Source of the DNA: Beroe forskalii
Taxonomy: Eukaryota > Ctenophora > Nuda > Beroida > Beroidae
DNA: 64,000 bases
Direction: 5' to 3'
Assembly (NCBI GenBank): GCA_011033025.1
Contig: WFMF01000324.1
Coordinates: 141,310-205,309, forward strand
Shown: one piece after another, positions 1-64,000 of the stretch
Numbering within the stretch: the stretch's first letter is position 1
Layout of the letters: the number at the start of each line of letters is the position of its first letter
Program-made: the position numbers and the translations under genes
The notes under the pieces: model-generated
Told to the model about the DNA's origin: nothing
The model's input: only the letters and a program-made list of their open reading frames with translations
Databases searched by the model: none

Positions 1-379
1 AGTTTATCATTTTACTCCCAAACTGGTTTTGATTTGGTACAAAGTGATATAAATAAGTACAATATACTAGTAGGTTTATAACGGTGCAGTACTAGGTGAT
101 TATTGAATATCTGAATATTTTACGTACTTTGTTGATCTTTTTTAAATTAGTATTTTTTCATAAAATTCTCTTTTCGAAATTTATCCTGACTCACTTACTG
201 TCTAATATTGATATGAATCATAACATGTTCATAATATATTCTATGCATGGAATACTGATATAAACTTATATAGTAGTATAGGGCTAGGAGGTCGAAAAAC
301 AGAGTGCCGTACACTTTTTCTTGCATTAATGCATTATTATCCCTATTACTACCCAACTGATGACCCGTTTATTCTCATG
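1..379. other. AT-rich non-coding flank
   Basis: No coding exon, RNA gene or clear repeat is visible before the minisatellite. Confidence 0.5.
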
Positions 380-587
380 CCACGACCAGTTATACCACGA
401 CCAGTTATACCACGACCAGTTATACCACGACCAGTTATACCACGACCATTTATACCACGACCAGTTATACCACGACCAGTTGTACCACGACCAGTTATAC
501 CACGACCAGTTATACCACGACCAGTTATACCACGACCAGTTATACCACGACCAGTTATACCACGACCAGTTATACCACGACCAGTTG
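380..587. repeat. 15-bp minisatellite, about 14 units
   Basis: The unit CCACGACCAGTTATA repeats head to tail with almost no variation (one CCATTTATA and one CCAGTTGTA variant). The period is a multiple of three and no unit has a stop, so long frames stay open on both strands. These frames are a by-product of the repeat. The near identity of units points to recent expansion. Confidence 0.97.
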
Positions 588-1500
588 ATAGTTATTTGCA
601 CGGTATTATCCTAGTATCCTGCAGAGGAGTGGTACAATTGAAGTTATATACCTCTGCACGGTTAACCTAAATCCATAGATCCAGGCCAAGTACTCTTCGT
701 AATTCTACACTTTTGTAACCTTGCTCTCAGCATTGATTAACGACAATAATCTGCCACATTTTTATGAAAACAATTGATCTGGAATGTCCTGGACCGTTAT
801 TCATCGTGTGTCCATTCTCCATCTTGAGATGCACAAAAACTGGTTTCCATATGCATAGCAACGGCACCAAATTTCACCTCTTGGCCTTCGTTTTTCTTGA
901 TAATTTCTTGGCAAGCTCAAATTTAATTGAGTGCGCCTACACAGACAGACATTGTTCACCTGCCATCTCCAAACTATAATTAAGATAGTAAATATTGACC
1001 ATCTGTTAGTGAGTTAGAATTATTATATATCAAAAACTTATTAAAATCAGTTGTTGATGATGAATATAGTAGCTAAATATTATAAAGATCCAGTTTTCCA
1101 ATTATGTTGTAATTGAACTATCTACCTATCTGCTCACATCATTTCTTCATGTAGACATGCTGAGGTTGGGTAGAATCAAATGTTTGGCTAGTAATGCTGT
1201 AAAGAGCTCACTTTCTCTATCGTCTACTCCACAAGGATTTCTTGAAAAACATGAAAGGTGAGCGATATTACTCGAAATTGATTTACTTTTGAAAAGACCT
1301 ATTAAACCTTGAGATAAGACATTAGGTTAGGAGAATAACAATGTGCCTAGTTTTATTAATTCAGGTTGTGAAATTTTATCTGGAAATTGAAATGTAGATA
1401 AGTAGATAGAGAACAGAAGAGACAAAAAGTGAAACTACATGTTCTAGTATAGGTATAGGTAAGAAGAGCAAGTATCATTAAGTCATTAATCATTAAAATA
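588..1500. other. Intergenic, no gene seen
   Basis: AT-rich sequence with short chance frames only. I see no splice-flanked exon or recognisable protein here. Confidence 0.5.
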
Positions 1501-1533
1501 TTATTGTCATAGCTTTGTAAAGGGGCACTACCA

Positions 1534-2250
1534 AGATCAGGAGCTCCTCCACGAAACTTCCTTCTTTAAAGTGATCATAAAGTTAAGAACACTTTTCATA
1601 TTTAGGAACACAAGTTATGACTGTTCATGAAACTTTCCTTCTTAACCAATATTGCCCTTAAGATGGATTTTATTGTCCACGAAACCCTTCTTAAGTGTTG
1701 TAGGATGTGTCACGTGAATGAGCTAACGCAGATCACATGCATGGTGCACAAGCCAATCAGAGGTCAAGAAAGGATAATTGATTTTGTGTCATGCCAAGCA
1801 TAAGTTAATTAAGATAGTATTTCCTATCGCTGCTATGAAAACATTTCCAATAAACTCAATAATGTGGGGCAATATAATAATTATTTGATTGAAATTGAAT
1901 CCCATTCCTGAGTTAGGATCACGCTAAGAAGACGTTAAGAAGGATAAAACCGCTCTTAGTGATGCACCTAAATATGGTGAAGTTAAGAAGAAAGTTAAGT
2001 GCACTTAGTGAGTTAGGAAGACCCCAATTAAGCTCACGTTTGACTCACGCATCAAATATGGAGGGTAACGCAGACTTAAGAAGGGTTTATGAAAGGTCTT
2101 CTTAAATATTTAGGAAGTTCCTAAGAAGAAAAATATAAGTGCGAAATATCTTCTTAACTCAAGTTTCGTGAACAGAATATTTATGAGCACTCTTAAAATC
2201 GATCATAAGTATTTCTTAAGTACACATATCTCCGTTCGTGGAGGATCCCC
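1534..2250. mobile_element. Degenerate inverted-repeat element (non-autonomous DNA transposon remnant)
   Basis: The left end reads GGAGCTCCTCCACGAA and the right end (2233-2250) reads TTCGTGGAGGATCC. These are imperfect inverted copies followed on both sides by related motifs (GATCATAA, CTTAAGAA). The interior is rich in scattered AAGTTAAG/CTTCTTAA words in both orientations and has no coding capacity. I could not identify a superfamily or a clean target duplication. Confidence 0.45.
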
Positions 2251-2525
2251 AGAAAAACAATGATCTTGAATATAACAATTTTAAGCTGTCTAAAGACAGA
2301 AATTCAAAATATAACATCCCATAAAATATAATGTGTCTATTGTATTTGCAGCTCTATAAGTCTATACCACTCAATCACATATATCTAAAAATCTCTCCAT
2401 ACTTCACTCTCAGCTGACGACGATAATTACATGATTTTCGAAAGGTCCTGATTACAACTTTCTCGTGTAAAGGGTTAATGATCGAGTTTGCTGGGAGAAT
2501 AATGATACTAAAAACAGAGTACCAG

Positions 2526-5500
2526 CTAGAGGTGCTCAAGATTTGCAAAACATCGAATTAGCCAAACAATGAAAAATGGAACCCATGAAAGAACATCGGT
2601 CACAATGAGCGTGGTTATCTTTCTCTGTATCTTTCTATTCTTTGCTAAAGCAACTTTATTGTTCTGGCCAACCAATCCTGAACTCTCAGATGTTTTCATG
2701 TTAATGAACATATAACAGAGTGTTATGATTAAGACACATAGCATGTTCACTGAAATAACCACGATAGACATCCAGATTTGGGGGTTATCAGTAAAGATGA
2801 AGTAGTTGAATAAGCAGAATCCATTGCTGCCGAAAAATCCAATTTTATCTCCTACAACGTTTCCATTCACAAACATGCCTTTCACTAAGTTATTGATGGA
2901 ATTCCAGGAGAGTTTGATGTTCGATAGTCTACCATAATAGGTTTTAATTATCCTCATATGATGTTCTTTATCCAAACTTCCAACGAAGAGAGGGTTACTA
3001 TCATATTTTAACGATTCGAACAAAATATGAATTAAGATATGAAAATGTGGGAGAAAAAGCAACTAAACATGCCAAACTATATATTCCAATTATGCTTCCT
3101 AATAATGATATTTTATGTCTTTTATTTAGATTTTCTTGTGGCATATGCATTGATCTTACTCCCATGTGCCCGAAATAAACTCAATATGGTCATTGAATAG
3201 AGAGAAACCAAAGATCCTACTGTTGAAATTATTCCTAAAGCTGTGCACATGTAACTAGTGACCCATTCGAACTGAGTTTTACATGTACTTTTATTCAGAA
3301 ATTCATCAGATACAGCTACTAGAACCAAATAAACACCTTGTAGAAGGTCCCCTGTTGAAACTACAAGGACAAAGGCTTCATTAATTTTTGCAGTTGCTGT
3401 TTTGAGCGAGGAATAATTCATAAACCCTTTTATCATAACACTTATATTCAAAAATGTTGCCCAAACCCTAAAGAACACGCCAGAATGAATATACTTCTAT
3501 CTTTGAATATCTTAACTTGGTTGTCGCAGTCATGATTGCATTCATCACTATAATCTAGACAATCAAATATTCCATCACATTTCTTACTTTTAGCAATATA
3601 CTCGCTGGATGATAGACATCTGAAGTTATTGTTACAGTTATTTTCATCAGAGAAATCACCACAATCGTCATTCAAGTCACAGACCTTATCATATTCAACG
3701 CATAAACCATTTGTACACCCAAAAATGTTTTGCTGAAATTTTCCCCCGGAATTCCTTAAGACCACAGTTAATTTTCTATCTTCTGTGATTGTTAGAACAC
3801 GATTTGAATTGGCGTGGCATGAAGTGCGATTAATTGTTTGAAGTGGGCACGTCACTTCCTGACTACAAAGGCCTGTGCAGGCCAGATACAAATAAAGCTC
3901 CCCAAAAATATCAAAACAGTTCACTTGTCTCGCATATTGTGGGCTTAGAATTATGGAAGATGGAAGAACTCCGTAAATTGGAATCCTGCTTATTTGCATC
4001 ACCACACATGGCCCAATGATTTCAACGAGGCTCTCTAGTCCAAGATGACAATGGAATGTGCGTTTAATATTATTAAATTCATTTATTCTACTTGAAGTCG
4101 CATAATTCCATCTTGATATTTTGCATAAATGCTTATCACAATTTGTGAAATCTACACAAAGACTATCTTTTCGGAGGTATTTTCCAAAATTTGGACACTG
4201 CAGAAGGATTTGATTATTACAGGAAAGCCTTTCTTCATAAGAGAATTGTGCTTTGTGTCCAGTACCACAGACCCTAAACCATTTCATTGAATCTTCGTCT
4301 ATCCCATTGATACAATCCCGAACTCCATCCATGATCCATGAAGAGGGAAATGAAATGTTATTTAGTTTTCTGTAGGAAAACCTCCGCACACATCTTACCA
4401 AAGATGACGTCATGTCACCGCACACAGATGCTGTTTCGTCTGCATCAAAAGGACACTTCCTAGTTCCATCACACATTTGGTGTTTGTGAATAACGCAATC
4501 CTGACTTAACGTCGTGCACTTGGTATCAATTGCGTCATCACATAGTTTGAGACCTTTGCAAATGACATGTTTGGAAAGGGTAGTTGCATATCCATTCACT
4601 TCGCAGATAAGAGGACTTATAGCAGAGTCGGTGCAGTTCATTTGGTCCCTGTAATCACGGCACACTTGCGACATGGGGTGATTATCACGGGCAACCGAGC
4701 AATGGTTCTGAGGATGCAGTTTTCTTCTGCCATTGATAAGTGCCCAACTGAAGATGTAATTCCCAGATTCACATGTGTCCTTCGGATCACAGCCAATTTC
4801 ATCTGCCCGGTTTCTGCAATGTGAAATCCCATCACAAAGGTACTTAGGTTGTACGTACTCAAATCCATTGTTGGAGTTGCACATTCTTTTGAACGTGTTC
4901 TTCCTGCTTAGGACGCAGATTAAACCTGTGGTAAAATTACCATCGCAATGTGCTTCATCGTAACAGTTTTCACATTCACAAACCTTGTTGCACAGGGCGT
5001 TCTTTGGAACCTTTCCGTAGATGCTGTTAGGGCACGGGGCGCAGCTTGTTAGTGTTGTAGTTGAACACTGGTACTCATCCACTGCTGTTCCATCCACTTT
5101 ATTCAAACAGCTGTGTCTACCATCGCACCTACTGCCTTCCCCACTCCTTATGATATTATTCACGCCCGTGTAATTTATTTTATAGTGGGGGATTCAAAAA
5201 CAAACTCGAAGAGACATAGGATATCCCCGCAGACACCTTCTCCAGGATTTACAGCCATATTAGAACTGGTATAACTGCTAGCATTGCTGCAATCCCAGTG
5301 ACCACAGGACTGGTAGAAGGAAGGGTCGTCAGGGCAGAGGTGTGAAAAGCTCTGCTTTGTGCAGGTCTTCATTGTCGTGGTGTAGAAGTGATAGGAAAAT
5401 GGGCACTTGAAGTACCATTCACCATCATCAAGAAGACAGCGCTCCTTCACATAGCCCCTCACCAAAACGAAGTGACACTGTTTCACCCCCAACCGCGAGA

Positions 5501-5768
5501 TGGCTCCATTGGTATACGATTTCTCGTAAATTTCGTGTAGATGTGTGACCCATTGGTCCGTTTGGTAGGATGAGAGAGCGTCAATGACGAGATTCATCAA
5601 GAAAATAGTCACTTTCATATTATCTAAGTACCTACTGGTCTCCGCAGAACTTGTGTAATACTGTAATAGTATAATTAGCACCAGTATAGAAGTATAGAGC
5701 AGAATTAATGATGCAAAAATGCAGATAAAACTGGTTATTGAATAGAGTAATGCGTCCCTGATTAACAA
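2526..5768 (-). pseudogene. LDLa-repeat rhodopsin-class GPCR, frameshifted
   Basis: A leucine-rich-repeat/relaxin-receptor-like GPCR with LDL-receptor class A modules, read on minus in several frames. 5768-5175 has an N-terminal hydrophobic stretch and a Cys-rich ectodomain. 5163-3448 continues the Cys-rich region and ends with two clear LDLa modules (CDLNDDCGDFSDENNC, then CDGIFDCLDYSDEC). 3478-3122 gives TM1 to TM3 with a DLLQGVYL TM2 motif. Around 3120-3000 a TM4-like segment lies in another frame. 3062-2526 holds TM5 and TM6. At least three frame changes (near 5170, 3470 and 3120) interrupt it. The 3' end lacks an obvious TM7. A few changes could be tiny introns, but the shift inside TM1 and the one before TM4 lack splice signals, so I call it a pseudogene. 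Ligand unknown. Confidence 0.72.
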
Positions 5769-6450
5769 TTTACCATATATTAGTCTTTATTGATTTTCCA
5801 TCTAAAAGTCTAAAGTACTGTCTGATAAATCTCAAGATATTAGAATGACTGGCAATCGACATGCAGCTTACAAAAAGGGTCGTGCAAAAAAGTACTCAAA
5901 AACATTAACGTCCCTTTTATGATTTTCAATGTATTATATTTTCAGTGACCAATTGTTTTCATTGACGTCATATAATTAGATGCACAAATTGATGTAAGAT
6001 ATAAAGAACGTTTCGTTTTGTTAGTCACAAAAAGTCGCTGCTTGACTTAATGATTCTAATAATACCAACTTAGGAAACCAAAATGCTTTGAATAATGTAA
6101 AACATCGATGGCCTTCTTTCTGTTACCTTATGAATAAAGAAATTCTTATTTCATTATTCAACGAATCAAATTTAATTTAAAATTTATGTTCTTAATATCA
6201 AAATAAATTTAAAGCAGTAGCATTGTTAAATGTGCAAGTAGCTCTGTGGCATAAAGGACGGCTTCATGATGCCATCTATAAGTAAAAGGCATTAATAATG
6301 TATAGTAACTAAGATTGGGGGCAGTTGCACCTCAAGACTTTCTTACAACAATAGTGATCATAGCATATTAATATTGGAGACGTTTTACTTGCAGGATTCC
6401 AAAAGTTGTCATTACCCCGACTAATCAACCAATCAGCCTAGAAGTTAGGT
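5769..6450. other. Intergenic, no gene seen
   Basis: AT-rich, only short random frames. No repeat family recognised. Confidence 0.5.
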
Positions 6451-6453
6451 AGG

Positions 6454-6662
6454 CCCGTAACCAGGATTTTTTTCGGCTAGGGCCTTTCACATTGAGTAAG
6501 CTACGGCAGGGGTTTGGGCCCGGTCCCTGGATATTTTTTTGAAAATTCAGTGGTTTTTGGGGTCGAATATTACGATATTTTCTTTTAAATTAGAGCAAAA
6601 CCTTGGGAGGTCCCCATTTTTCCAAGGGGGCTGCAGCCCCCACAGCCTCCCCCCGGCTATGG
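6454..6662. mobile_element. Short dispersed repeat with CCGTAACC/GGCTATGG ends
   Basis: It begins CCGTAACCAGGATTTTTTTC and ends GGGGGCTGCAGCCCCC, then CCCCCCGGCTATGG, so the termini are near-inverted octamers around a G/C-rich 3' half with a perfect hexadecamer palindrome. It looks like a small non-autonomous element of the kind common in marine invertebrate genomes. No coding capacity. Confidence 0.5.
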
Positions 6663-6715
6663 AACCCCCCCTGGCCTAATGAACCTTTCGTCTTCAGTAC
6701 AGAATCTCGACACGC

Positions 6716-6850
6716 TAAAGACAACGCTGAGGTTGTCATTATTGGTGCCAGCATAGCATACCACCTTGCAAAGTTTGGGGTTCCCAATGTTGTCCTGCTA
6801 GAAAAAACAGAACTTACAGCCGGATCAACCTGGCATGCGATCAGTTTTTG
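6716..6850 (+). pseudogene. Fragment of dimethylglycine/sarcosine dehydrogenase-like FAD domain
   Basis: One frame encodes [16 protein letters not shown] followed by [17 protein letters not shown], which matches the N-terminal FAD-binding strand-helix-strand of the DMGDH/SARDH/PDPR family (the [10 protein letters not shown] block is characteristic). The glycine loop (GxGxxG) expected between VVIIG and ASIAYH is missing, a deletion of about five residues. The frame stops four residues after WHA. No neighbouring exons of the family are visible within several kb, and a dispersed repeat abuts its 5' side. This is best read as a stray, non-functional copy of one exon. Confidence 0.7.
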
Positions 6851-8605
6851 AGATTTAATCCTTTACTTTTTCATTTTACCATTTTATTGACTGACATTTT
6901 ATAACGCCAATAAGGGATTTTCTGATCAAATTAACTAGCATTCAATCTCCTATAGTTAATTTTCAACTTCCAGTACGACTTTTCTAAGCCAAGTTATTGG
7001 TTTACACCCTTACACGTGTCAGCCGAAAAATGGGCGTGGCCCCAGCACCCCTCAGGATGCCAATTAACGGAAGGGCAGCAAATTTTTCTGATAAGGGACC
7101 ATTAAATCTACCAAAAACCGTTAAGAAACTCCCTCCGCTCGAACATTGCATACTGACTTTGGCTGGGCTACTGGAATATCGTCTGTTTCGTTTATTATGG
7201 CATATTTGAGAGTGCTGTAGCAGGGACATGCTCTTAGTTTTGATGTCGACTGATATCGTCCTGATGGAGCTAATAGATGAACATTTGATGTTCAAAAGTT
7301 CATTTCATGAATTTCAAAATGGTCTGGTAGTTGTGAAGATTTTAATTTTACCATGTTCCTGATAGCAGTAAGACGACCCTAGCGACACATTTTGTTCGTC
7401 CCCAATGAAAACCTAGACCAGATTTTGACTCTTAGGAATATGTTGAACAAACTTGAGGCCCATAGGCTATTTTCAAACCTACGGAAGGGCAAGAAAACTC
7501 TCATTTAGTCAAATCATTCAAAGGAGTGAGAACAGTGCGTCAAAAAAAGCAGCTCACTATTTTGGCTGCAGAATCCAGAAAAATCGCGATTTTCACTTGA
7601 ATGTTGGAGAATATTTCGTGCTAACCATCACCAAAATCACTAGATATGCAAAAGTTCTTAAAAAGTCAACTGAGTACCACGAGCAGGCCAGAGTTGATGC
7701 AATGTCAGCTTCGCTGAGACACTAGAGAACATATGGTTTACAGGTTTTTCATGGGTTGTGTTGGTTGGAAATGGCAAACTGGAGTAAGGATAATGCAATA
7801 CAATGCCTAAGGAAGCTGAGTAACCCATTGAGCCACATAACAATGCTGGTTTGGGGTGTTGTTTTGGCCAAAAGCCTGATTTTCCTTAATCATTTCACCA
7901 TAATGGAGCTCAAATGGCTCTAAATCAGCATTCAAATTTGAAGTGAGTGCAGTTTTCCAGCAAAAACCTCAAATCTAGCTGGAATCCAACCTGATCACAA
8001 CTCAGGAGCACTGGAGTGACCCCCCATACCTCAATTTTGACCAAAAAATAATTTAAGCGATTTTGATGACAAAATGAGGAGTAAACTTTCAGCTCTATGG
8101 CCTCCCTACTTGTTCAAATATATTGCCAGTGGTTCCTGGCTATGGCTAGCGTTTAAGACGATGATATTCAACAGGAAAAACCAACCTGACCCTTAAGCAG
8201 GTCCTTTAAGACAGCATTCATCACTCTATTCAAGAAGCTTCAACATTGGAATTGGGAAAACATCAGTTTAGCAGTTGTTGAGCGCCTGGGACTATGTCAA
8301 AAAAGGATAGGCTTCATACCATGGATTTTCGAAAATGTTCATCTATTTCACAAATTGTGTGCATAATTTCTGAGCTCAAATAATTTCCGTTTTCCTCTGA
8401 TAACAATATAAAATATGCCATGATAAACGTTACGTAGTATAGATACTCTAGCACCAATGATAAATGATAATGACTTTATCATGAATAAGACTTTACCATG
8501 ACTCTGCCACAAATTAGATATGTTGGATTTTAAGTCTAACATCTATGAATATTTCTTTCTAAAAAGCTGTCATGTTTTGTACTTTATAATGAAAGATTTA
8601 CAAAC
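6851..8605. other. Non-coding, no domain-II exons of the adjacent channel
   Basis: I looked on both strands for further transmembrane exons of the two-pore channel and found none. The frames here (for example 7002-7295 and 8348-8542 on minus) resemble no family I know. Confidence 0.45.
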
Positions 8606-10176
8606 CTATTAGGGGCTGTTAGCTGGCAAATTAGAGCCTTAGTCTCCTCCTCATCATTCTCTGGTTTTAGCATTCTAAACACTGCTAGCAAATTCTCATC
8701 TTCAACCGACAACTGCTCTAGGAGTTAAAGATTTCTTGAGAATGGTGATGGGATAAAGGTGGGCATTTACGTTCCTAATTCCTGTACTTAACAAGTAAAA
8801 AGTTTGTTTTTATAATATCTTAAAATGATTGATAATTCTATCCTAAACTGGTTCTAAAAGTTTAAAAAATTATTAAAGAACTGAAAGCATGTATGATAGA
8901 TAGTATGATACACTAACTTACCTGATCCATCAGCCATCAAGTTCCAAGCTTTGGCAAGTTCTTTTCTAACTTGAAGCCTTTCAGCCTTTACATTGAGTTT
9001 TGCAATGATCCAATAATTGTCCACCACAATTGCCAATAGGATGGAGAGAAGTATGAATACCCCAACATAAATGAATATTACAAAGTAGATAAAAGTGGCT
9101 GGATGATAATTGTAAGCAGGCATCATCACATCAGGGAAGTTTTCAGTAGTGATGAGAACAAAGAGCCGAATAAAAGCAAGGCCAACATTTGAAAACTGCC
9201 CTCCATAAACTGGGTCATCTGATTGCTCATAGATCAAGCCGAAGAGATGCACAGCTACACATGAGAAAAATAGAACAAACAGCAAAATTGCCAAGAGTGT
9301 GCTTAGAATTCTTATGAAAGTTTTGACAACAACTCCAAATATGTGGTAGATTGTTTTTATCTTGATTATAAAAACAGCAGGTCTCAAAAATTGGAATACA
9401 ATTGGTATTTGTTTGAGATTGACTGATTCCAGGTAAAAATAAAGCATGTAAAAAAGATCAAAGGCAAAAAGGCATGTCAGTAAAAAATGAAGTTTTGCTT
9501 TGATTGCAGTTTTCGATATTGAGAAGAATGTCTTAGGAGTAAATAGTATGATGTGCAGGGAGTTGTCAGCAATGTAGCATAGAATACAGATGATTTCCAT
9601 GAGAATGTAATAGGGCTCATTAATAAGATAGAAGAGCAAGATACAGTGTATTATTATAACCAGAATAATGAAGTAATGCCAAAATTTATGAGATGTGATG
9701 TTATATGCTATCCGAACAGATGATTTATCACATTCCATAGCATAAGCTTTTCCAAAACTTCCTCTTCCTGAAAATTAAATCAATTGTCGAATTGAAATGA
9801 ATATAATAGTGCAAAAATAATGTTGAATGTTGATTGTTGAAATGATTTAACTATGAAGACTTGCAGGGAGTGCTAAAATTGCCACAATCTGAAATCATGA
9901 ACAGAATGATATTAGCACAAAAATGCTAGAAATATGATGTTTGTATACATTGTAAAATGGCCATTTCAATAGGACAAAATGGTAAGTCAGGCTTTAGATA
10001 ATTCAGAAATTTTCATTATTCAGAAAATTCAGAAAATTGGACTCACCTTGTTGAGCATCTTCAGTATGAGCAGCTGCTAGAAGCTGAATATCAGAATATG
10101 TCTTAGTGATTTGAACTAAATTTTCAAGTTTCTTAATATCAGGAGTTGGAGCACATTCCTTGATCTTTATAGCCAT
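8606..10176 (-). CDS. Two-pore channel (TPC), N-terminal half only
   Basis: Two-pore channels are endolysosomal Na+/Ca2+ channels with two six-TM repeats. Three exons join in frame: 10176-10047 (ATG start, about 43 residues), 9767-8922 (repeat I) and 8717-8606. Exon 2 carries six hydrophobic segments and the family's pore signature (ITTENFPDVMMPAY) before S6, then a charged linker (RLQVRKELAKAW). Exon 3 continues the inter-repeat linker (LLAVFRMLKP). Splice junctions are canonical and the frame is intact. The second six-TM repeat is not found downstream. Either the gene is truncated or the remaining exons lie left of the pseudogenes before position 8,600, which I think less likely. Which TPC paralogue this is cannot be settled. 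Confidence 0.83.
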
Positions 10177-10493
10177 TATTCAATTTTGTTCCATTGATTA
10201 ATGTATCTTGCATCCAATATTCCATGCATTGAATTGCTCATTGCAACAATGAATTTTCCTTGCTGATTTCATCTCAAAAAGAAATGGTCTGAAATCTGAA
10301 TTATATTTTTAATTTCAACTGTTTCAACTGCATTTTAATAATAAGAAATTATGAAAATGATTGTAATAGTACATTTTGTTTTAAACTTAACAACACTACT
10401 TATTACAATCAAATTTGAGGACCCCGAGCTCAATCCTTTGAACCGGACTCACTGTGGCATTGCTGCGTTTTCTTGTGAAATACCAAGAGTGCA
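10177..10493. other. Gap between TPC start and retroelement
   Basis: This stretch contains the TPC 5' region on minus and the untranslated leader of the retroelement on plus. No promoter motif is convincing. Confidence 0.4.
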
Positions 10494-13303
10494 ATGCCAC
10501 GGAGAGAAAAGTTTGAAGAGGAGGGGGAGGAGTCCTCAGTCCCATTACAGGATGACATGGCTGATGGCAGTAGGGACGAGGGCTCCTCCTCCCAGAAAGC
10601 AAAGACTGGTAGCACTACGCCGGGGACTGAAGACACGGACCACGAAGTTTCTTTCACCCGCAAGCCAGTCACAACAGTTTTCCATTCACCAACTCCTCCA
10701 CGACCACCTCCACGTAAGAAGACTGCTGGAAGACCCAGAAAGAGCAAGGTGATTACCAGCACACCTATCACGAACTTTGTGACTGAAGATGTTAACTGCC
10801 CTGTATGCAAGTGTGATGTGTCAGATGAGGTGAAGGGATTGATGTGTATTACATGTCAGACTTGGTTCCATGGATCATGTTTGTCGATATCAGACGAGGA
10901 GTACAACGACCTCAGCAGCTCAGAGAATTCATGGTGCTGTATGAGTTGTCTGGCTGTGAATGCTACTCAGTTGAAGTGGGGGACATTAAAGGGGGAGAAG
11001 GCAATACAGCAGGTCATTAAAGCGACATACATGGAGATCACGAAGTGGAAAAGAACTTGTTTACCCTACCCCGAGGGAAAGCAGGAGTTCATTTCATTAA
11101 TGAAGTAGCTCGCCTCATCCTCTTGTTCACTGACCAGACTGCGTGGAAAGATCTGTCATTGTCTATGGTTCATGTGTTCATCCCCCTGATGCTTCAGAAG
11201 CCTTCAATGAACTCTAAAGCCAAGACTAATGCCAAGTTCTTAGCACTGAGACTTGCTAAATGGAGTGAGGGGGATCTGCAGAGTCTCATGGACGAAGCCA
11301 GGGAAATCCAGGTGCGGTTATCTCAGGTAGCAAAGAAGAAGGAGACCAGCTGCCATGTTGCCTTCACAAGATTGATGTTGTTGGGCCAAGTTGGGAAAGC
11401 TGTGAAGTTGATAGACAGTAACAGTGATGTTAAGGGTGTTCATAAGCTGACTCGTCCTGTCAAGAAAGTCCTGGCGTGCAAACACCCTGATGCCAAACCA
11501 GCACCTCAGCAGTTGAAGATGGAGATAACGACCCCAGAACCCCAGCCTGTGATCTTCGAGGAAATTGATAGTCAGATGGTCTACAGAGTCGCCAAAAATG
11601 TGCATGGTTCCGGTGGGCCCACGCTCTTGGATGCAGATGGATGGAAACACATCCTGTGTTGCAAATCTTATGGAAAGGCATCTGAGAAGCTGTGCGAATC
11701 CATCGCTGAGCTTGCAAAGTACATCAGCACTAAAGAAGTCAACCCAACAGCCTTGGAAGAACTTCTGGCTTGTCGTCTTATCCCCCTGGACAAGGGCAAC
11801 GATAAGCGGGGAGGTATTGGAGTGAGACCAGTGGGTGTTGGTGAGGTACTTCGGCGAATTGTGGGCAAACTGGTCATCGGTGTCCTAAGGAACGACATCC
11901 AGCAGGCAGCAGGACCACTGCAGACTTGTGCGGGTCTGAAGGCGGGCATTGAGGCTTCCATCCACGCTACTCGGGAGCAGTGGGAGCTGCCAGCTACTCA
12001 GGGTGTATTACTGGTTGATGCGGACAATGCTTTCAACTCCATCAACAGAGAGCTGGCAGTTCACAATATCAGGGAGTTGTGCCCACCCTTCCATCGCTTC
12101 ATTGCTAACACTTATCAGCAACCCGCCATGCTTGTTGTTAATGACGGTCTGACGACGGAGTACATGGGATCCTATGAAGGCTGTACTCAGGGGGATGTTG
12201 CTGCTATGGCCTTTTACGCACTGGGAGTCAAGCCACTCATCACAGAGCTCTCATCTGCAGTTGATCCATCTGCCTGTAAGCAGATGTGGTATGCAGATGA
12301 CTCTACTGCTGCTGGGAGACTTAATGAAATCAAGAAGTGGTGGGACTTGGTGTGTGTTAAAGGTCCTCAGTATGGCTACTTCCCTAAGCCCTCAAAAACT
12401 GTTTTGATTGTGAAAGAAGACTGTCTCCAGTTGGCTAATCAAATCTTCAAGGACAGCGGTATTCAGGTCACTAGTGAAGGAGAGCGTCATCTCGGTGCGG
12501 TGCTTGGGACGGAGGCTTTCAGGAGGGGGTACGTCGAGGACAAGGTCGCAAAGTGGGTCAAGGACGTTGAACAGTTATCTGATATCGGAAAAGATGACCC
12601 GCAGGCAGCCTATGCGGCCTTCACAAAAGCGCTTTGTCACAGGTGGACATTTGTTCAGAGGACTATCCCAGGCATCTCTGAACTGTTTGGTCCACTGGAA
12701 AATGCCCTGCGACAGAGCTTCCTGCCGTCCATTGTTGGAAGGCAAGTTTCAGAAGTGGAGAGGAAACTGTTTACTCTTCCTGTCAGACTCGGGGGGCTTG
12801 GAATCTCAAACCCAGTTGAAGCTTCAGATATTGAGTTCCAGGCCTCAGTGAAAATCACGGACAACCTGAGAAAGCTAATATTTGATCAGCAGCAAACTCT
12901 TGATGGTTATCAGGCTGCGAGTGTGGCGGAAGTGACCAGGGATTGCTTGAAGGACAAGGAGGTGAGGATGATGAGGAAGATCTCTGAGATTGTATCAGAC
13001 TCTTCTGTTGGCAATCTGAAAAGGTCCATCACCTTAGCCCAAGAGAAGGGTGCCGGGGCGTGGTTAACTGTTCTCCCTATTGGTTCTCTCGGGTGGGTGC
13101 TGAACAAGGAGGAGTTTCGGGATGCACTCAGGCTGAGGTACGGCTGGCAGATCCCTAACATTCCAGCAGTTTGTGTTTGTGGCAAGAAGAATTCGGTAGA
13201 CCACACCTTAATTTGCAAAAATGGTGGCTACTTGATCTTCAGACACAACAAAGTTCGAGACACAAACGCTGCGTTTCTTAGGGAAGTCTGTCACGACGTT
13301 TAA
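10494..13303 (+). mobile_element. Retroelement: PHD finger plus reverse transcriptase, frameshifted
   Basis: Frame 1 (10494-11108, 204 aa) has a Pro/Lys-rich stretch with an AT-hook-like AGRPRK, then a Cys4-His-Cys3 PHD-type zinc finger at residues 102-152. Frame 2 (11045-13303) continues after a one-base frame change near 11045-11056 and encodes the reverse transcriptase. It shows LLVDADNAFNSINRE, the strand block SYEGCTQGDVAAMAFYAL and the catalytic MWYADD (about 12284-12301), followed by a GERHLGAVLG block and the thumb region PVRLGGLGIS. I recognise this RT type as an abundant unnamed family in cnidarian and other invertebrate genomes. I cannot place it in a LINE or LTR clade. The protein stops at 13303 inside the conserved HNKVRD...VCHDV region. 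Related sequence follows in other frames, so this copy is dead. Confidence 0.85.
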
Positions 13304-13660
13304 GACCGAGCCTGGCTGATCCCTATTAACTCTTCAGTCAATCCAGGAATGTGGAGGAGAGGGCTCAGAAGACGATGTTCATGTCCTCTTCCATGGGTTC
13401 TAAACGTTTGTTTGTACAAACACGCCCTATGTAATAACTCAATTAAGGTGGACAATATTTGCCCACTGTGAAAAGGAGGCAGGCTCCTCAGGCTTTGTTA
13501 TGAGAGGATTGCATCATGGGTAGCAGACAAGACCAATGAGGATTTGACGTTATCAATGAGAATTAAGTATTTGCACTCCTGAAGAGTATGGTTCTCCAAT
13601 TAATTATGGACATACCGAATATCATTTTTTGTATACACATTTAATCTCCGCCAGATGGGC
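13304..13660 (+). pseudogene. Decayed 3' end of the retroelement, copy A
   Basis: Past the stop, the sequence still matches the same family in shifted frames: CCTATTAACTCTTCAG near 13322, GCAGACAAGACCAATGAGGA near 13522 and CCAGATGGGCTG near 13652. All three recur in order in copy B at about 14044, 14399 and 14569. Many small deletions separate them. Confidence 0.7.
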
Positions 13661-13946
13661 TGCAATTAATCCACGATTTTTGATATCACCTTAGGCTATA
13701 TTGAAAGGTGAATGGACCTATATTTTTTCTCCGCCGGCTTGCGGTTATGTATAATGTATGATAAATTTTCCGTTACAAATCTATTAATTTTCCAGTCACC
13801 CAGGTGAACTGCCAGTTCGGGCGATGAAACATTCGCCTTGAATTCAGATGCCGGAGTCCGCTGTTTATATGATATTTCGGTAACATTGAGGCCCAAAATG
13901 AATTTAACAAATTAGCGATCACATGAAGGAAAATTGCGTTATCGCA
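13661..13946. mobile_element. Deleted copy of the MITE found at 14589-15537
   Basis: It starts with AATCCACGATTTTTG, passes through a CACCCAGGTGAACTGCCAGT block, and ends AATTTAACAAATTAGCGATC followed by GGAAAATTGCGTTA. All of these lie in the left part of the full MITE in the same order. It sits after the same CCAGATGGGCTG sequence of the retroelement as the full copy. Confidence 0.7.
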
Positions 13947-14588
13947 ATTGCAAAGGCTCTTCTTATACAGGTGTTTTTGGGCCCTTTGCTCTAACCAGAT
14001 CTATTGCAAATCCATTAACGGATTCGAGGTCTGGGCTCTAGGTCCTATTAACTCTTCTCCAGTCAATCCCAGGGAATGTGGAGGGTCGGGGCTCTTCACT
14101 TTATATAAACTCGAAAGGGCTTTTATACCGAGAATATTCAACTCTAGAAGACGAGGGTATGTTCGATCCGGATCTTCCATCCGAATGCCACGACTCATAC
14201 AAGGATCAGGACATCAAGTCAGTATACACCCAGCGCTGCGAACATTAAGAAGAGGGAGTATGAGCAACCCCATGTCATCCAGGTGGAGTCCCAAGTGCAG
14301 GTTCACACCAAACGTGTACGACAGATGGGAGACAGGAGGCATGGCTCCTCCTGGCAGGCTTTCCTGACTTTTCACAAGGATTGCAGACAGAACAGGTAGC
14401 AGACAAGACCAATGAGGATTATCGCGACGTTATCAGTACTATGAGAACAAAGCTGTCATTCTGCACTCCTGAAGGTGTGCTGGTGTCAGTAAGGGGATCT
14501 CAACTCGGGGCAAATACTCTCGTGGCAGAAGAATCGGTGCCGATTCAGATGTTTCGTTTAATCTTATTCCAGATGGGCTGAGAGGGGA
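13947..14588 (+). pseudogene. Second, better preserved 3' end of the retroelement, copy B
   Basis: This segment duplicates copy A. Pieces of the family's C-terminus are readable in several frames, including NIKKREYEQ at about 14239 and, at 14381-14578, DKTNEDYRDVISTMRTKLSF, then a VLVSVRGSQ block, which resembles the conserved C-terminal block of this RT family. Removing the MITE after 14588 leaves the frame LIPDGLRGDVSFS and a stop, which could be the native C-terminus. Confidence 0.6.
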
Positions 14589-15537
14589 GGCATAATCCAC
14601 GATTTTTGCAAGTACACCTGAATTCGCCGCGAATTCAAGTGAATTCAGGTGAATTCAAGTGAATTCAGGTGAATTCAGGTGGAGCCGCGGCGGAATTCGT
14701 CATCAAATTTTTGGCCGGACTCCGCCCTCCCCCGTCCGCCCGCGAACTCCGGCAATTCACTTGAATTCACCTGAATTACGTCAGCATTGAATACCTCCTT
14801 TTCGGTGTACTAGTTCGCCAATTTTCCAGTTCACCCAGGTGAACTGCCAGTTCATGATTCATATCATTAAATTCGTTTACTGGTTCGCCTAATTCAGATG
14901 CAGTCCAGTTAGCGGAAACCGCCTGAGTTCGCCGGAGGAAACTTGCCCAAAAGCCCAAATCAGTACGAATTTAACAAATTAGCGATCGGCGATGAAGGAA
15001 AATTGCGTTAAACACCCTCCCTCCCCCCTGTCATCACCTGTCAGCATTTGAAAACCCCCTCCCTCCCGTCGAGTGATGACGTTATATGTGACGGCTCCCC
15101 TAAGGTTCTTTGGATCCATGACGACACGCATATGGTAGACATTGTGAATTGCATCTTAGTCTCACATAAGCGTGCCAGACGTGACAAAGTTCCTTCAAAG
15201 TTCAGGTGAATTCGCCGCGAACTGAGTTCACCTGAGTTCGCCCAAGTTCGCCCAAGTTCACCTGAGTTTGCTGCGAATTCGCGGCGGACATGAGTTCGCC
15301 GCGAATTCGCGGCGAACTTGTTCGCCTGGGTGAACTGGAAAATTGGCGAACTAGTACACCGAATACGCGTGTATTCGCGGCGAATTCAGGTGAATTCGCC
15401 AGAGTCCGCGGCGGACTCCGGCGGAGTCCGCCAAAAATTTTTTTGGCGAACTCCGCCGCGAATTCACCTGAATTCACCTGAATTCACTTGAATTCGCGGC
15501 GAATTCAGGTGTACTTGCAAAAATCGTGGATTATGCC
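14589..15537. mobile_element. MITE with long inverted repeats and 8-bp target duplication (hAT-like)
   Basis: The ends are inverted: GGCATAATCCACGATTTTTG at left and CAAAAATCGTGGATTATGCC at right. The inverted repeat goes on through AAGTACACCTGAATTCGCCG and several GAATTCACCT/AGGTGAATTC words. A second inverted pair lies inside (TTCGGTGTACTAGTTCGCCA at about 14799 against TGGCGAACTAGTACACCGAA at about 15343). AGAGGGGA flanks both sides (14581-14588 and 15538-15545), an 8-bp target duplication typical of hAT elements. There is no transposase. The host site is the 3' end of the retroelement. Confidence 0.88.
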
Positions 15538-15545
15538 AGAGGGGA

Positions 15546-16118
15546 TGTTTCTTTTTCGTAATCTGAAATGCCTGCGTTGATTTTCTGTTTCGGCTTTTGA
15601 GGTTTTTCAAGTCACTTCTAATGAGGTCACATTCTCTAAATGAGAGGGTAGATACCAATGACATTTTCGCTTGATGATTGATCTTTGTGCACATTTATGT
15701 TCAGTATTTTAATTACATAGATCATATAAATTTATATATCATTGGGGCTTTATCAGTGCTACTGTATATTCGATGATCATTTAAATGAAAATAATTTGAC
15801 TGTAGAATTTTTTATTTCATTACTTTGGTAGTACATTTTGTATCATAAATATTACAAGTGTTCATTTGCATTAAGCAATCCAATGAAATATCATGAAATA
15901 AAATTAAATATCATACAATATGTGATTCGTTGAAGTTATGGAATCGAACCATCAAAAAATACCACCAGATAATAATCATATCTTATTTTTCATCTTATCA
16001 AATCTTTTTGAAGTGGTCGATCATTTCAGTGAAACACAATAAATTCTATAATATCTAATATCTAAAAATGTTTACTTTCATGATATCAAGAGAATGAATG
16101 GGTCGTATTAAAGTATAC
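15546..16118. other. AT-rich non-coding
   Basis: No gene or clear repeat seen; only low-complexity A/T stretches. Confidence 0.5.
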
Positions 16119-16215
16119 CAATGACCCCCTACTGAGCCCTGCTGACCCCTTACTGAGCTCCTGCTGACCCCTACTGAATCCCTGCTGACCCCCAACTGAC
16201 CCCCTAGGGAACCCC
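16119..16215. repeat. Imperfect short tandem repeat, CTGCTGACCCCTACTGA type
   Basis: About five irregular units containing CTGACCCC and TACTGAG, with period near 20 bp. No coding meaning. Confidence 0.7.
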
Positions 16216-16643
16216 TGGTGAATGAATGAAACTTTAGCCTTGTGCAGAATGAAACTGATCAATACTGATACATGATAATGAATGCAGAATGCTAAAATGG
16301 AATGAATGAATAATTTCACATACAAACAAATCTATTTTCAGACGTTGTTTGATCAGACCCTTACCCCCTAACCAGAGCCCTCTTTTGCGCGCACCTGGTT
16401 AGGTGAAACCAGACCCCGGCCCCTTCTCCTTCGGCGGGCGCGCGTCCGCCAAAGGCGGAAAGAGGTCAAGTGAAATTTCGTTTGACGTTGACAGACCTTC
16501 TCAAGAATCAGCGCCGCGCGCGCGGCGCTGATTCTCGCGCGCGGCTGGCGTCAGCGGGTTATACATTGTACGACAAATGAAATTGAAAGTTGAAACGTGT
16601 CGTCGTGTCCTATTGATGATTGACCTATTATTAGTATTATTCC

Positions 16644-16814
16644 TAAGCCCGCATAGGTGTGTGTACGCGCCGCGCGAGCCACACAGGGATATACGTGTTT
16701 ATCTTGCTAAATGCACGTATATCCCTGTCTGCATTGCGCGGCGTGCTTCCTCAGAACAGGCCTGTCCCGTAGGGAAGCGCCGCGCGCGTACACACAGCTA
16801 TGCGGGCTTAGGAA
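16644..16814. mobile_element. GC-rich foldback element
   Basis: CCTAAGCCCGCATAG at the left faces CTATGCGGGCTTAGG at the right. The pairing continues through GTGTGTACGCGC against GCGCGTACACAC. An inner hairpin pairs CAGGGATATACGTG with CACGTATATCCCTG. The element could form a nearly complete stem. It ends next to a CG-rich palindrome (GCGCCGCGCGCGCGGCGC at about 16510). Confidence 0.75.
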
Positions 16815-16864
16815 ATTAATGCAATGAGCGAGTCTTTAGTTGTACGTTGCCTAACTCGACGGGC

Positions 16865-17505
16865 GATGTCCGTCCCTTTCTTCGACTGACTTGTTGGTTG
16901 ACGCGGAAGGCGCAAAGTGACGTCCAAATGTGGAACGTTGCGCCGCGCGCGCGAGGGTAGGGTAACATCCTACGATGCTCTAACCAGCTCAGGACCCTGG
17001 TTACGCGCACGGAGTGCGCGGCGCGCATCTGGTTTAAGGGGAAGCTGTACGCTGGGATCGGCCAATCGGACATGGCCTGGACAGTTGACCAAGACGACCA
17101 GAATCGACAATGACGAAATTCAGAATTCTCAATTCCATCATTGTCCATGATGAAATTGACGGTATGTCTCCCATATAAACGGCTCTGAGTGACGTCACAG
17201 ATCTTAACGTCAATTTTTCTGTATCCTAAACCCAACCATAGCCCTAACCAAAACCCTAACCTTAATCCATACCCTAACCCTAGCAAATCCTGACCCTAAT
17301 CCTGACCCTAACTTAAGTCTTGAAAGCGCTAGGTGCGCTTAATTATATTTTTCTGAGTGACGTCATTGTCATAGATAATGAAGGCTCCTGTTTATATGGG
17401 AGACTCACCAAAAATTAAGGTTAGGGTTTTGGTTTGGGCAATCGTAGGATGTTACCCTACCCTCGCGCGCGGTTTCCACATTTGGGTCACTTGGGGACGG
17501 ACATT
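16865..17505. mobile_element. Foldback repeat with degenerate telomere-like core
   Basis: The outer arms are inverted: GATGTCCGTCCC and AAATGTGGAA, then GAGGGTAGGGTAACATCCTA at the left, against TAGGATGTTACCCTACCCTC, TTCCACATTT and GGGGACGGACAT at the right. Inner arms pair TCTCCCATATAAAC with GTTTATATGGGAGA. The core at about 17228-17315 is rich in CCCTAACC/CCCTAA variants, reminiscent of the animal telomere repeat TTAGGG but too irregular to be telomeric. Confidence 0.7.
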
Positions 17506-17726
17506 TTTGGGCAATAATTAGGTTAAGGATACAAAAATATTGACGTTTAGGTCTGTAAAGTGTAACGTCACTCATATATGGGACACATACCTCAGAAATT
17601 ACTCCATGTTACGGAGCCTTATTTTGCGCGCGCAAGCGCGCCTCTACGAAAAGCGCGCGCAAGCGCGAACAAACAGGGACACGTAACATGTGGTAACTCA
17701 GAAATGCCTATAGTTATTTGACACTG

Positions 17727-17850
17727 TCACTTCAATTTTAGAATTTGAATGTTGAAATGACAGTGTCAAAACTTTCTCAATAAAGTGTCAAAACTTTCTC
17801 AATAAAGTGTCAAAACTTTCTCAATAAAGTGTCAAAACTTTCTCAATAAA
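17727..17850. repeat. 22-bp tandem repeat beside a hairpin
   Basis: Four units of GTGTCAAAACTTTCTCAATA plus AA follow an imperfect hairpin pairing TTGACACTGTCACTTCAA with TTGAAATGACAGTGTCAA. Confidence 0.9.
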
Positions 17851-18400
17851 ACAATATTTAGGTTATTGTTAAAGTAAATATTCGAAACTTTCATATACAA
17901 ATTACAATTGCATTTTCATTTACAACAAGCCAAGGTTGTGCGAATATATCAGCCATTTACAAAATATTTCATTATATATGGTTCAGTTTCAAATTGCTGT
18001 TTTGCGATAAACGAAAGATAGTAAAGATTATATCTTTAATGATTAATTTTCGATTTCTACTTGAACTTCCGGATATGATACTATATAAATCACGTCACAG
18101 TTAATAGAATTAGAAACACACATCATACTCATAGTTCAACTTCAATGTTCATACTTTCATAGACAAACATAACAAACAATTCCAAATACGACTGCAAATG
18201 TTAAACCTGATGCACTATACCACTGAAAATGAATCGAAACCAAACCTAATGTGTTTGCCAACAAGTTGAGAAGAAACACCATGCATCATATACCTACGTT
18301 AAGATTAAATTTAAAAACAATATTTTAAGACAATTCAAAAATTCAAGACAATCCCAAAATCTTGGAACAGCCTTGACATTTTCATTTTAATTAACTTTAA
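17851..18400. other. AT-rich non-coding
   Basis: No exon or repeat family recognised. Confidence 0.5.
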
Positions 18401-19634
18401 GGGCCGGATTACACAATTTTCGTGTTAGGTCGACCTAAGAGGCTCGAAGTTTAAGGAGGAGCTCTAAGGAGCACCTCCTGTAGGTCCTCCTTGCAAAAAA
18501 TCGGTATTACCCAATTCGTAAAGGTCGACCTAAACCGTAAAGGAGGAGGTCGTCCTCAAACGCTAAGGAGCATCTTAGGAGCAGCTCCTCCTTTGACACT
18601 TTCTGGGATTACCCAAATTAAAGGAGCAACTCAGTTAAGGAGCAGCTCCATATATGGTAGAGACGACCATATAAGGGAATTCATATGCAAGTGAAATTAA
18701 ATCTAGAAACTGGATGCAAATTGAATCTGTTAGCAAACTAAATTATAGATGGGTTTGAATGTGCTCGGTGCCAGTAAAATGGATTTTACTGTTAGTGAGT
18801 AAATATCTTGCAACGATGATTGATGGGCTTGTTAAAAAATAAACATGCCTTATCAGTAAATCAAACACAGTTGCTGGATAATAGACCTATTGTCAATTTG
18901 AGTGATTGAAGCCTACGGTGGGGCACTCACACAGTTCCCAAAAGCATGAGAGCTGTCAATGCCAGCTCTGTTAACCTTATTTTTTTTATAATTGCTGAAT
19001 TGAGATTGAATACTTGAATATAAATAAAAATGTTGTACTCAAATTCCAGAGCTTATTATCGGTCTTTTATTTTACCGTTTACGAATCCCAATAAAACAAA
19101 CCACATTATTATATATATGATTGATGAGTAATTGTAATCATGCGACTCTTATTCAACGACCCGATCCGTGAAATCAGTATACTCAACCTAATTATATGGA
19201 GGTAAATTGTTTAATGATTTTGGCTGTTTTTGCTTTTTGAACCGATCACAGCCGGACTGCAAAATAAGCTATCAGCAAATTGAATCCTGAATTTTATCTC
19301 TTCTCTTGTGACAACGATGTAGCTCCAAATTATCACATATAACGTGTGGTTAAAGGAGCACCTACTGGTTTTAAGGACGAGCTGGAGGTACCTTAAAAAT
19401 TCGCCGTTTAAGGAGCAGCTAAAGGACCAACTTAAGGACGAGGTAGATTGGGTAATACCGGTTTTTCGGGAATTTTAAGGTCGACCTAACTCGCTTAGGA
19501 GCACCTTAAAATCGCCTCAAAGGAGCACATTGGGTAATACGGAATTTTAAGGTGGACCTTAAACTGCAGTTTGGGCCGTTTTAAGGAGCACTTAGGGCTA
19601 AAGGTCGACCTTAAACGGTTGTGTAATCCGGCCC
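18401..19634. mobile_element. Non-autonomous PIF/Harbinger-like DNA element
   Basis: Termini are perfect inverted repeats: GGGCCGGATTACACAA at left, TTGTGTAATCCGGCCC at right. They are flanked by TAA on each side (18398-18400 and 19635-19637), as expected of the 3-bp TWA target of Harbinger elements. About 280 bp inside each end is crowded with AAGGTCGACCT, AAGGAGCA/TGCTCCTT and ATTACCC motifs in both orientations, possibly subterminal transposase sites. The central AT-rich 650 bp codes for nothing. Confidence 0.78.
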
Positions 19635-19637
19635 TAA

Positions 19638-20445
19638 GTTTCAGGTTTCAAGAGAGGGGGGTCAGGCTTGATGATTTAGAAATCGAAAGGTCCACCCAAT
19701 GCGCCAACGGGCCAACGTTTTGGTTGGGTTTTGAGCCCCAACCCAACCATGGCGACAGCACCAGAAATGCTTAAAGTTAATGCGCGCCTTTTTAAAGTTG
19801 GTCACAGCCAGTTTTTAGGCAGTAGGCACAATCTGTGGTGAGTAACACTAACAGTAACTCATAACGATAGATAGCGGCAATCTGAATTCAAGCATTCTGC
19901 ACCGGTTTGGAATTAATTTTATAATCATGTGGATTCTATGACCAAATGACATTCCAAAAACGTCAACGTTCGATCTTATTTCTCATGCAAATATTATTGA
20001 TAAGATTTCAGGCTACGATTGAAAGTTTTGGCGCCAAAATTTTGAAAACGCAAGGTTCAACTCCAGACTTACTTCAGATCTATCAGATAGCTAGTAACTG
20101 GAAGTGGAACTCGGCCCAAATATCAAATTTTATGCACTGTTCCCAGAAAGTAATAAATCATTCTGAAATATGTTATATGTATAAAATATTCTGTACAGCC
20201 ATAATAGATAAATATACAACGAAAATAAACACAGTTTTGCAGTTTTATGTACAGTAAAAGCGTTTATCACACGTAAGGTAATGCCCGCACTACCTTAGCA
20301 AGACTTCCCTCAATCCGAGAGAGGTGGCTTCAGAGTGTCACACCCAAGTGAGTGCACCGGAGCGCTCATCTCCGCCCCTCAGCCCCCACACTGGGGCGCC
20401 ATCTAGGGGCCCTCTCTGGCCCATTCCCCTTCTAGTATAGGCGTG
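19638..20445. other. Downstream flank and probable 3' UTR of TTC21B
   Basis: No coding exon on either strand. The right part should include the TTC21B 3' UTR (minus). I see no confident polyadenylation signal choice. Confidence 0.4.
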
Positions 20446-23400
20446 TCACACCCGAATGTTTGACCGGGCCTTCTCCAAAATCTCCTTCTTTATCTTGGGG
20501 TAGTTGGGGTGGTGGTGCAACACCTGGGATAAAGGGAGAAAATGTGTTACGTGGGTTAGAGAACGCCTTCTGTAATTTCTACAAAACCGCCATTTGTACG
20601 TACGTGATATAATGATTTAACAGTATATTCACGTATGTAAATGGCGCCGCGCAATCGGAAATTTCAGAATTATTCTCATTTCTAGAACTCGCGATGCGAT
20701 CGAATCCAAAGATAGTGGAGTTTTACTATTTTAGTAGATTTTTGGTACAAATAGAACAAATTAATAACTTACTTTGTGACAGACATCAATGGCGTCCACG
20801 AATCTCTTAGCTTTCAAATAGTTGAAGGCCAACTTGAACCCTGTCAAAGAGTGAAATGGTAGAGTGCTCAAGTGAGAATGTGGAACCATATGGATAGGGG
20901 TAAAAATGCATGAAATAGGTGAATGCAAATTCATTGAAATTTCATATTATGGCTTGAGGATTATACTTTGAGGATTGCTCTTAAACCAGAATAACTCAAG
21001 ACAACAAATTTTGAATTGCATCATCAAGGATTAATTCTACCTCACTCCCTGACTGTCCCACCATCACACATTACCTATAGTTGGGTTAGTGAAGTTGCTG
21101 TATTGCCAGGCCTTCTCGTAGTTATTAGCAGCGTCCTTGTAGCTAGCCTCCTTCTCATGCACGAAGCCGTGGTACTCCCACGCCTGGAGAAATTTCAAGG
21201 AAACTCAAGGAATTTCAAGGAATTTCAAGGAATTTCAAGGAATTTCAAGGAATTTTCAAATATAATTTGAAACAAACGCATTCAAATCATACACATTCTG
21301 GGTTAATGGGTGCTGAGCAGCTGATAATGTGAGGCTGATAAAAAATGAGCCCTGGATACCATGGTGGTTCAAATGAGAAAGTGTGAAGCAGGCCTCGTTG
21401 TGGGAGATGTAATGCTCACCTTGAAGCAGGCCTCGTTGTGGGAGATGTAATGCTCACCTTGAAGCAGGCCTCGTTGTGGGAGATGTACTGCTCACCTTGA
21501 AGCAGGCCTCGTTGTGGGAGATGTAATGCTCACCTTGAAGCAGGCCTCGTTGTGGGAGATGTAGTGCTCACCTTGAAGCAGGCCTCGTTGTGGGAGATGT
21601 AGTGCTCACCTTGAAGCAGGCCTCGTTGTGGGAGATGTAGTGCTCACCTTGAAGCAGGCCTCGTTGTGGGAGATGTGTAGTGCTCACCTTGAAGCAGGCC
21701 TCGTTGTGGGAGATGTAGTGCTCACCTTGAAGCAGGCCTCGTTGTGGGAGATGTAGTGCTCACCTTGAAGCAGGCCTCGTTGTGGGAGATGTAGTGCTCA
21801 CCTTGAAGCAGGCCTCGTTGTGGGAGATGTTGTGCTCACCTTGAAGCAGGCCTCGTTGTGGGAGATGTAGTGCTCACCTTGAAGCAGGCCTCGTTGTGGG
21901 AGATGTACTGCTCACCTTGAAGCAGGCCTCGTTGTGGGAGATGTAATGCTCACCTTGAAGCAGGCCTCGTTGTGGGAGATGTAATGCTCACCTTGAAGCA
22001 GGCCTCGTTGTGGGAGATGTAGTGCTCACCTTGAAGCAGGCCTCGTTGTGGGAGATGTAATGCTCACCTTGAAGCAGGCCTCGTTGTGGGAGATGTAGTG
22101 CCCACCTTGAAGCAGGCCTCGTTGTGGGAGATGTAATGCTCACCTTGAAGCAGGCCTCGTTGTGGGAGATGTACTGCTCACCTTGAAGCAGGCCTCGTTG
22201 TGGGAGATGTAGTGCTCACCTTGAAGCAGGCCTCGTTGTGGGAGATACTCACCTTGAAGCAGGCCTCGTTGTGGGAGATGTAACGCTCACCTTGAAGCAG
22301 GCCTCGTTGTGGGAGATGTAGTGCTCACCTTGAAGCAGGCCTCGTTGTGGGAGATGTAATGCTCACCTTGAAGCAGGCCTCGTTCATCATCAAAAGAGAG
22401 GCCGGACCCGGGGGTCCGCAAGAGGATAGTCCCGGAGTGGGACTGTGCCTACCTCTAGTCGCCGAGGCGACGGGGGGTGAGGGTGAAAGGTGATGGAGGT
22501 GGTGGAGGGTGAAATGAGGGTGTGGCTAGCGAGGGGAGGATACCTTTACCAATACAATACCAGATACTTCAGAGCTATCGGAGAGATGAGTAGATGCTAT
22601 GTCACCCCTGTATTGTCCGCCTCCTCCCTCTGTTCGCTGTAGTCTTTTGGTTTGGAGTGTGTAATTGATCAGTGCGTCCATACTGTTGTTGTCCATGATG
22701 TCGTTAATGGAGTCATAGTATGTCTCGAGTGTGTTGCCTCTGATTCTCATAAAAGCAGGGCATTGTCCAATGAAGTGTGCCACTGTCTCCTCAGTGTCAG
22801 TGCAGTAAGGGCAGTTTGGTGTGTCAGCGCGTGTTATTCTGTGCAAGTGTTTGTTCAGTCCTATGTGTCCTGTAATAATGGAGATAGCAGTTCGGTACCG
22901 GATACGGTTGCCAGTGTTGTTGTTAAGTGTGCGAAAAACCTTCTTCTGATGGTTACCTATGATCATGTCAGTGTGAGCATGTTTGTTGGTGATCCACCTG
23001 TCGTGGCTGAGGTTGGTTACCTTGGTATTGATTAAGTGTTTGATGAATGAAATGGGGACAAGGCTGGTGACGGGGTTACCATCTTTGGTGCCAGCCTTGG
23101 CAAGCTGGTCTGCTTTCTCGTTTCCCCAGTGTCCGATGTGGGCTTTTATCCATCTGACTTGGACTGTGTTGTCATGAGCTAGGAGGTGAGTGACTTGTGA
23201 CAGTCTGCAACTGATTTGTTCCTGTGGATTCTGTTGGAAAGAGCTTGGAGTGCCGATAGGCTGTCGCTCCAGAAGGTGATAAGCTTGTTGTTGTAGTGTT
23301 TAAGTCTGTCAGCAGCATGCATAAGTGCTGCTATTTCGGCCTGAAAGACCGTGCAGTGATCTTTCATCTTGAAGTGGTACTCGGTTGTGTTCTCGTTGTG

Positions 23401-26400
23401 GGGGTCCTTGATGACGTAGCCGCCGCCCACCCCGTGGTCTGTTTTAGAGCCATCTGTGTAGCAGCAAATGTTGTTGACGCTGATAAGCTTGATATCTTTG
23501 TCCAGGTTGTTGGTGTAGTTGTCAGAGTGAGCGTCTTGGGGGTATGTGATGTTATAGTTGCGGTCAAGAATAAGATGGGGTTTAATAGTGTCCCATTGGT
23601 TGTGCCCTGGGACTTTGAGCTCAGAAATTAGGTTGTTCGATATGGTGCTATGAGCTTTGATGATTCCTTTGCCGGTGGGGGGCTGTTTCTAGGGTCCAAT
23701 CTCCGTACCCCATGAGCCTGACTGCTCCCTTGGCAGCTTCACCTTTGAGGTAGTCGGTAATGTGAGGTATACTAGTGAGATAGTTAAGAGTGTTGTAAGG
23801 TGTAGAAGGTAGGGCTCAGTCATATACCTGAGTGAGAGTCCTTGAACTCTTTCGAGTTTCTTGGTATTGGATTTGTTGTCAGTTGCCTTGATCCAGACAA
23901 CAGCGCTGTATGCCAGCGCCGGTCTAACAATGGAGGTGTAAATCCACTTGCATACTTTAGGAGTAAGTCCCCATGTGGGGCCTATGGCTCGCTTGCATTG
24001 GAAGATAGTCCCTATGCATTTTTGGTAATGTTGTCGATGTGTGAGTTAAAGTTGAGTTTGTTGTCCAGTGTTACTCCAAGAAGCTTTGCTTCTTTACTGA
24101 GCTCAATAATTGAGCCCATTACTTTGATTGGGCGTAAGGTCCACTTTCTGTTCCATGTGAACATGACTAGTTTGGTTTTGAGAGCGCTGATGTTGAGTCC
24201 CTTCGACTCACACCATGTCTCTATAGTCTTGATGGTGGTCTGTGTTCTCTGCCAGATGACATCGAGGTCATCCCCTTCTGCTAGTGACATTAAGTCATCA
24301 GCAAAGCCTGCAGATATCCTGGAATGTGCTTTGCTGTGTACTGAAGGAGGTCATCCAGTACAAGATTCCAGAGGAAGGGTGAGAGAATGCCTCCTTGGGG
24401 GCAGCCTCTTTTAATTCTGATCCTTCTTGAGGAGTTTTTGAGTGAAATTGTAACATTTCTGTTAGTGACCATTCCCTTGATCCAGCCGGCTGTGCTTGGG
24501 TCTAGGGGGACTTGTCGATGGCTTCCGAGATAGCTTTGAAGGACACATTGTCGAAGGCCCCTTCGATGTCAAGGAAGGTGCCTAGAACATATCCCTTGTT
24601 GGCTATTCTCTTCTCGATCTTGTGGATGACTTTGGAGAGCTGTTTCAGTTGAGGTGCCTTTCTTGAAGCCAAACTGCTTTTTGCTAAGTTTGTCCTCCAT
24701 GCCGAGGTCGTGCTGCATATGCCAAAGGATTATCTTTTCCTGTAGCTTGAGGAGAGTGGGTGAGAGTGTAATAGTGCGGAAAGCGTTGGGTTTGTTATAG
24801 TCAGTCTTTCCAGGTTTGGGGATGAAGATGCCGTTGGATTCGGTCCAAGGTTTGGGAACATGCTGCATTTCATGACTTTTTGATCATGATTGCCTTCACA
24901 GCGATGTTGATGTGCTTCCACGCTTGTTGAATTGTGATTGGCTGAAGTGTGTCTGGTCCAGCTGCTTTGAGGGGGTCGAAGGACATTATTGCTTCCTTCA
25001 TTCTTGTGTCACTGTAAATATTGTCTAGAAGATGTGTGTCTGGGATAGTATGGTCTGTATGAGGATTAGAGGTAGCATCATCTTTGAAATGACTTCTCTC
25101 CATAACCTCAGTGTCTCTTCCGGTGTGGTCGTGAGGGTGCCATCTGATTTGTAGACAGATTCTAGCTTCTCTGTCTTGTCATTGCAATTTTTGAGAATTT
25201 TGTTCATTCTGGCCGACTCCTTGACTGTCTCAGTGTCGGCACAGAATTTCCTCCATTCGTCCTGTTTTGTTTTGGTGTGAAGTTTGTTGTAAGTTCTGTT
25301 GCTCTGTCTGAGGGATTCCCAGTGTTCTTGGGTTTTACTGGAACGTGCAGTCATGAGTTTCCGCTTCATGTCGCGGTGTGCCTGTTCCACCTCAGCGGTC
25401 AGCCAGGGTGGTTTTTTGATGGTGCTCGCGATGTGTGTAATTGGGCATGCTTTATTGAAAGCCTTAATTAGATGCTCGTTGAGTTTGGTTGCAGCAGTGT
25501 CCAAGTCTTTGTTTGAGTTAATGTCCTGGATGGGAGTGGGGTTATTTGTCAGGAAGGTATCAAATACATCCCAGTCTGTGTTTTTGGTAAGCCGGACTTG
25601 CCGAGGCTTGTTGAGTCTCTTCGAAGTTATGTTGAAAGTAATGTAGTGATGATCGGAATTAGAGTAGCTAAGATCAACCTTCCAATTCTCGACCTGGTCG
25701 TTACCAGTGTTGTTAGTGATGGTGAGGTCAATAACAGATTCATGGCCTCTGGAGTTAAGAAAAGTTGGGGTAGTGCCCTTATTGACCCAGTTTAGGCCGA
25801 GGCGCAGGCCTCGTTGTGGGAGATGTAGTGCTCACCTTGAAGCAGGCCTCGTTGTGGGAGATGTAGTGCTCACCTTGAAGCAGGCCTCGTTGTGAGAGAT
25901 GTACTGCTCACCTTGAAGCAGGCCTCGTTGTGGGAGATGTAATGCTCACCTTGAAGCAGGCCTCGTTGTGGGAGATGTAGTGCTTACCTTGAAGCAGGCC
26001 TCGTTGTGGGAGATGTACTGCTCACCTTGAAGCAGGCCTCGTTGTGGGAGATGTAATGCTCACCTTGAAGCAGGCCTCGTTGTGGGAGATGTAATGCTCA
26101 CCTTGAAGCAGGCCTCGTTGTGGGAGATGTAGTGCTCACCTTGAAGCAGGCCTCGTTGTGGGAGATGTAATGCTCACCTTGAAGCAGGCCTCGTTGTGGG
26201 AGATGCTCACCTTGAAGCAGGCCTCGTTGTGGGATATGCACTTCTTGATGAGATCCTGGGCCATGTCGTACTTGCTATTCATGATGTAGATGTCTGCCAG
26301 CAGCAGCCACGCCTTCTCGAACTCTTCTGCATCTGCGAGGGGAACATTGGTATGTGGGGATCAACTCATTCATGGGTGTGTGGGGGGAGGCAAATACTCT

Positions 26401-29400
26401 GCGTCTACGAGGGGGACATGGATGAAGAATGTAGATTGTATTTGTAGGAGGCGAATACTGTGGTGTCTCGAGACATTTTCAGCCACGACGTAATACATGT
26501 CGATCCCGTCGTGCATGGGTATTCTTTGTTGTGAAAGCGCAAAAATGTGCGCTTTACAATGTTTTGAATCGAATTCAAAAGAAAACTCGCGTCATAAAAA
26601 GTACCCAGGCGCGGCGTTAACATTATATACGCCGTGTATGAAAAGGCCCTGTAATAGGACAATAGGCTATGAATATGGGACATGAATAATGAATACGGGA
26701 ATATAGGATATGAAAATAATAGGCATAACGGGATGAATTACTGGCATACGCCATGGTTTGTAAATTATCACTTGGCACTCACTTCAAATGGAAACATGGC
26801 TTAAAATATCGTTTCCGATGCTAGGATAAAAAGCAAAATTATCAAGTGCAGTTGAGAGTTTCGTTGTGGGAAAAAGTGAGACATTTTCATGACTTTTTTA
26901 AAATTTAGTTTCACTTATTTGAAGTACGCTTCATAGAAAATAGAGCGCACTTCACGCAGACAGGTAATTGGATAATTCCACTTCGGAAGAGGCCTTGTAC
27001 AAGTACATTATCAGGTGGTGAAGTAATGATAATTGCAGCCGATAACTAATCCAACTAAGGAACTTGGGGCGAACGCGTTTAGAAGCGATTATTGAGTGTA
27101 TTTCGGAGAATTCCCTGAACTCCAAATTTAGAATATAAGGAGGCACTTAGAGGTTTAATTGTGCACATGTCATACTAACACACTGCCTCTCCTCATTTAG
27201 CTCGTCTTATTTAGCTTGTTTTATTTGAGTATTGCTCGAGCTTTTACTACTGTTGATTATACTTTACAGGATTTCCTAGGCGATTATGGGCCAATTATCT
27301 GCAAAAAATTTCCATGGCTGTTTTTAAACGTAAAGTAATTAGCGGCAAGCCCATGTCACAAACTTGCTAAACTTGCTAAACTAGCTAAATACACCTGTCA
27401 CTTACCAATGGGATTCCACTGCATCTTTGCGATCCGTTTAAGTTGGTTTCTCGCTTTCGGCACTTGTTTGAGAATCATGAAGGCGATTGCAGAACCTAGG
27501 AGGGCGGGGACATGGTCGCTCTGCGTGGCTACCACCTCCATGAAGCTGTCCAGGGCTCGTTCCACGTTCTGCTTGCTCTGAGTAGCGATAAGACAGTAGT
27601 TCTCCAGAATCCGGACCTTCATCGCGCTCTGAGCGTTAGTAGGTCGCAGGTCATGCAGTAGCTTCTCCGCTGCTTTCACTGACAGCGCATCGTTCTCTTT
27701 GCGTTCCACCCCCAGACGTTCCGGCTCCGAGTTAGCGAACACTTCCCCACCCAGCGTCTCATTGTCGGGGTTCAGACAGATCCGGATCATGGCCAGCACG
27801 GCCTTCTCACCCCAACTACTGTCCTTTCTAGCCAAGTTAAAGTGCTTGAGAGCGATGTGGGAGTTACCACTGAACCAGGCGTGCAGTCCCTTGCAGTAAT
27901 TAAATCCGGGAGAAAGAGGGATTTTAGCTGAGGACCGCTCGGCCATGTCCAGGAATTTAGCACTTTCCTCGCCCTTCCCAGCACGCCGCATCAAGTCAAT
28001 GAGGGCAGCCAGGGCAGTGAAGTTATCAGGTCGCTTCTTCAGCAGCTGCTGGAAGTGGTTGATTGCTTCGCTGTGCTGGTTTCGTTGGAATAAAACGTTG
28101 GCAAGGAGAACAATAGCACTCTCATTCTGAGGATTTCTCTGGAGTAGAGAGGTGCAGATAGTCTGGCACTCATCCAACTCTCCTATGGAGAGGTTTAGGT
28201 TAGCTAGAGCTAGGGAGGCTGCTGCGTTCTCGGAGTCCTGTGCCAGAGCGTCCCGATAGCACTGGATAGCTCGCTCGAAGTCCCTCGCATCACAGAAGTG
28301 TTCAGCTATCTGCATGCTGAGTTTAGAGAAGTGCTTCTTGTATTCTTCTATCTTATCGGAGTTTTCAATCGATGCTCGTTTAACAACTTTGTCCATTCCC
28401 TCTCCAGCTTTCTTCAGAAGATCCAAAGCATCAGCTAACTGACCCCTCTTCTGAGCCAGAGTCCCCAGCAGCTCATAGTACTTTGACTCCTCAATCAAAC
28501 CGGCAAAGTCCTTGTTATCTGCCAAACCCTCCAGCGCGCCCTTCAAGATTCTCTCAGCTTTTTCAAACTGTTTCAGTTTTATCAACAAATCCGCTAGATC
28601 ATACCTCAGTTCGGCAAACGTAGGCGTCTGCTTCAGAGCAGTTTCATAGTAGTTAATTGCCTTGTTGTAATTATGTGTCTTGACAAATGCTCTCCCGATT
28701 TTACTGGCTAGCTTTGCATCTCGAGGGTTCTTCTTGAGAGCTGACTCGTACACGCTGATGGCTTTGTCAGGCATTAGGATCTCCATGTAGGCATCCCCCA
28801 GCAGGATAACGTTCTCAGGGGCAGGGTTCAGATCTACCAGGTCCTGGAAACAACTGATGTACATCTTCTTGTCTTTGCGATGCTTGAAGTAGATGTTAGC
28901 CAACTTCTTCCTGGCTTGACTGTAGTGCGGTTTATCAGGCTCTATCTTCTTCAAGATAACGAGGGCTGCCTCGTAATCGCCTCGTGCCAGAGAAAGGTCA
29001 GCATTAGCTATTGCTATCCTGATCTCGTTAGGAGTGTTCTGGAACTCGTTGATAGCATCCTGCATCACCTTGGCAGCCTCGTGGTTCATGTCCAGTTTCT
29101 TGTTGACATCTATCAGCTCCAAGTACACTGCTATCTTGTCAGTACTGTCTGCCCCCTCCTTGCTAGACAGTTTGAGAGCTTGTTTCAGAGTCTTAAGACA
29201 AGCGTCTAGATCCCCCCGTTCCTTCTGCACACACGCCTGAACGTAGTGGTAGACAGGCGACTCCATCAGCTCGAAGTTGTAGCTCAGTCCGATCTCCAGA
29301 GACTGGAGAGCTAGTCGACTGTTACCCTCCATCAGAGCTATACGGGCCATTAGCAGGTGGGCTTCTCCGTAGGACACGTCCCGAGTAAGACATTCCTGAC

Positions 29401-32400
29401 ATAGCGTCTTAGCTCCTTCTACTTGCCCTGAAGGTGGTAGAGGTTATACAGGGTTATGTGTGGGAATACTGGGTCAAAGAGAACCGTGAAAACTCAGAGA
29501 GATTCACCGACTTTATACTTTTATAGCTAAGGATGTCAAAAGATAAGCCGCCAGTTAAATGTTAATTCAGACCATTCTAAATTCATTTTCATCAAAGCTC
29601 TATGCAATAAAATTTTTATAAAGCCATGATAAAGGTCTGCAAGGTATTACCTGATAAGTATTTGACTTTAGCGAACAAGTAAACGGCAGGTAGTAATCCA
29701 GGTGCCCCAGCAATAAGAGGGTTCAGTATGTTAGAACATGCTGTCAGGGCAGATGACTGGGCCTGTCCTTGGGCCTGGGGCTGAAATAACATCGGGTTTA
29801 GATGAGGTTTACCTTCGTGTTAGGAAAACATACCTACTGTAATAAGTAGCGATTGAAATCTAGATGATATCATGAAGCAACAGTAGGATTAGTGAGGTAG
29901 GAATGATTCCTGGTAGAAAATGACGTCATCATGTCTTACCTCAGATGGGGCGTATGCCAGATAGAGTTGCACAATCTGGAGCAAGAAATCCGGGTCCATC
30001 TTAATGAAATACTCGCACCCTGGAACCTCACCCTGCAAGAATATGAAGGTTTCAATAGTAGTCAAATTGAGTTGCAGTAGTCACTAGTCAATCATCAGCT
30101 TCATTCAGTCGTTTAGTCAAATGACTTTCAGATCAAAGGTGAAGGGAACAGAACGTTTAAACGTATCACGATATTTGGGTTCAAATGCTAAAGATCTTGA
30201 GCAGTGTACGCATTGACTTTTGCGATGCTTTTCCCTACAACGCATGACATTGGGCGTATAATAGTGTTCATGCCTTTTACCACGGCATAGGCGGCCATTA
30301 GACATTAACTCTGCCCCATACTGCACGTGAATCCCTGGGCGTCGCCAAATGCATCACATTATGTCACGTCCCAGCCGGGAAAGCACTCGATATATCACGC
30401 GCTTTTACTCTAAGATCAATAACACCCCTCAGACACTCAGACCATTGCTCAGGTTTTCTTACAGTTTCTTCGAAAATAGTATAAGTATGCGATATCAAGC
30501 GCTTTACTTGATCTACAACAGCACAGAATACGTGTTTTGCTATTGAGATCTGAGATCTGTCGTGTCTATAAATTGTCAGATCTGCTCAAGGGGCGGTGTC
30601 AACTGTCACCGGCTCTACCTTCCCAAATAGGCTTCATGAAAGTCCAAAATTTTAGGCTTTTCAATATTCACTGTGGCTGAATCTTATAACTCCCTAAAAG
30701 TTTAGCAATGGCCGCGTTTAATTTCAATGCGTGTAGCTCTTTATGTACCATGTTGCTCATATTCTGTTACATTTTCTGCGAATATGAGAATGATTTGCAT
30801 AAAGTTACCTACAAATTGGTGTGCCGTATTAAGCTGGGTATCCATGGCTCTTGAGCCTCGTTTGTATCAGAACACGGGGAACATTTATCTTGGGTCAATT
30901 GTCGAGCATTTCGCTCACTTGCAGTGGTTGTTGGTGTTTTTATTATGAATTTAGTTAAAGCGGCAGATATAACGGCCTGATTGAAACAGTTAAACAAGCG
31001 AGAATATACGATAAGGTCCCTCCCATGCCCTGTGCACCCATGTCCCGCACACGAACCTCAAGTTCAGTAGATCTGATCTGAATTGCATCGTCGAGGTGTT
31101 GCACAACGTCCGTTTCACTGGCCCCCTGCTTGACGCCCACTTTAGCCTTGAGGAACATGAGTTCTGCAGGACGGCTTGTGGTGGCTGATATCTCGTAGAG
31201 GAAGTCCAGCTGGGAGGCGGCGTCCTCAACGGCGTCCGCGGACAGCAAACATCGCGTCCCTCCTGAAAGTGGCAGAGGCTGCTTATTAGTCAGTTAGCGT
31301 TAATCAAGAGACAACTAACATGGCGACCACCTTGGAAAAGAGAAACCTTTTAGTAAAGATGCGATACTATCAGTCCGCGCTGTACATCACTTTACTGATT
31401 AACTTTGTCACATACCCATTACCCAAACACCTTAAAATAGATAAAACTTTGGAGTGTCGCCTGTCGGATGTTTGAAATTCCTACGGAGAAGTTCATTAGT
31501 TGTTCGCAACTTCTTTCTAATAAGATATAGTCATTGTTAAGAGGACTTAAGAGCTAGAGTACACCCTTAGTCGTCCTTGGCAGCAGTGTATTCTGTGGCA
31601 TCTTGTGATCTGAAGTTCGCCGAAAAACCTTTTGTCCACGGTCTTAGTATTTTAGTACAAATTTAAGTCTGTGATTCTTCCGCATTAGTACGTGTGTGTT
31701 TATTAACGTCCACTAGTTCTGCTCTAACTTAGTCTGCTTAGTGTCCTAATTATCACGATTATCAAGGTCAATATATTTAGCATACGATATGACTGACGCA
31801 TATATTATGCTCATACCACTTTATCTAATGCAGCAGGATTAATCTCATGCAGAGGTTGTAGTGATATCGCGGAGATCCAACCCTACTGCTGCTGCAGCCA
31901 CGAATAAGCATATCTGCTGCAAGGAATTTAGCTTATCTGCAGGACGTGCACAGTGATACCGAGACTAACTGACTAGAGCAACCGGCCTTTAGACATCGTG
32001 TCTGAAGAGATGGACTAGAGAGATTAGCTGACCGACGTTTTATTTTTAATTATTTCGGCTAACTGAGTAAAGTATGATTAATTTAATTTCTTTCGTTTTT
32101 CGGCTGTCGACCGTTTAAAATCGTTTGATAATCTGATAACAATTCAATTTCCACATTATCTATTTCAATGTTTTTTATATTTATATTTTATTTTTATGGC
32201 CATATCTTTCATCACAATATTAGCAATCTTCTTTTTTAGATTGTCGTTGTCAATAGAAGGCCAATCATGACAAACTTATCAGCATATTATGAGTGAAGAC
32301 TTGAAGAGGGTCGACATGGTTTTTGTTTTTTTTTCCAAAAACTACATAGTAACTAACAGCAAAAACAAAAAAAAGTTGGCCTCTCCTCTATGAAGTCCCG

Positions 32401-35400
32401 ATGTTATGACGCACCATGCCCTGATTATAGTTCCTTCGAGACATGACAAATGCATGAGAATATGCATATTCTGCGTAACATTATAACGTCACCCTTTATC
32501 CGGGTTCGTCAAGGCGACCCCATGCATAAATCCTGCATTATTATGAGCACCCTCAAAGATTATAATGATGGTAACAATGTTAAGGATTAACCCGAAGACC
32601 CTAAGTCCTTTGGTAGGTATAACACCGATGTTAAGTGTTGCCTAATTCGTCGCAGTTATGTAAGTTAGCTGAGTTAGAGGTTAGTTGAGTTGTTGAGGTT
32701 GTACATAATGTTAATTGGTCAAGCTGTAATAGGATTCTGGCCGTTATCACCTGTGTGCTGCAGATAGGAACTGATAAGGTAATACAGGCAGACATTACGA
32801 AATACGAGGGTTGTAGGGACCCTAACCTTCAGATATTCAGCATAGAATGATACCCACCGAACTGCTGATCCCCCTGGGTCGGTTTACAGTAATAATGCAC
32901 TAATTAACGCGCTCTCTCTAAGTACCTGACATCTCCGTATGTAACGTACATCGTATTCTAACGTACTACATACATAGGGTTAGAGCCTACTCTCGAAAGA
33001 TGGCACGCGCTCAGCAGTACCCTACTACTATTCGTATATAATATGCGGCATAAGTATATTATGTAATACTTTGATAACTCTTATCAGCCTATAAATACTG
33101 CCTGAATATCCCAGATAACGAGGCAGGCTAAGGACGGATTATACGTTCCTTCCCATGCGACATGTCAAAATTCTGCTCTGTTTCCGCGATGATGACGAAT
33201 AAACCGTAGTTATATAGCTATATAGCTCCATGGGTAACTACAAATTATCATATATACCCTGAGCACGTATGTAGGTAGCTGCAAATGTGCTATAAATCCC
33301 CTGTCACGCTGACATCATCAGCGTATATCACGGTGATCTGACATCTATAATATGCCCGTTAAGTGGTTTAACTTACTCTATAAACGTACTATTTGTAGCA
33401 CCATACCGCTTTTAAACGATTTACCTATGGCATGACATTCTGTGTACTTGACATCCCAAGAAAAGAGCGCTGGACGGCATCAGTTCAGGCGCACTTTACA
33501 GTTTTTATCCAGTGTTTTTGGTACACCCGAAGGATTCGGGTAACTGTATTATAAGGTAAGCAAAGCTTACCATGCCCTGGGTTCCGACATGTAGATATTT
33601 TTATCTGTTCTATAATCTATGTAAACTTTGACGTTTTTGTTCGATGCTATTGAACGTTGTCACAGAGGATATATTGCATTGTCCTCATTCAGTAGTTTCA
33701 CTGAGTTGGAAGACCGGTAGAAGAGGAGAGGAATATATTGTTCGATTGCATTATTATATCATTATTCATGAATATTCATGTCTGTTTTCCAGAATTTCAA
33801 ACTTCTAAAAGAACTTGAACAGTTTGGTAATGAGCGTATCCTAAAAGTATGATTCGTGGACGGTGTTATTAACTACTTTTGCAGAAAGAGTGAATTTATT
33901 CGGAATCCACGCAGGGCTCACCTGGATGTACTTTTGAGCGTAATACCTAGCCCTAGAGGCCTATAAGTCCATAGGTTAATTTCCTTGATTTACAATCCTC
34001 TTTCTTACTTTCTTTATTTGTATTCTTAAGATTGCGACAGGTCATTATACCTCTCCTAGGCTCATTTCAGCGACCGAGCAAAAAGTTTTGAATCAAATCT
34101 GACCTTTTGTAGGAGCTCTCAATATCTATGAAAGTATAAAGGCGTTCAGTTCAGGCGAAGGTCGTCTGACCCGAGTGGGAGGGAATACTTTGTTTAGTCG
34201 GGGTATAATGCGGTTCCATGATCGCAGGCTCTGTGCCCATACTTTTGATAATGAACTGCATAATGAACTGATAAGTTAATGCGTTATACGGCACCTCTTC
34301 GGCATGTAACTGCTTATGAAACAGCTAGTTGCAACTTTACTGGTGCTTTTTTGAGGAAACTCATCAATTTGCCCAATTTGTGCCAGTAAAATTTCTTCAT
34401 TACATACTGTAGACAAGTTTATTGTTCAAGTTCCAAAATGTTCTTATCCTTTCACTTCCGGGAAATGTTAGGGATATTGTCGTATCCCAATGATAAATTC
34501 AAGCAATAAAGAAACCGAAGATTTCGTCGAAATGCTGTAGAATACAACATTGAAGATAGCAATCTTTCATCGAGGGCTTCTAAAGCGTAAAGTGACGCTG
34601 TCCGAGGGATCATAGCTTACTGAAATCAACCTGTCAGTGGTCAAAGAAAGACATTCGGGTAATGTCGATTATTAAAACTGGGCATTCGTTGGGTATTCTT
34701 TCAGGAGCGTTTGCTGAAATAGCAGTAACATATTTACTCCTGGTGAAGTAGACACTAAACCACACTTCAATGTCTTTGTCATGAGCCTCTAACGCTACAC
34801 CAGACTGTAACCCCTGGTAGATTCCTACCTGAGAAGTATATGGTAATACGTCACCAATTCACTGCTCAAAACAATGATAATTACGTCACGCCTAACCGCT
34901 TATACCTCCTTTGTGTGCGTCCTATCCACTAGACTGCAACCCACTGAGTTCCATGCATACCCTTGAAGCTATGCCGCCTAAACTTGAGAGTTCATTACAA
35001 CCAGCTAGACTTCTCATTCCCCAAATGTTACAAGTTATCAATACTTCAGAGAAGTAGAGCCAGTAGAAACGATCGGCAGACTTAGATGCATGATGTACCA
35101 GTCATGATAGTAACAGTGATAGTAACAGTATGATGGTAACAATATTATAGTAGCAATGGTAGAAGCAGTAGGGAAGTATGAAGTTATTTGAATAAAAGTC
35201 GGCGTTCGTTGTTCAATAATCTATGCAGGGAAGATTCCATGGTTATCGAACATTTATTGGTAAATTCCATGGAACCTAACATAATACAAATAGTAAAACA
35301 TATTACTATTGATTAATCCTGGCTTTGCCTTCTTCGTCAGAACAAATATCAATATCATGAATACCAACTGTTCATTGCTTATTAACGGTAATGCAACAAA

Positions 35401-38400
35401 ACTTCTCCCAATCGGAGAAATTGGCTTGAAAAAGGAGCTCAATTAGCGACTTTCCACTGGATTCCTTGATTCATATTCGAGTCCTTCGTCAACTTTATTG
35501 GTCTTTATGCTTACAAAGATGAATAGGAACAATTACGATATGAGATTAGTCATCTCATATTGTAATTGTTCCTAGTTATTTTTACCAGCATAAAGACCAG
35601 AAGAGTTGACGAAGGACGCAAATACAAATCAAAGAATCGAGTAGGGAGTCGCTAATTGAGCTCCTTGGTCGTCTTTAAGATAAAAAGGTGCTGCCGACCG
35701 GGCGAAATGTCGTTACATTTTGTTGTATTTTTGCTTGCTGCGGAAGGAGAGGGCTTATGAGTACTCCCCAAGGGCCTCATGGCCGTGATGAAAGAACATT
35801 TTGAGAGAATAATGTAGAAATTTGATGCTGGATGGAGGTAAGATCTGAGATTTCCAATCACGTGATTCCTTTTTATCTAAATTTGGTCATGCGCTATGCT
35901 TTTCTTATCCCAATTCTAGTTGCGTAGGTTTTAAAAGTTTTTTTGCATTCACTGCTCAAAAGCTAAAATTACACCAGCAAAAACATATGCCAAGGTTGAC
36001 GCCACAAAATTCTTGCCGCCTCAAATAATGAGCCTTTTTCCAGTAATTTTTCATGGATAAACGTAGAAATTATGCGAGTATTTTAACAGTTATTAACCTG
36101 CTTTGTCTATGTCATTGCCATCGTCGGGAGAACAGAAAGGGGTAAAGATCCCCAATCACACTCCAAATCATCACGAATCAAGCTAACAACATCACAAAAA
36201 ACTAGTGACCCCTTTGAAAAGATCCGGACAGCGCTTGCCTCCATATATCATGGCGAGTACAGGCATTACCTAATCCTAGTTCATGTATCAGAGCTCATTA
36301 GCTCCATAATTCCTAATCCTGGAGGGTTCCAGGGAAATATTTACAACGCATCAGCATCAGCTCTGTGCGTGGGTGTGTGGGTCCTATAACCTGATAACCT
36401 GACTACTCCGAATTATCTAGAGGTCCGTGATTCATACTGAGTAGTGTTGGAGGGACCTGTGATATATAAGTGAGCTGAGCGATATAATTACCTGAATTTA
36501 TTTGCCTATTATTTGCTTATTATCATCATTACACTTGTTATTAGGCCAAGATCGTGATTTGGCCGATCAGGTTGCACACTTGAACGGTTCATGGACCTGT
36601 TATATTTATATGGAACATTAATTTGTACTGAACCGTAGTTCACAGTTGTGGCAAAGTCTTCTTAACATTACTATTGTTGCTTTACCAGCTACCTAGGGCT
36701 CTAGGGGTCTGAAGCCGAATTCTGGGTTTATTGTTGATGATAGAGGAGGAATAACAGATTTCAGTAGCATTGTTCCTAGCCAAATTTTGAATTTTTCACA
36801 TAGTGAATTTGCCTGATTGCCTGAAATTACAGTGCACGCGAATTTTCATCGCGATTTAGAACTTTAGAATCTATCCCCTACTACGAATTTTGAGGTTGGC
36901 TCTTGGAAAATGAAAATTGGTTGTTATTTTCCATGGAATAAAACAAAACCATCGTTCGAGCTGATAGAGGCCTCAAAAATATGTATTTTGAAAGCAGGTT
37001 TCTGTCCAAAAATGGTCAAGAATGAGGATTTCAAAATTTAAAAAATTCACAGTTTAGGTAGTCATGCAGTCATGAATGCTGATGTTAGCTGGCGTTATTA
37101 AACCTAATCAAAAACAACAAATCCGGAAATTGACCTCGGCAGTATCAGTTATTCTGATGGAGCAATAAATTCGTGTCTCGAAGGGAGGATTCTTTATTTA
37201 GAACCATATTACGTGGCAATACTGCATCCACTTTATTGAAGACAATCCGGTTCGAATGAATGTTCATCACGTGAGAGCTGTAAGTTCCTATCGAGCAGGA
37301 TGTCGCAGTATTATTACAAGTACAACTGATTGGTTTAAGGGGGCTGAAGTACAGGTGGTATCTGGTGCATAACTTTACTTGTATTTTCCTGTGTCGAATG
37401 ATCTGGAGTAGTCAGGCACACAGAAGACAATAGCCAGCTGATCAGCAGGAAACTGTTATTAATATATTACTCAGCACTGCTGACGGCATTTACCATTTAG
37501 CTTTTACTGCTCGTTGTCAGTCTACACTTGCGTCTCCCGCGCATGTATTTCCACCTTTGCTCCTAATCCATAGCTTCTAGTTTTCCTTGCCTGAGTCTCC
37601 TGACAGGATTCTCAGAATTCCTTATTATCATTGCCTTCCCGTTCCTTTTATTCCCCACTGCAGCTGCTCCTCCCAGATCATCGCCATGGAAGCCCTGAAG
37701 TTCGATAGACCAGGTGAGTTCTCACACAATTACATGCCCCCAAACTGTGGCTATTGAGAGAGGGACAATCATCTGTGAAAAACATAGGTTTCACGGGCGC
37801 TAAATATTCAGAACTGATATTTCACCAAATATCAAGGCATCAAGAAAACGGGGAGCTACGAATATATAAACTGTACACAATTAATCGGCACATAGGAGGA
37901 AATTATACATATGGAGAGTTAGTTCTGCCCAACAAAACATGTACGCGTCTTCCCTAATTAACTGATCAGAGCTAGCTGATCGTTGTCCATGTTCCTAGCC
38001 ATCATGTTATAATACACCTGTCCTGCCCATGAACAGGAAGAGAGCACTCCACGCCCTGGTAAAGGCATTGTGGTGGGCAGTACAATTATCATAGATCCTC
38101 TCGCTGTATATGTGGGCTCCTAGGCAGTGCAAACAATATACAGAGAGCTGCAAGTAGGAGGGGAATCGAGGGCGTGTATAATCTCTTGAAATGACACGAA
38201 ATATACTCGTAACTTAGAAGCTTGGAGCTAACACACTGATCACGAACCAGCTATACGTTGCGTTATACGTCCTCTGTATATATAGATAGTCGAATACTCT
38301 CAATAATACCTGCAGGTGTATTTATTCTCCCCTTTTACCTCCCCCCACTTTGCGTTATTCTCGCCCCTTTTTACCTCATTCGTCAAGAAGGAGTTATCAG

Positions 38401-41400
38401 TCGGGGAGAGTGCTTGAACAGTTAGACGCATTGCCATTTGGAAGCAGTAACTGCCTAACTCCCTGCTCTCTGGTACACGTTACAACAGCCTCATCTCGGA
38501 AATATTCGCTTTTTTCCCGTATTTTGTGAGGTTTTTCAGCTATTTTGAACCTGATTAGATCATGGTTAATCGTAGGAATCGAGCGAGCTTATGTTGAGAA
38601 GCAACCAGCGACCAGGCATTTTGTAGACCCCCGGCAGTACCCAGAGTATCGAAGAACTATCGACTACTACGTCGAGTAATTCATCACTTTGTGCTCCAAT
38701 CATGAGATATGTTGATTGTCGTGCAGTTGTCGGACTGGTAAATTCTGACACATAATTTGCTGTTTTTAATTTTACCGTTTAAATCGGATCCTTAAAATCC
38801 TTATGAAATAACTAGTTTCTACCTCACCCATCTATCTAATTCCTAAAAGTGAAATAGTGATAGGCACTATACTTCCTCCATTGATAATACTGAGTTACGA
38901 CATTGCCTCCCAAACGTCAAATGGACGCAGCTATAGAATATTCTTTTGTTTCTACATCTATTTTTATAGCTCTTCACAGTCCATACACTGTCGCTCAGCC
39001 GTTTTTATAGCGGAAATGAAAATCAAGCTCTGGGATTGGTGAAATCATTCCTCGTTCGTTTTTTCTTCAAATTCCGAAGGTTTCTGCACAGTGCCGTGGC
39101 ATTGTTTAGTTTGTAGCAGAACGTATTTCTCCAGAGACATAGAAAGAGGAATAGTGATTTCAGTATATTGTTACTAAGCTACAGATTGACGTGGAATCGA
39201 GGGCTGGTCCACTAATATAAATAGTCGTAGTCAAAGTATGACGCGATCCGGCTTCTATTCAGATAAAAGTCGTAGCACTGCAACAAATTGTAGCCTCTTA
39301 TCTAAGTTCGGAATTCATTAGCTTCCGTCAGCCTCGTATCCCATAAACTATTTAGCGAAATGCTGCCAAGGATAAAACTCTAAATGCACTTGATACTTAG
39401 ATGATATCTAAGTATCAGGAAATGATCTAAACCACCTACTTGCATGAAAGCATGAATATCTTATAGATATTCATGTTTTCATGCAAGGTAGGTGGTTCAG
39501 AACATTTCCTAGGATTTCTTACCATATGGAAGTATGGTAAGTATGTACTGCGACGATAGGGAGTCACTTCTGGTCTTTCCTCCCTTTTCTTTCATTATCC
39601 ATTGAAATCTTCGGAGGAGTTGAAAGCTGGAATTTTCTTAACACCTAGTTTTTCTCAACACAAGCTGAAGCAGCACTGAATACTACGGAACCTTAGAAGC
39701 AGTCAGTAGCAGCAGGTCTTTCCTTTTTCTCTGGACAAGCAAGCGGTGATCATTGCAAGTACCCAAGCACCCAAAACAGGAGTTCATCAGGAGTCCCAGG
39801 AGTTCTAACTTTCCTAACTTTTTTGTTCATAACCCTTCATGAGTTTCAAACGACCTTTGATCTAAAACACTTGATTAGTTTGTGACACTATTAGTTTAAG
39901 ACAGACTCGACTTCTCTTTTCCAGTCAAGACTGATTCCCATGCTGTTGAGAAGACATCTTCCTCATGGCTCCATTACCTAATAAGACACTACGAATATAC
40001 CTGCATCACTGCCTCCTACCTCGCAGATGTGTCATGGACCCACAAAGCCGGATTAGTAGCATCAACTCACCATACTAATCCCTGATAATGACGTCACACT
40101 GTCCTGCCTGTGATTCGTGGGCAACCTGTAGCTATATTAACGTATCCTGAGCACAGGTCTGATGAATATGGCAGCCAAGTAACCTGTCTAAATCCCAGCC
40201 CAGAGTAAGTTTCTGTGTTTAAGTTCTTTTTAACCTCGTATGAAGGTCCTCTGAATGCCAGGAGAGTTCAGGGGAACGAGATGACTCTTCTCAGAATAAG
40301 AAGGGGTTACTTCCACCCAACATCGCCAAAGTGAAGGAACCACGAACTGGTAATTGGCGCGTATAATAATGCCCAAATTATAATCCACTACATTATATTC
40401 TCATTAATTTGCAGCTACTGAAAGGCAAGACCTACTTGAGGTCTCATTAATGAGACCTAATTAGGTAATTGGCATGCTGTACTGTAGTCTGTCAACCGCC
40501 CGTCTTCAATGGTTCAATTTAGCGGTCTGACCACGCTCGATAATAAGGTCGAGCTGCAGGGAAACATGAGTACACGGTTTATGGTATATAGGTGTACATA
40601 GGGTAAATGGCGACTCACCCTGACCTAGTCGGCGTATAATAGGTGTACGGGCAAGTCTTTAATCCTGTAATTTACTTTCATTGTTTTTCCAGTAAATCAA
40701 CCGTTTTGGAGTGCGCTTAGATCCTTATCAAACTTCTTGAAATTATTGATAGCAAAGGTCGGTTGGTAACTATCACATTTTTCATGCCCAGTATACCTAA
40801 TACATGACAGCAGCAGTATCATGCTTGGGAATACAGCTTAATTCAGAGCCCTTGTTAACACTCTCGTTAAGATCTTTTCGTTACAAATCGTAGTATATTC
40901 ATTAGTGAGATATTGTTTTTAGTCACCTAATATGTTAGTCGCGCTCCTGTAGTTTGGAATAGGTTGACGGTTCCTTGGTATGGGTTCCTTGCTGCCCCTA
41001 TCAACTCAAAAAAGTAAATTTTTACTCCGTATCTCGTTATATAGTTGCAAGGTTACTCCTCAACTTGTTATAGGTAGCATTTATAATCCTTATATATTAG
41101 CCCGTCGTAGGTACCTTTTTAACGTTGTGGTAGGTGCCAAGTACTTATAGTAGCTGAATAGTAAACATGTCCCATATCAGCTCTAGCTGTTAGTATCTAA
41201 GTATGAATGTAAATTCGTGATCTCCTATTATTGTACCAAGTGTGATTTGTTGATGTTACGCGGCAGGGACTAATGTTGGCAGGTCCCCCCTAATGGTCCT
41301 AGAGAGCAGCTCCCTATGAAAATGAACTTCATTCATTATTATTCCTCCCCCATATTGCAAGGGAGAGGGAGAAAGATGTGACTAACAATCCACTGTGCCG

Positions 41401-44400
41401 TTTGTTATATCTTCCACATTCTAAACAAAGCCAGGCAGATCTGTGTTAACTGACTGAAATTTAAATAGCTTGCCATCCAAAGGTAGGAGGTTTAACGTAA
41501 GAAATTCACCATTTGAAGCTGTGATGATAGAACCACTGTAAGCAATCTACCTAGTACGTTACTTCTTATTGCAGTGCACGGCACTAAAGGTTACACGGTA
41601 TGTGGACCATGGGATCACACTCTCTCTTTCTCGAGAACTTCGTAAGGAGGGTCTCCTGAATTACCTCGTACAGTAACCCTACTAATGCGAGGGGCTGCTC
41701 TAAGGCCCCTGTTCTCTTGGAGCAGCGCCAATCCTCGGCAGTAAGAGGCACTGCATACATTAAAGTGAACCTACATGTAAATCATCTTCAGAAGAGATTA
41801 TCAGTGTAGTTGCACGTGTTCATTCATTATGGAATGTATAATGACAGCCAATTTCAGCAGTCCGTTTGAATTATCCACCGTTATTATTGAGCATAATATG
41901 ATTAATGATTGCATAACTTACAGTGATTTTATTGTGCTATTGTGACGTTGCTTGATTGAGTTGACCGTTTTGTTTTGATGGCGGTTTGTCTAAACATAGT
42001 CCACCGTTTTAATAAATACCCGAGATCTTTGTCAACCTGGCTGTTGCAAATCAGCGAGGAAAAGATGACATAGAATCTGCAAAAAAAACCTGTGTTTAAT
42101 TCTAAACCCAAGTCCATCTAAGCACAAGTGCCTAATGATGACGGGAATCGGGAAGGTCCCATGACCTATTGGAGATGATCAGAGCATAATAGCTGTTGAA
42201 AAAGGGAGAATACCATGGCCAATATCATAAGAGAAGTTACCTATAACTGTAAAGATGAGGAAGACGAAGAAAGAGATGGTAAGAAATGCAATCAGCACTT
42301 GTACCGAGCACAAAGCAGTGAGCAAGAAGCACCGAGCAGTGAGCAAAAAAGCACAAAGCAGTGAGCAAAGAAATTTGCAGCAAGCACAAAGGACCGAGCA
42401 GTGAGTAGAGAGTAATATTCTATGATGAGTAATGAGCAAAGAGAGTTGAGTAACGAGCAGTGAGCCATGACATGTGTATAGCCTGTCTTGAGTTAGGAAG
42501 GAATTAGAAAAGACTAAAAGAATGGCGATGTGATACCATAAAAAGAAGTACTTCCTGAAAGGATTGAAAATGGAGATGCGGGGTCTCGAACCCCGGACCT
42601 TGCGCATGCAAAGCGCACGCTCTACCGCTGAGCTACATCCCCCGTGATCCTCTTAACTTTATACCATTAAAATTAACTGTACACTATTCTGAGATGAGCA
42701 AGAGAGAGTAGTTATGAGCACCAAAAAGTTAAGACTTTTTTGTGATGAGTGGAGAGCATGGGGTACTCGTCTAATATGGTCTCAGGAGCACAAGGCATGA
42801 AGCGTATCGATGAAATTGACAAATGGAGCAAATTACATTGGATGCAGTATATATTTTAAATGCATGAGGATGCAATAACTCAATAATTTGAGGAGCATCA
42901 AGCAACGCATAGAGAAGCACCGGTGTTATGTACTGTAAATGTACAAATGTAAACCGCAGCATCTGCATTGTTCATAAAGAATATTGACTAGTTAATAGCT
43001 ATGTTTTGAGTATTCAGATTGATGGTAGATAGTTTCCTTGGAATTCAATATTATTCAAACAGGAAATTTCATTTATGAAACATCTTACAGCATTCAATTA
43101 AATTTTATTCTTAAATATAATAAGCATTTTGAGATCAAAGCATATGAGATTATGGTATATCGATTTCTCATTCATAATTCGGCAGTATCTTAAGAAAGCT
43201 TTTCGGCCCGAAGCAACATGTCAATAGGAAAAGCATTTTCTTCACAGCACATAAGCACATAGGACAATGGATAGATAGCATCATATTTTCTGTTTCAGCA
43301 GTGGTTAATTGAATCATGAATGTTGTTGGCAACCACTCAACACAATCACTAGAGCAACACATCATACTCATGATTGAAGTACATAATGAAAATCAGATAT
43401 TTAATTACTAATGAGCCCTTCAACCATTTTCATTACTTTACTCAAATATCAATCATCTTAAGAAGCTCCGAGAGAGCAGTTCTGTCTTATGGATCTATGT
43501 ATGTACATTATATAAAAAGGTGGAATATGTAGCATGATAATTTACCTTATTATTACATGTGAAAAGGTTGGGATCCAAGTTTTTATAAACGATAAATGTT
43601 GGGCATGATGGAACCAACAGCCTCCACTAATAATTTCAGGGCTTGATCCAGTGAGTGCGCCCTGATGCAGTGCGAGTACAGATCGATTATACGCTTAATC
43701 ATTCTTAGTTCTTACACCCAAATCGCAGAAAAACATTTCCAAGCGAGTTGATTTTATATACTTTATACAAACGGATAACGGGGTCCAAATAATAATCATA
43801 ATAATCGTCAAGAAATCTATAGTTTTATACTTTCTACAGTCGGTGTGTGCTTGATATAGCTGATTTTCTCTCGTGCCATAATACCCCGAGTACATGTGCA
43901 TTGTGCAGTTTAGCAGCATCTCTCCTCTTCTTCCACCGCGCTTAAAAACACCAAAAAGCATAATCACTGTGAATAATTACAATCGAGTGCTGGCAGATGC
44001 CTCGTTAATGGCAGGCGGCGGTCAATTACTGGAGGTATTCCCAACACGGCATCTCTGGGAATGTTCAGCACTGACACTGACTATGAAACGTTTATAGGAT
44101 CCGGAGTATTGAGTAATTTTGTTTCCAAATCTCCTGGTCACCTCCCGTGAAGACTATACTTGTGTACTCGGAACGAATGAGCGAGGAATTGGAGCACTAC
44201 ACGATCCAGCAGACCGTTTTATCAGAAAAACAACGAAGTTCCCGCAATTTTTTGCTTTACTTGAACGAATGGACATTTGTCATTGGTTGCCCAATGCCCA
44301 CATGGTTTACCAGGCAATTGAAAGTCTTTATTAATATATTCTAAGAGCATGAAATTCTGGGAAAGCCTTCCATTTGCCCATTGCACCGGCGTGCTATCGG

Positions 44401-47400
44401 CATATCAAGCACAGCACTTGAGTCTAGTTAAAAAGCATACCCCGTTTTTTAGGTTGCTACTCAGCTTACCTGATCATGCTATACGTTTTAACAATTTATT
44501 ATACCACGTTGTGCTTATTAACTATATACCTATATTGTGTTCATTGAACGCCTAGTGCTTATTGATTGGTGATTTCTGTTTAGTGTATTCATCCAAATCG
44601 TTTACAGTCGTAATACTAATCAAAAGCACAAGAAAGAATTCTGTGGAACTGGAAAATGTAACGAGTCTAGTAACAAGACTAGACTCGAGTCTGGTAGCAA
44701 ATCTATACATGAGATTTTACAGGAGCAATTATTTGGCAAAGTACTGACCCCTCCCCCTCTGTGTACTGACATGTATTGATCCTTCCCCTCTACCCCCTGT
44801 ATAGGTGTTGGAAATGAAACGTATCGATCCCTCCCCCTCAGTGTAGGAGATAGAAATGATCCAACTCTTAATATCCCACCCCCTCTCCTCTTATCTGACC
44901 CCTCCCCCTGTAGGTATTGGAAATGATCCAACTCTTACTGACCCCTCCCCTCAACCCCTGTGTAGGTATTGGAAATGATCCAGCCCTTACTAATTACTTA
45001 CCCCTCCCCCTTTATACCTGTGTAAGTGTTTGAAGTGAACCAACTCTTACTGATCCCTCCCCCTCTATCCCCTGTGTAGGTGTTGGAAATGATCCAACTC
45101 TAACTGACCCCTCCCCCTCTACCCCTGTGTAGGTGTTGGAAATGATCCAACTTTTACTGATCCCTCCCCCTCTCCCCCCTGTGTAGGTGTGTAGATATTG
45201 GAAATGATCCAACTCTTACTGATCCCTCCCCCTCTACCCCTTTTTCAGCTGTTGAAAATGATCCAACTTTTACTGATCCCTCCCCCTCTATCCCCTGTGT
45301 AGGTGATGGAAATGATCCAACTTTTACTAATCCCTCCCTCTCTACCCCCTGTATAGGTGTTGGAAATTATCCAACTCTTACTGATCCCTCCCCCTCTACC
45401 CCCTGTCTGTAGGTGTTGGAAATGATCCAACTCTTACTGACCCCTCTCCCTCTACCCTTATCTAGGTGTTGGAAATGATCCAACTTTTACTGATTCCTCC
45501 CCCTCTACCCCTGTGTAGGTGTTGGAAATGATCCAACTCTTACTGATCCCCCCTCTACCCCCTGTTTAGGTGTTGGAAATGAAACGTACTGACCCCTCCC
45601 CCTCTACCCCCTGTGTAGGTGTTGGAAATGATCCAATTCTTACTGACCCCTCCCCTTTATTCCTGTCTAGGTGTTGGAAATGATCCTACTCTTACTGACC
45701 CCTCCCCCTCTATCCCCTGTGTAGGTGTTGGAAGTTATCCAACTCTTACTGATCCCTCTCGCTTTATCCCTGTATAAGTGTTGGAAATGATCCAACCTTT
45801 ACTGATCCCTCCCCTCCTTCCCCTTATCTAGGTGCTGGAAATGATCCAACTCTTACTAATCCCTCCCCTTCTACCCTTATCTAGGTGTTGGAAATAACCC
45901 AACTCTTCCTAACCCCTCCCCCTCTATCCCCCGTGTAGGTGTTGGAAATGATCTGACGATGCTGCTCCTACGACGGCACTCCGTCGTGTCCCAGGACCGG
46001 TCCCGGGAGAAAAGGGATGCCATCTTCAGACGACAAAGTGTCATCTCCAGCAACGACCTTAAAACCCTCAAAACATCCCAGAATATCATCGTGATCAACG
46101 TACGGGGAACGACCTACGAGGTATACCGGTGAGATCGAATGAGATATAATGTAGCTTGCCCCCTGCCAAACATGAGCTGACAGAACTGCTTTGAGTATGC
46201 CCAGATCAATTTTGGAACAAAAATCTGACCGAATTGCCTGTATATGAACTGAGCATGATAATCAGTACACTATTCTCTTACCCTCTCTTCACCTCCTAAT
46301 ATCAAGCTCTTGAACTCAGGTGTTCCAAAGTACCTTGAAGCGTTACAAAGACACTCTCCTCGGGTCGGACGAAATAGATGATTTCTACGACATGGACAGC
46401 GGCGAGTACATCATCGACACGGACCCCCAAATGTTCTACACCATCCTACACTTCTATCAGACCAAGGGGCACCTCTACTGCCCCCCGAGCATCGCAGAAG
46501 ACAGATTCATGGAGGAGGTTAGGCGTTTTAGCTTACCCACAGGGTCATTTATTTACTCTTAAACTTGCGCGCTGATTGGTCGATTTTATGACGATTTAGT
46601 GATCCTATGGGTAAGCTAATACACCGCTATGGGTAAACTAATATACTGCCTAAATTATAGTACGACGCATTCCTCGGAAAACATTTTCTGTATATCGAGT
46701 ACCATTCTTTATCAAAATCTCATACCAATTATCATGGCCATTGACTCATTATTCCGTAATTTCCCATCGCAGATCAAGTTTTTTCGTCTCACCAAGTACT
46801 TCTTGAAGTTAAGTGCCGTTCCTGGCACTGAAGAAGAAGAGCACGTTATCCCCAAGAAAACCAATAGAGTCTGGTAAGTTAATCATAACTTTTTGATAAT
46901 AATCTGTTATATGTCAGGTTTTGGGAGTGTAAAAAGCTGCAAATTGGTCTATTTTTGCAGCGTTTCTCCAGATAAATTTGTAAGAATTAATGTCTCGCAG
47001 CTGGAAAGCACGGCAATTTCAGCACACAGCTATGACGTTTGCACTATAATTAACGAGGAGAAATGGCACAACCTAATGTCTACCGTCTTTAGCCTTATAC
47101 CGGAGAAGAACCTGCTTAAGTACTTATTAAATTCATCGCAACCGGAAATAAGTATTTCTCCAAGGAACTTTTTAGATAATTTTACATGGTATTCATGTAC
47201 GTTTAAGCCGCTGTTTTTCGAAAACATTTTAAATTTGCCGGGCATTTATCCACGTGATGCCGTGATGGAAGGTAAATATCAAGCGAGACCAAGCCAAGAT
47301 GTGGTTCCACGCTAAATTTTAGTATGATCTATTGTGATTGGCTTGAATTAATTAAGAGATGCTTCAGGATTTAATAATTATTTGACTATTTTATAGTCCA

Positions 47401-50400
47401 TAAAGCTATGAAATATTTACAGGACGTTTCTAGAAAAGTCCAGCTCATCGATATACGCCCGTATCTGGTCCTACGCCTCCATTGTCTTCATCCTTACTGC
47501 CATCGCACTATTCATGGTGGAAACCCTGCCTCAAGTGGAAAAGGAGATCAAGGACAAAGACTCCAAAATCCGAATAGCCTTCTTCGTCCTCGAAACGACT
47601 TGTATCGCGTTTTTTACCTTCGAACTAATCCTCCGGATCATCTCCTGTCCGGAGTTCATTCCGTTTATAAAGAATGTTTTGAACTGGGTGGACTTCCTCT
47701 CGATACTCCCGTACTACATTGGACTCATATTCCCCGGGGGAATAGCTCACATTCTGGTGGTGTTGCGGGTGTTGCGGGTAGTCCGGGTCCTCCGGCTTGC
47801 CCGACACTCCGACGGCATCAAGATCATCTTCCTGGCGCTTTCCACCAGCGTCAGCGAGCTCTTCTTCCTCGTTTTCTTCTGGAGCATTGCCATCATCTTC
47901 TTCGGCAGTTTGATCCATTATGCGGAGGGGCGGGTTAACCCGGACTTTGACTCGATCCCACGGGCGGCGTGGTGGGTGGTCGTGACGATGAGTAGTGTGG
48001 GGTACGGGGACTGTGTGCCAAACACGACCATCGGCAAGTTGATAGGCAGCCTGTGTATCATGTCGTGTATGTTAGTGCTCGCCCTCCCAATGACTGTTAT
48101 TATTTCCAAGGTCACGAGGACTTACCACGCGTATATTCAGAAAACTAACCGCAATGAACTCCGCAAACAAATCGCAGAGGAGAGGATCATGAATAATAAT
48201 AATCACATTGAGGAAACGACCGAGACGGTGTGATGAAACCTCTTCCTGATCATATAGTACACTGCAATGTCTACGTTATGCATATAGCAGTTGATTTTAG
48301 CCTTTTCGTTAGCTTATTTATTATATTGCAAAAATTTTCTGTTTTACGTTTTTAGCGCCGAATTTGGATGACCAAATTTGATCAATACTATCATATATAT
48401 TTGCTTAAATTTGGATTTTGGAACTCCTCCGTTTCGATCTGATATTTTTAACATGAGTGATTTTGTTAACTACGTAATATATTTAAATACGTTCTGAGAA
48501 ATTACACCTTTATTTAATACGGATTGCCGGAGGGTAGAAATACTCGCGAACCACTTAGCGGCATGATTTCCACTGCAGTAATATTCCACGAACCAGTATT
48601 CCGATTGTCATTACGAACCCACAACTTGGGCTTCTTCATCCCGGGAGAAGAGAAATACTGCCCATTATCAATAGTAATCGCTGTAAAATCCTCCCCAACC
48701 TTACCCTACAACGTGGAGTTTGCAGCACAGTCACCTTTAACGGCAGACATTAACGTAGACGGTACGTACCCAGACAAGCCAGCATGGAGCTCTCATCTAT
48801 ACGCGCTGCAGTCTTGAAGCTCTTCTTAGCTTCGCTCTGCTTGCCCTGCAGAAGGATTTAGTGGTGACACACAGACTGACAGACGGACAAACTGATAGAC
48901 AGAGGGACAGATACGCATACTGACAGACAAACAAACTGACGGACAGACAAACTGACAGACAGAGTCACAGACTGACAGAGAGAACAATGGCAATGGAATA
49001 CAGGCAGCAGAACAGACAGACAGGGAAATGGCTCGCTACAGACAGCTGCTATCTAGGCTGTATACGAGGTAGAATTAGGAAGGTATAGGAAGGTATAAAA
49101 TATAAATAGGCACAATATGGAAGTTGGGCATTGTAACATTATTTACACTTTCCGAGCACATTCAAGCATTTATCGAATAATCACGCGAAAAGGGTGTAGC
49201 GATACGTCATCAATCATCATCGTCTATATGAATAAAAGGGAGAATGACTGGTCACATGAAAAACCAAAAAATCAATTAAGTTCGGATCGGTAACTTACCT
49301 GCATGATCAGCTGATTCCCCATCTCGGTGTGGTAGAGGCAGTTATCATGGCTGATAGCCATGGCTCGCTCCAGCAACGTTATCGTTTGTTGGAGAACAGA
49401 CCCATTACGACCACACTGAAAGAAACAGTGTTTTAAATGAGGAATCACGAGCAGGCAGATTGCAATATCCGATAATATATGCCTCTGGGGTTTTCCATCT
49501 CACATCAACCAGAAGCTTTCTACCCGGGTAGGTATATTGCTTCCATTGCCGATTGCTCCCAAACTCAACGAAGATAGCTCTTGTTCTCAGTAAAGCAGTT
49601 AGTATACCATGCTCCAACTAAAGAACTAAGGACATGTCTCAATGCACAGATCTGCGACAGGCCAGGCAGACGGCAACTATACGGGATACTATACTAGAGG
49701 TTACTAGTGCAGGTGTATCTATATCTATAGATATATCTATATATCTATATATATGCGGCATAAAATGTCGGGATAAATGCCTGCCTAAAAGTGTAATGAG
49801 TGCCGGTGCAAGGCATTCAAAGGCAGCAGGAGGGCAGTTACCGCTGCGTTCCAGTCACCTCTAGACGCAGAAGAACAGTGCATTCTTATTACGTTATCAT
49901 GTGGAGAGAATGAGTCAACTGATGGTATTTCTGGGAACTGATTCTAAAAAAAGATGTGTTTAGCCGATTCATAAAGTTCTGTTTTCGTGAGGCGACCATC
50001 GCGGGTGTATGATTTTGAGGGATATTCTCACTGAATAACGTACATTTACCACTTTATCCACTATAATAATATGTACAGCTTTGGTTGAGTGTTTGACAAT
50101 TAAAAGGGTGTGCCCGCGAGTGTTCATTAGTGCGCGAGTGTTCATTAGTGACGTGGCATGTACAGTCGTTCGTATGGATTATAGATGCCCGAAAGGCAGC
50201 TGAGTCTTTGCGTATTTTCATGCAATTATGCAGGAATTACTAATTACTCCTAATAAGCTCACTGAAAGACTGTGGTAGGGGTGAATTAGCAGCATTCTTT
50301 GTATTCCCCATGTCATACAAGGTGATTGCAGCATGCAAGGTGCATAGTCTTAAAATACCCAGTTATTACTCGAATTTTGAAAGTTCCACAATTCGCGTTG

Positions 50401-53400
50401 GTACTATCCAAGAAGGCTCAACAGACTGGTCTTATAAAAGGCAGACCAAATTGTTAAATAATGTACAATTATACTCACTATTCGGGAAAAGGCTGCGCTG
50501 TATTTGTAGTAGAGGTGGTGTGCTTTGGGTTCAAACCTATCCATTGTGGTCACCAAATCACCGAGCTTACTGGCTACCTGCGCAGTCCACAATCATAGAG
50601 AAATGTAAAATAATGTTCGGAATAAAAGGATCTTCAAAATAATTTCTAATTAATGTACAGCTTCTCGTGAACCACTAACTGCAACGATTATAAAAGACCT
50701 TGTTTCATAAAGTTACACACTCAGATTGCAGGGAGCCCGACTTTTCACCTCCCGACATTTGACCTCACGGCACTCAAATCGCTTTGTCCTGAACCACAAT
50801 TTCACCCTAACCTGACTAAACGGTTTTTCTCTAACCCAGACCCTAATCATAAACCACAACCCTACCCCAAACCTTAATTAACCGTTGCTTAGAGATGAAA
50901 CACTACACGATAAACTGTTGTGAGGTCAGTTGTCACTAGGGAAAGTCCCATTCCCCGATAGTAAGTGATAAGCCACAACTAAACAAACCTCTGAGTATTT
51001 TCCCTCTTGGCAGAGCAAGTAGAGTATAACCACTGATTTGGCCTGCAGAGAGTTGGGATCACTGCTCAGCACCCTCTTACTAGTCTCGTAAGCCTGCTCC
51101 CAGTCCTGAATAGCTAGCAGAATGTTCATCTTCTCAAGCAAGCATGGCATGTGTTTCGGGTTCTGTACCACAGCCTGATTGATGCTGTCCAGAGCTTCAT
51201 CCATGCGTTTTAACCCGATGTGGCACCGTGCCAAGCCCACAAGTGTGTTGATGTCCCGCGATCCTTCGGGCATTTGGAGGCATTCTTTGAAGTATTTTGT
51301 GGCCTTTTCGACGTACCCTGGTTTCTTCATTAGGATCTCACACCATCCTAGCATAGAGAGGGCCTGAAATGATATTCTAAAGTTGAAATCCCTGCTGCCA
51401 CTACAGATTCACATTTATCAAATGTTTGTTCTGTTGTAACAGAAAATTCCCAAGAAATATATTTTCGCGGAAAATCAGTGAAAGCCAAGAATTTTGGATC
51501 GAAAACAACTAAAAGTTTAAGTCAACCTCTCTTGTTTCAGCTATATAGATTGCTATGAATAAAACTGGCGTTTGCCAGCATCAATTAAGTGATACACTAC
51601 CGCCAGGCAGTTTCATGATATTCGATCTCATTATAAATTCTCCTACAAGCTAAAACAACCGATATGGATTACTTAGGGGAATAAGGGCGGCTGCAGGCTG
51701 ACAGAAAGCGACATGTGTACTGCGTTGAAAATCTTATGTTGCATTTTCGCATTGGAATTTTATGAGTGACGCAGTGCTTTTAAACATAGCATTATTGAAT
51801 TTCAAATTGTCAAAATATGTCAAGTCTATGACGTTTGGCATGTCGATGAACATGCATGTCGACTTTTAATACCACAGGTGCCAACAGTGTTGTCATAGAT
51901 ACAAAACTTTGGGCGCGCGCAGCAATTTCGATGAAAATGTGTGCTACGAAAAGAAAATAACCGCGCGGCTTACGCAAACCAAATTCTATCATTGAGACCG
52001 AAACAATAATTGGCAACTTTCGTATGCACTGCGCTTAATTGGTACCACAACAAAACTCACGTCTAAGCTGGCTCCATTGGTTATTTTGAGGAGTCTGTTG
52101 AAATAGTCCCGTCCCTTGTCCGGTCTACCACAGAGTACAAGGAACAGTCCAGCAAAGTAAAGAGTCTTTTCTCCAGCAGTCGCTCGCTCATGTTTGATAC
52201 GTGTCTCTAACTCAGACACCGCTTCTTTATCTGAAAAGAAAGGGGTCGAGTCTCAGAAGTCAGAATTAATCCGGAACCATTCTTGGAAGTTCACACAAAC
52301 ATCAAATAGCCTGATCGTTAGCAAGAAAATTTTGCCCTGTTTGATTATAATGAAAATATAGTACAGTTGTGTGACATTCGTTTCGTTTTCGAAAATTCAC
52401 TCGCATACTCAATCCCATTCCACACGTATTTGATACCAATGATACCGTATCCAGCGTGACAAATGTCAATATGTACACATTCGAACCTTTTCCTGTATAT
52501 AGGTCTTCGTGAAATGAATGGAGACCAAAACGAAACTAACCAATGATGCGGGCCTTTCTGTGTGCCATGATGAGAGCGAAGGAAGCTCCAATAACAAGAT
52601 CTCTGTGGTCACTGACGGACGAGAGCTCCCGCATAGCTTCAGGGATGTGGTCTGGAACCGATAACGAAAACGTTAAAACTTCAACGATGCAAGCAGAAGC
52701 AATATCAACTAATTTATGAATCGCGTGGAATCATACCTTGCATGAGGAGTGCGATCCCATCGAAGAATGTCAATGTGGGGTCTGCGCCATATTTCTCTTT
52801 GCACTCTACAACGGTGTTTTGGATCGTGTTGTACAACTTCTCCCGACCATAGAAAAACAACTTCGACAGCAAAACTGAGGTATAAAATAGTGATATTCAG
52901 TAAGTCAGCAAAGAATATTTCATAGAGACACGTTCACCGTATACGGTCATTAAAGCGAATTTAGATAATCTTAAGTGAAAGTGGGGAGTATGTTCCCATA
53001 ACCACGTTATAACAACAGTATGTCTTATCATCTGAAACGTTCCTAATCGTAACTGAGTAAGTACTTGAGTAGGGATAATTGTGTAGGATAAGTTAAAGGG
53101 GTTGGCAACTATAGAATTGACTAGCAGGAACGTGAAAATAATTATGTTTTTATCAATTCTCACCTAGCATGTTACACAATGGAGAAAATCTCACCTCTCT
53201 ATCTTAATTATTTCGCGAGTTATTGCGGTTTAAAGATTTTAGCGCGATGACGTCACTGTGGCAGTAACATGTTATTGTGCTGCGTTACATTACTGGTAAA
53301 ACGGCTGTATCGTGTTTTAGGTGCTAATTCCTTTACGATTTATCCAGATTTTTTATTTATTTATTTGATTCCTTGAAGTTTGGATCATCTCCGTTGGTCG

Positions 53401-55065
53401 TAGTTTTCTCAGTCTTCAGTCATAACACATACGTTATCTATATTATTCATAACTGGTGGTCAGGGGATCTGAGTAGACATATTACTTACTGTGCGTGAAA
53501 CCCCTTTTATATTTGCTCATCTCTTCTTAGCCATGAAAATATGCTAATCAAGAAGAATAGGTTTTTAAAGTTTTAAATTTAAGAAGCCAAGGCCTGCTTT
53601 GAAAAATTGAAATTTATGATGGGTCAAAAATGCATGTGCAATATAACAGATCCATGTCCAGCTTTGAAGACAGTGTACTCGTCAGAAAATTATCTAGCAA
53701 GCCGTAAAATACAGGAAAGAACAATGTATCGGGTCATATGCAGTGACAATGGGGTTGGCAAGTATGGGAGCCCGGGAATAGGGGGAGGCAATAATGTTCC
53801 CCCTATTCCTCTAATCACACCCGTACCCAGGGTTCCCCTTCACATGGGATCACCTCTAATCACGGGCTCACCTATACACCACTCCCCTGAATCTAGGGCT
53901 CACCTGATTTTCCGGGGCTCACCTCTATACTCGGTGTCACCCTAACCAGACTCACTTCATTGCCAGCCGTCACCATACGAGGCTCCACCTAATCCTGGGC
54001 TCCATCAATGCCTTGGCATAACCCCGATACAAGGGCTCAGCCTTACCAGACTCACCTCATTGCCGGGCTTCACCATACCTGGCTCCACCTTATCCTAGGC
54101 TCCACCTTATCCTGGGCTTCACCATAGCTTGGGCTCCCCCACACTTACTCGCACTCCCCTACCGGGGCTACCCAATACTAACTCGGGCTCCCCCATACTA
54201 ACCTGAGCTCCCCCATACTAACTTGGGTTCCCCTATTCTAACCTTGGCTCCCCCATATTAACTCGGTCTCCCCCATACTACTCGGGCTCCCACATACTAA
54301 CCTGGGCTCCCCCATACTAATTCGGGCTCCCCCATACTAATTCAGGCTCCCCCATACTAATTCAGGCTCCCCCATACTAATTCGGGCTCCCCCATACTAA
54401 TTCAGGCTCCTCCACACTAATTTGGGCTCCCCCTTACTAACTTCCAGGGCTCCCCCTTACTAACTTCCAGGGCTCCCCCATCACCCATGCAAAGCTGGGC
54501 TCCCCTATACTATTTGATTATTTGTGCACCTCAACAAACTCGGGCTCACCCACAAACTCGGGCTCCCCCATACCAACTCGGGCTCCCTCAAACTAACTCG
54601 ATGCTCTGTTATGGTGGAGCAATAATTTATACTAAATTATAGTAGGTTCCCTCACTCTTCACGTGCATATTATACATGCTTATGCATTACTATCTTTCTG
54701 CTGACCTACTAATATTAGTATTGGCCATCATTACAATGCATATTGTTCATATGAAACTCGGCTATGCCTCGTCTAATATGCACTAATATGCATCTCAATG
54801 CTGTCAAATACTAATAAAATACAGCATTAACTTAGTGATCATAGCGCTGGGTTGTGGTTAACTGCCACTGTGACGCAATCGCGCAGTAACATAAAGGTGC
54901 GATATCTCACGATTGGAGGGGCTTAGAAACATGGGGATTTCACACATTTTGTTTTCACAGTATTTATAGGTAAATTAGATAATAAAATATGGTACTTTTT
55001 CTGTAGTTGCCAACCCCTTTAAATCATGATTTACTCACCAGCAAAACTGAGTCTGATGCTGCCAT
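20446..55065 (-). CDS. TTC21B: IFT139 / tetratricopeptide repeat protein 21B, 16 coding exons
   Basis: IFT139 is the TPR-rich peripheral subunit of intraflagellar transport complex A, needed for retrograde transport in cilia. In-frame coding exons (minus): 55065-55035, 52874-52737, 52651-52541, 52230-52061, 51363-50989, 50577-50479, 49415-49299, 48845-48770, 31262-31057, 30032-29940, 29780-29651, 29427-27406, 26332-26211, 21183-21075, 20840-20773, 20523-20446. They sum to 3,945 nt, about 1,314 residues, close to the vertebrate protein. Exon phases agree at every junction. Diagnostic stretches include [49 protein letters not shown] and the C-terminal [17 protein letters not shown]. Exon 12 alone is 2 kb. 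The ATG at 55065 follows human-like N-terminal spacing. The exon-1 donor is uncertain: 55034 (GTAAAT) keeps frame, while 55038 (GTGAGT) does not with the obvious acceptor. Intron 8 is 17.5 kb and hosts another gene. Confidence 0.95.
21184..21258. repeat. 10-bp tandem repeat at the 3' splice site of TTC21B exon 14
   Basis: AATTTCAAGG repeats about seven times directly against the acceptor of exon 14 (read on minus as CCTTGAAATT units leading into TTTCTCCAG). It lies in the same intron as the 38-bp array. Confidence 0.92.
21384..22384. repeat. 38-bp minisatellite made of exon end plus 5' splice site, part 1
   Basis: About 26 units. Read on minus, each unit is CATCTCCCACAACGAGGCCT, then GCTTCAAG, then GTGAGCATTA or GTGAGCACTA. 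The first 28 nt copy the end of TTC21B exon 13 (26211-26238, encoding ISHNEACFK). The last ten are the start of the intron, including the GT donor. One unit is 40 bp and one near 22240 is short. Only a TGG/AGC-type single base variation is seen, so the array is young. Confidence 0.97.
22373..22384. repeat. 12-bp target site duplication, LINE 3' side
   Basis: GCAGGCCTCGTT here is repeated at 25804-25815 on the other side of the LINE. Because the site is within a tandem array, the duplicate could in principle come from two array units, but the phase matches a normal insertion. Confidence 0.75.
22385..25803 (-). mobile_element. 5'-truncated non-LTR retrotransposon (I/Jockey-group LINE with RNase H)
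   Basis: On minus from 25803: the last part of an AP endonuclease ([24 protein letters not shown]), a spacer, then reverse transcriptase ([14 protein letters not shown] about 24980; [20 protein letters not shown] about 24830; [20 protein letters not shown] about 24400; [12 protein letters not shown] about 24300). An RNase H domain follows ([22 protein letters not shown]; 23430-23090), then a C-terminal Cys-His knuckle ([18 protein letters not shown] about 22820). Frameshifts, including one directly before FADD, make it inactive. The 5' end is cut inside the endonuclease, typical of incomplete reverse transcription. The 3' end is TTTTGATGATG. The insertion lies in the 38-bp array of TTC21B intron 13. 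Confidence 0.9.
25804..26248. repeat. 38-bp splice-site minisatellite, part 2
   Basis: About ten further units continue the array after the LINE and run directly into TTC21B exon 13. The last unit is the genuine exon end, distinguished by one base (GGGATATG instead of GGGAGATG). A shortened unit (26192-26210) separates it from the rest. Confidence 0.96.
31263..37685. other. Left part of TTC21B intron 8, no exons seen
   Basis: AT-rich sequence with many short palindromes. No splice-flanked reading frame was found apart from the foldback listed separately. Confidence 0.5.
35434..35664. mobile_element. Foldback (hairpin) element, arms about 110 bp
   Basis: GGAGCTCAATTAGCGACT at the left is mirrored by AGTCGCTAATTGAGCTCC at the right. 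The arms continue with GTCCTTCGTCAACT against AGTTGACGAAGGAC, and AGGAACAATTACGATATGAG against CTCATATTGTAATTGTTCCT. The loop is only a few bases. No coding capacity. Confidence 0.88.
37686..48233 (+). CDS. Voltage-gated K+ channel (Kv, Shaker superfamily), 5 coding exons
   Basis: A six-TM Kv subunit of 439 residues from exons 37686-37713, 45939-46120, 46320-46517, 46773-46873 and 47423-48233, all phase-consistent. The start has a GCCATGG context. T1 tetramerisation domain is at about residues 53-150 ([18 protein letters not shown]), without the Cys/His zinc site of Kv2-4. S1 is at 182-205, S2 at 219-243, S3 at 255-273, and S4 ([15 protein letters not shown]) at 284-298, with arginines at 285, 288, 291, 294 and 297. 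The pore is at 347-370 with filter MSSVGYGD and S6 ends ALPMTVIIS (390-398). Two departures: the first Shaker S4 arginine is V282, and the second proline of the PVP gate motif is T394. Kv5/6/8/9 silent subunits lack that same proline. The gene is nested antisense in TTC21B intron 8. Confidence 0.92.
39407..39512. repeat. Near-perfect long hairpin
   Basis: ACCACCTACTTGCATGAAAG then CATGAATATCT pairs with AGATATTCATGTTTTCATGC then AAGGTAGGTGGT. The pairing extends out to AGGAAATG/CATTTCCT. The loop is only two or three bases. It lies in intron 1 of the Kv gene and intron 8 of TTC21B. Confidence 0.85.
42290..42480. repeat. Degenerate GAGCA/GCAGTGAGCA repeat
   Basis: Irregular reiteration of AGCAGTGAGCAAA and AAGCACAAAG words next to the tRNA gene. 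No fixed period. Confidence 0.65.
42571..42642 (-). tRNA. tRNA-Ala (anticodon TGC)
   Basis: The minus strand reads GGGGATGTAGCTCAGCGGTA, giving the acceptor strand and D arm with A-box. Then comes the anticodon stem-loop TGCGCTTTGCATGCGCA with anticodon TGC, and the T arm CGGGGTTCGAGACCCCG with B-box GGTTCGA. The 3' acceptor strand CATCTCC pairs with GGGGATG with one G-U. There is no intron. It sits inside the introns of two protein genes. Confidence 0.96.
44745..45938. repeat. About 54-bp minisatellite of polypyrimidine tract, 3' splice site and exon start
   Basis: About 21 units of 50-58 bp with the core CTGACCCCTCCCCCTCTACC, CCTGTGTAG, GTGTTGGAAATGATCC, AACTCTTA. The real Kv exon 2 (from 45939) begins GTGTTGGAAATGATCTGACG after CTATCCCCCGTGTAG, so each unit duplicates the branch-side pyrimidine tract, the AG acceptor and the first ~15 exon bases. 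Units diverge more than those in the TTC21B array (for example TTAG, CTAG, CAGC at the acceptor), so this array is older. Confidence 0.93.
48855..48995. repeat. ACAG/ACTG-rich degenerate microsatellite
   Basis: Reiterated GACAGACAAACTGACAGACA-type words in TTC21B intron 7, just upstream (minus) of exon 8. Confidence 0.85.
49717..49755. repeat. TATATC microsatellite
   Basis: TATCTATATCTATAGATATA followed by similar words, in TTC21B intron 6. Confidence 0.85.
52867..52879. repeat. 13-bp direct repeat at inner end of TTC21B intron 1
   Basis: CAGCAAAACTGAG here is identical to 55039-55051. The two copies bracket the intron exactly at the coding junction. Confidence 0.9.
53093..55022. mobile_element. 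1.9-kb TTAA-flanked inverted-repeat element (piggyBac/Kolobok-like, non-autonomous)
   Basis: TTAA occurs at both ends (53093-53096 and 55019-55022). The termini AGGGGTTGGCAACTATAGAA and TTCTGTAGTTGCCAACCCCT are inverted. Weaker inverted homology extends about 180 bp inwards (GCGCGATGACGTCACTGTGG near 53242 against CCACTGTGACGCAATCGCGC near 54866). No transposase is present; a 112-residue frame at 53607 has no recognisable domain. A TTAA target fits piggyBac or Kolobok. The element lies within TTC21B intron 1. Confidence 0.85.
53810..54600. repeat. Tandem repeat GGGCTCCCCCATACTAATTC inside the TTAA element
   Basis: About 30 irregular units of CGGGCTCACC or GGGCTCCCCCATACTAA, period near 18-20 bp in the cleaner part (54290-54420). 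This internal minisatellite makes up much of the element. Confidence 0.88.
55039..55051. repeat. 13-bp direct repeat at outer end of TTC21B intron 1
   Basis: Second copy of CAGCAAAACTGAG. See the entry at 52867. Confidence 0.9.
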
Positions 55066-55589
55066 GGGAATGTTTCACAATCACATAAACTCAACAAGAT
55101 ATAAACTTTAGTAATACGGTACTGCATCAAGAGACCTATACACTCGGACAAGAATGTCCGATTAATGACTTGACAATTAAAGCTGATTGTTTTTCTAAAT
55201 ACTTAATTTTTTTCTTTTATAAAGTACTTATAAAGTTATAAAAGCCATCGCAACAGGAAATTTTTATACTTTCATACTGCGATATCTGTCAATTATTTTG
55301 CATTTATCTGAATTATTGAACGCATGAAAACACAATGAAAGAAACAGAGAGATTGAGAATAAATAAGAATAAGATCATGGTAACATTATCGGTTAAAATT
55401 ATAGAATGAAATAAATCCAACGTCAGTCAATCTAGAGTTTATTTCCCCTTGCAGTAAAAGAATAAATAAAAGTTAAAATTTAAAAGCGAATTTGTTAAGA
55501 ATCAAAGGAGCCTTAAAATAAGTGAAAACCATTATTTAAAACATCATCCAAGGACGTCTAGAAAACACGCCACGTGTCAATAAAGTGCA

Positions 55590-56102
55590 TCACTGCCTAG
55601 CAGCAGGTTCCACGTAGCTCTGCTCGGCCTTGTCAATGCTCTCCAGGACATGATCACACACATCTGTAATATCATCCAGAGCCCGGTAAAGGGCCGTGAG
55701 ACAGGGAGTCTGGTAGGTCTGTATCCGGAGGTTTATCTTGTTCTCTGAGGGGTGGGGGATGCTGTAACCTGCGAACTCAACATCCGGGTTCTTCATCAGC
55801 ATGTGCCGCACTACGTTACCTGAAACATGGTCAATTAATCAGTAATATTGCAATAACCCCACATTGGACTTTAAGTGAGTTACTATATAGACTTGAAATC
55901 GACCATGATTCAAAATAATGAATGTAGCATTTTCTTAGTTGGATCAAATTTGATGAGTTAACTAGTAACTGTTACACTCCTGGAAATTACCTAGAGTATG
56001 GTCCTCCCCGTGCATGACTAGTGTGGTACACATGTCATCGTGTGTCTCACTCTCCACAATGCTCAGCTTACCCACATGCTCCACCTCAGCTTCCTCCTCC
56101 AT
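55590..56102 (-). CDS. POLR1D: RNA polymerase I and III subunit RPAC2 (AC19)
   Basis: POLR1D is the small alpha-like subunit that dimerises with POLR1C to start assembly of RNA polymerases I and III in the nucleus. Two exons: 56102-55991 (ATG, 37 codons) and 55819-55590, junction in phase 1. The product is about 113 residues. The alpha-motif HGEDHTLGNVVRHMLMKNPD is followed by VEFAGYSIPHPSENKINLRI, which is nearly the family consensus. The C-terminal helix (ALDDITDVCDHVLESID) is present. It lies 525 bp downstream (right) of the TTC21B start on the same strand. Confidence 0.95.
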
Positions 56103-56813
56103 TGGGCTACTAGAGATTATGTGTTACTTGCGTAGTATGGCTACAAACACGTGAGATAGTTCTTTAGTTGTAGTAAAAGGTGTCAAAACTTATCTGTCAA
56201 GAAAGCCTTAGCCTAATTTCTTAACTTTCAATTTTCAAGGATGGTTGCAATGGGAACTCGTGTCTTCGATCAAACCAAAGCAGAAAATGATACTAAAATT
56301 GATAAGATAAAACATCTATTTTTAAATACATCTTTACAATTTGCGTTATGAAATGTTTGGCACACTGGTAGTTTAGTATTTACATTAATTAATTATTGAT
56401 AAACATAAGGAACATAAATAATACTTCTGATCATGCTTTCTTCTTTATAGTATTTACAGTCTGGAAAACACAGCAACAATCAAAAATGGGATCTCGATGG
56501 GCACTTCATATCTCGATAATTATCATCAGAGTTCGAAGTACGAAGTCCAATGATCAACAACATGAATTTCCATGATAAGTATCATGATGAGCAATACTGA
56601 CGATATCAACACCAGTAAAGAAAACGCTTTTAAAATTATTTGTAACAAGATGCCAAATCATGATATTCGGTATTAGGTAATAGAAGGGTGGAGACTGGAG
56701 ATGCTCTCTGGTTCGTAGACATACGTAGATATTCAACATGGATAAAATCACACATATAAACGAGATAGTCCGATGGAAACATGAAGGAAGGAGAGTTTTT
56801 ATCTGTGATTGAT
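56103..56813. other. Intergenic between CFAP100 and POLR1D
   Basis: No exon seen. The right part should contain the CFAP100 3' UTR and the left part the POLR1D promoter. Confidence 0.5.
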
Positions 56814-58487
56814 TCATGAGAAATAGTAAGCCAACTCCTCGTCTTCTTCATTCTTCTTGTCCACGACATCTGTCTTCTTTTTCTGTACCTCTGGTGGCTT
56901 GGACCTGAACACCAGCCGTTTGCCAGTCTGGACCTTGGGATCAGCTTTAGCTCTCTCCAGTGCTTTCCTGACCCTCTCCTCCTGATGTAACCTCTGTTGC
57001 TCCTTCTTCTCCTCCCGGAGCTTCAGTCTCCTTTCCTTCTCCTTTGCCTTCTCTGCCAGTTCCACTTTCTCCTGAGGCATCATCTCGATGTGCTCAAACA
57101 GTTCCTCCAGCCTGTTCTCAATGTTCGTTAACATCTGGAGGGTGGAGATGTTTGCCTCGTTGTCTCCAATACAACTCCTGTACACCTCCTCCACCTTCTC
57201 ATTGAGAACTTCCAGCATCTTCTCCTGACCATCTCCCTCGTAGTGACCGTAACTAAACATCTTACTCTTGTGCTCCAGCTCCTTCGACTTCTCTTCCTCA
57301 GCTGAAATCTGGCTTTCAAGTGATGTAATCTGAGACTTTAGCACTTCGGTTTCTTTGTTCATCTTAGCTTTGGTGTTCTCAATGGTCTGCTTCATCTCAT
57401 CCAGCGCTTCCTCTGTCTCCTGACTGTTCTGGATAAGTGACAAGTTCTGTTCCTCGAGCTCTGCGAAGATGTTCAGAAGTTGCTGGGGATCCTGGAAGAA
57501 GAGCTCGCAACTGTCATCACTCTCGTAGTCACTCTCAGTAGCCGGTGTCTCAGCAGACACCCCAGACACCAGACTGTCTGTATCCGGGAGCATCTGAGTG
57601 GACGCTTTCCTTCTTCCAGCGATGGACGGTCTGGCTTTGGGTAGTGGGGTGCGTTTCGGTGTAGCTGCTTGAGTTGGTGGTGCAGCTGCCTTTTCTTCTG
57701 CTCGTTTCTTCTTTCTCTCCGCCTTACGGACAGCTCTTCGCTGGGTTCTCTCTCCTTTCCACTCACCGGGAGTCAGGTCTTCCAGGAACTTTTTGTATGT
57801 CTGATACTCTTTGAGTTGGTCCTCATTCTTGCTTATTTCGCTCTTCAAAGCTGTGATCTGGGCCTGGATTTTCTTGATCTCTCCAACTTTTTCCATTTTG
57901 GCTTTAGTTTCTTGTTCTGCCTGTTTGATTGCTTCAACAGAGTTTTTGTCATTTTCCTTGAGAAACTCGTCAAACATCATAGCATCTTCCTCCAAAAACT
58001 GCTCTGCTTTCTCAAGTTTCTTCTCTTCCGCTTGAGCTATTTCTTCCAACTTTCTCATTTCGTCACGTTTGACTCCCAGAGAGTACTGAACAAGGAACAT
58101 TTCTCGTTTCTTGGCAACGAAACTGGCTAAGTCCTCTTTCTCCACATTTCTATCCCGTGTGGCTAGCTGGAGTGGATCATCCTGCCCAATGAGCTGGTCC
58201 TGTGTTTCCTCTAGAGCAGTGCTGTCCAGCTCAGTATCCCCGAATGGTTGTCTGGCTTTGAGAGTCCGGGCTCGCATCTGATGAGCGTAGGTTGTTTTCT
58301 CATGGACTCTGAGGGAACGCTGCTGTTCACGATCTGACTTCTTTCTCTGTCGCTCAGCATCTCTTAGCTGGAATATTTCGTTTTCTGGCGGGATCTTGAA
58401 GGGATTAACAGCGGGTTGCTGGGGAGGACTGGGGATTAGTTCCTTGTTCATCTGTGATACGTTACTGTCTGCTGTCTGGACAGCCAT
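56814..58487 (-). CDS. CFAP100: Cilia and flagella associated protein 100 (CCDC37), single exon
   Basis: CFAP100 forms, with CFAP73, the modifier-of-inner-arms complex at the base of I1 inner dynein arms on axonemal doublets. The frame is 557 residues from the ATG at 58487 (a TTG precedes it). The N-terminus has the family block NPFKIPPENEIFQLRDAERQ. A DUF4200-type coiled coil spans roughly residues 125-250 (KKREMFLVQYSLGVKRDEMR onwards). A Ser/Thr/Pro-rich linker follows (about 270-320), then a second coiled coil (330-500) and a basic C-terminus with KRLVFRSKPPE. It is uninterrupted by introns, unlike its neighbours and the many-exon vertebrate gene. Length is a little below the human protein. 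Confidence 0.9.
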   Translation of the reverse strand: MAVQTADSNVSQMNKELIPSPPQQPAVNPFKIPPENEIFQLRDAERQRKKSDREQQRSLRVHEKTTYAHQMRARTLKARQPFGDTELDSTALEETQDQLIGQDDPLQLATRDRNVEKEDLASFVAKKREMFLVQYSLGVKRDEMRKLEEIAQAEEKKLEKAEQFLEEDAMMFDEFLKENDKNSVEAIKQAEQETKAKMEKVGEIKKIQAQITALKSEISKNEDQLKEYQTYKKFLEDLTPGEWKGERTQRRAVRKAERKKKRAEEKAAAPPTQAATPKRTPLPKARPSIAGRRKASTQMLPDTDSLVSGVSAETPATESDYESDDSCELFFQDPQQLLNIFAELEEQNLSLIQNSQETEEALDEMKQTIENTKAKMNKETEVLKSQITSLESQISAEEEKSKELEHKSKMFSYGHYEGDGQEKMLEVLNEKVEEVYRSCIGDNEANISTLQMLTNIENRLEELFEHIEMMPQEKVELAEKAKEKERRLKLREEKKEQQRLHQEERVRKALERAKADPKVQTGKRLVFRSKPPEVQKKKTDVVDKKNEEDEELAYYFS

Positions 58488-59255
58488 CAATCACCTCAAA
58501 TGAATCCTTTGGTTAGAGTAATGTAAGATCCAAAATTTAAAAAGGTCGCTCTGATTGATTTGAAAACATGATGAGAGCTTGAGAAATAACGTAGAATACT
58601 CAATAGTGCCATTACATTCATTCACAGAATGAGACTTATAAGATTGCGAAATGAACTTTTTGAAAACCATTTGAAGAATTTAACCAGCATACCAGCATAT
58701 AATTGAGTAAAACAATCAACACATTTTAGAGAAAATTCTACAAATCATTATTATATTTACATTCAAACATCTGATACATGAATAAAGGTATACCTATACA
58801 GTACTATTATACATCTGGTATTCTTGTAAAATATGTAATATCATGACATTGGTCCATCATAAATTATTACGGTGGAAGTTGAATTCCTTTAATACAGTGA
58901 TGAGTGGATACAGTGACAGTTGAGTTTACAAAGGGTTTACAATTTCTCTAAACAATTTCTAGGGGCCACCTAAACAAAAGTTTTGAAAGAAGTCTGAGGG
59001 GTTGAGAGGTTGAGAAATACCGATATGATAAGAGCTCCCCGATGATATACAAACTCTCCGTTATGGCTGATGTATAGGTGGCCCCTACATGTCCCTCAGT
59101 GCGAGTCTAGGTCGAAATGCCACGCCCTCCCCTGTCGCAACCTCCAGAGAAGGCTCGTGCACCACTTCCCACTCCACCCTGCCACACTCCTCCCTGTCAC
59201 ACTCCACCCTGTCACACTCCACCCTGTCACACTCCCTCTCACCACTGTCCTCATA
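58488..59255. other. Intergenic, no gene seen
   Basis: AT-rich spacer holding the CFAP100 promoter side and, at 59160-59245, a small CTCCACCCTGTCACA tandem repeat in the 3' UTR of the next gene. Confidence 0.5.
59160..59245. repeat. 15-bp tandem repeat CTCCACCCTGTCACA
   Basis: About five units in the presumed 3' UTR of the CFAP251-like gene, just past its stop codon. Confidence 0.85.
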
Positions 59256-59876
59256 TCACTCTATCAGAGCCGGCTGGAACCCCAACACATGACCTGTAAA
59301 CATATCAGCATCTATGGTTTCCGGAAGGATGGTCTCCAGGGTGGCAGTGGCTTCACTAGCAGGGACAGTAGACATCTTGTCTTCCTTGTTGGTGGCAGTC
59401 CCGTGGAACTCCAGTAGAGAGGCAAGGAACTCAGCTAACTCAGGTTCTGAGATGTGCTCCCCTCGGTTCTGTAGCAGAGACAGCAGCAGACCTGAGGAGA
59501 TGGATAGATGGTAGTGGAGTTATTGGAGGTTTTATCAAAAGGGGGATTGAAAACCCTTACTTTGAGTCATCATTTTGGTAGAAATGCACTATTTTAACTT
59601 TCTAAAGAGCAGAAATACCACATAAAACTGCAATGATTACATCATTAATTGATCCCACAAGTTCACACGCTCTTCCTGACTTTTTACTAACAAGCTTTCA
59701 AGCTACTGATCAGATAACAAAATTCACTTACCTCTGTCGATCCTTCCCTCTCCATCAGCCCCCGCCAGAGTGTTGAAAGCATCGTACACCTTGTAGAGAG
59801 GCAGTCCGAATACAGGTCGGTGGTTACAGTACAGCTTTATCAGCGTCTCCAGGTCAACTTCTGATACCTGCGTCAA
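59256..59876 (-). CDS. C-terminal exons of a probable CFAP251 (WDR66)
   Basis: Two phase-consistent exons, 59876-59732 (or from 59867) and 59491-59256, encode an EF-hand-like C-terminus. It runs LIKLYCNHRPVFGLPLYKVY, then AFNTLAGADGEGRIDRGLLL, SLLQNRGEHISEPELAEFLA, and ends VLGFQPALIE. I recognise this as resembling the C-terminal region of CFAP251, a WD-repeat subunit of the calmodulin- and spoke-associated complex, but from memory only. The WD-repeat part is not visible in the next 600 bp upstream. Either the remaining exons lie beyond position 64,000, with the SLC5 gene nested in the intron, or this is a 3' fragment. Confidence 0.55.
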
Positions 59877-60517
59877 CTAGAGGAATCAGTGGTTAAATTC
59901 TTATTTGCTCATTAGGTATTATTTTATCAGCTATCTTCATCGATTTAAATTAATTAGCATGGTATCCATCGATATCATCGATATTATTTGATTTTGGTAC
60001 TTTTACTGAAGCCTGAACACTACCTATACACTCAGACATTAGGTAGAAATTATACGGCCCTGAGCCCAGGAAAATGGGCAAGTTAGGAATTAAGTGGGTT
60101 GAGTGATCATTTGAATGGTATAACTTGAATTAATAACTTTATTAAATTATACGAGGTCTAACTTCTTATTAAACGTTCCAAAGTTCCGCGGCCTTTGTTT
60201 GGTTTCTCATTCATTTTTGAGTTTGGAGAATGATATTTGATGATAGTTTTACAGAAGAATGGAAATTTACTAACACCAATCATCGTGGTGTCATGTTTCC
60301 AAACCCCGTCAACGGGGACTTTCAAAGGTGTAAAACGGACTCCTTATTTGATACTTTGTCTTTTATATTGCTAGTTTTCGGGTTAGGTAGAAACCGATCA
60401 ATGTTCACTGCACGAGAACCACTCTTTGATTGTATGCGCTAAAACTTAGAAACTTACAAATTATCAGAACTGGAAGAAGCCTTGAACCATTCAATCACTC
60501 AGGAACTCAGTAGCAGT
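59877..60517. other. No exon seen between the divergent genes
   Basis: AT-rich. Would hold the SLC5 promoter and, if the CFAP251-like gene is whole, part of its intron. Confidence 0.45.
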
Positions 60518-63500
60518 ATGTCTACCACGCTCAATGGATGGGATATCTTCGCAGTGGTAGCCTACTTTATCCTAGGTTTGGAATTTAAGTTGCTGCAGTC
60601 TTTCACTGATAAACTATTACTTAGATAAGCTGATTTCAAGTAGACAATGGACAATGGATTACATTTCCGTATTTCCTTATCTTAACTTCTAAACATACAT
60701 CAGTAATATTGTTTGCCAAATTTCCATGAGAACCTGCACAACAATTTCATTGAAATATTTCCCTGTATAGCAGGCGCCATAACACCTAAGTACGAGTTTA
60801 TTAGAGTTTCAGAAAGCTAAAGATAATTACATCTGTTTTCAGTGATAGCAATCGGGATCTACGCCACATGGTCTTCTAACAGGGGCACTGTGAAGGGTTA
60901 CTTTCTAGCTGGCAGATTCATGACATTCCTACCAGGTAAAGTGCATTATCCGAATATCTTTGCATAATTTCCAGGGCTCCGACGACTGGACACAATTCAA
61001 AACTAAAGTGTTCAAATAACTTTCCACGTCTTAATAGATAAATAAGTTAATATTTGAATTTGAGTCAAGGCCTAAGCAATGCCCGATATAATATTTTTGT
61101 CTAGACCATCTATCTCTCAGTTGGAGCCTCTGTGTTTGCAAGCAACATTGGTTCAGAACACTTCATCGGACTGGTGGGATCAGGTGCTGCTTCAGGTCTC
61201 GGAGTTGGAGCCTTTGAGTTGGATGCTACTATACTACTCCAAGTTCTCGGACACGTCTTCATTCCGGTAGCACCACAAATTAAAAAATTGGAGAATTATT
61301 TAAGTGAAGGTGAAACAGAGTTGACATACTTATTCACATTTCACATTCGTTCACTAATCAGATGAAAGTATGCATCTAGGCATTTCTCTTTTAAGTATGC
61401 AGTAACACGTACACCTACTATGCATTTCAAGAACTTCTTAAATTCACTGTACATCAGGTGTACATAGCAAGTCAGGTCAGTACACTTCCAGAATACATGG
61501 AGCGGAGATTTGGAGGAAAGAAGAGGATCAGACTTTACTTGACATTCCTCTCCATTATCCTCTACATCTTCACTAAAATCAGGTGGAAGAAGCTCACGCA
61601 AAAATCAACTGAATGGGCCGGCCAATGGTAGCTTTAGGAATTAGATACCTACTAGCGCTTATATCCTTATCGCCTTCAATTTATTTCTCTGCCGTACACC
61701 TAATACATGGTCCAGTTTCCACACTCCAGAACACCATCACTCACACCAGACTCCAAACAAACTCCTAACTTGCTAATATTACTCCTAAAATCCGCCTGTT
61801 TCTCCAGCGTAAACCTGTATTCGGGAGCACTGTTCATAGAGAAAGCACTAGACTGGAACATGTATAGTGGAATAGTGGGGATCCTCATCCTCACAGCGCT
61901 CACTACAATTGGTGGAGGACTCACAGGTATCTAGAGAATAGAGATCCAAGTTCTAAGTCTAATCATATAGTCTGTTTACATATTTTCTCATAACTTTATT
62001 ATAACACTTCCTCAAAAATTGAAATAGCACTAGCAATAAAAGATTTTATTTTACAGCTGTTATCTACACGGATACACTGCAGACTGCAATAATGCTTATT
62101 GGAGCAGCAATTGTAGCTGGGAAGAGCATGGTAAAGATCGGGGGATGGCAGGGTAGGTATTAATGTTATCATTAATACCCTTAATATGCCTGAGAAACGC
62201 ACATTTGTACTTCAATTGTTATACTTTCGAACATCATTAATCATCAATCGATTTCGAGGAACTGTTTGGGGCATGTCCTGGTTAATTTTGTGAGGTCTAA
62301 ACTTGTGAAGTTGTGATATCAACTAGGGCAACTACCACTTCCTTTCCATCTATCTCCTGACAGGTCTAATGGATACCTACCGCTCCGCCATCCCCAACGT
62401 TACCTACGAGGGGACCACCTGCGGGTATCCGCGGGACGACGCCTTCACCATCCTCCGGGATCCCGTCTCCGGAGACATCCCGTGGCCGGGATTCTTCCTG
62501 GGACAGTTCCCTTCCAGCACGTGGTACTGGTGTGCAGATCAGATCATGGTGCAGAGGGTCCTGGCAGCCAAATCCCTCTCTCACGCTCAGAGCGCACTCG
62601 TCTTCGCAGGTCAGCCAGGATACTTGATGAGGGGTTTAATGAAGAGATTCTTGATAAAGGAAGGAATTTGATGAAGAAAATAAGCTGCTTCCTTTCGATT
62701 CTAAATGTTTGAACCTGCTCCTTATGCAAGACCGCAACACGTTCATCAGGTTACTTGAAGCTGCTGCCCCTGCTTCTGATGGTTGTTCCTGGCATGGTGG
62801 CTAGAGCTCTGTTCCCTGACACTATAGGATGTGCTACGGAGGAGACATGCATGGCTTTCTGTAACAGTAAGGTAGGAGAAGAAGGCACCCAGATCTAGAT
62901 GTTATCAAAGACAGTTACAAATTGAGGACGAGAAATGAGGATTAGAAGTCAAGATAACACTTACATTTTTACTAGTATTGCAGCATAAAAATCAGAACTC
63001 TTTGAGTAATTGTTTCATCCTAGGCAAGTTGCTCTAACTTAGCATACCCTGAGCTGGTACTGACGATAATGCCGACTGGACTCAAAGGAATCATGATTGC
63101 AGTCATGTTAGCAGCCCTCATGTCAGACCTCACATCCATATTCAACTCTGCTAGTGAGTGTTTCGTATTCAAATTTCTCATGGAGCTGTCTAGTGTCTAA
63201 AGTCTAAACTTATGTTCTTAATATCAAAGTATCAAGCTCTGCTGTTCAACTCAATGTCCATGTTCTCCTCCGTCTCCCCAGGTACTCTGTTTACAATAGA
63301 CGTGTGGCCCCAGTTCAGGAAGACTGCCGACACAAGGGAACTATTGGTGGTGGGCAGACTCTTCGTGGTTCTCATGACCGTCATATCGGTGCTGTGGATA
63401 CCCTTACTAGAGGTGAATTGAGGAGAAGTATGTGCTGATTATTAGGTACTGATTATAAGGTACTGTACTGATTATTGCTTTATTAGGACTTAGGTACTGT

Positions 63501-64000
63501 ACTGATTATTAGGTACTGATTTTATACCGGTTACGAATGTACAGGCTTCATTACTCAAGAGCACACAATTTAAACCCTCATCAGGTTTTGCAAGGTGGCC
63601 AGCTCTTTGTCTACATTCAGTCCGTGTCTGCTTACCTAGCTCCACCAATAGCTGCTGTCTACCTACTCGCTATCACCTGGTCAGTCAAAATACTATAACT
63701 TCATATTGTTCTCAGAATTCTGTTGTTTTATTATTCAGTTTTAAACTTCATATTGCACGATAAAAACTTCGACAGTAAGTAGGTATTTCTATATGAACGG
63801 CAAAGAGAGGAAGAGTTTAGATAAGCCAGGAAATGGCAGAACACTAGGCATTGTTTACTACATATTTCAAAGTGTTATGAAACCTGGCAATTGACAGTGA
63901 CTTATCATTGAGTGCGAGACATCATCACTCAGCACGTGGATTAACGAGACCGGAGCGTTCTACGGACTGTGTACGGGAACAGTGGTGGGGATAATACGCA
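60518..64000 (+). CDS. Na+-coupled sugar/inositol transporter, SLC5 family, partial at 3' end
   Basis: SLC5 proteins move sugars or inositol with Na+ across the plasma membrane (LeuT fold, about 14 TM). Exons: 60518-60575, 60843-60935, 61121-61266, 61458-61582, 61808-61926, 62057-62152, 62364-62609, 62750-62871, 63024-63153, 63282-63412, 63585-63679, 63933 onwards; phases agree. About 443 residues are in the window. Family blocks are clear: [86 protein letters not shown]. Positions equivalent to the SGLT1 sugar ligands (Asn, His, Glu, Tyr-Trp, Lys, Gln) all look conserved. The Na2-site Ser pair is Ser-Asp (MSD), as I recall for SMIT-type members, so glucose or inositol are both possible. It resembles SLC5A9/A10/A11 most. 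Confidence 0.92.

Follow-up and report, generated by a model that had tools for sequence, protein, structure and literature searches.

The TTC21B/IFT139 gene of the ctenophore Beroe forskalii carries, at the end of one of its coding exons, a minisatellite made of tandem copies of its own 5′ splice site. The best explanation, to which we give a probability of roughly 0.73, is that this array is a neutral, mirage-like boundary minisatellite, a by-product of a minisatellite-rich genome and not a dedicated device, in which the exon-proximal donor is used and the others are mostly decoys. The array lies in a window of 64 kb, the whole stretch of DNA that was analysed. The features around it, in the direction of transcription and with a slash for the splice junction, are:

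26211..26332, minus strand: TTC21B/IFT139 coding exon (exon 13 of the original prediction), 122 nt, with 3′ splice site TTCCCCTCGCAG/ATG and end AAG/GTGAGC
26209..26210, minus strand: exon-proximal GT, 5′ splice site of intron 13, predicted to be productive from the ungapped exon join
25804..26238, minus strand: exon-proximal array block, 11 donors with the exon-proximal donor counted
26178..26210, minus strand: 33-nt first step of the repeat, in frame and free of stops as far as donor 2
22385..25803, minus strand: remnant of a non-LTR retrotransposon, 3,419 nt, in the same orientation as the gene, with broken frames and the endonuclease start missing
21384..22384, minus strand: exon-distal array block, 26 donors and a donorless last copy
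21191..21255, minus strand: array of 10-bp units (CCTTGAAATT), a few nt short of the intron 13 3′ splice site
21075..21183, minus strand: next TTC21B exon (exon 14 of the same numbering), 109 nt

The TT21 ARM domains of Pfam are found in order and above cut-off (PF25062, PF25060, PF25058, PF25068, PF25064 and PF25063), and positions 1-88, 88-130, 130-167 and 166-190 of PF25063, the C-terminal TT21 domain, fall in order on four consecutive open pieces. When the genome was searched with PF25063, the TTC21B locus was the only match; the same search of control genomes gave matches in 6 of 14 prokaryotes, two of them over the cut-off. The join of exons 13 and 14, ACFK/AWEY, aligns without a gap to the PDB structures of TTC21B (8fgw, 1191-1268), which we take to be human, and of IFT139 (8bda), presumably from Chlamydomonas. 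The gene and the exon end are thus those named in the original prediction. Because the C-terminal pieces are ordered, open and confined to a single locus, TTC21B is presumably spliced correctly, and the gap-free match to the solved proteins indicates that the exon-proximal donor is almost certainly the productive one.

TRF detects the 38-bp arrays at 21384-22384 (26.4 copies) and 25804-26238 (11.6 copies). Alignment by unit on the minus strand resolves 38 copies: the true exon end (26237-26211), 36 more with a donor, and a last one that stops at CTTCA, short of its donor. The unit of 38 nt consists of 27 exon-derived and 11 intron-derived nucleotides, not 28 and ten as first proposed, and by both TRF and unit alignment the copying begins at about 26238, not at 26248. 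A 16-mer from the unit, counted with up to two mismatches, occurs 38 times (37 exact, one with a single mismatch), as opposed to a mean of 0.01 in 100 shuffles. The array adjoins the exon end and runs into intron 13, and growth in that direction by donor-bearing copies, as had been proposed, is borne out unit by unit. The inner copies are near-identical to one another, unlike those at the edges, where ATA in place of ATC and the 33-nt step mark one end and the broken copy marks the other. Judged by eye, this is the pattern of concerted evolution with the edges excluded.

The earlier figure of about 37 tandem units fits the 37 donor-bearing copies but not their continuity, as the retrotransposon interrupts the array at 22385-25803, within one of the 36 further donor-bearing copies. 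The insert matches Exo_endo_phos_2 (28.6 bits, cut-off 27.4, positions 65-116 of a profile of 117) and RNase_H (31.3 bits, cut-off 25.8), while RVT_1 reaches 25.9 bits against a cut-off of 29.6, in a single broken piece. It is flanked by the 12-bp repeat GCAGGCCTCGTT (22373-22384 and 25804-25815), a target-site duplication, although a neighbouring array copy could mimic one. Since the element and its 12-bp flanks sit inside one copy, the array existed before the insertion.

TTCAAG/GT donors number 37 and are present in 37 of the 38 copies. Dozens of identical candidate donors had been announced, and 34 of them are indeed AAG/GTGAGC, each with a U1 duplex energy of -9.6 kcal/mol; GTAAGC, GTGAGT and GTGGGC occur once each. 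U1 complementarity is no discriminator among the donor copies, and no MAG/GTRAG site was found in intron 13 beyond the array. The outcomes predicted from the sequence differ by position. Use of donor 2 would add 11 amino acids in frame, with no stop; donor 3 would shift the frame so that the stop is the final codon of exon 14; and donors 4-37 (34 of the 37) would all run into one common premature stop within the array, which for donors 5-37 lies at least 72 nt upstream of the junction. The original expectation of 38-nt steps, each soon followed by a stop, therefore applies to the later steps and to donors 4-37, but not to the 33-nt first step or to donors 2 and 3.

Appreciably less probable than the neutral minisatellite is that some array donors are used. 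Donor 2 would then insert 11 residues in frame between two TPR helices to make an isoform, and the stop-containing transcripts of donors 4-37 would lower TTC21B output. Donors 1 and 2 are equal in U1 energy and lie 33 nt apart, donor 2 keeps the frame open, and the stop of donors 5-37 is far enough from the junction for decay under the 50-nt rule, the usual criterion for nonsense decay. On the other hand, the donor 2 insert is missing from the aligned relatives, and the amphioxus genes with mirages reportedly splice regularly (PMC3087553, PMC3902484). A parallel for donor use comes from human segmental duplications, where internal tandem repeats at exon-intron boundaries, with units of about 30 bp and about four copies on average, are described as accompanied by altered splicing and new introns in transcripts; 66% of these intron modifications also have transcripts that retain the repeats (PMC2812944). 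This report counts against a neutral array and slightly raised the weight of donor use. The TTC21B array, for its part, has 37 donor copies within an existing intron and is known from DNA alone.

If the array is a neutral boundary minisatellite, a tandem duplication across a 5′ splice site would have seeded it, after which it would have expanded, become homogenised and even accepted a retrotransposon. It may have been free to expand because, provided that splicing keeps to the original donor, an extra piece of the exon in the following intron is nearly harmless. The spliceosome would pick the exon-proximal donor (26210), since that donor and the upstream 3′ splice site mark out an exon of normal length (122 nt) and since it is the first to be transcribed. 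The copies would be ignored through exon definition, leaving the remaining 36 donors mostly as decoys, with 11 extra residues from donor 2, a frameshift from donor 3 and a premature stop from donors 4-37.

The TTC21B array is not unique. Besides it, the window has a 3′ splice-site array with the same logic, listed here with its exon:

44740..45953, plus strand: second boundary array, built of units of about 54 bp that copy a 3′ splice site (Kv-like exon); 22 sites found
45939..46120, plus strand: Kv-like exon, probable limits

An AG end is found in 20 of the 22 sites and TACTRAY upstream in 18, and the final site is probably the 3′ splice site of the Kv-like exon. The exon itself has no Pfam match, but the exon after it matches BTB_2 and 47412-48233 matches Ion_trans. 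Its first in-frame ATG is at 45959; as the frame stays open for 33 further codons upstream, the start codon is uncertain.

The internal TTC21B copies have one substitution in the exon-derived parts (35 × 27 nt) and five in 356 nt of the intron-derived parts (position 8 excluded), a difference with Fisher p = 0.007 in a test picked after the data were seen. Near-invariant exon parts beside variable intron parts are not predicted by a purely neutral array. An unlikely extension is that splice-site minisatellites stand at many Beroe genes and are read by position, the copy nearest the exon being chosen every time, with the near-invariant exon part and the in-frame 33-nt step under selection. The likeliest mis-splice would then cost just 11 residues, and the copies would be a buffer of exon-like sequence. 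The units of the Kv array diverge in exon and intron parts alike, so the invariance of the exon part in TTC21B is not general.

Tandem arrays are prone to mis-assembly, and the BflGb6 mirage of amphioxus is described as "aberrantly assembled" in its draft (PMC3087553). The exact copy number in TTC21B is uncertain, but a wrong repeat number or a false array as the whole explanation is very unlikely, given that the copies bear distinct variants in a non-repeating order and that the flanked retrotransposon inside one copy requires a pre-existing array. Recursive splicing of the 5-kb intron with the AG/GT units as ratchet points is more improbable still: TTCAAG/GT joins an acceptor and a donor in 37 of 38 copies, but the pyrimidine tract ahead of each AG is short (GCCTGCTTC), and no other finding speaks for it.

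Amphioxus mirages are described (PMC3087553, PMC3902484) in Adh3, the globins BflGb6 and BflGb9, troponin C and PGBD5, at the 5′ or 3′ ends of introns, with units of 10-160 bp, many AG/GT signals and no interference with regular splicing. Like them, the TTC21B array is tandem with units that span an exon/intron boundary, and its 38-nt unit falls inside the reported range. It shares further traits with them: splice signals in the copies, homogenisation inside and, by eye, exclusion of the edges. It differs in its host (a ctenophore, not a lancelet), in being split by a retrotransposon and in its 37 donor-bearing copies, as compared with 3 and 6 units in the two BflGb6 haplotypes. Boundary minisatellites of lancelets and human duplicated genes would thus occur also in a lineage near the animal root; genomes rich in minisatellites may have them generally, and new isoforms or introns may arise from them. 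Intron gain through tandem duplication of AG/GT-containing segments is reportedly the model of Rogers 1989 and Gao and Lynch 2009. The TTC21B array likewise duplicates such a segment, but its copies lie within an intron that already existed, and no gain of an intron is seen. The locus offers 37 donors barely separable by U1 pairing and spaced at near-fixed intervals, and its conserved protein can serve as a readout. Together with the Kv array, the locus could put exon definition and first-made-first-used rules to a direct test in vivo.

Genome-wide, three AGGTRAG motifs with gaps of 15-45 nt gave 6,848 matches and the reversed pattern 4,461, totals that count large arrays many times. The matches listed fall on contig C1 at 7 distinct places for the donor pattern and 11 for the reversed control, counts that appear complete, as the matches continue into later contigs. 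By these places there is no evidence that donor motifs are enriched among minisatellites on C1, the control being rough because its word recurs in one dispersed repeat. Three of the seven donor-pattern places look like boundary arrays, one with homology support:

L030: 5′ site array, M1 aminopeptidase homology (PDB E = 1.1e-7; Pfam Peptidase_M1_N 23.3 bits, below the 25.8 cut-off)
L038: 5′ site array, from an open frame and splice signals only, with no match in PDB or Pfam
L037: 3′ site array, with no match in PDB or Pfam

These three and the 3′ splice-site array in the window speak for the neutral boundary minisatellite. L031/L036 is doubtful as a boundary array, as the copied exon part is only about 4 nt. 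The array of L016 is intronic as far as seen, that of L029 has no exon seen beside it, and the 30-bp array of L039 was, as far as seen, also judged not to be a boundary array. An additional 50-bp array lies at a cullin-2-like exon of the L039/L042 locus (weak match, E = 0.011), and the 30 kb of L013-L015 hold more tandem repeats.

The boundary between exon 13 of TTC21B (26211-26332, minus strand) and intron 13 is repeated in tandem, the resulting array is interrupted by a retrotransposon, and a second array lies at an exon of a potassium-channel-like (Kv) gene. The features are:

21384-26238, minus strand: 38-copy minisatellite at the TTC21B boundary, from TRF and a unit-by-unit listing
22385-25803, minus strand: non-LTR retrotransposon remnant, in which fragments of endonuclease, reverse transcriptase and RNase H are spread over several frames
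about 44740-45953, plus strand: probable 3' splice-site array at the Kv-like exon, with 22 sites about 54 nt apart that resemble TGTGTAG/GTGTTGGAAATGATC

Each unit of the TTC21B array joins a 27-nt exon-derived part, ATCTCCCACAACGAGGCCTGCTTCAAG, to an 11-nt intron-derived part that is mostly GTGAGCAYTAC. Copy 1 is the true coding-exon end (26211), and copy 38 stops short of its donor. The window contains 38 occurrences of a 16-mer from the unit, compared with an average of 0.01 over 100 shuffles, and a 76-nt stretch of the array has at least 19 matches in the 216-Mb genome, all of those listed being at the TTC21B locus. TRF calls the array as two blocks because 22385-25803 is foreign. This insertion is flanked on each side by GCAGGCCTCGTT, its reading frames are broken, and its reverse transcriptase piece scores below the Pfam cut-off. 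Since it sits within one copy, the array predates it. The same intron also carries a 10-bp array (CCTTGAAATT) at 21191-21255, a few nucleotides upstream of the 3' splice site.

Exon 13 matches positions 88-130 of the profile for the C-terminal ARM domain of TTC21, and the next exon matches 130-167. Joined at ACFK/AWEY, exons 13 and 14 align without gaps to residues 1191-1268 of human TTC21B in PDB 8fgw (E = 1.6e-31), and likewise to Chlamydomonas IFT139 in PDB 8bda. A genome search with the C-terminal TTC21 domain, which also gave matches in 6 of the 14 prokaryote genomes used as controls (above cut-off in 2), returned four pieces, all open, in order and within this gene. The gene thus looks single-copy and intact, with the proviso that a diverged paralogue could escape one domain search. 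Together with the gap-free join, this indicates, at the level of sequence, that the conserved protein results from the exon-proximal donor.

The array offers 37 TTCAAG/GT donors, and intron 13 has no MAG/GTRAG site outside it. The duplex energy with the U1 5' end is -9.6 kcal/mol for 34 donors and -9.5, -10.2 and -8.8 kcal/mol for the other three, which are variants. Use of donor 2 would insert 33 nt and leave the frame intact (11 extra residues). Donor 3 would add 71 nt and shift the frame, so that translation ends where exon 14 has its last codon. The remaining 34 of the 37 (donors 4-37) run into one common stop inside the array, codon 65 of the translated stretch, which lies 34 nt upstream of the junction for donor 4 and at least 72 nt upstream for donors 5-37. 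Exon size would grow from 122 to 155, 193 and so on up to 497 nt for donors 1-11, and to at least 3,966 nt past the retrotransposon. Beyond the observed array position, copies, near-equal donor strength, frames and conserved join, we propose that the exon-proximal donor would be used because the 3' splice site upstream and this donor jointly define the exon, and that it would also be favoured through being transcribed first.

The exon-derived part carries 1 substitution in 945 nt over the 35 intact inner copies (21384-26204, minus strand; this count omits copy 1, the true exon, copy 12, cut by the insertion, and copy 38, with its broken end), versus 5 in 356 nt for the intron-derived part of 36 copies, with position 8 (C 17, T 13, G 5) omitted. 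The intron-derived part has also been shortened once, by 5 nt, and has gained 2 nt once, and there is a 33-nt first step. The contrast gives a Fisher p of 0.007 by substitutions and 0.009 to 3e-5 by events (5 to 10 versus 1), for copies that share ancestry and with a test picked after the data were seen. One plain cause of the higher intronic variation may be mutation at the unit join.

In the Kv array, AG closes 20 of the 22 sites, and a TACTRAY motif occurs in the preceding 40 nt or so at 18 of them. The last site is probably the 3' splice site of the exon at 45939-46120 (plus strand), which by our own reading ends in the start of the Kv T1 domain. This exon itself has no Pfam match; the following one matches BTB_2, and 47412-48233 matches Ion_trans. 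The first in-frame ATG is at 45959, and the frame stays open for 33 codons further upstream; if the array precedes the start codon, earlier acceptors would only extend the untranslated part. The Kv units are more diverged (82% matches, versus 95-96% in the TTC21B array). We hypothesise that this array would follow the same rule at the opposite exon end. The Kv gene (45939-48233, plus strand) appears nested on the opposite strand in TTC21B, whose N-terminal domain lies at 50926-51408 and main exon at 27398-29443 (both minus strand).

A scan of one genome contig, C1, for AGGTRAG three times with 15-45 nt gaps found seven places. Three of these resemble boundary arrays, a fourth is doubtful, and the other three do not seem to be of this kind. 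One of the three that resemble boundary arrays has homology support (M1 aminopeptidase, E = 1.1e-7), and a further array in one C1 locus ends an exon with weak cullin-2 likeness. Counted by place on C1, donor words among minisatellites show no excess over the same pattern read backwards, a rough control. Recurrence of boundary arrays in this genome is therefore likely, without a sign of enrichment over the control pattern. At one boundary array (locus L038, 1436-1626; C1:1753545, plus strand), the exon-proximal donor is GTTAGT (-6.2 kcal/mol against U1), and three downstream copies, GTAAGT, are stronger (-10.1 kcal/mol), which makes it a test case of position versus strength at an exon without homology support. 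Elsewhere in the window, long open frames of 209 and 760 aa at 10479-13303 (plus strand) resemble a retroelement, and Rfam identifies a tRNA gene at 42571-42642 (minus strand), with no other match in the window passing the gathering threshold.

Amphioxus "mirages" are reported to be exon/intron boundaries duplicated in tandem, much like minisatellites, at either intron end, with units of 10-160 bp, and the Adh3 and globin data there suggest undisturbed regular splicing (PMC3087553; PMC3902484). The TTC21B array shares all their defining features that were testable. Boundary tandem repeats in human segmental-duplication genes were associated with changes in splicing and the appearance of new introns, 66% of cases also having transcripts that retain the repeat (PMC2812944). 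Among the papers listed by our searches of the open-access literature we recognised no ctenophore boundary minisatellite. The tandem repeats and nested-gene layout of the window would be in keeping with Hormiphora, another ctenophore, for which tandem repeats are reported to make up 13% of the genome and nested intronic genes to be common (PMC8527503).

The 216-Mb assembly is more than double the 91.6 Mb stated for Beroe ovata (PMC11184263). Two assembled haplotypes could explain the difference, but the search with the TTC21B domain turned up a single locus. Contig C1134, which is mitochondrial, has 13,339 bp and 17.5% GC, and PMC6991124 reports Beroe forskalii mitogenomes of 13,357, 13,339 and 13,338 bp that have 17.3% GC and lack conserved tRNAs. 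ARAGORN, run with the bacterial code, found no tRNAs in the contig. Its COX1 frame contains TGA, and of the seven AGR codons there, 5 fall on arginines in the alignment to a PDB COX1 and 2 do not. A repeat of about 260 bp, 90% identical, occupies 4273-4529 and 7532-7794 of the same contig (L047).
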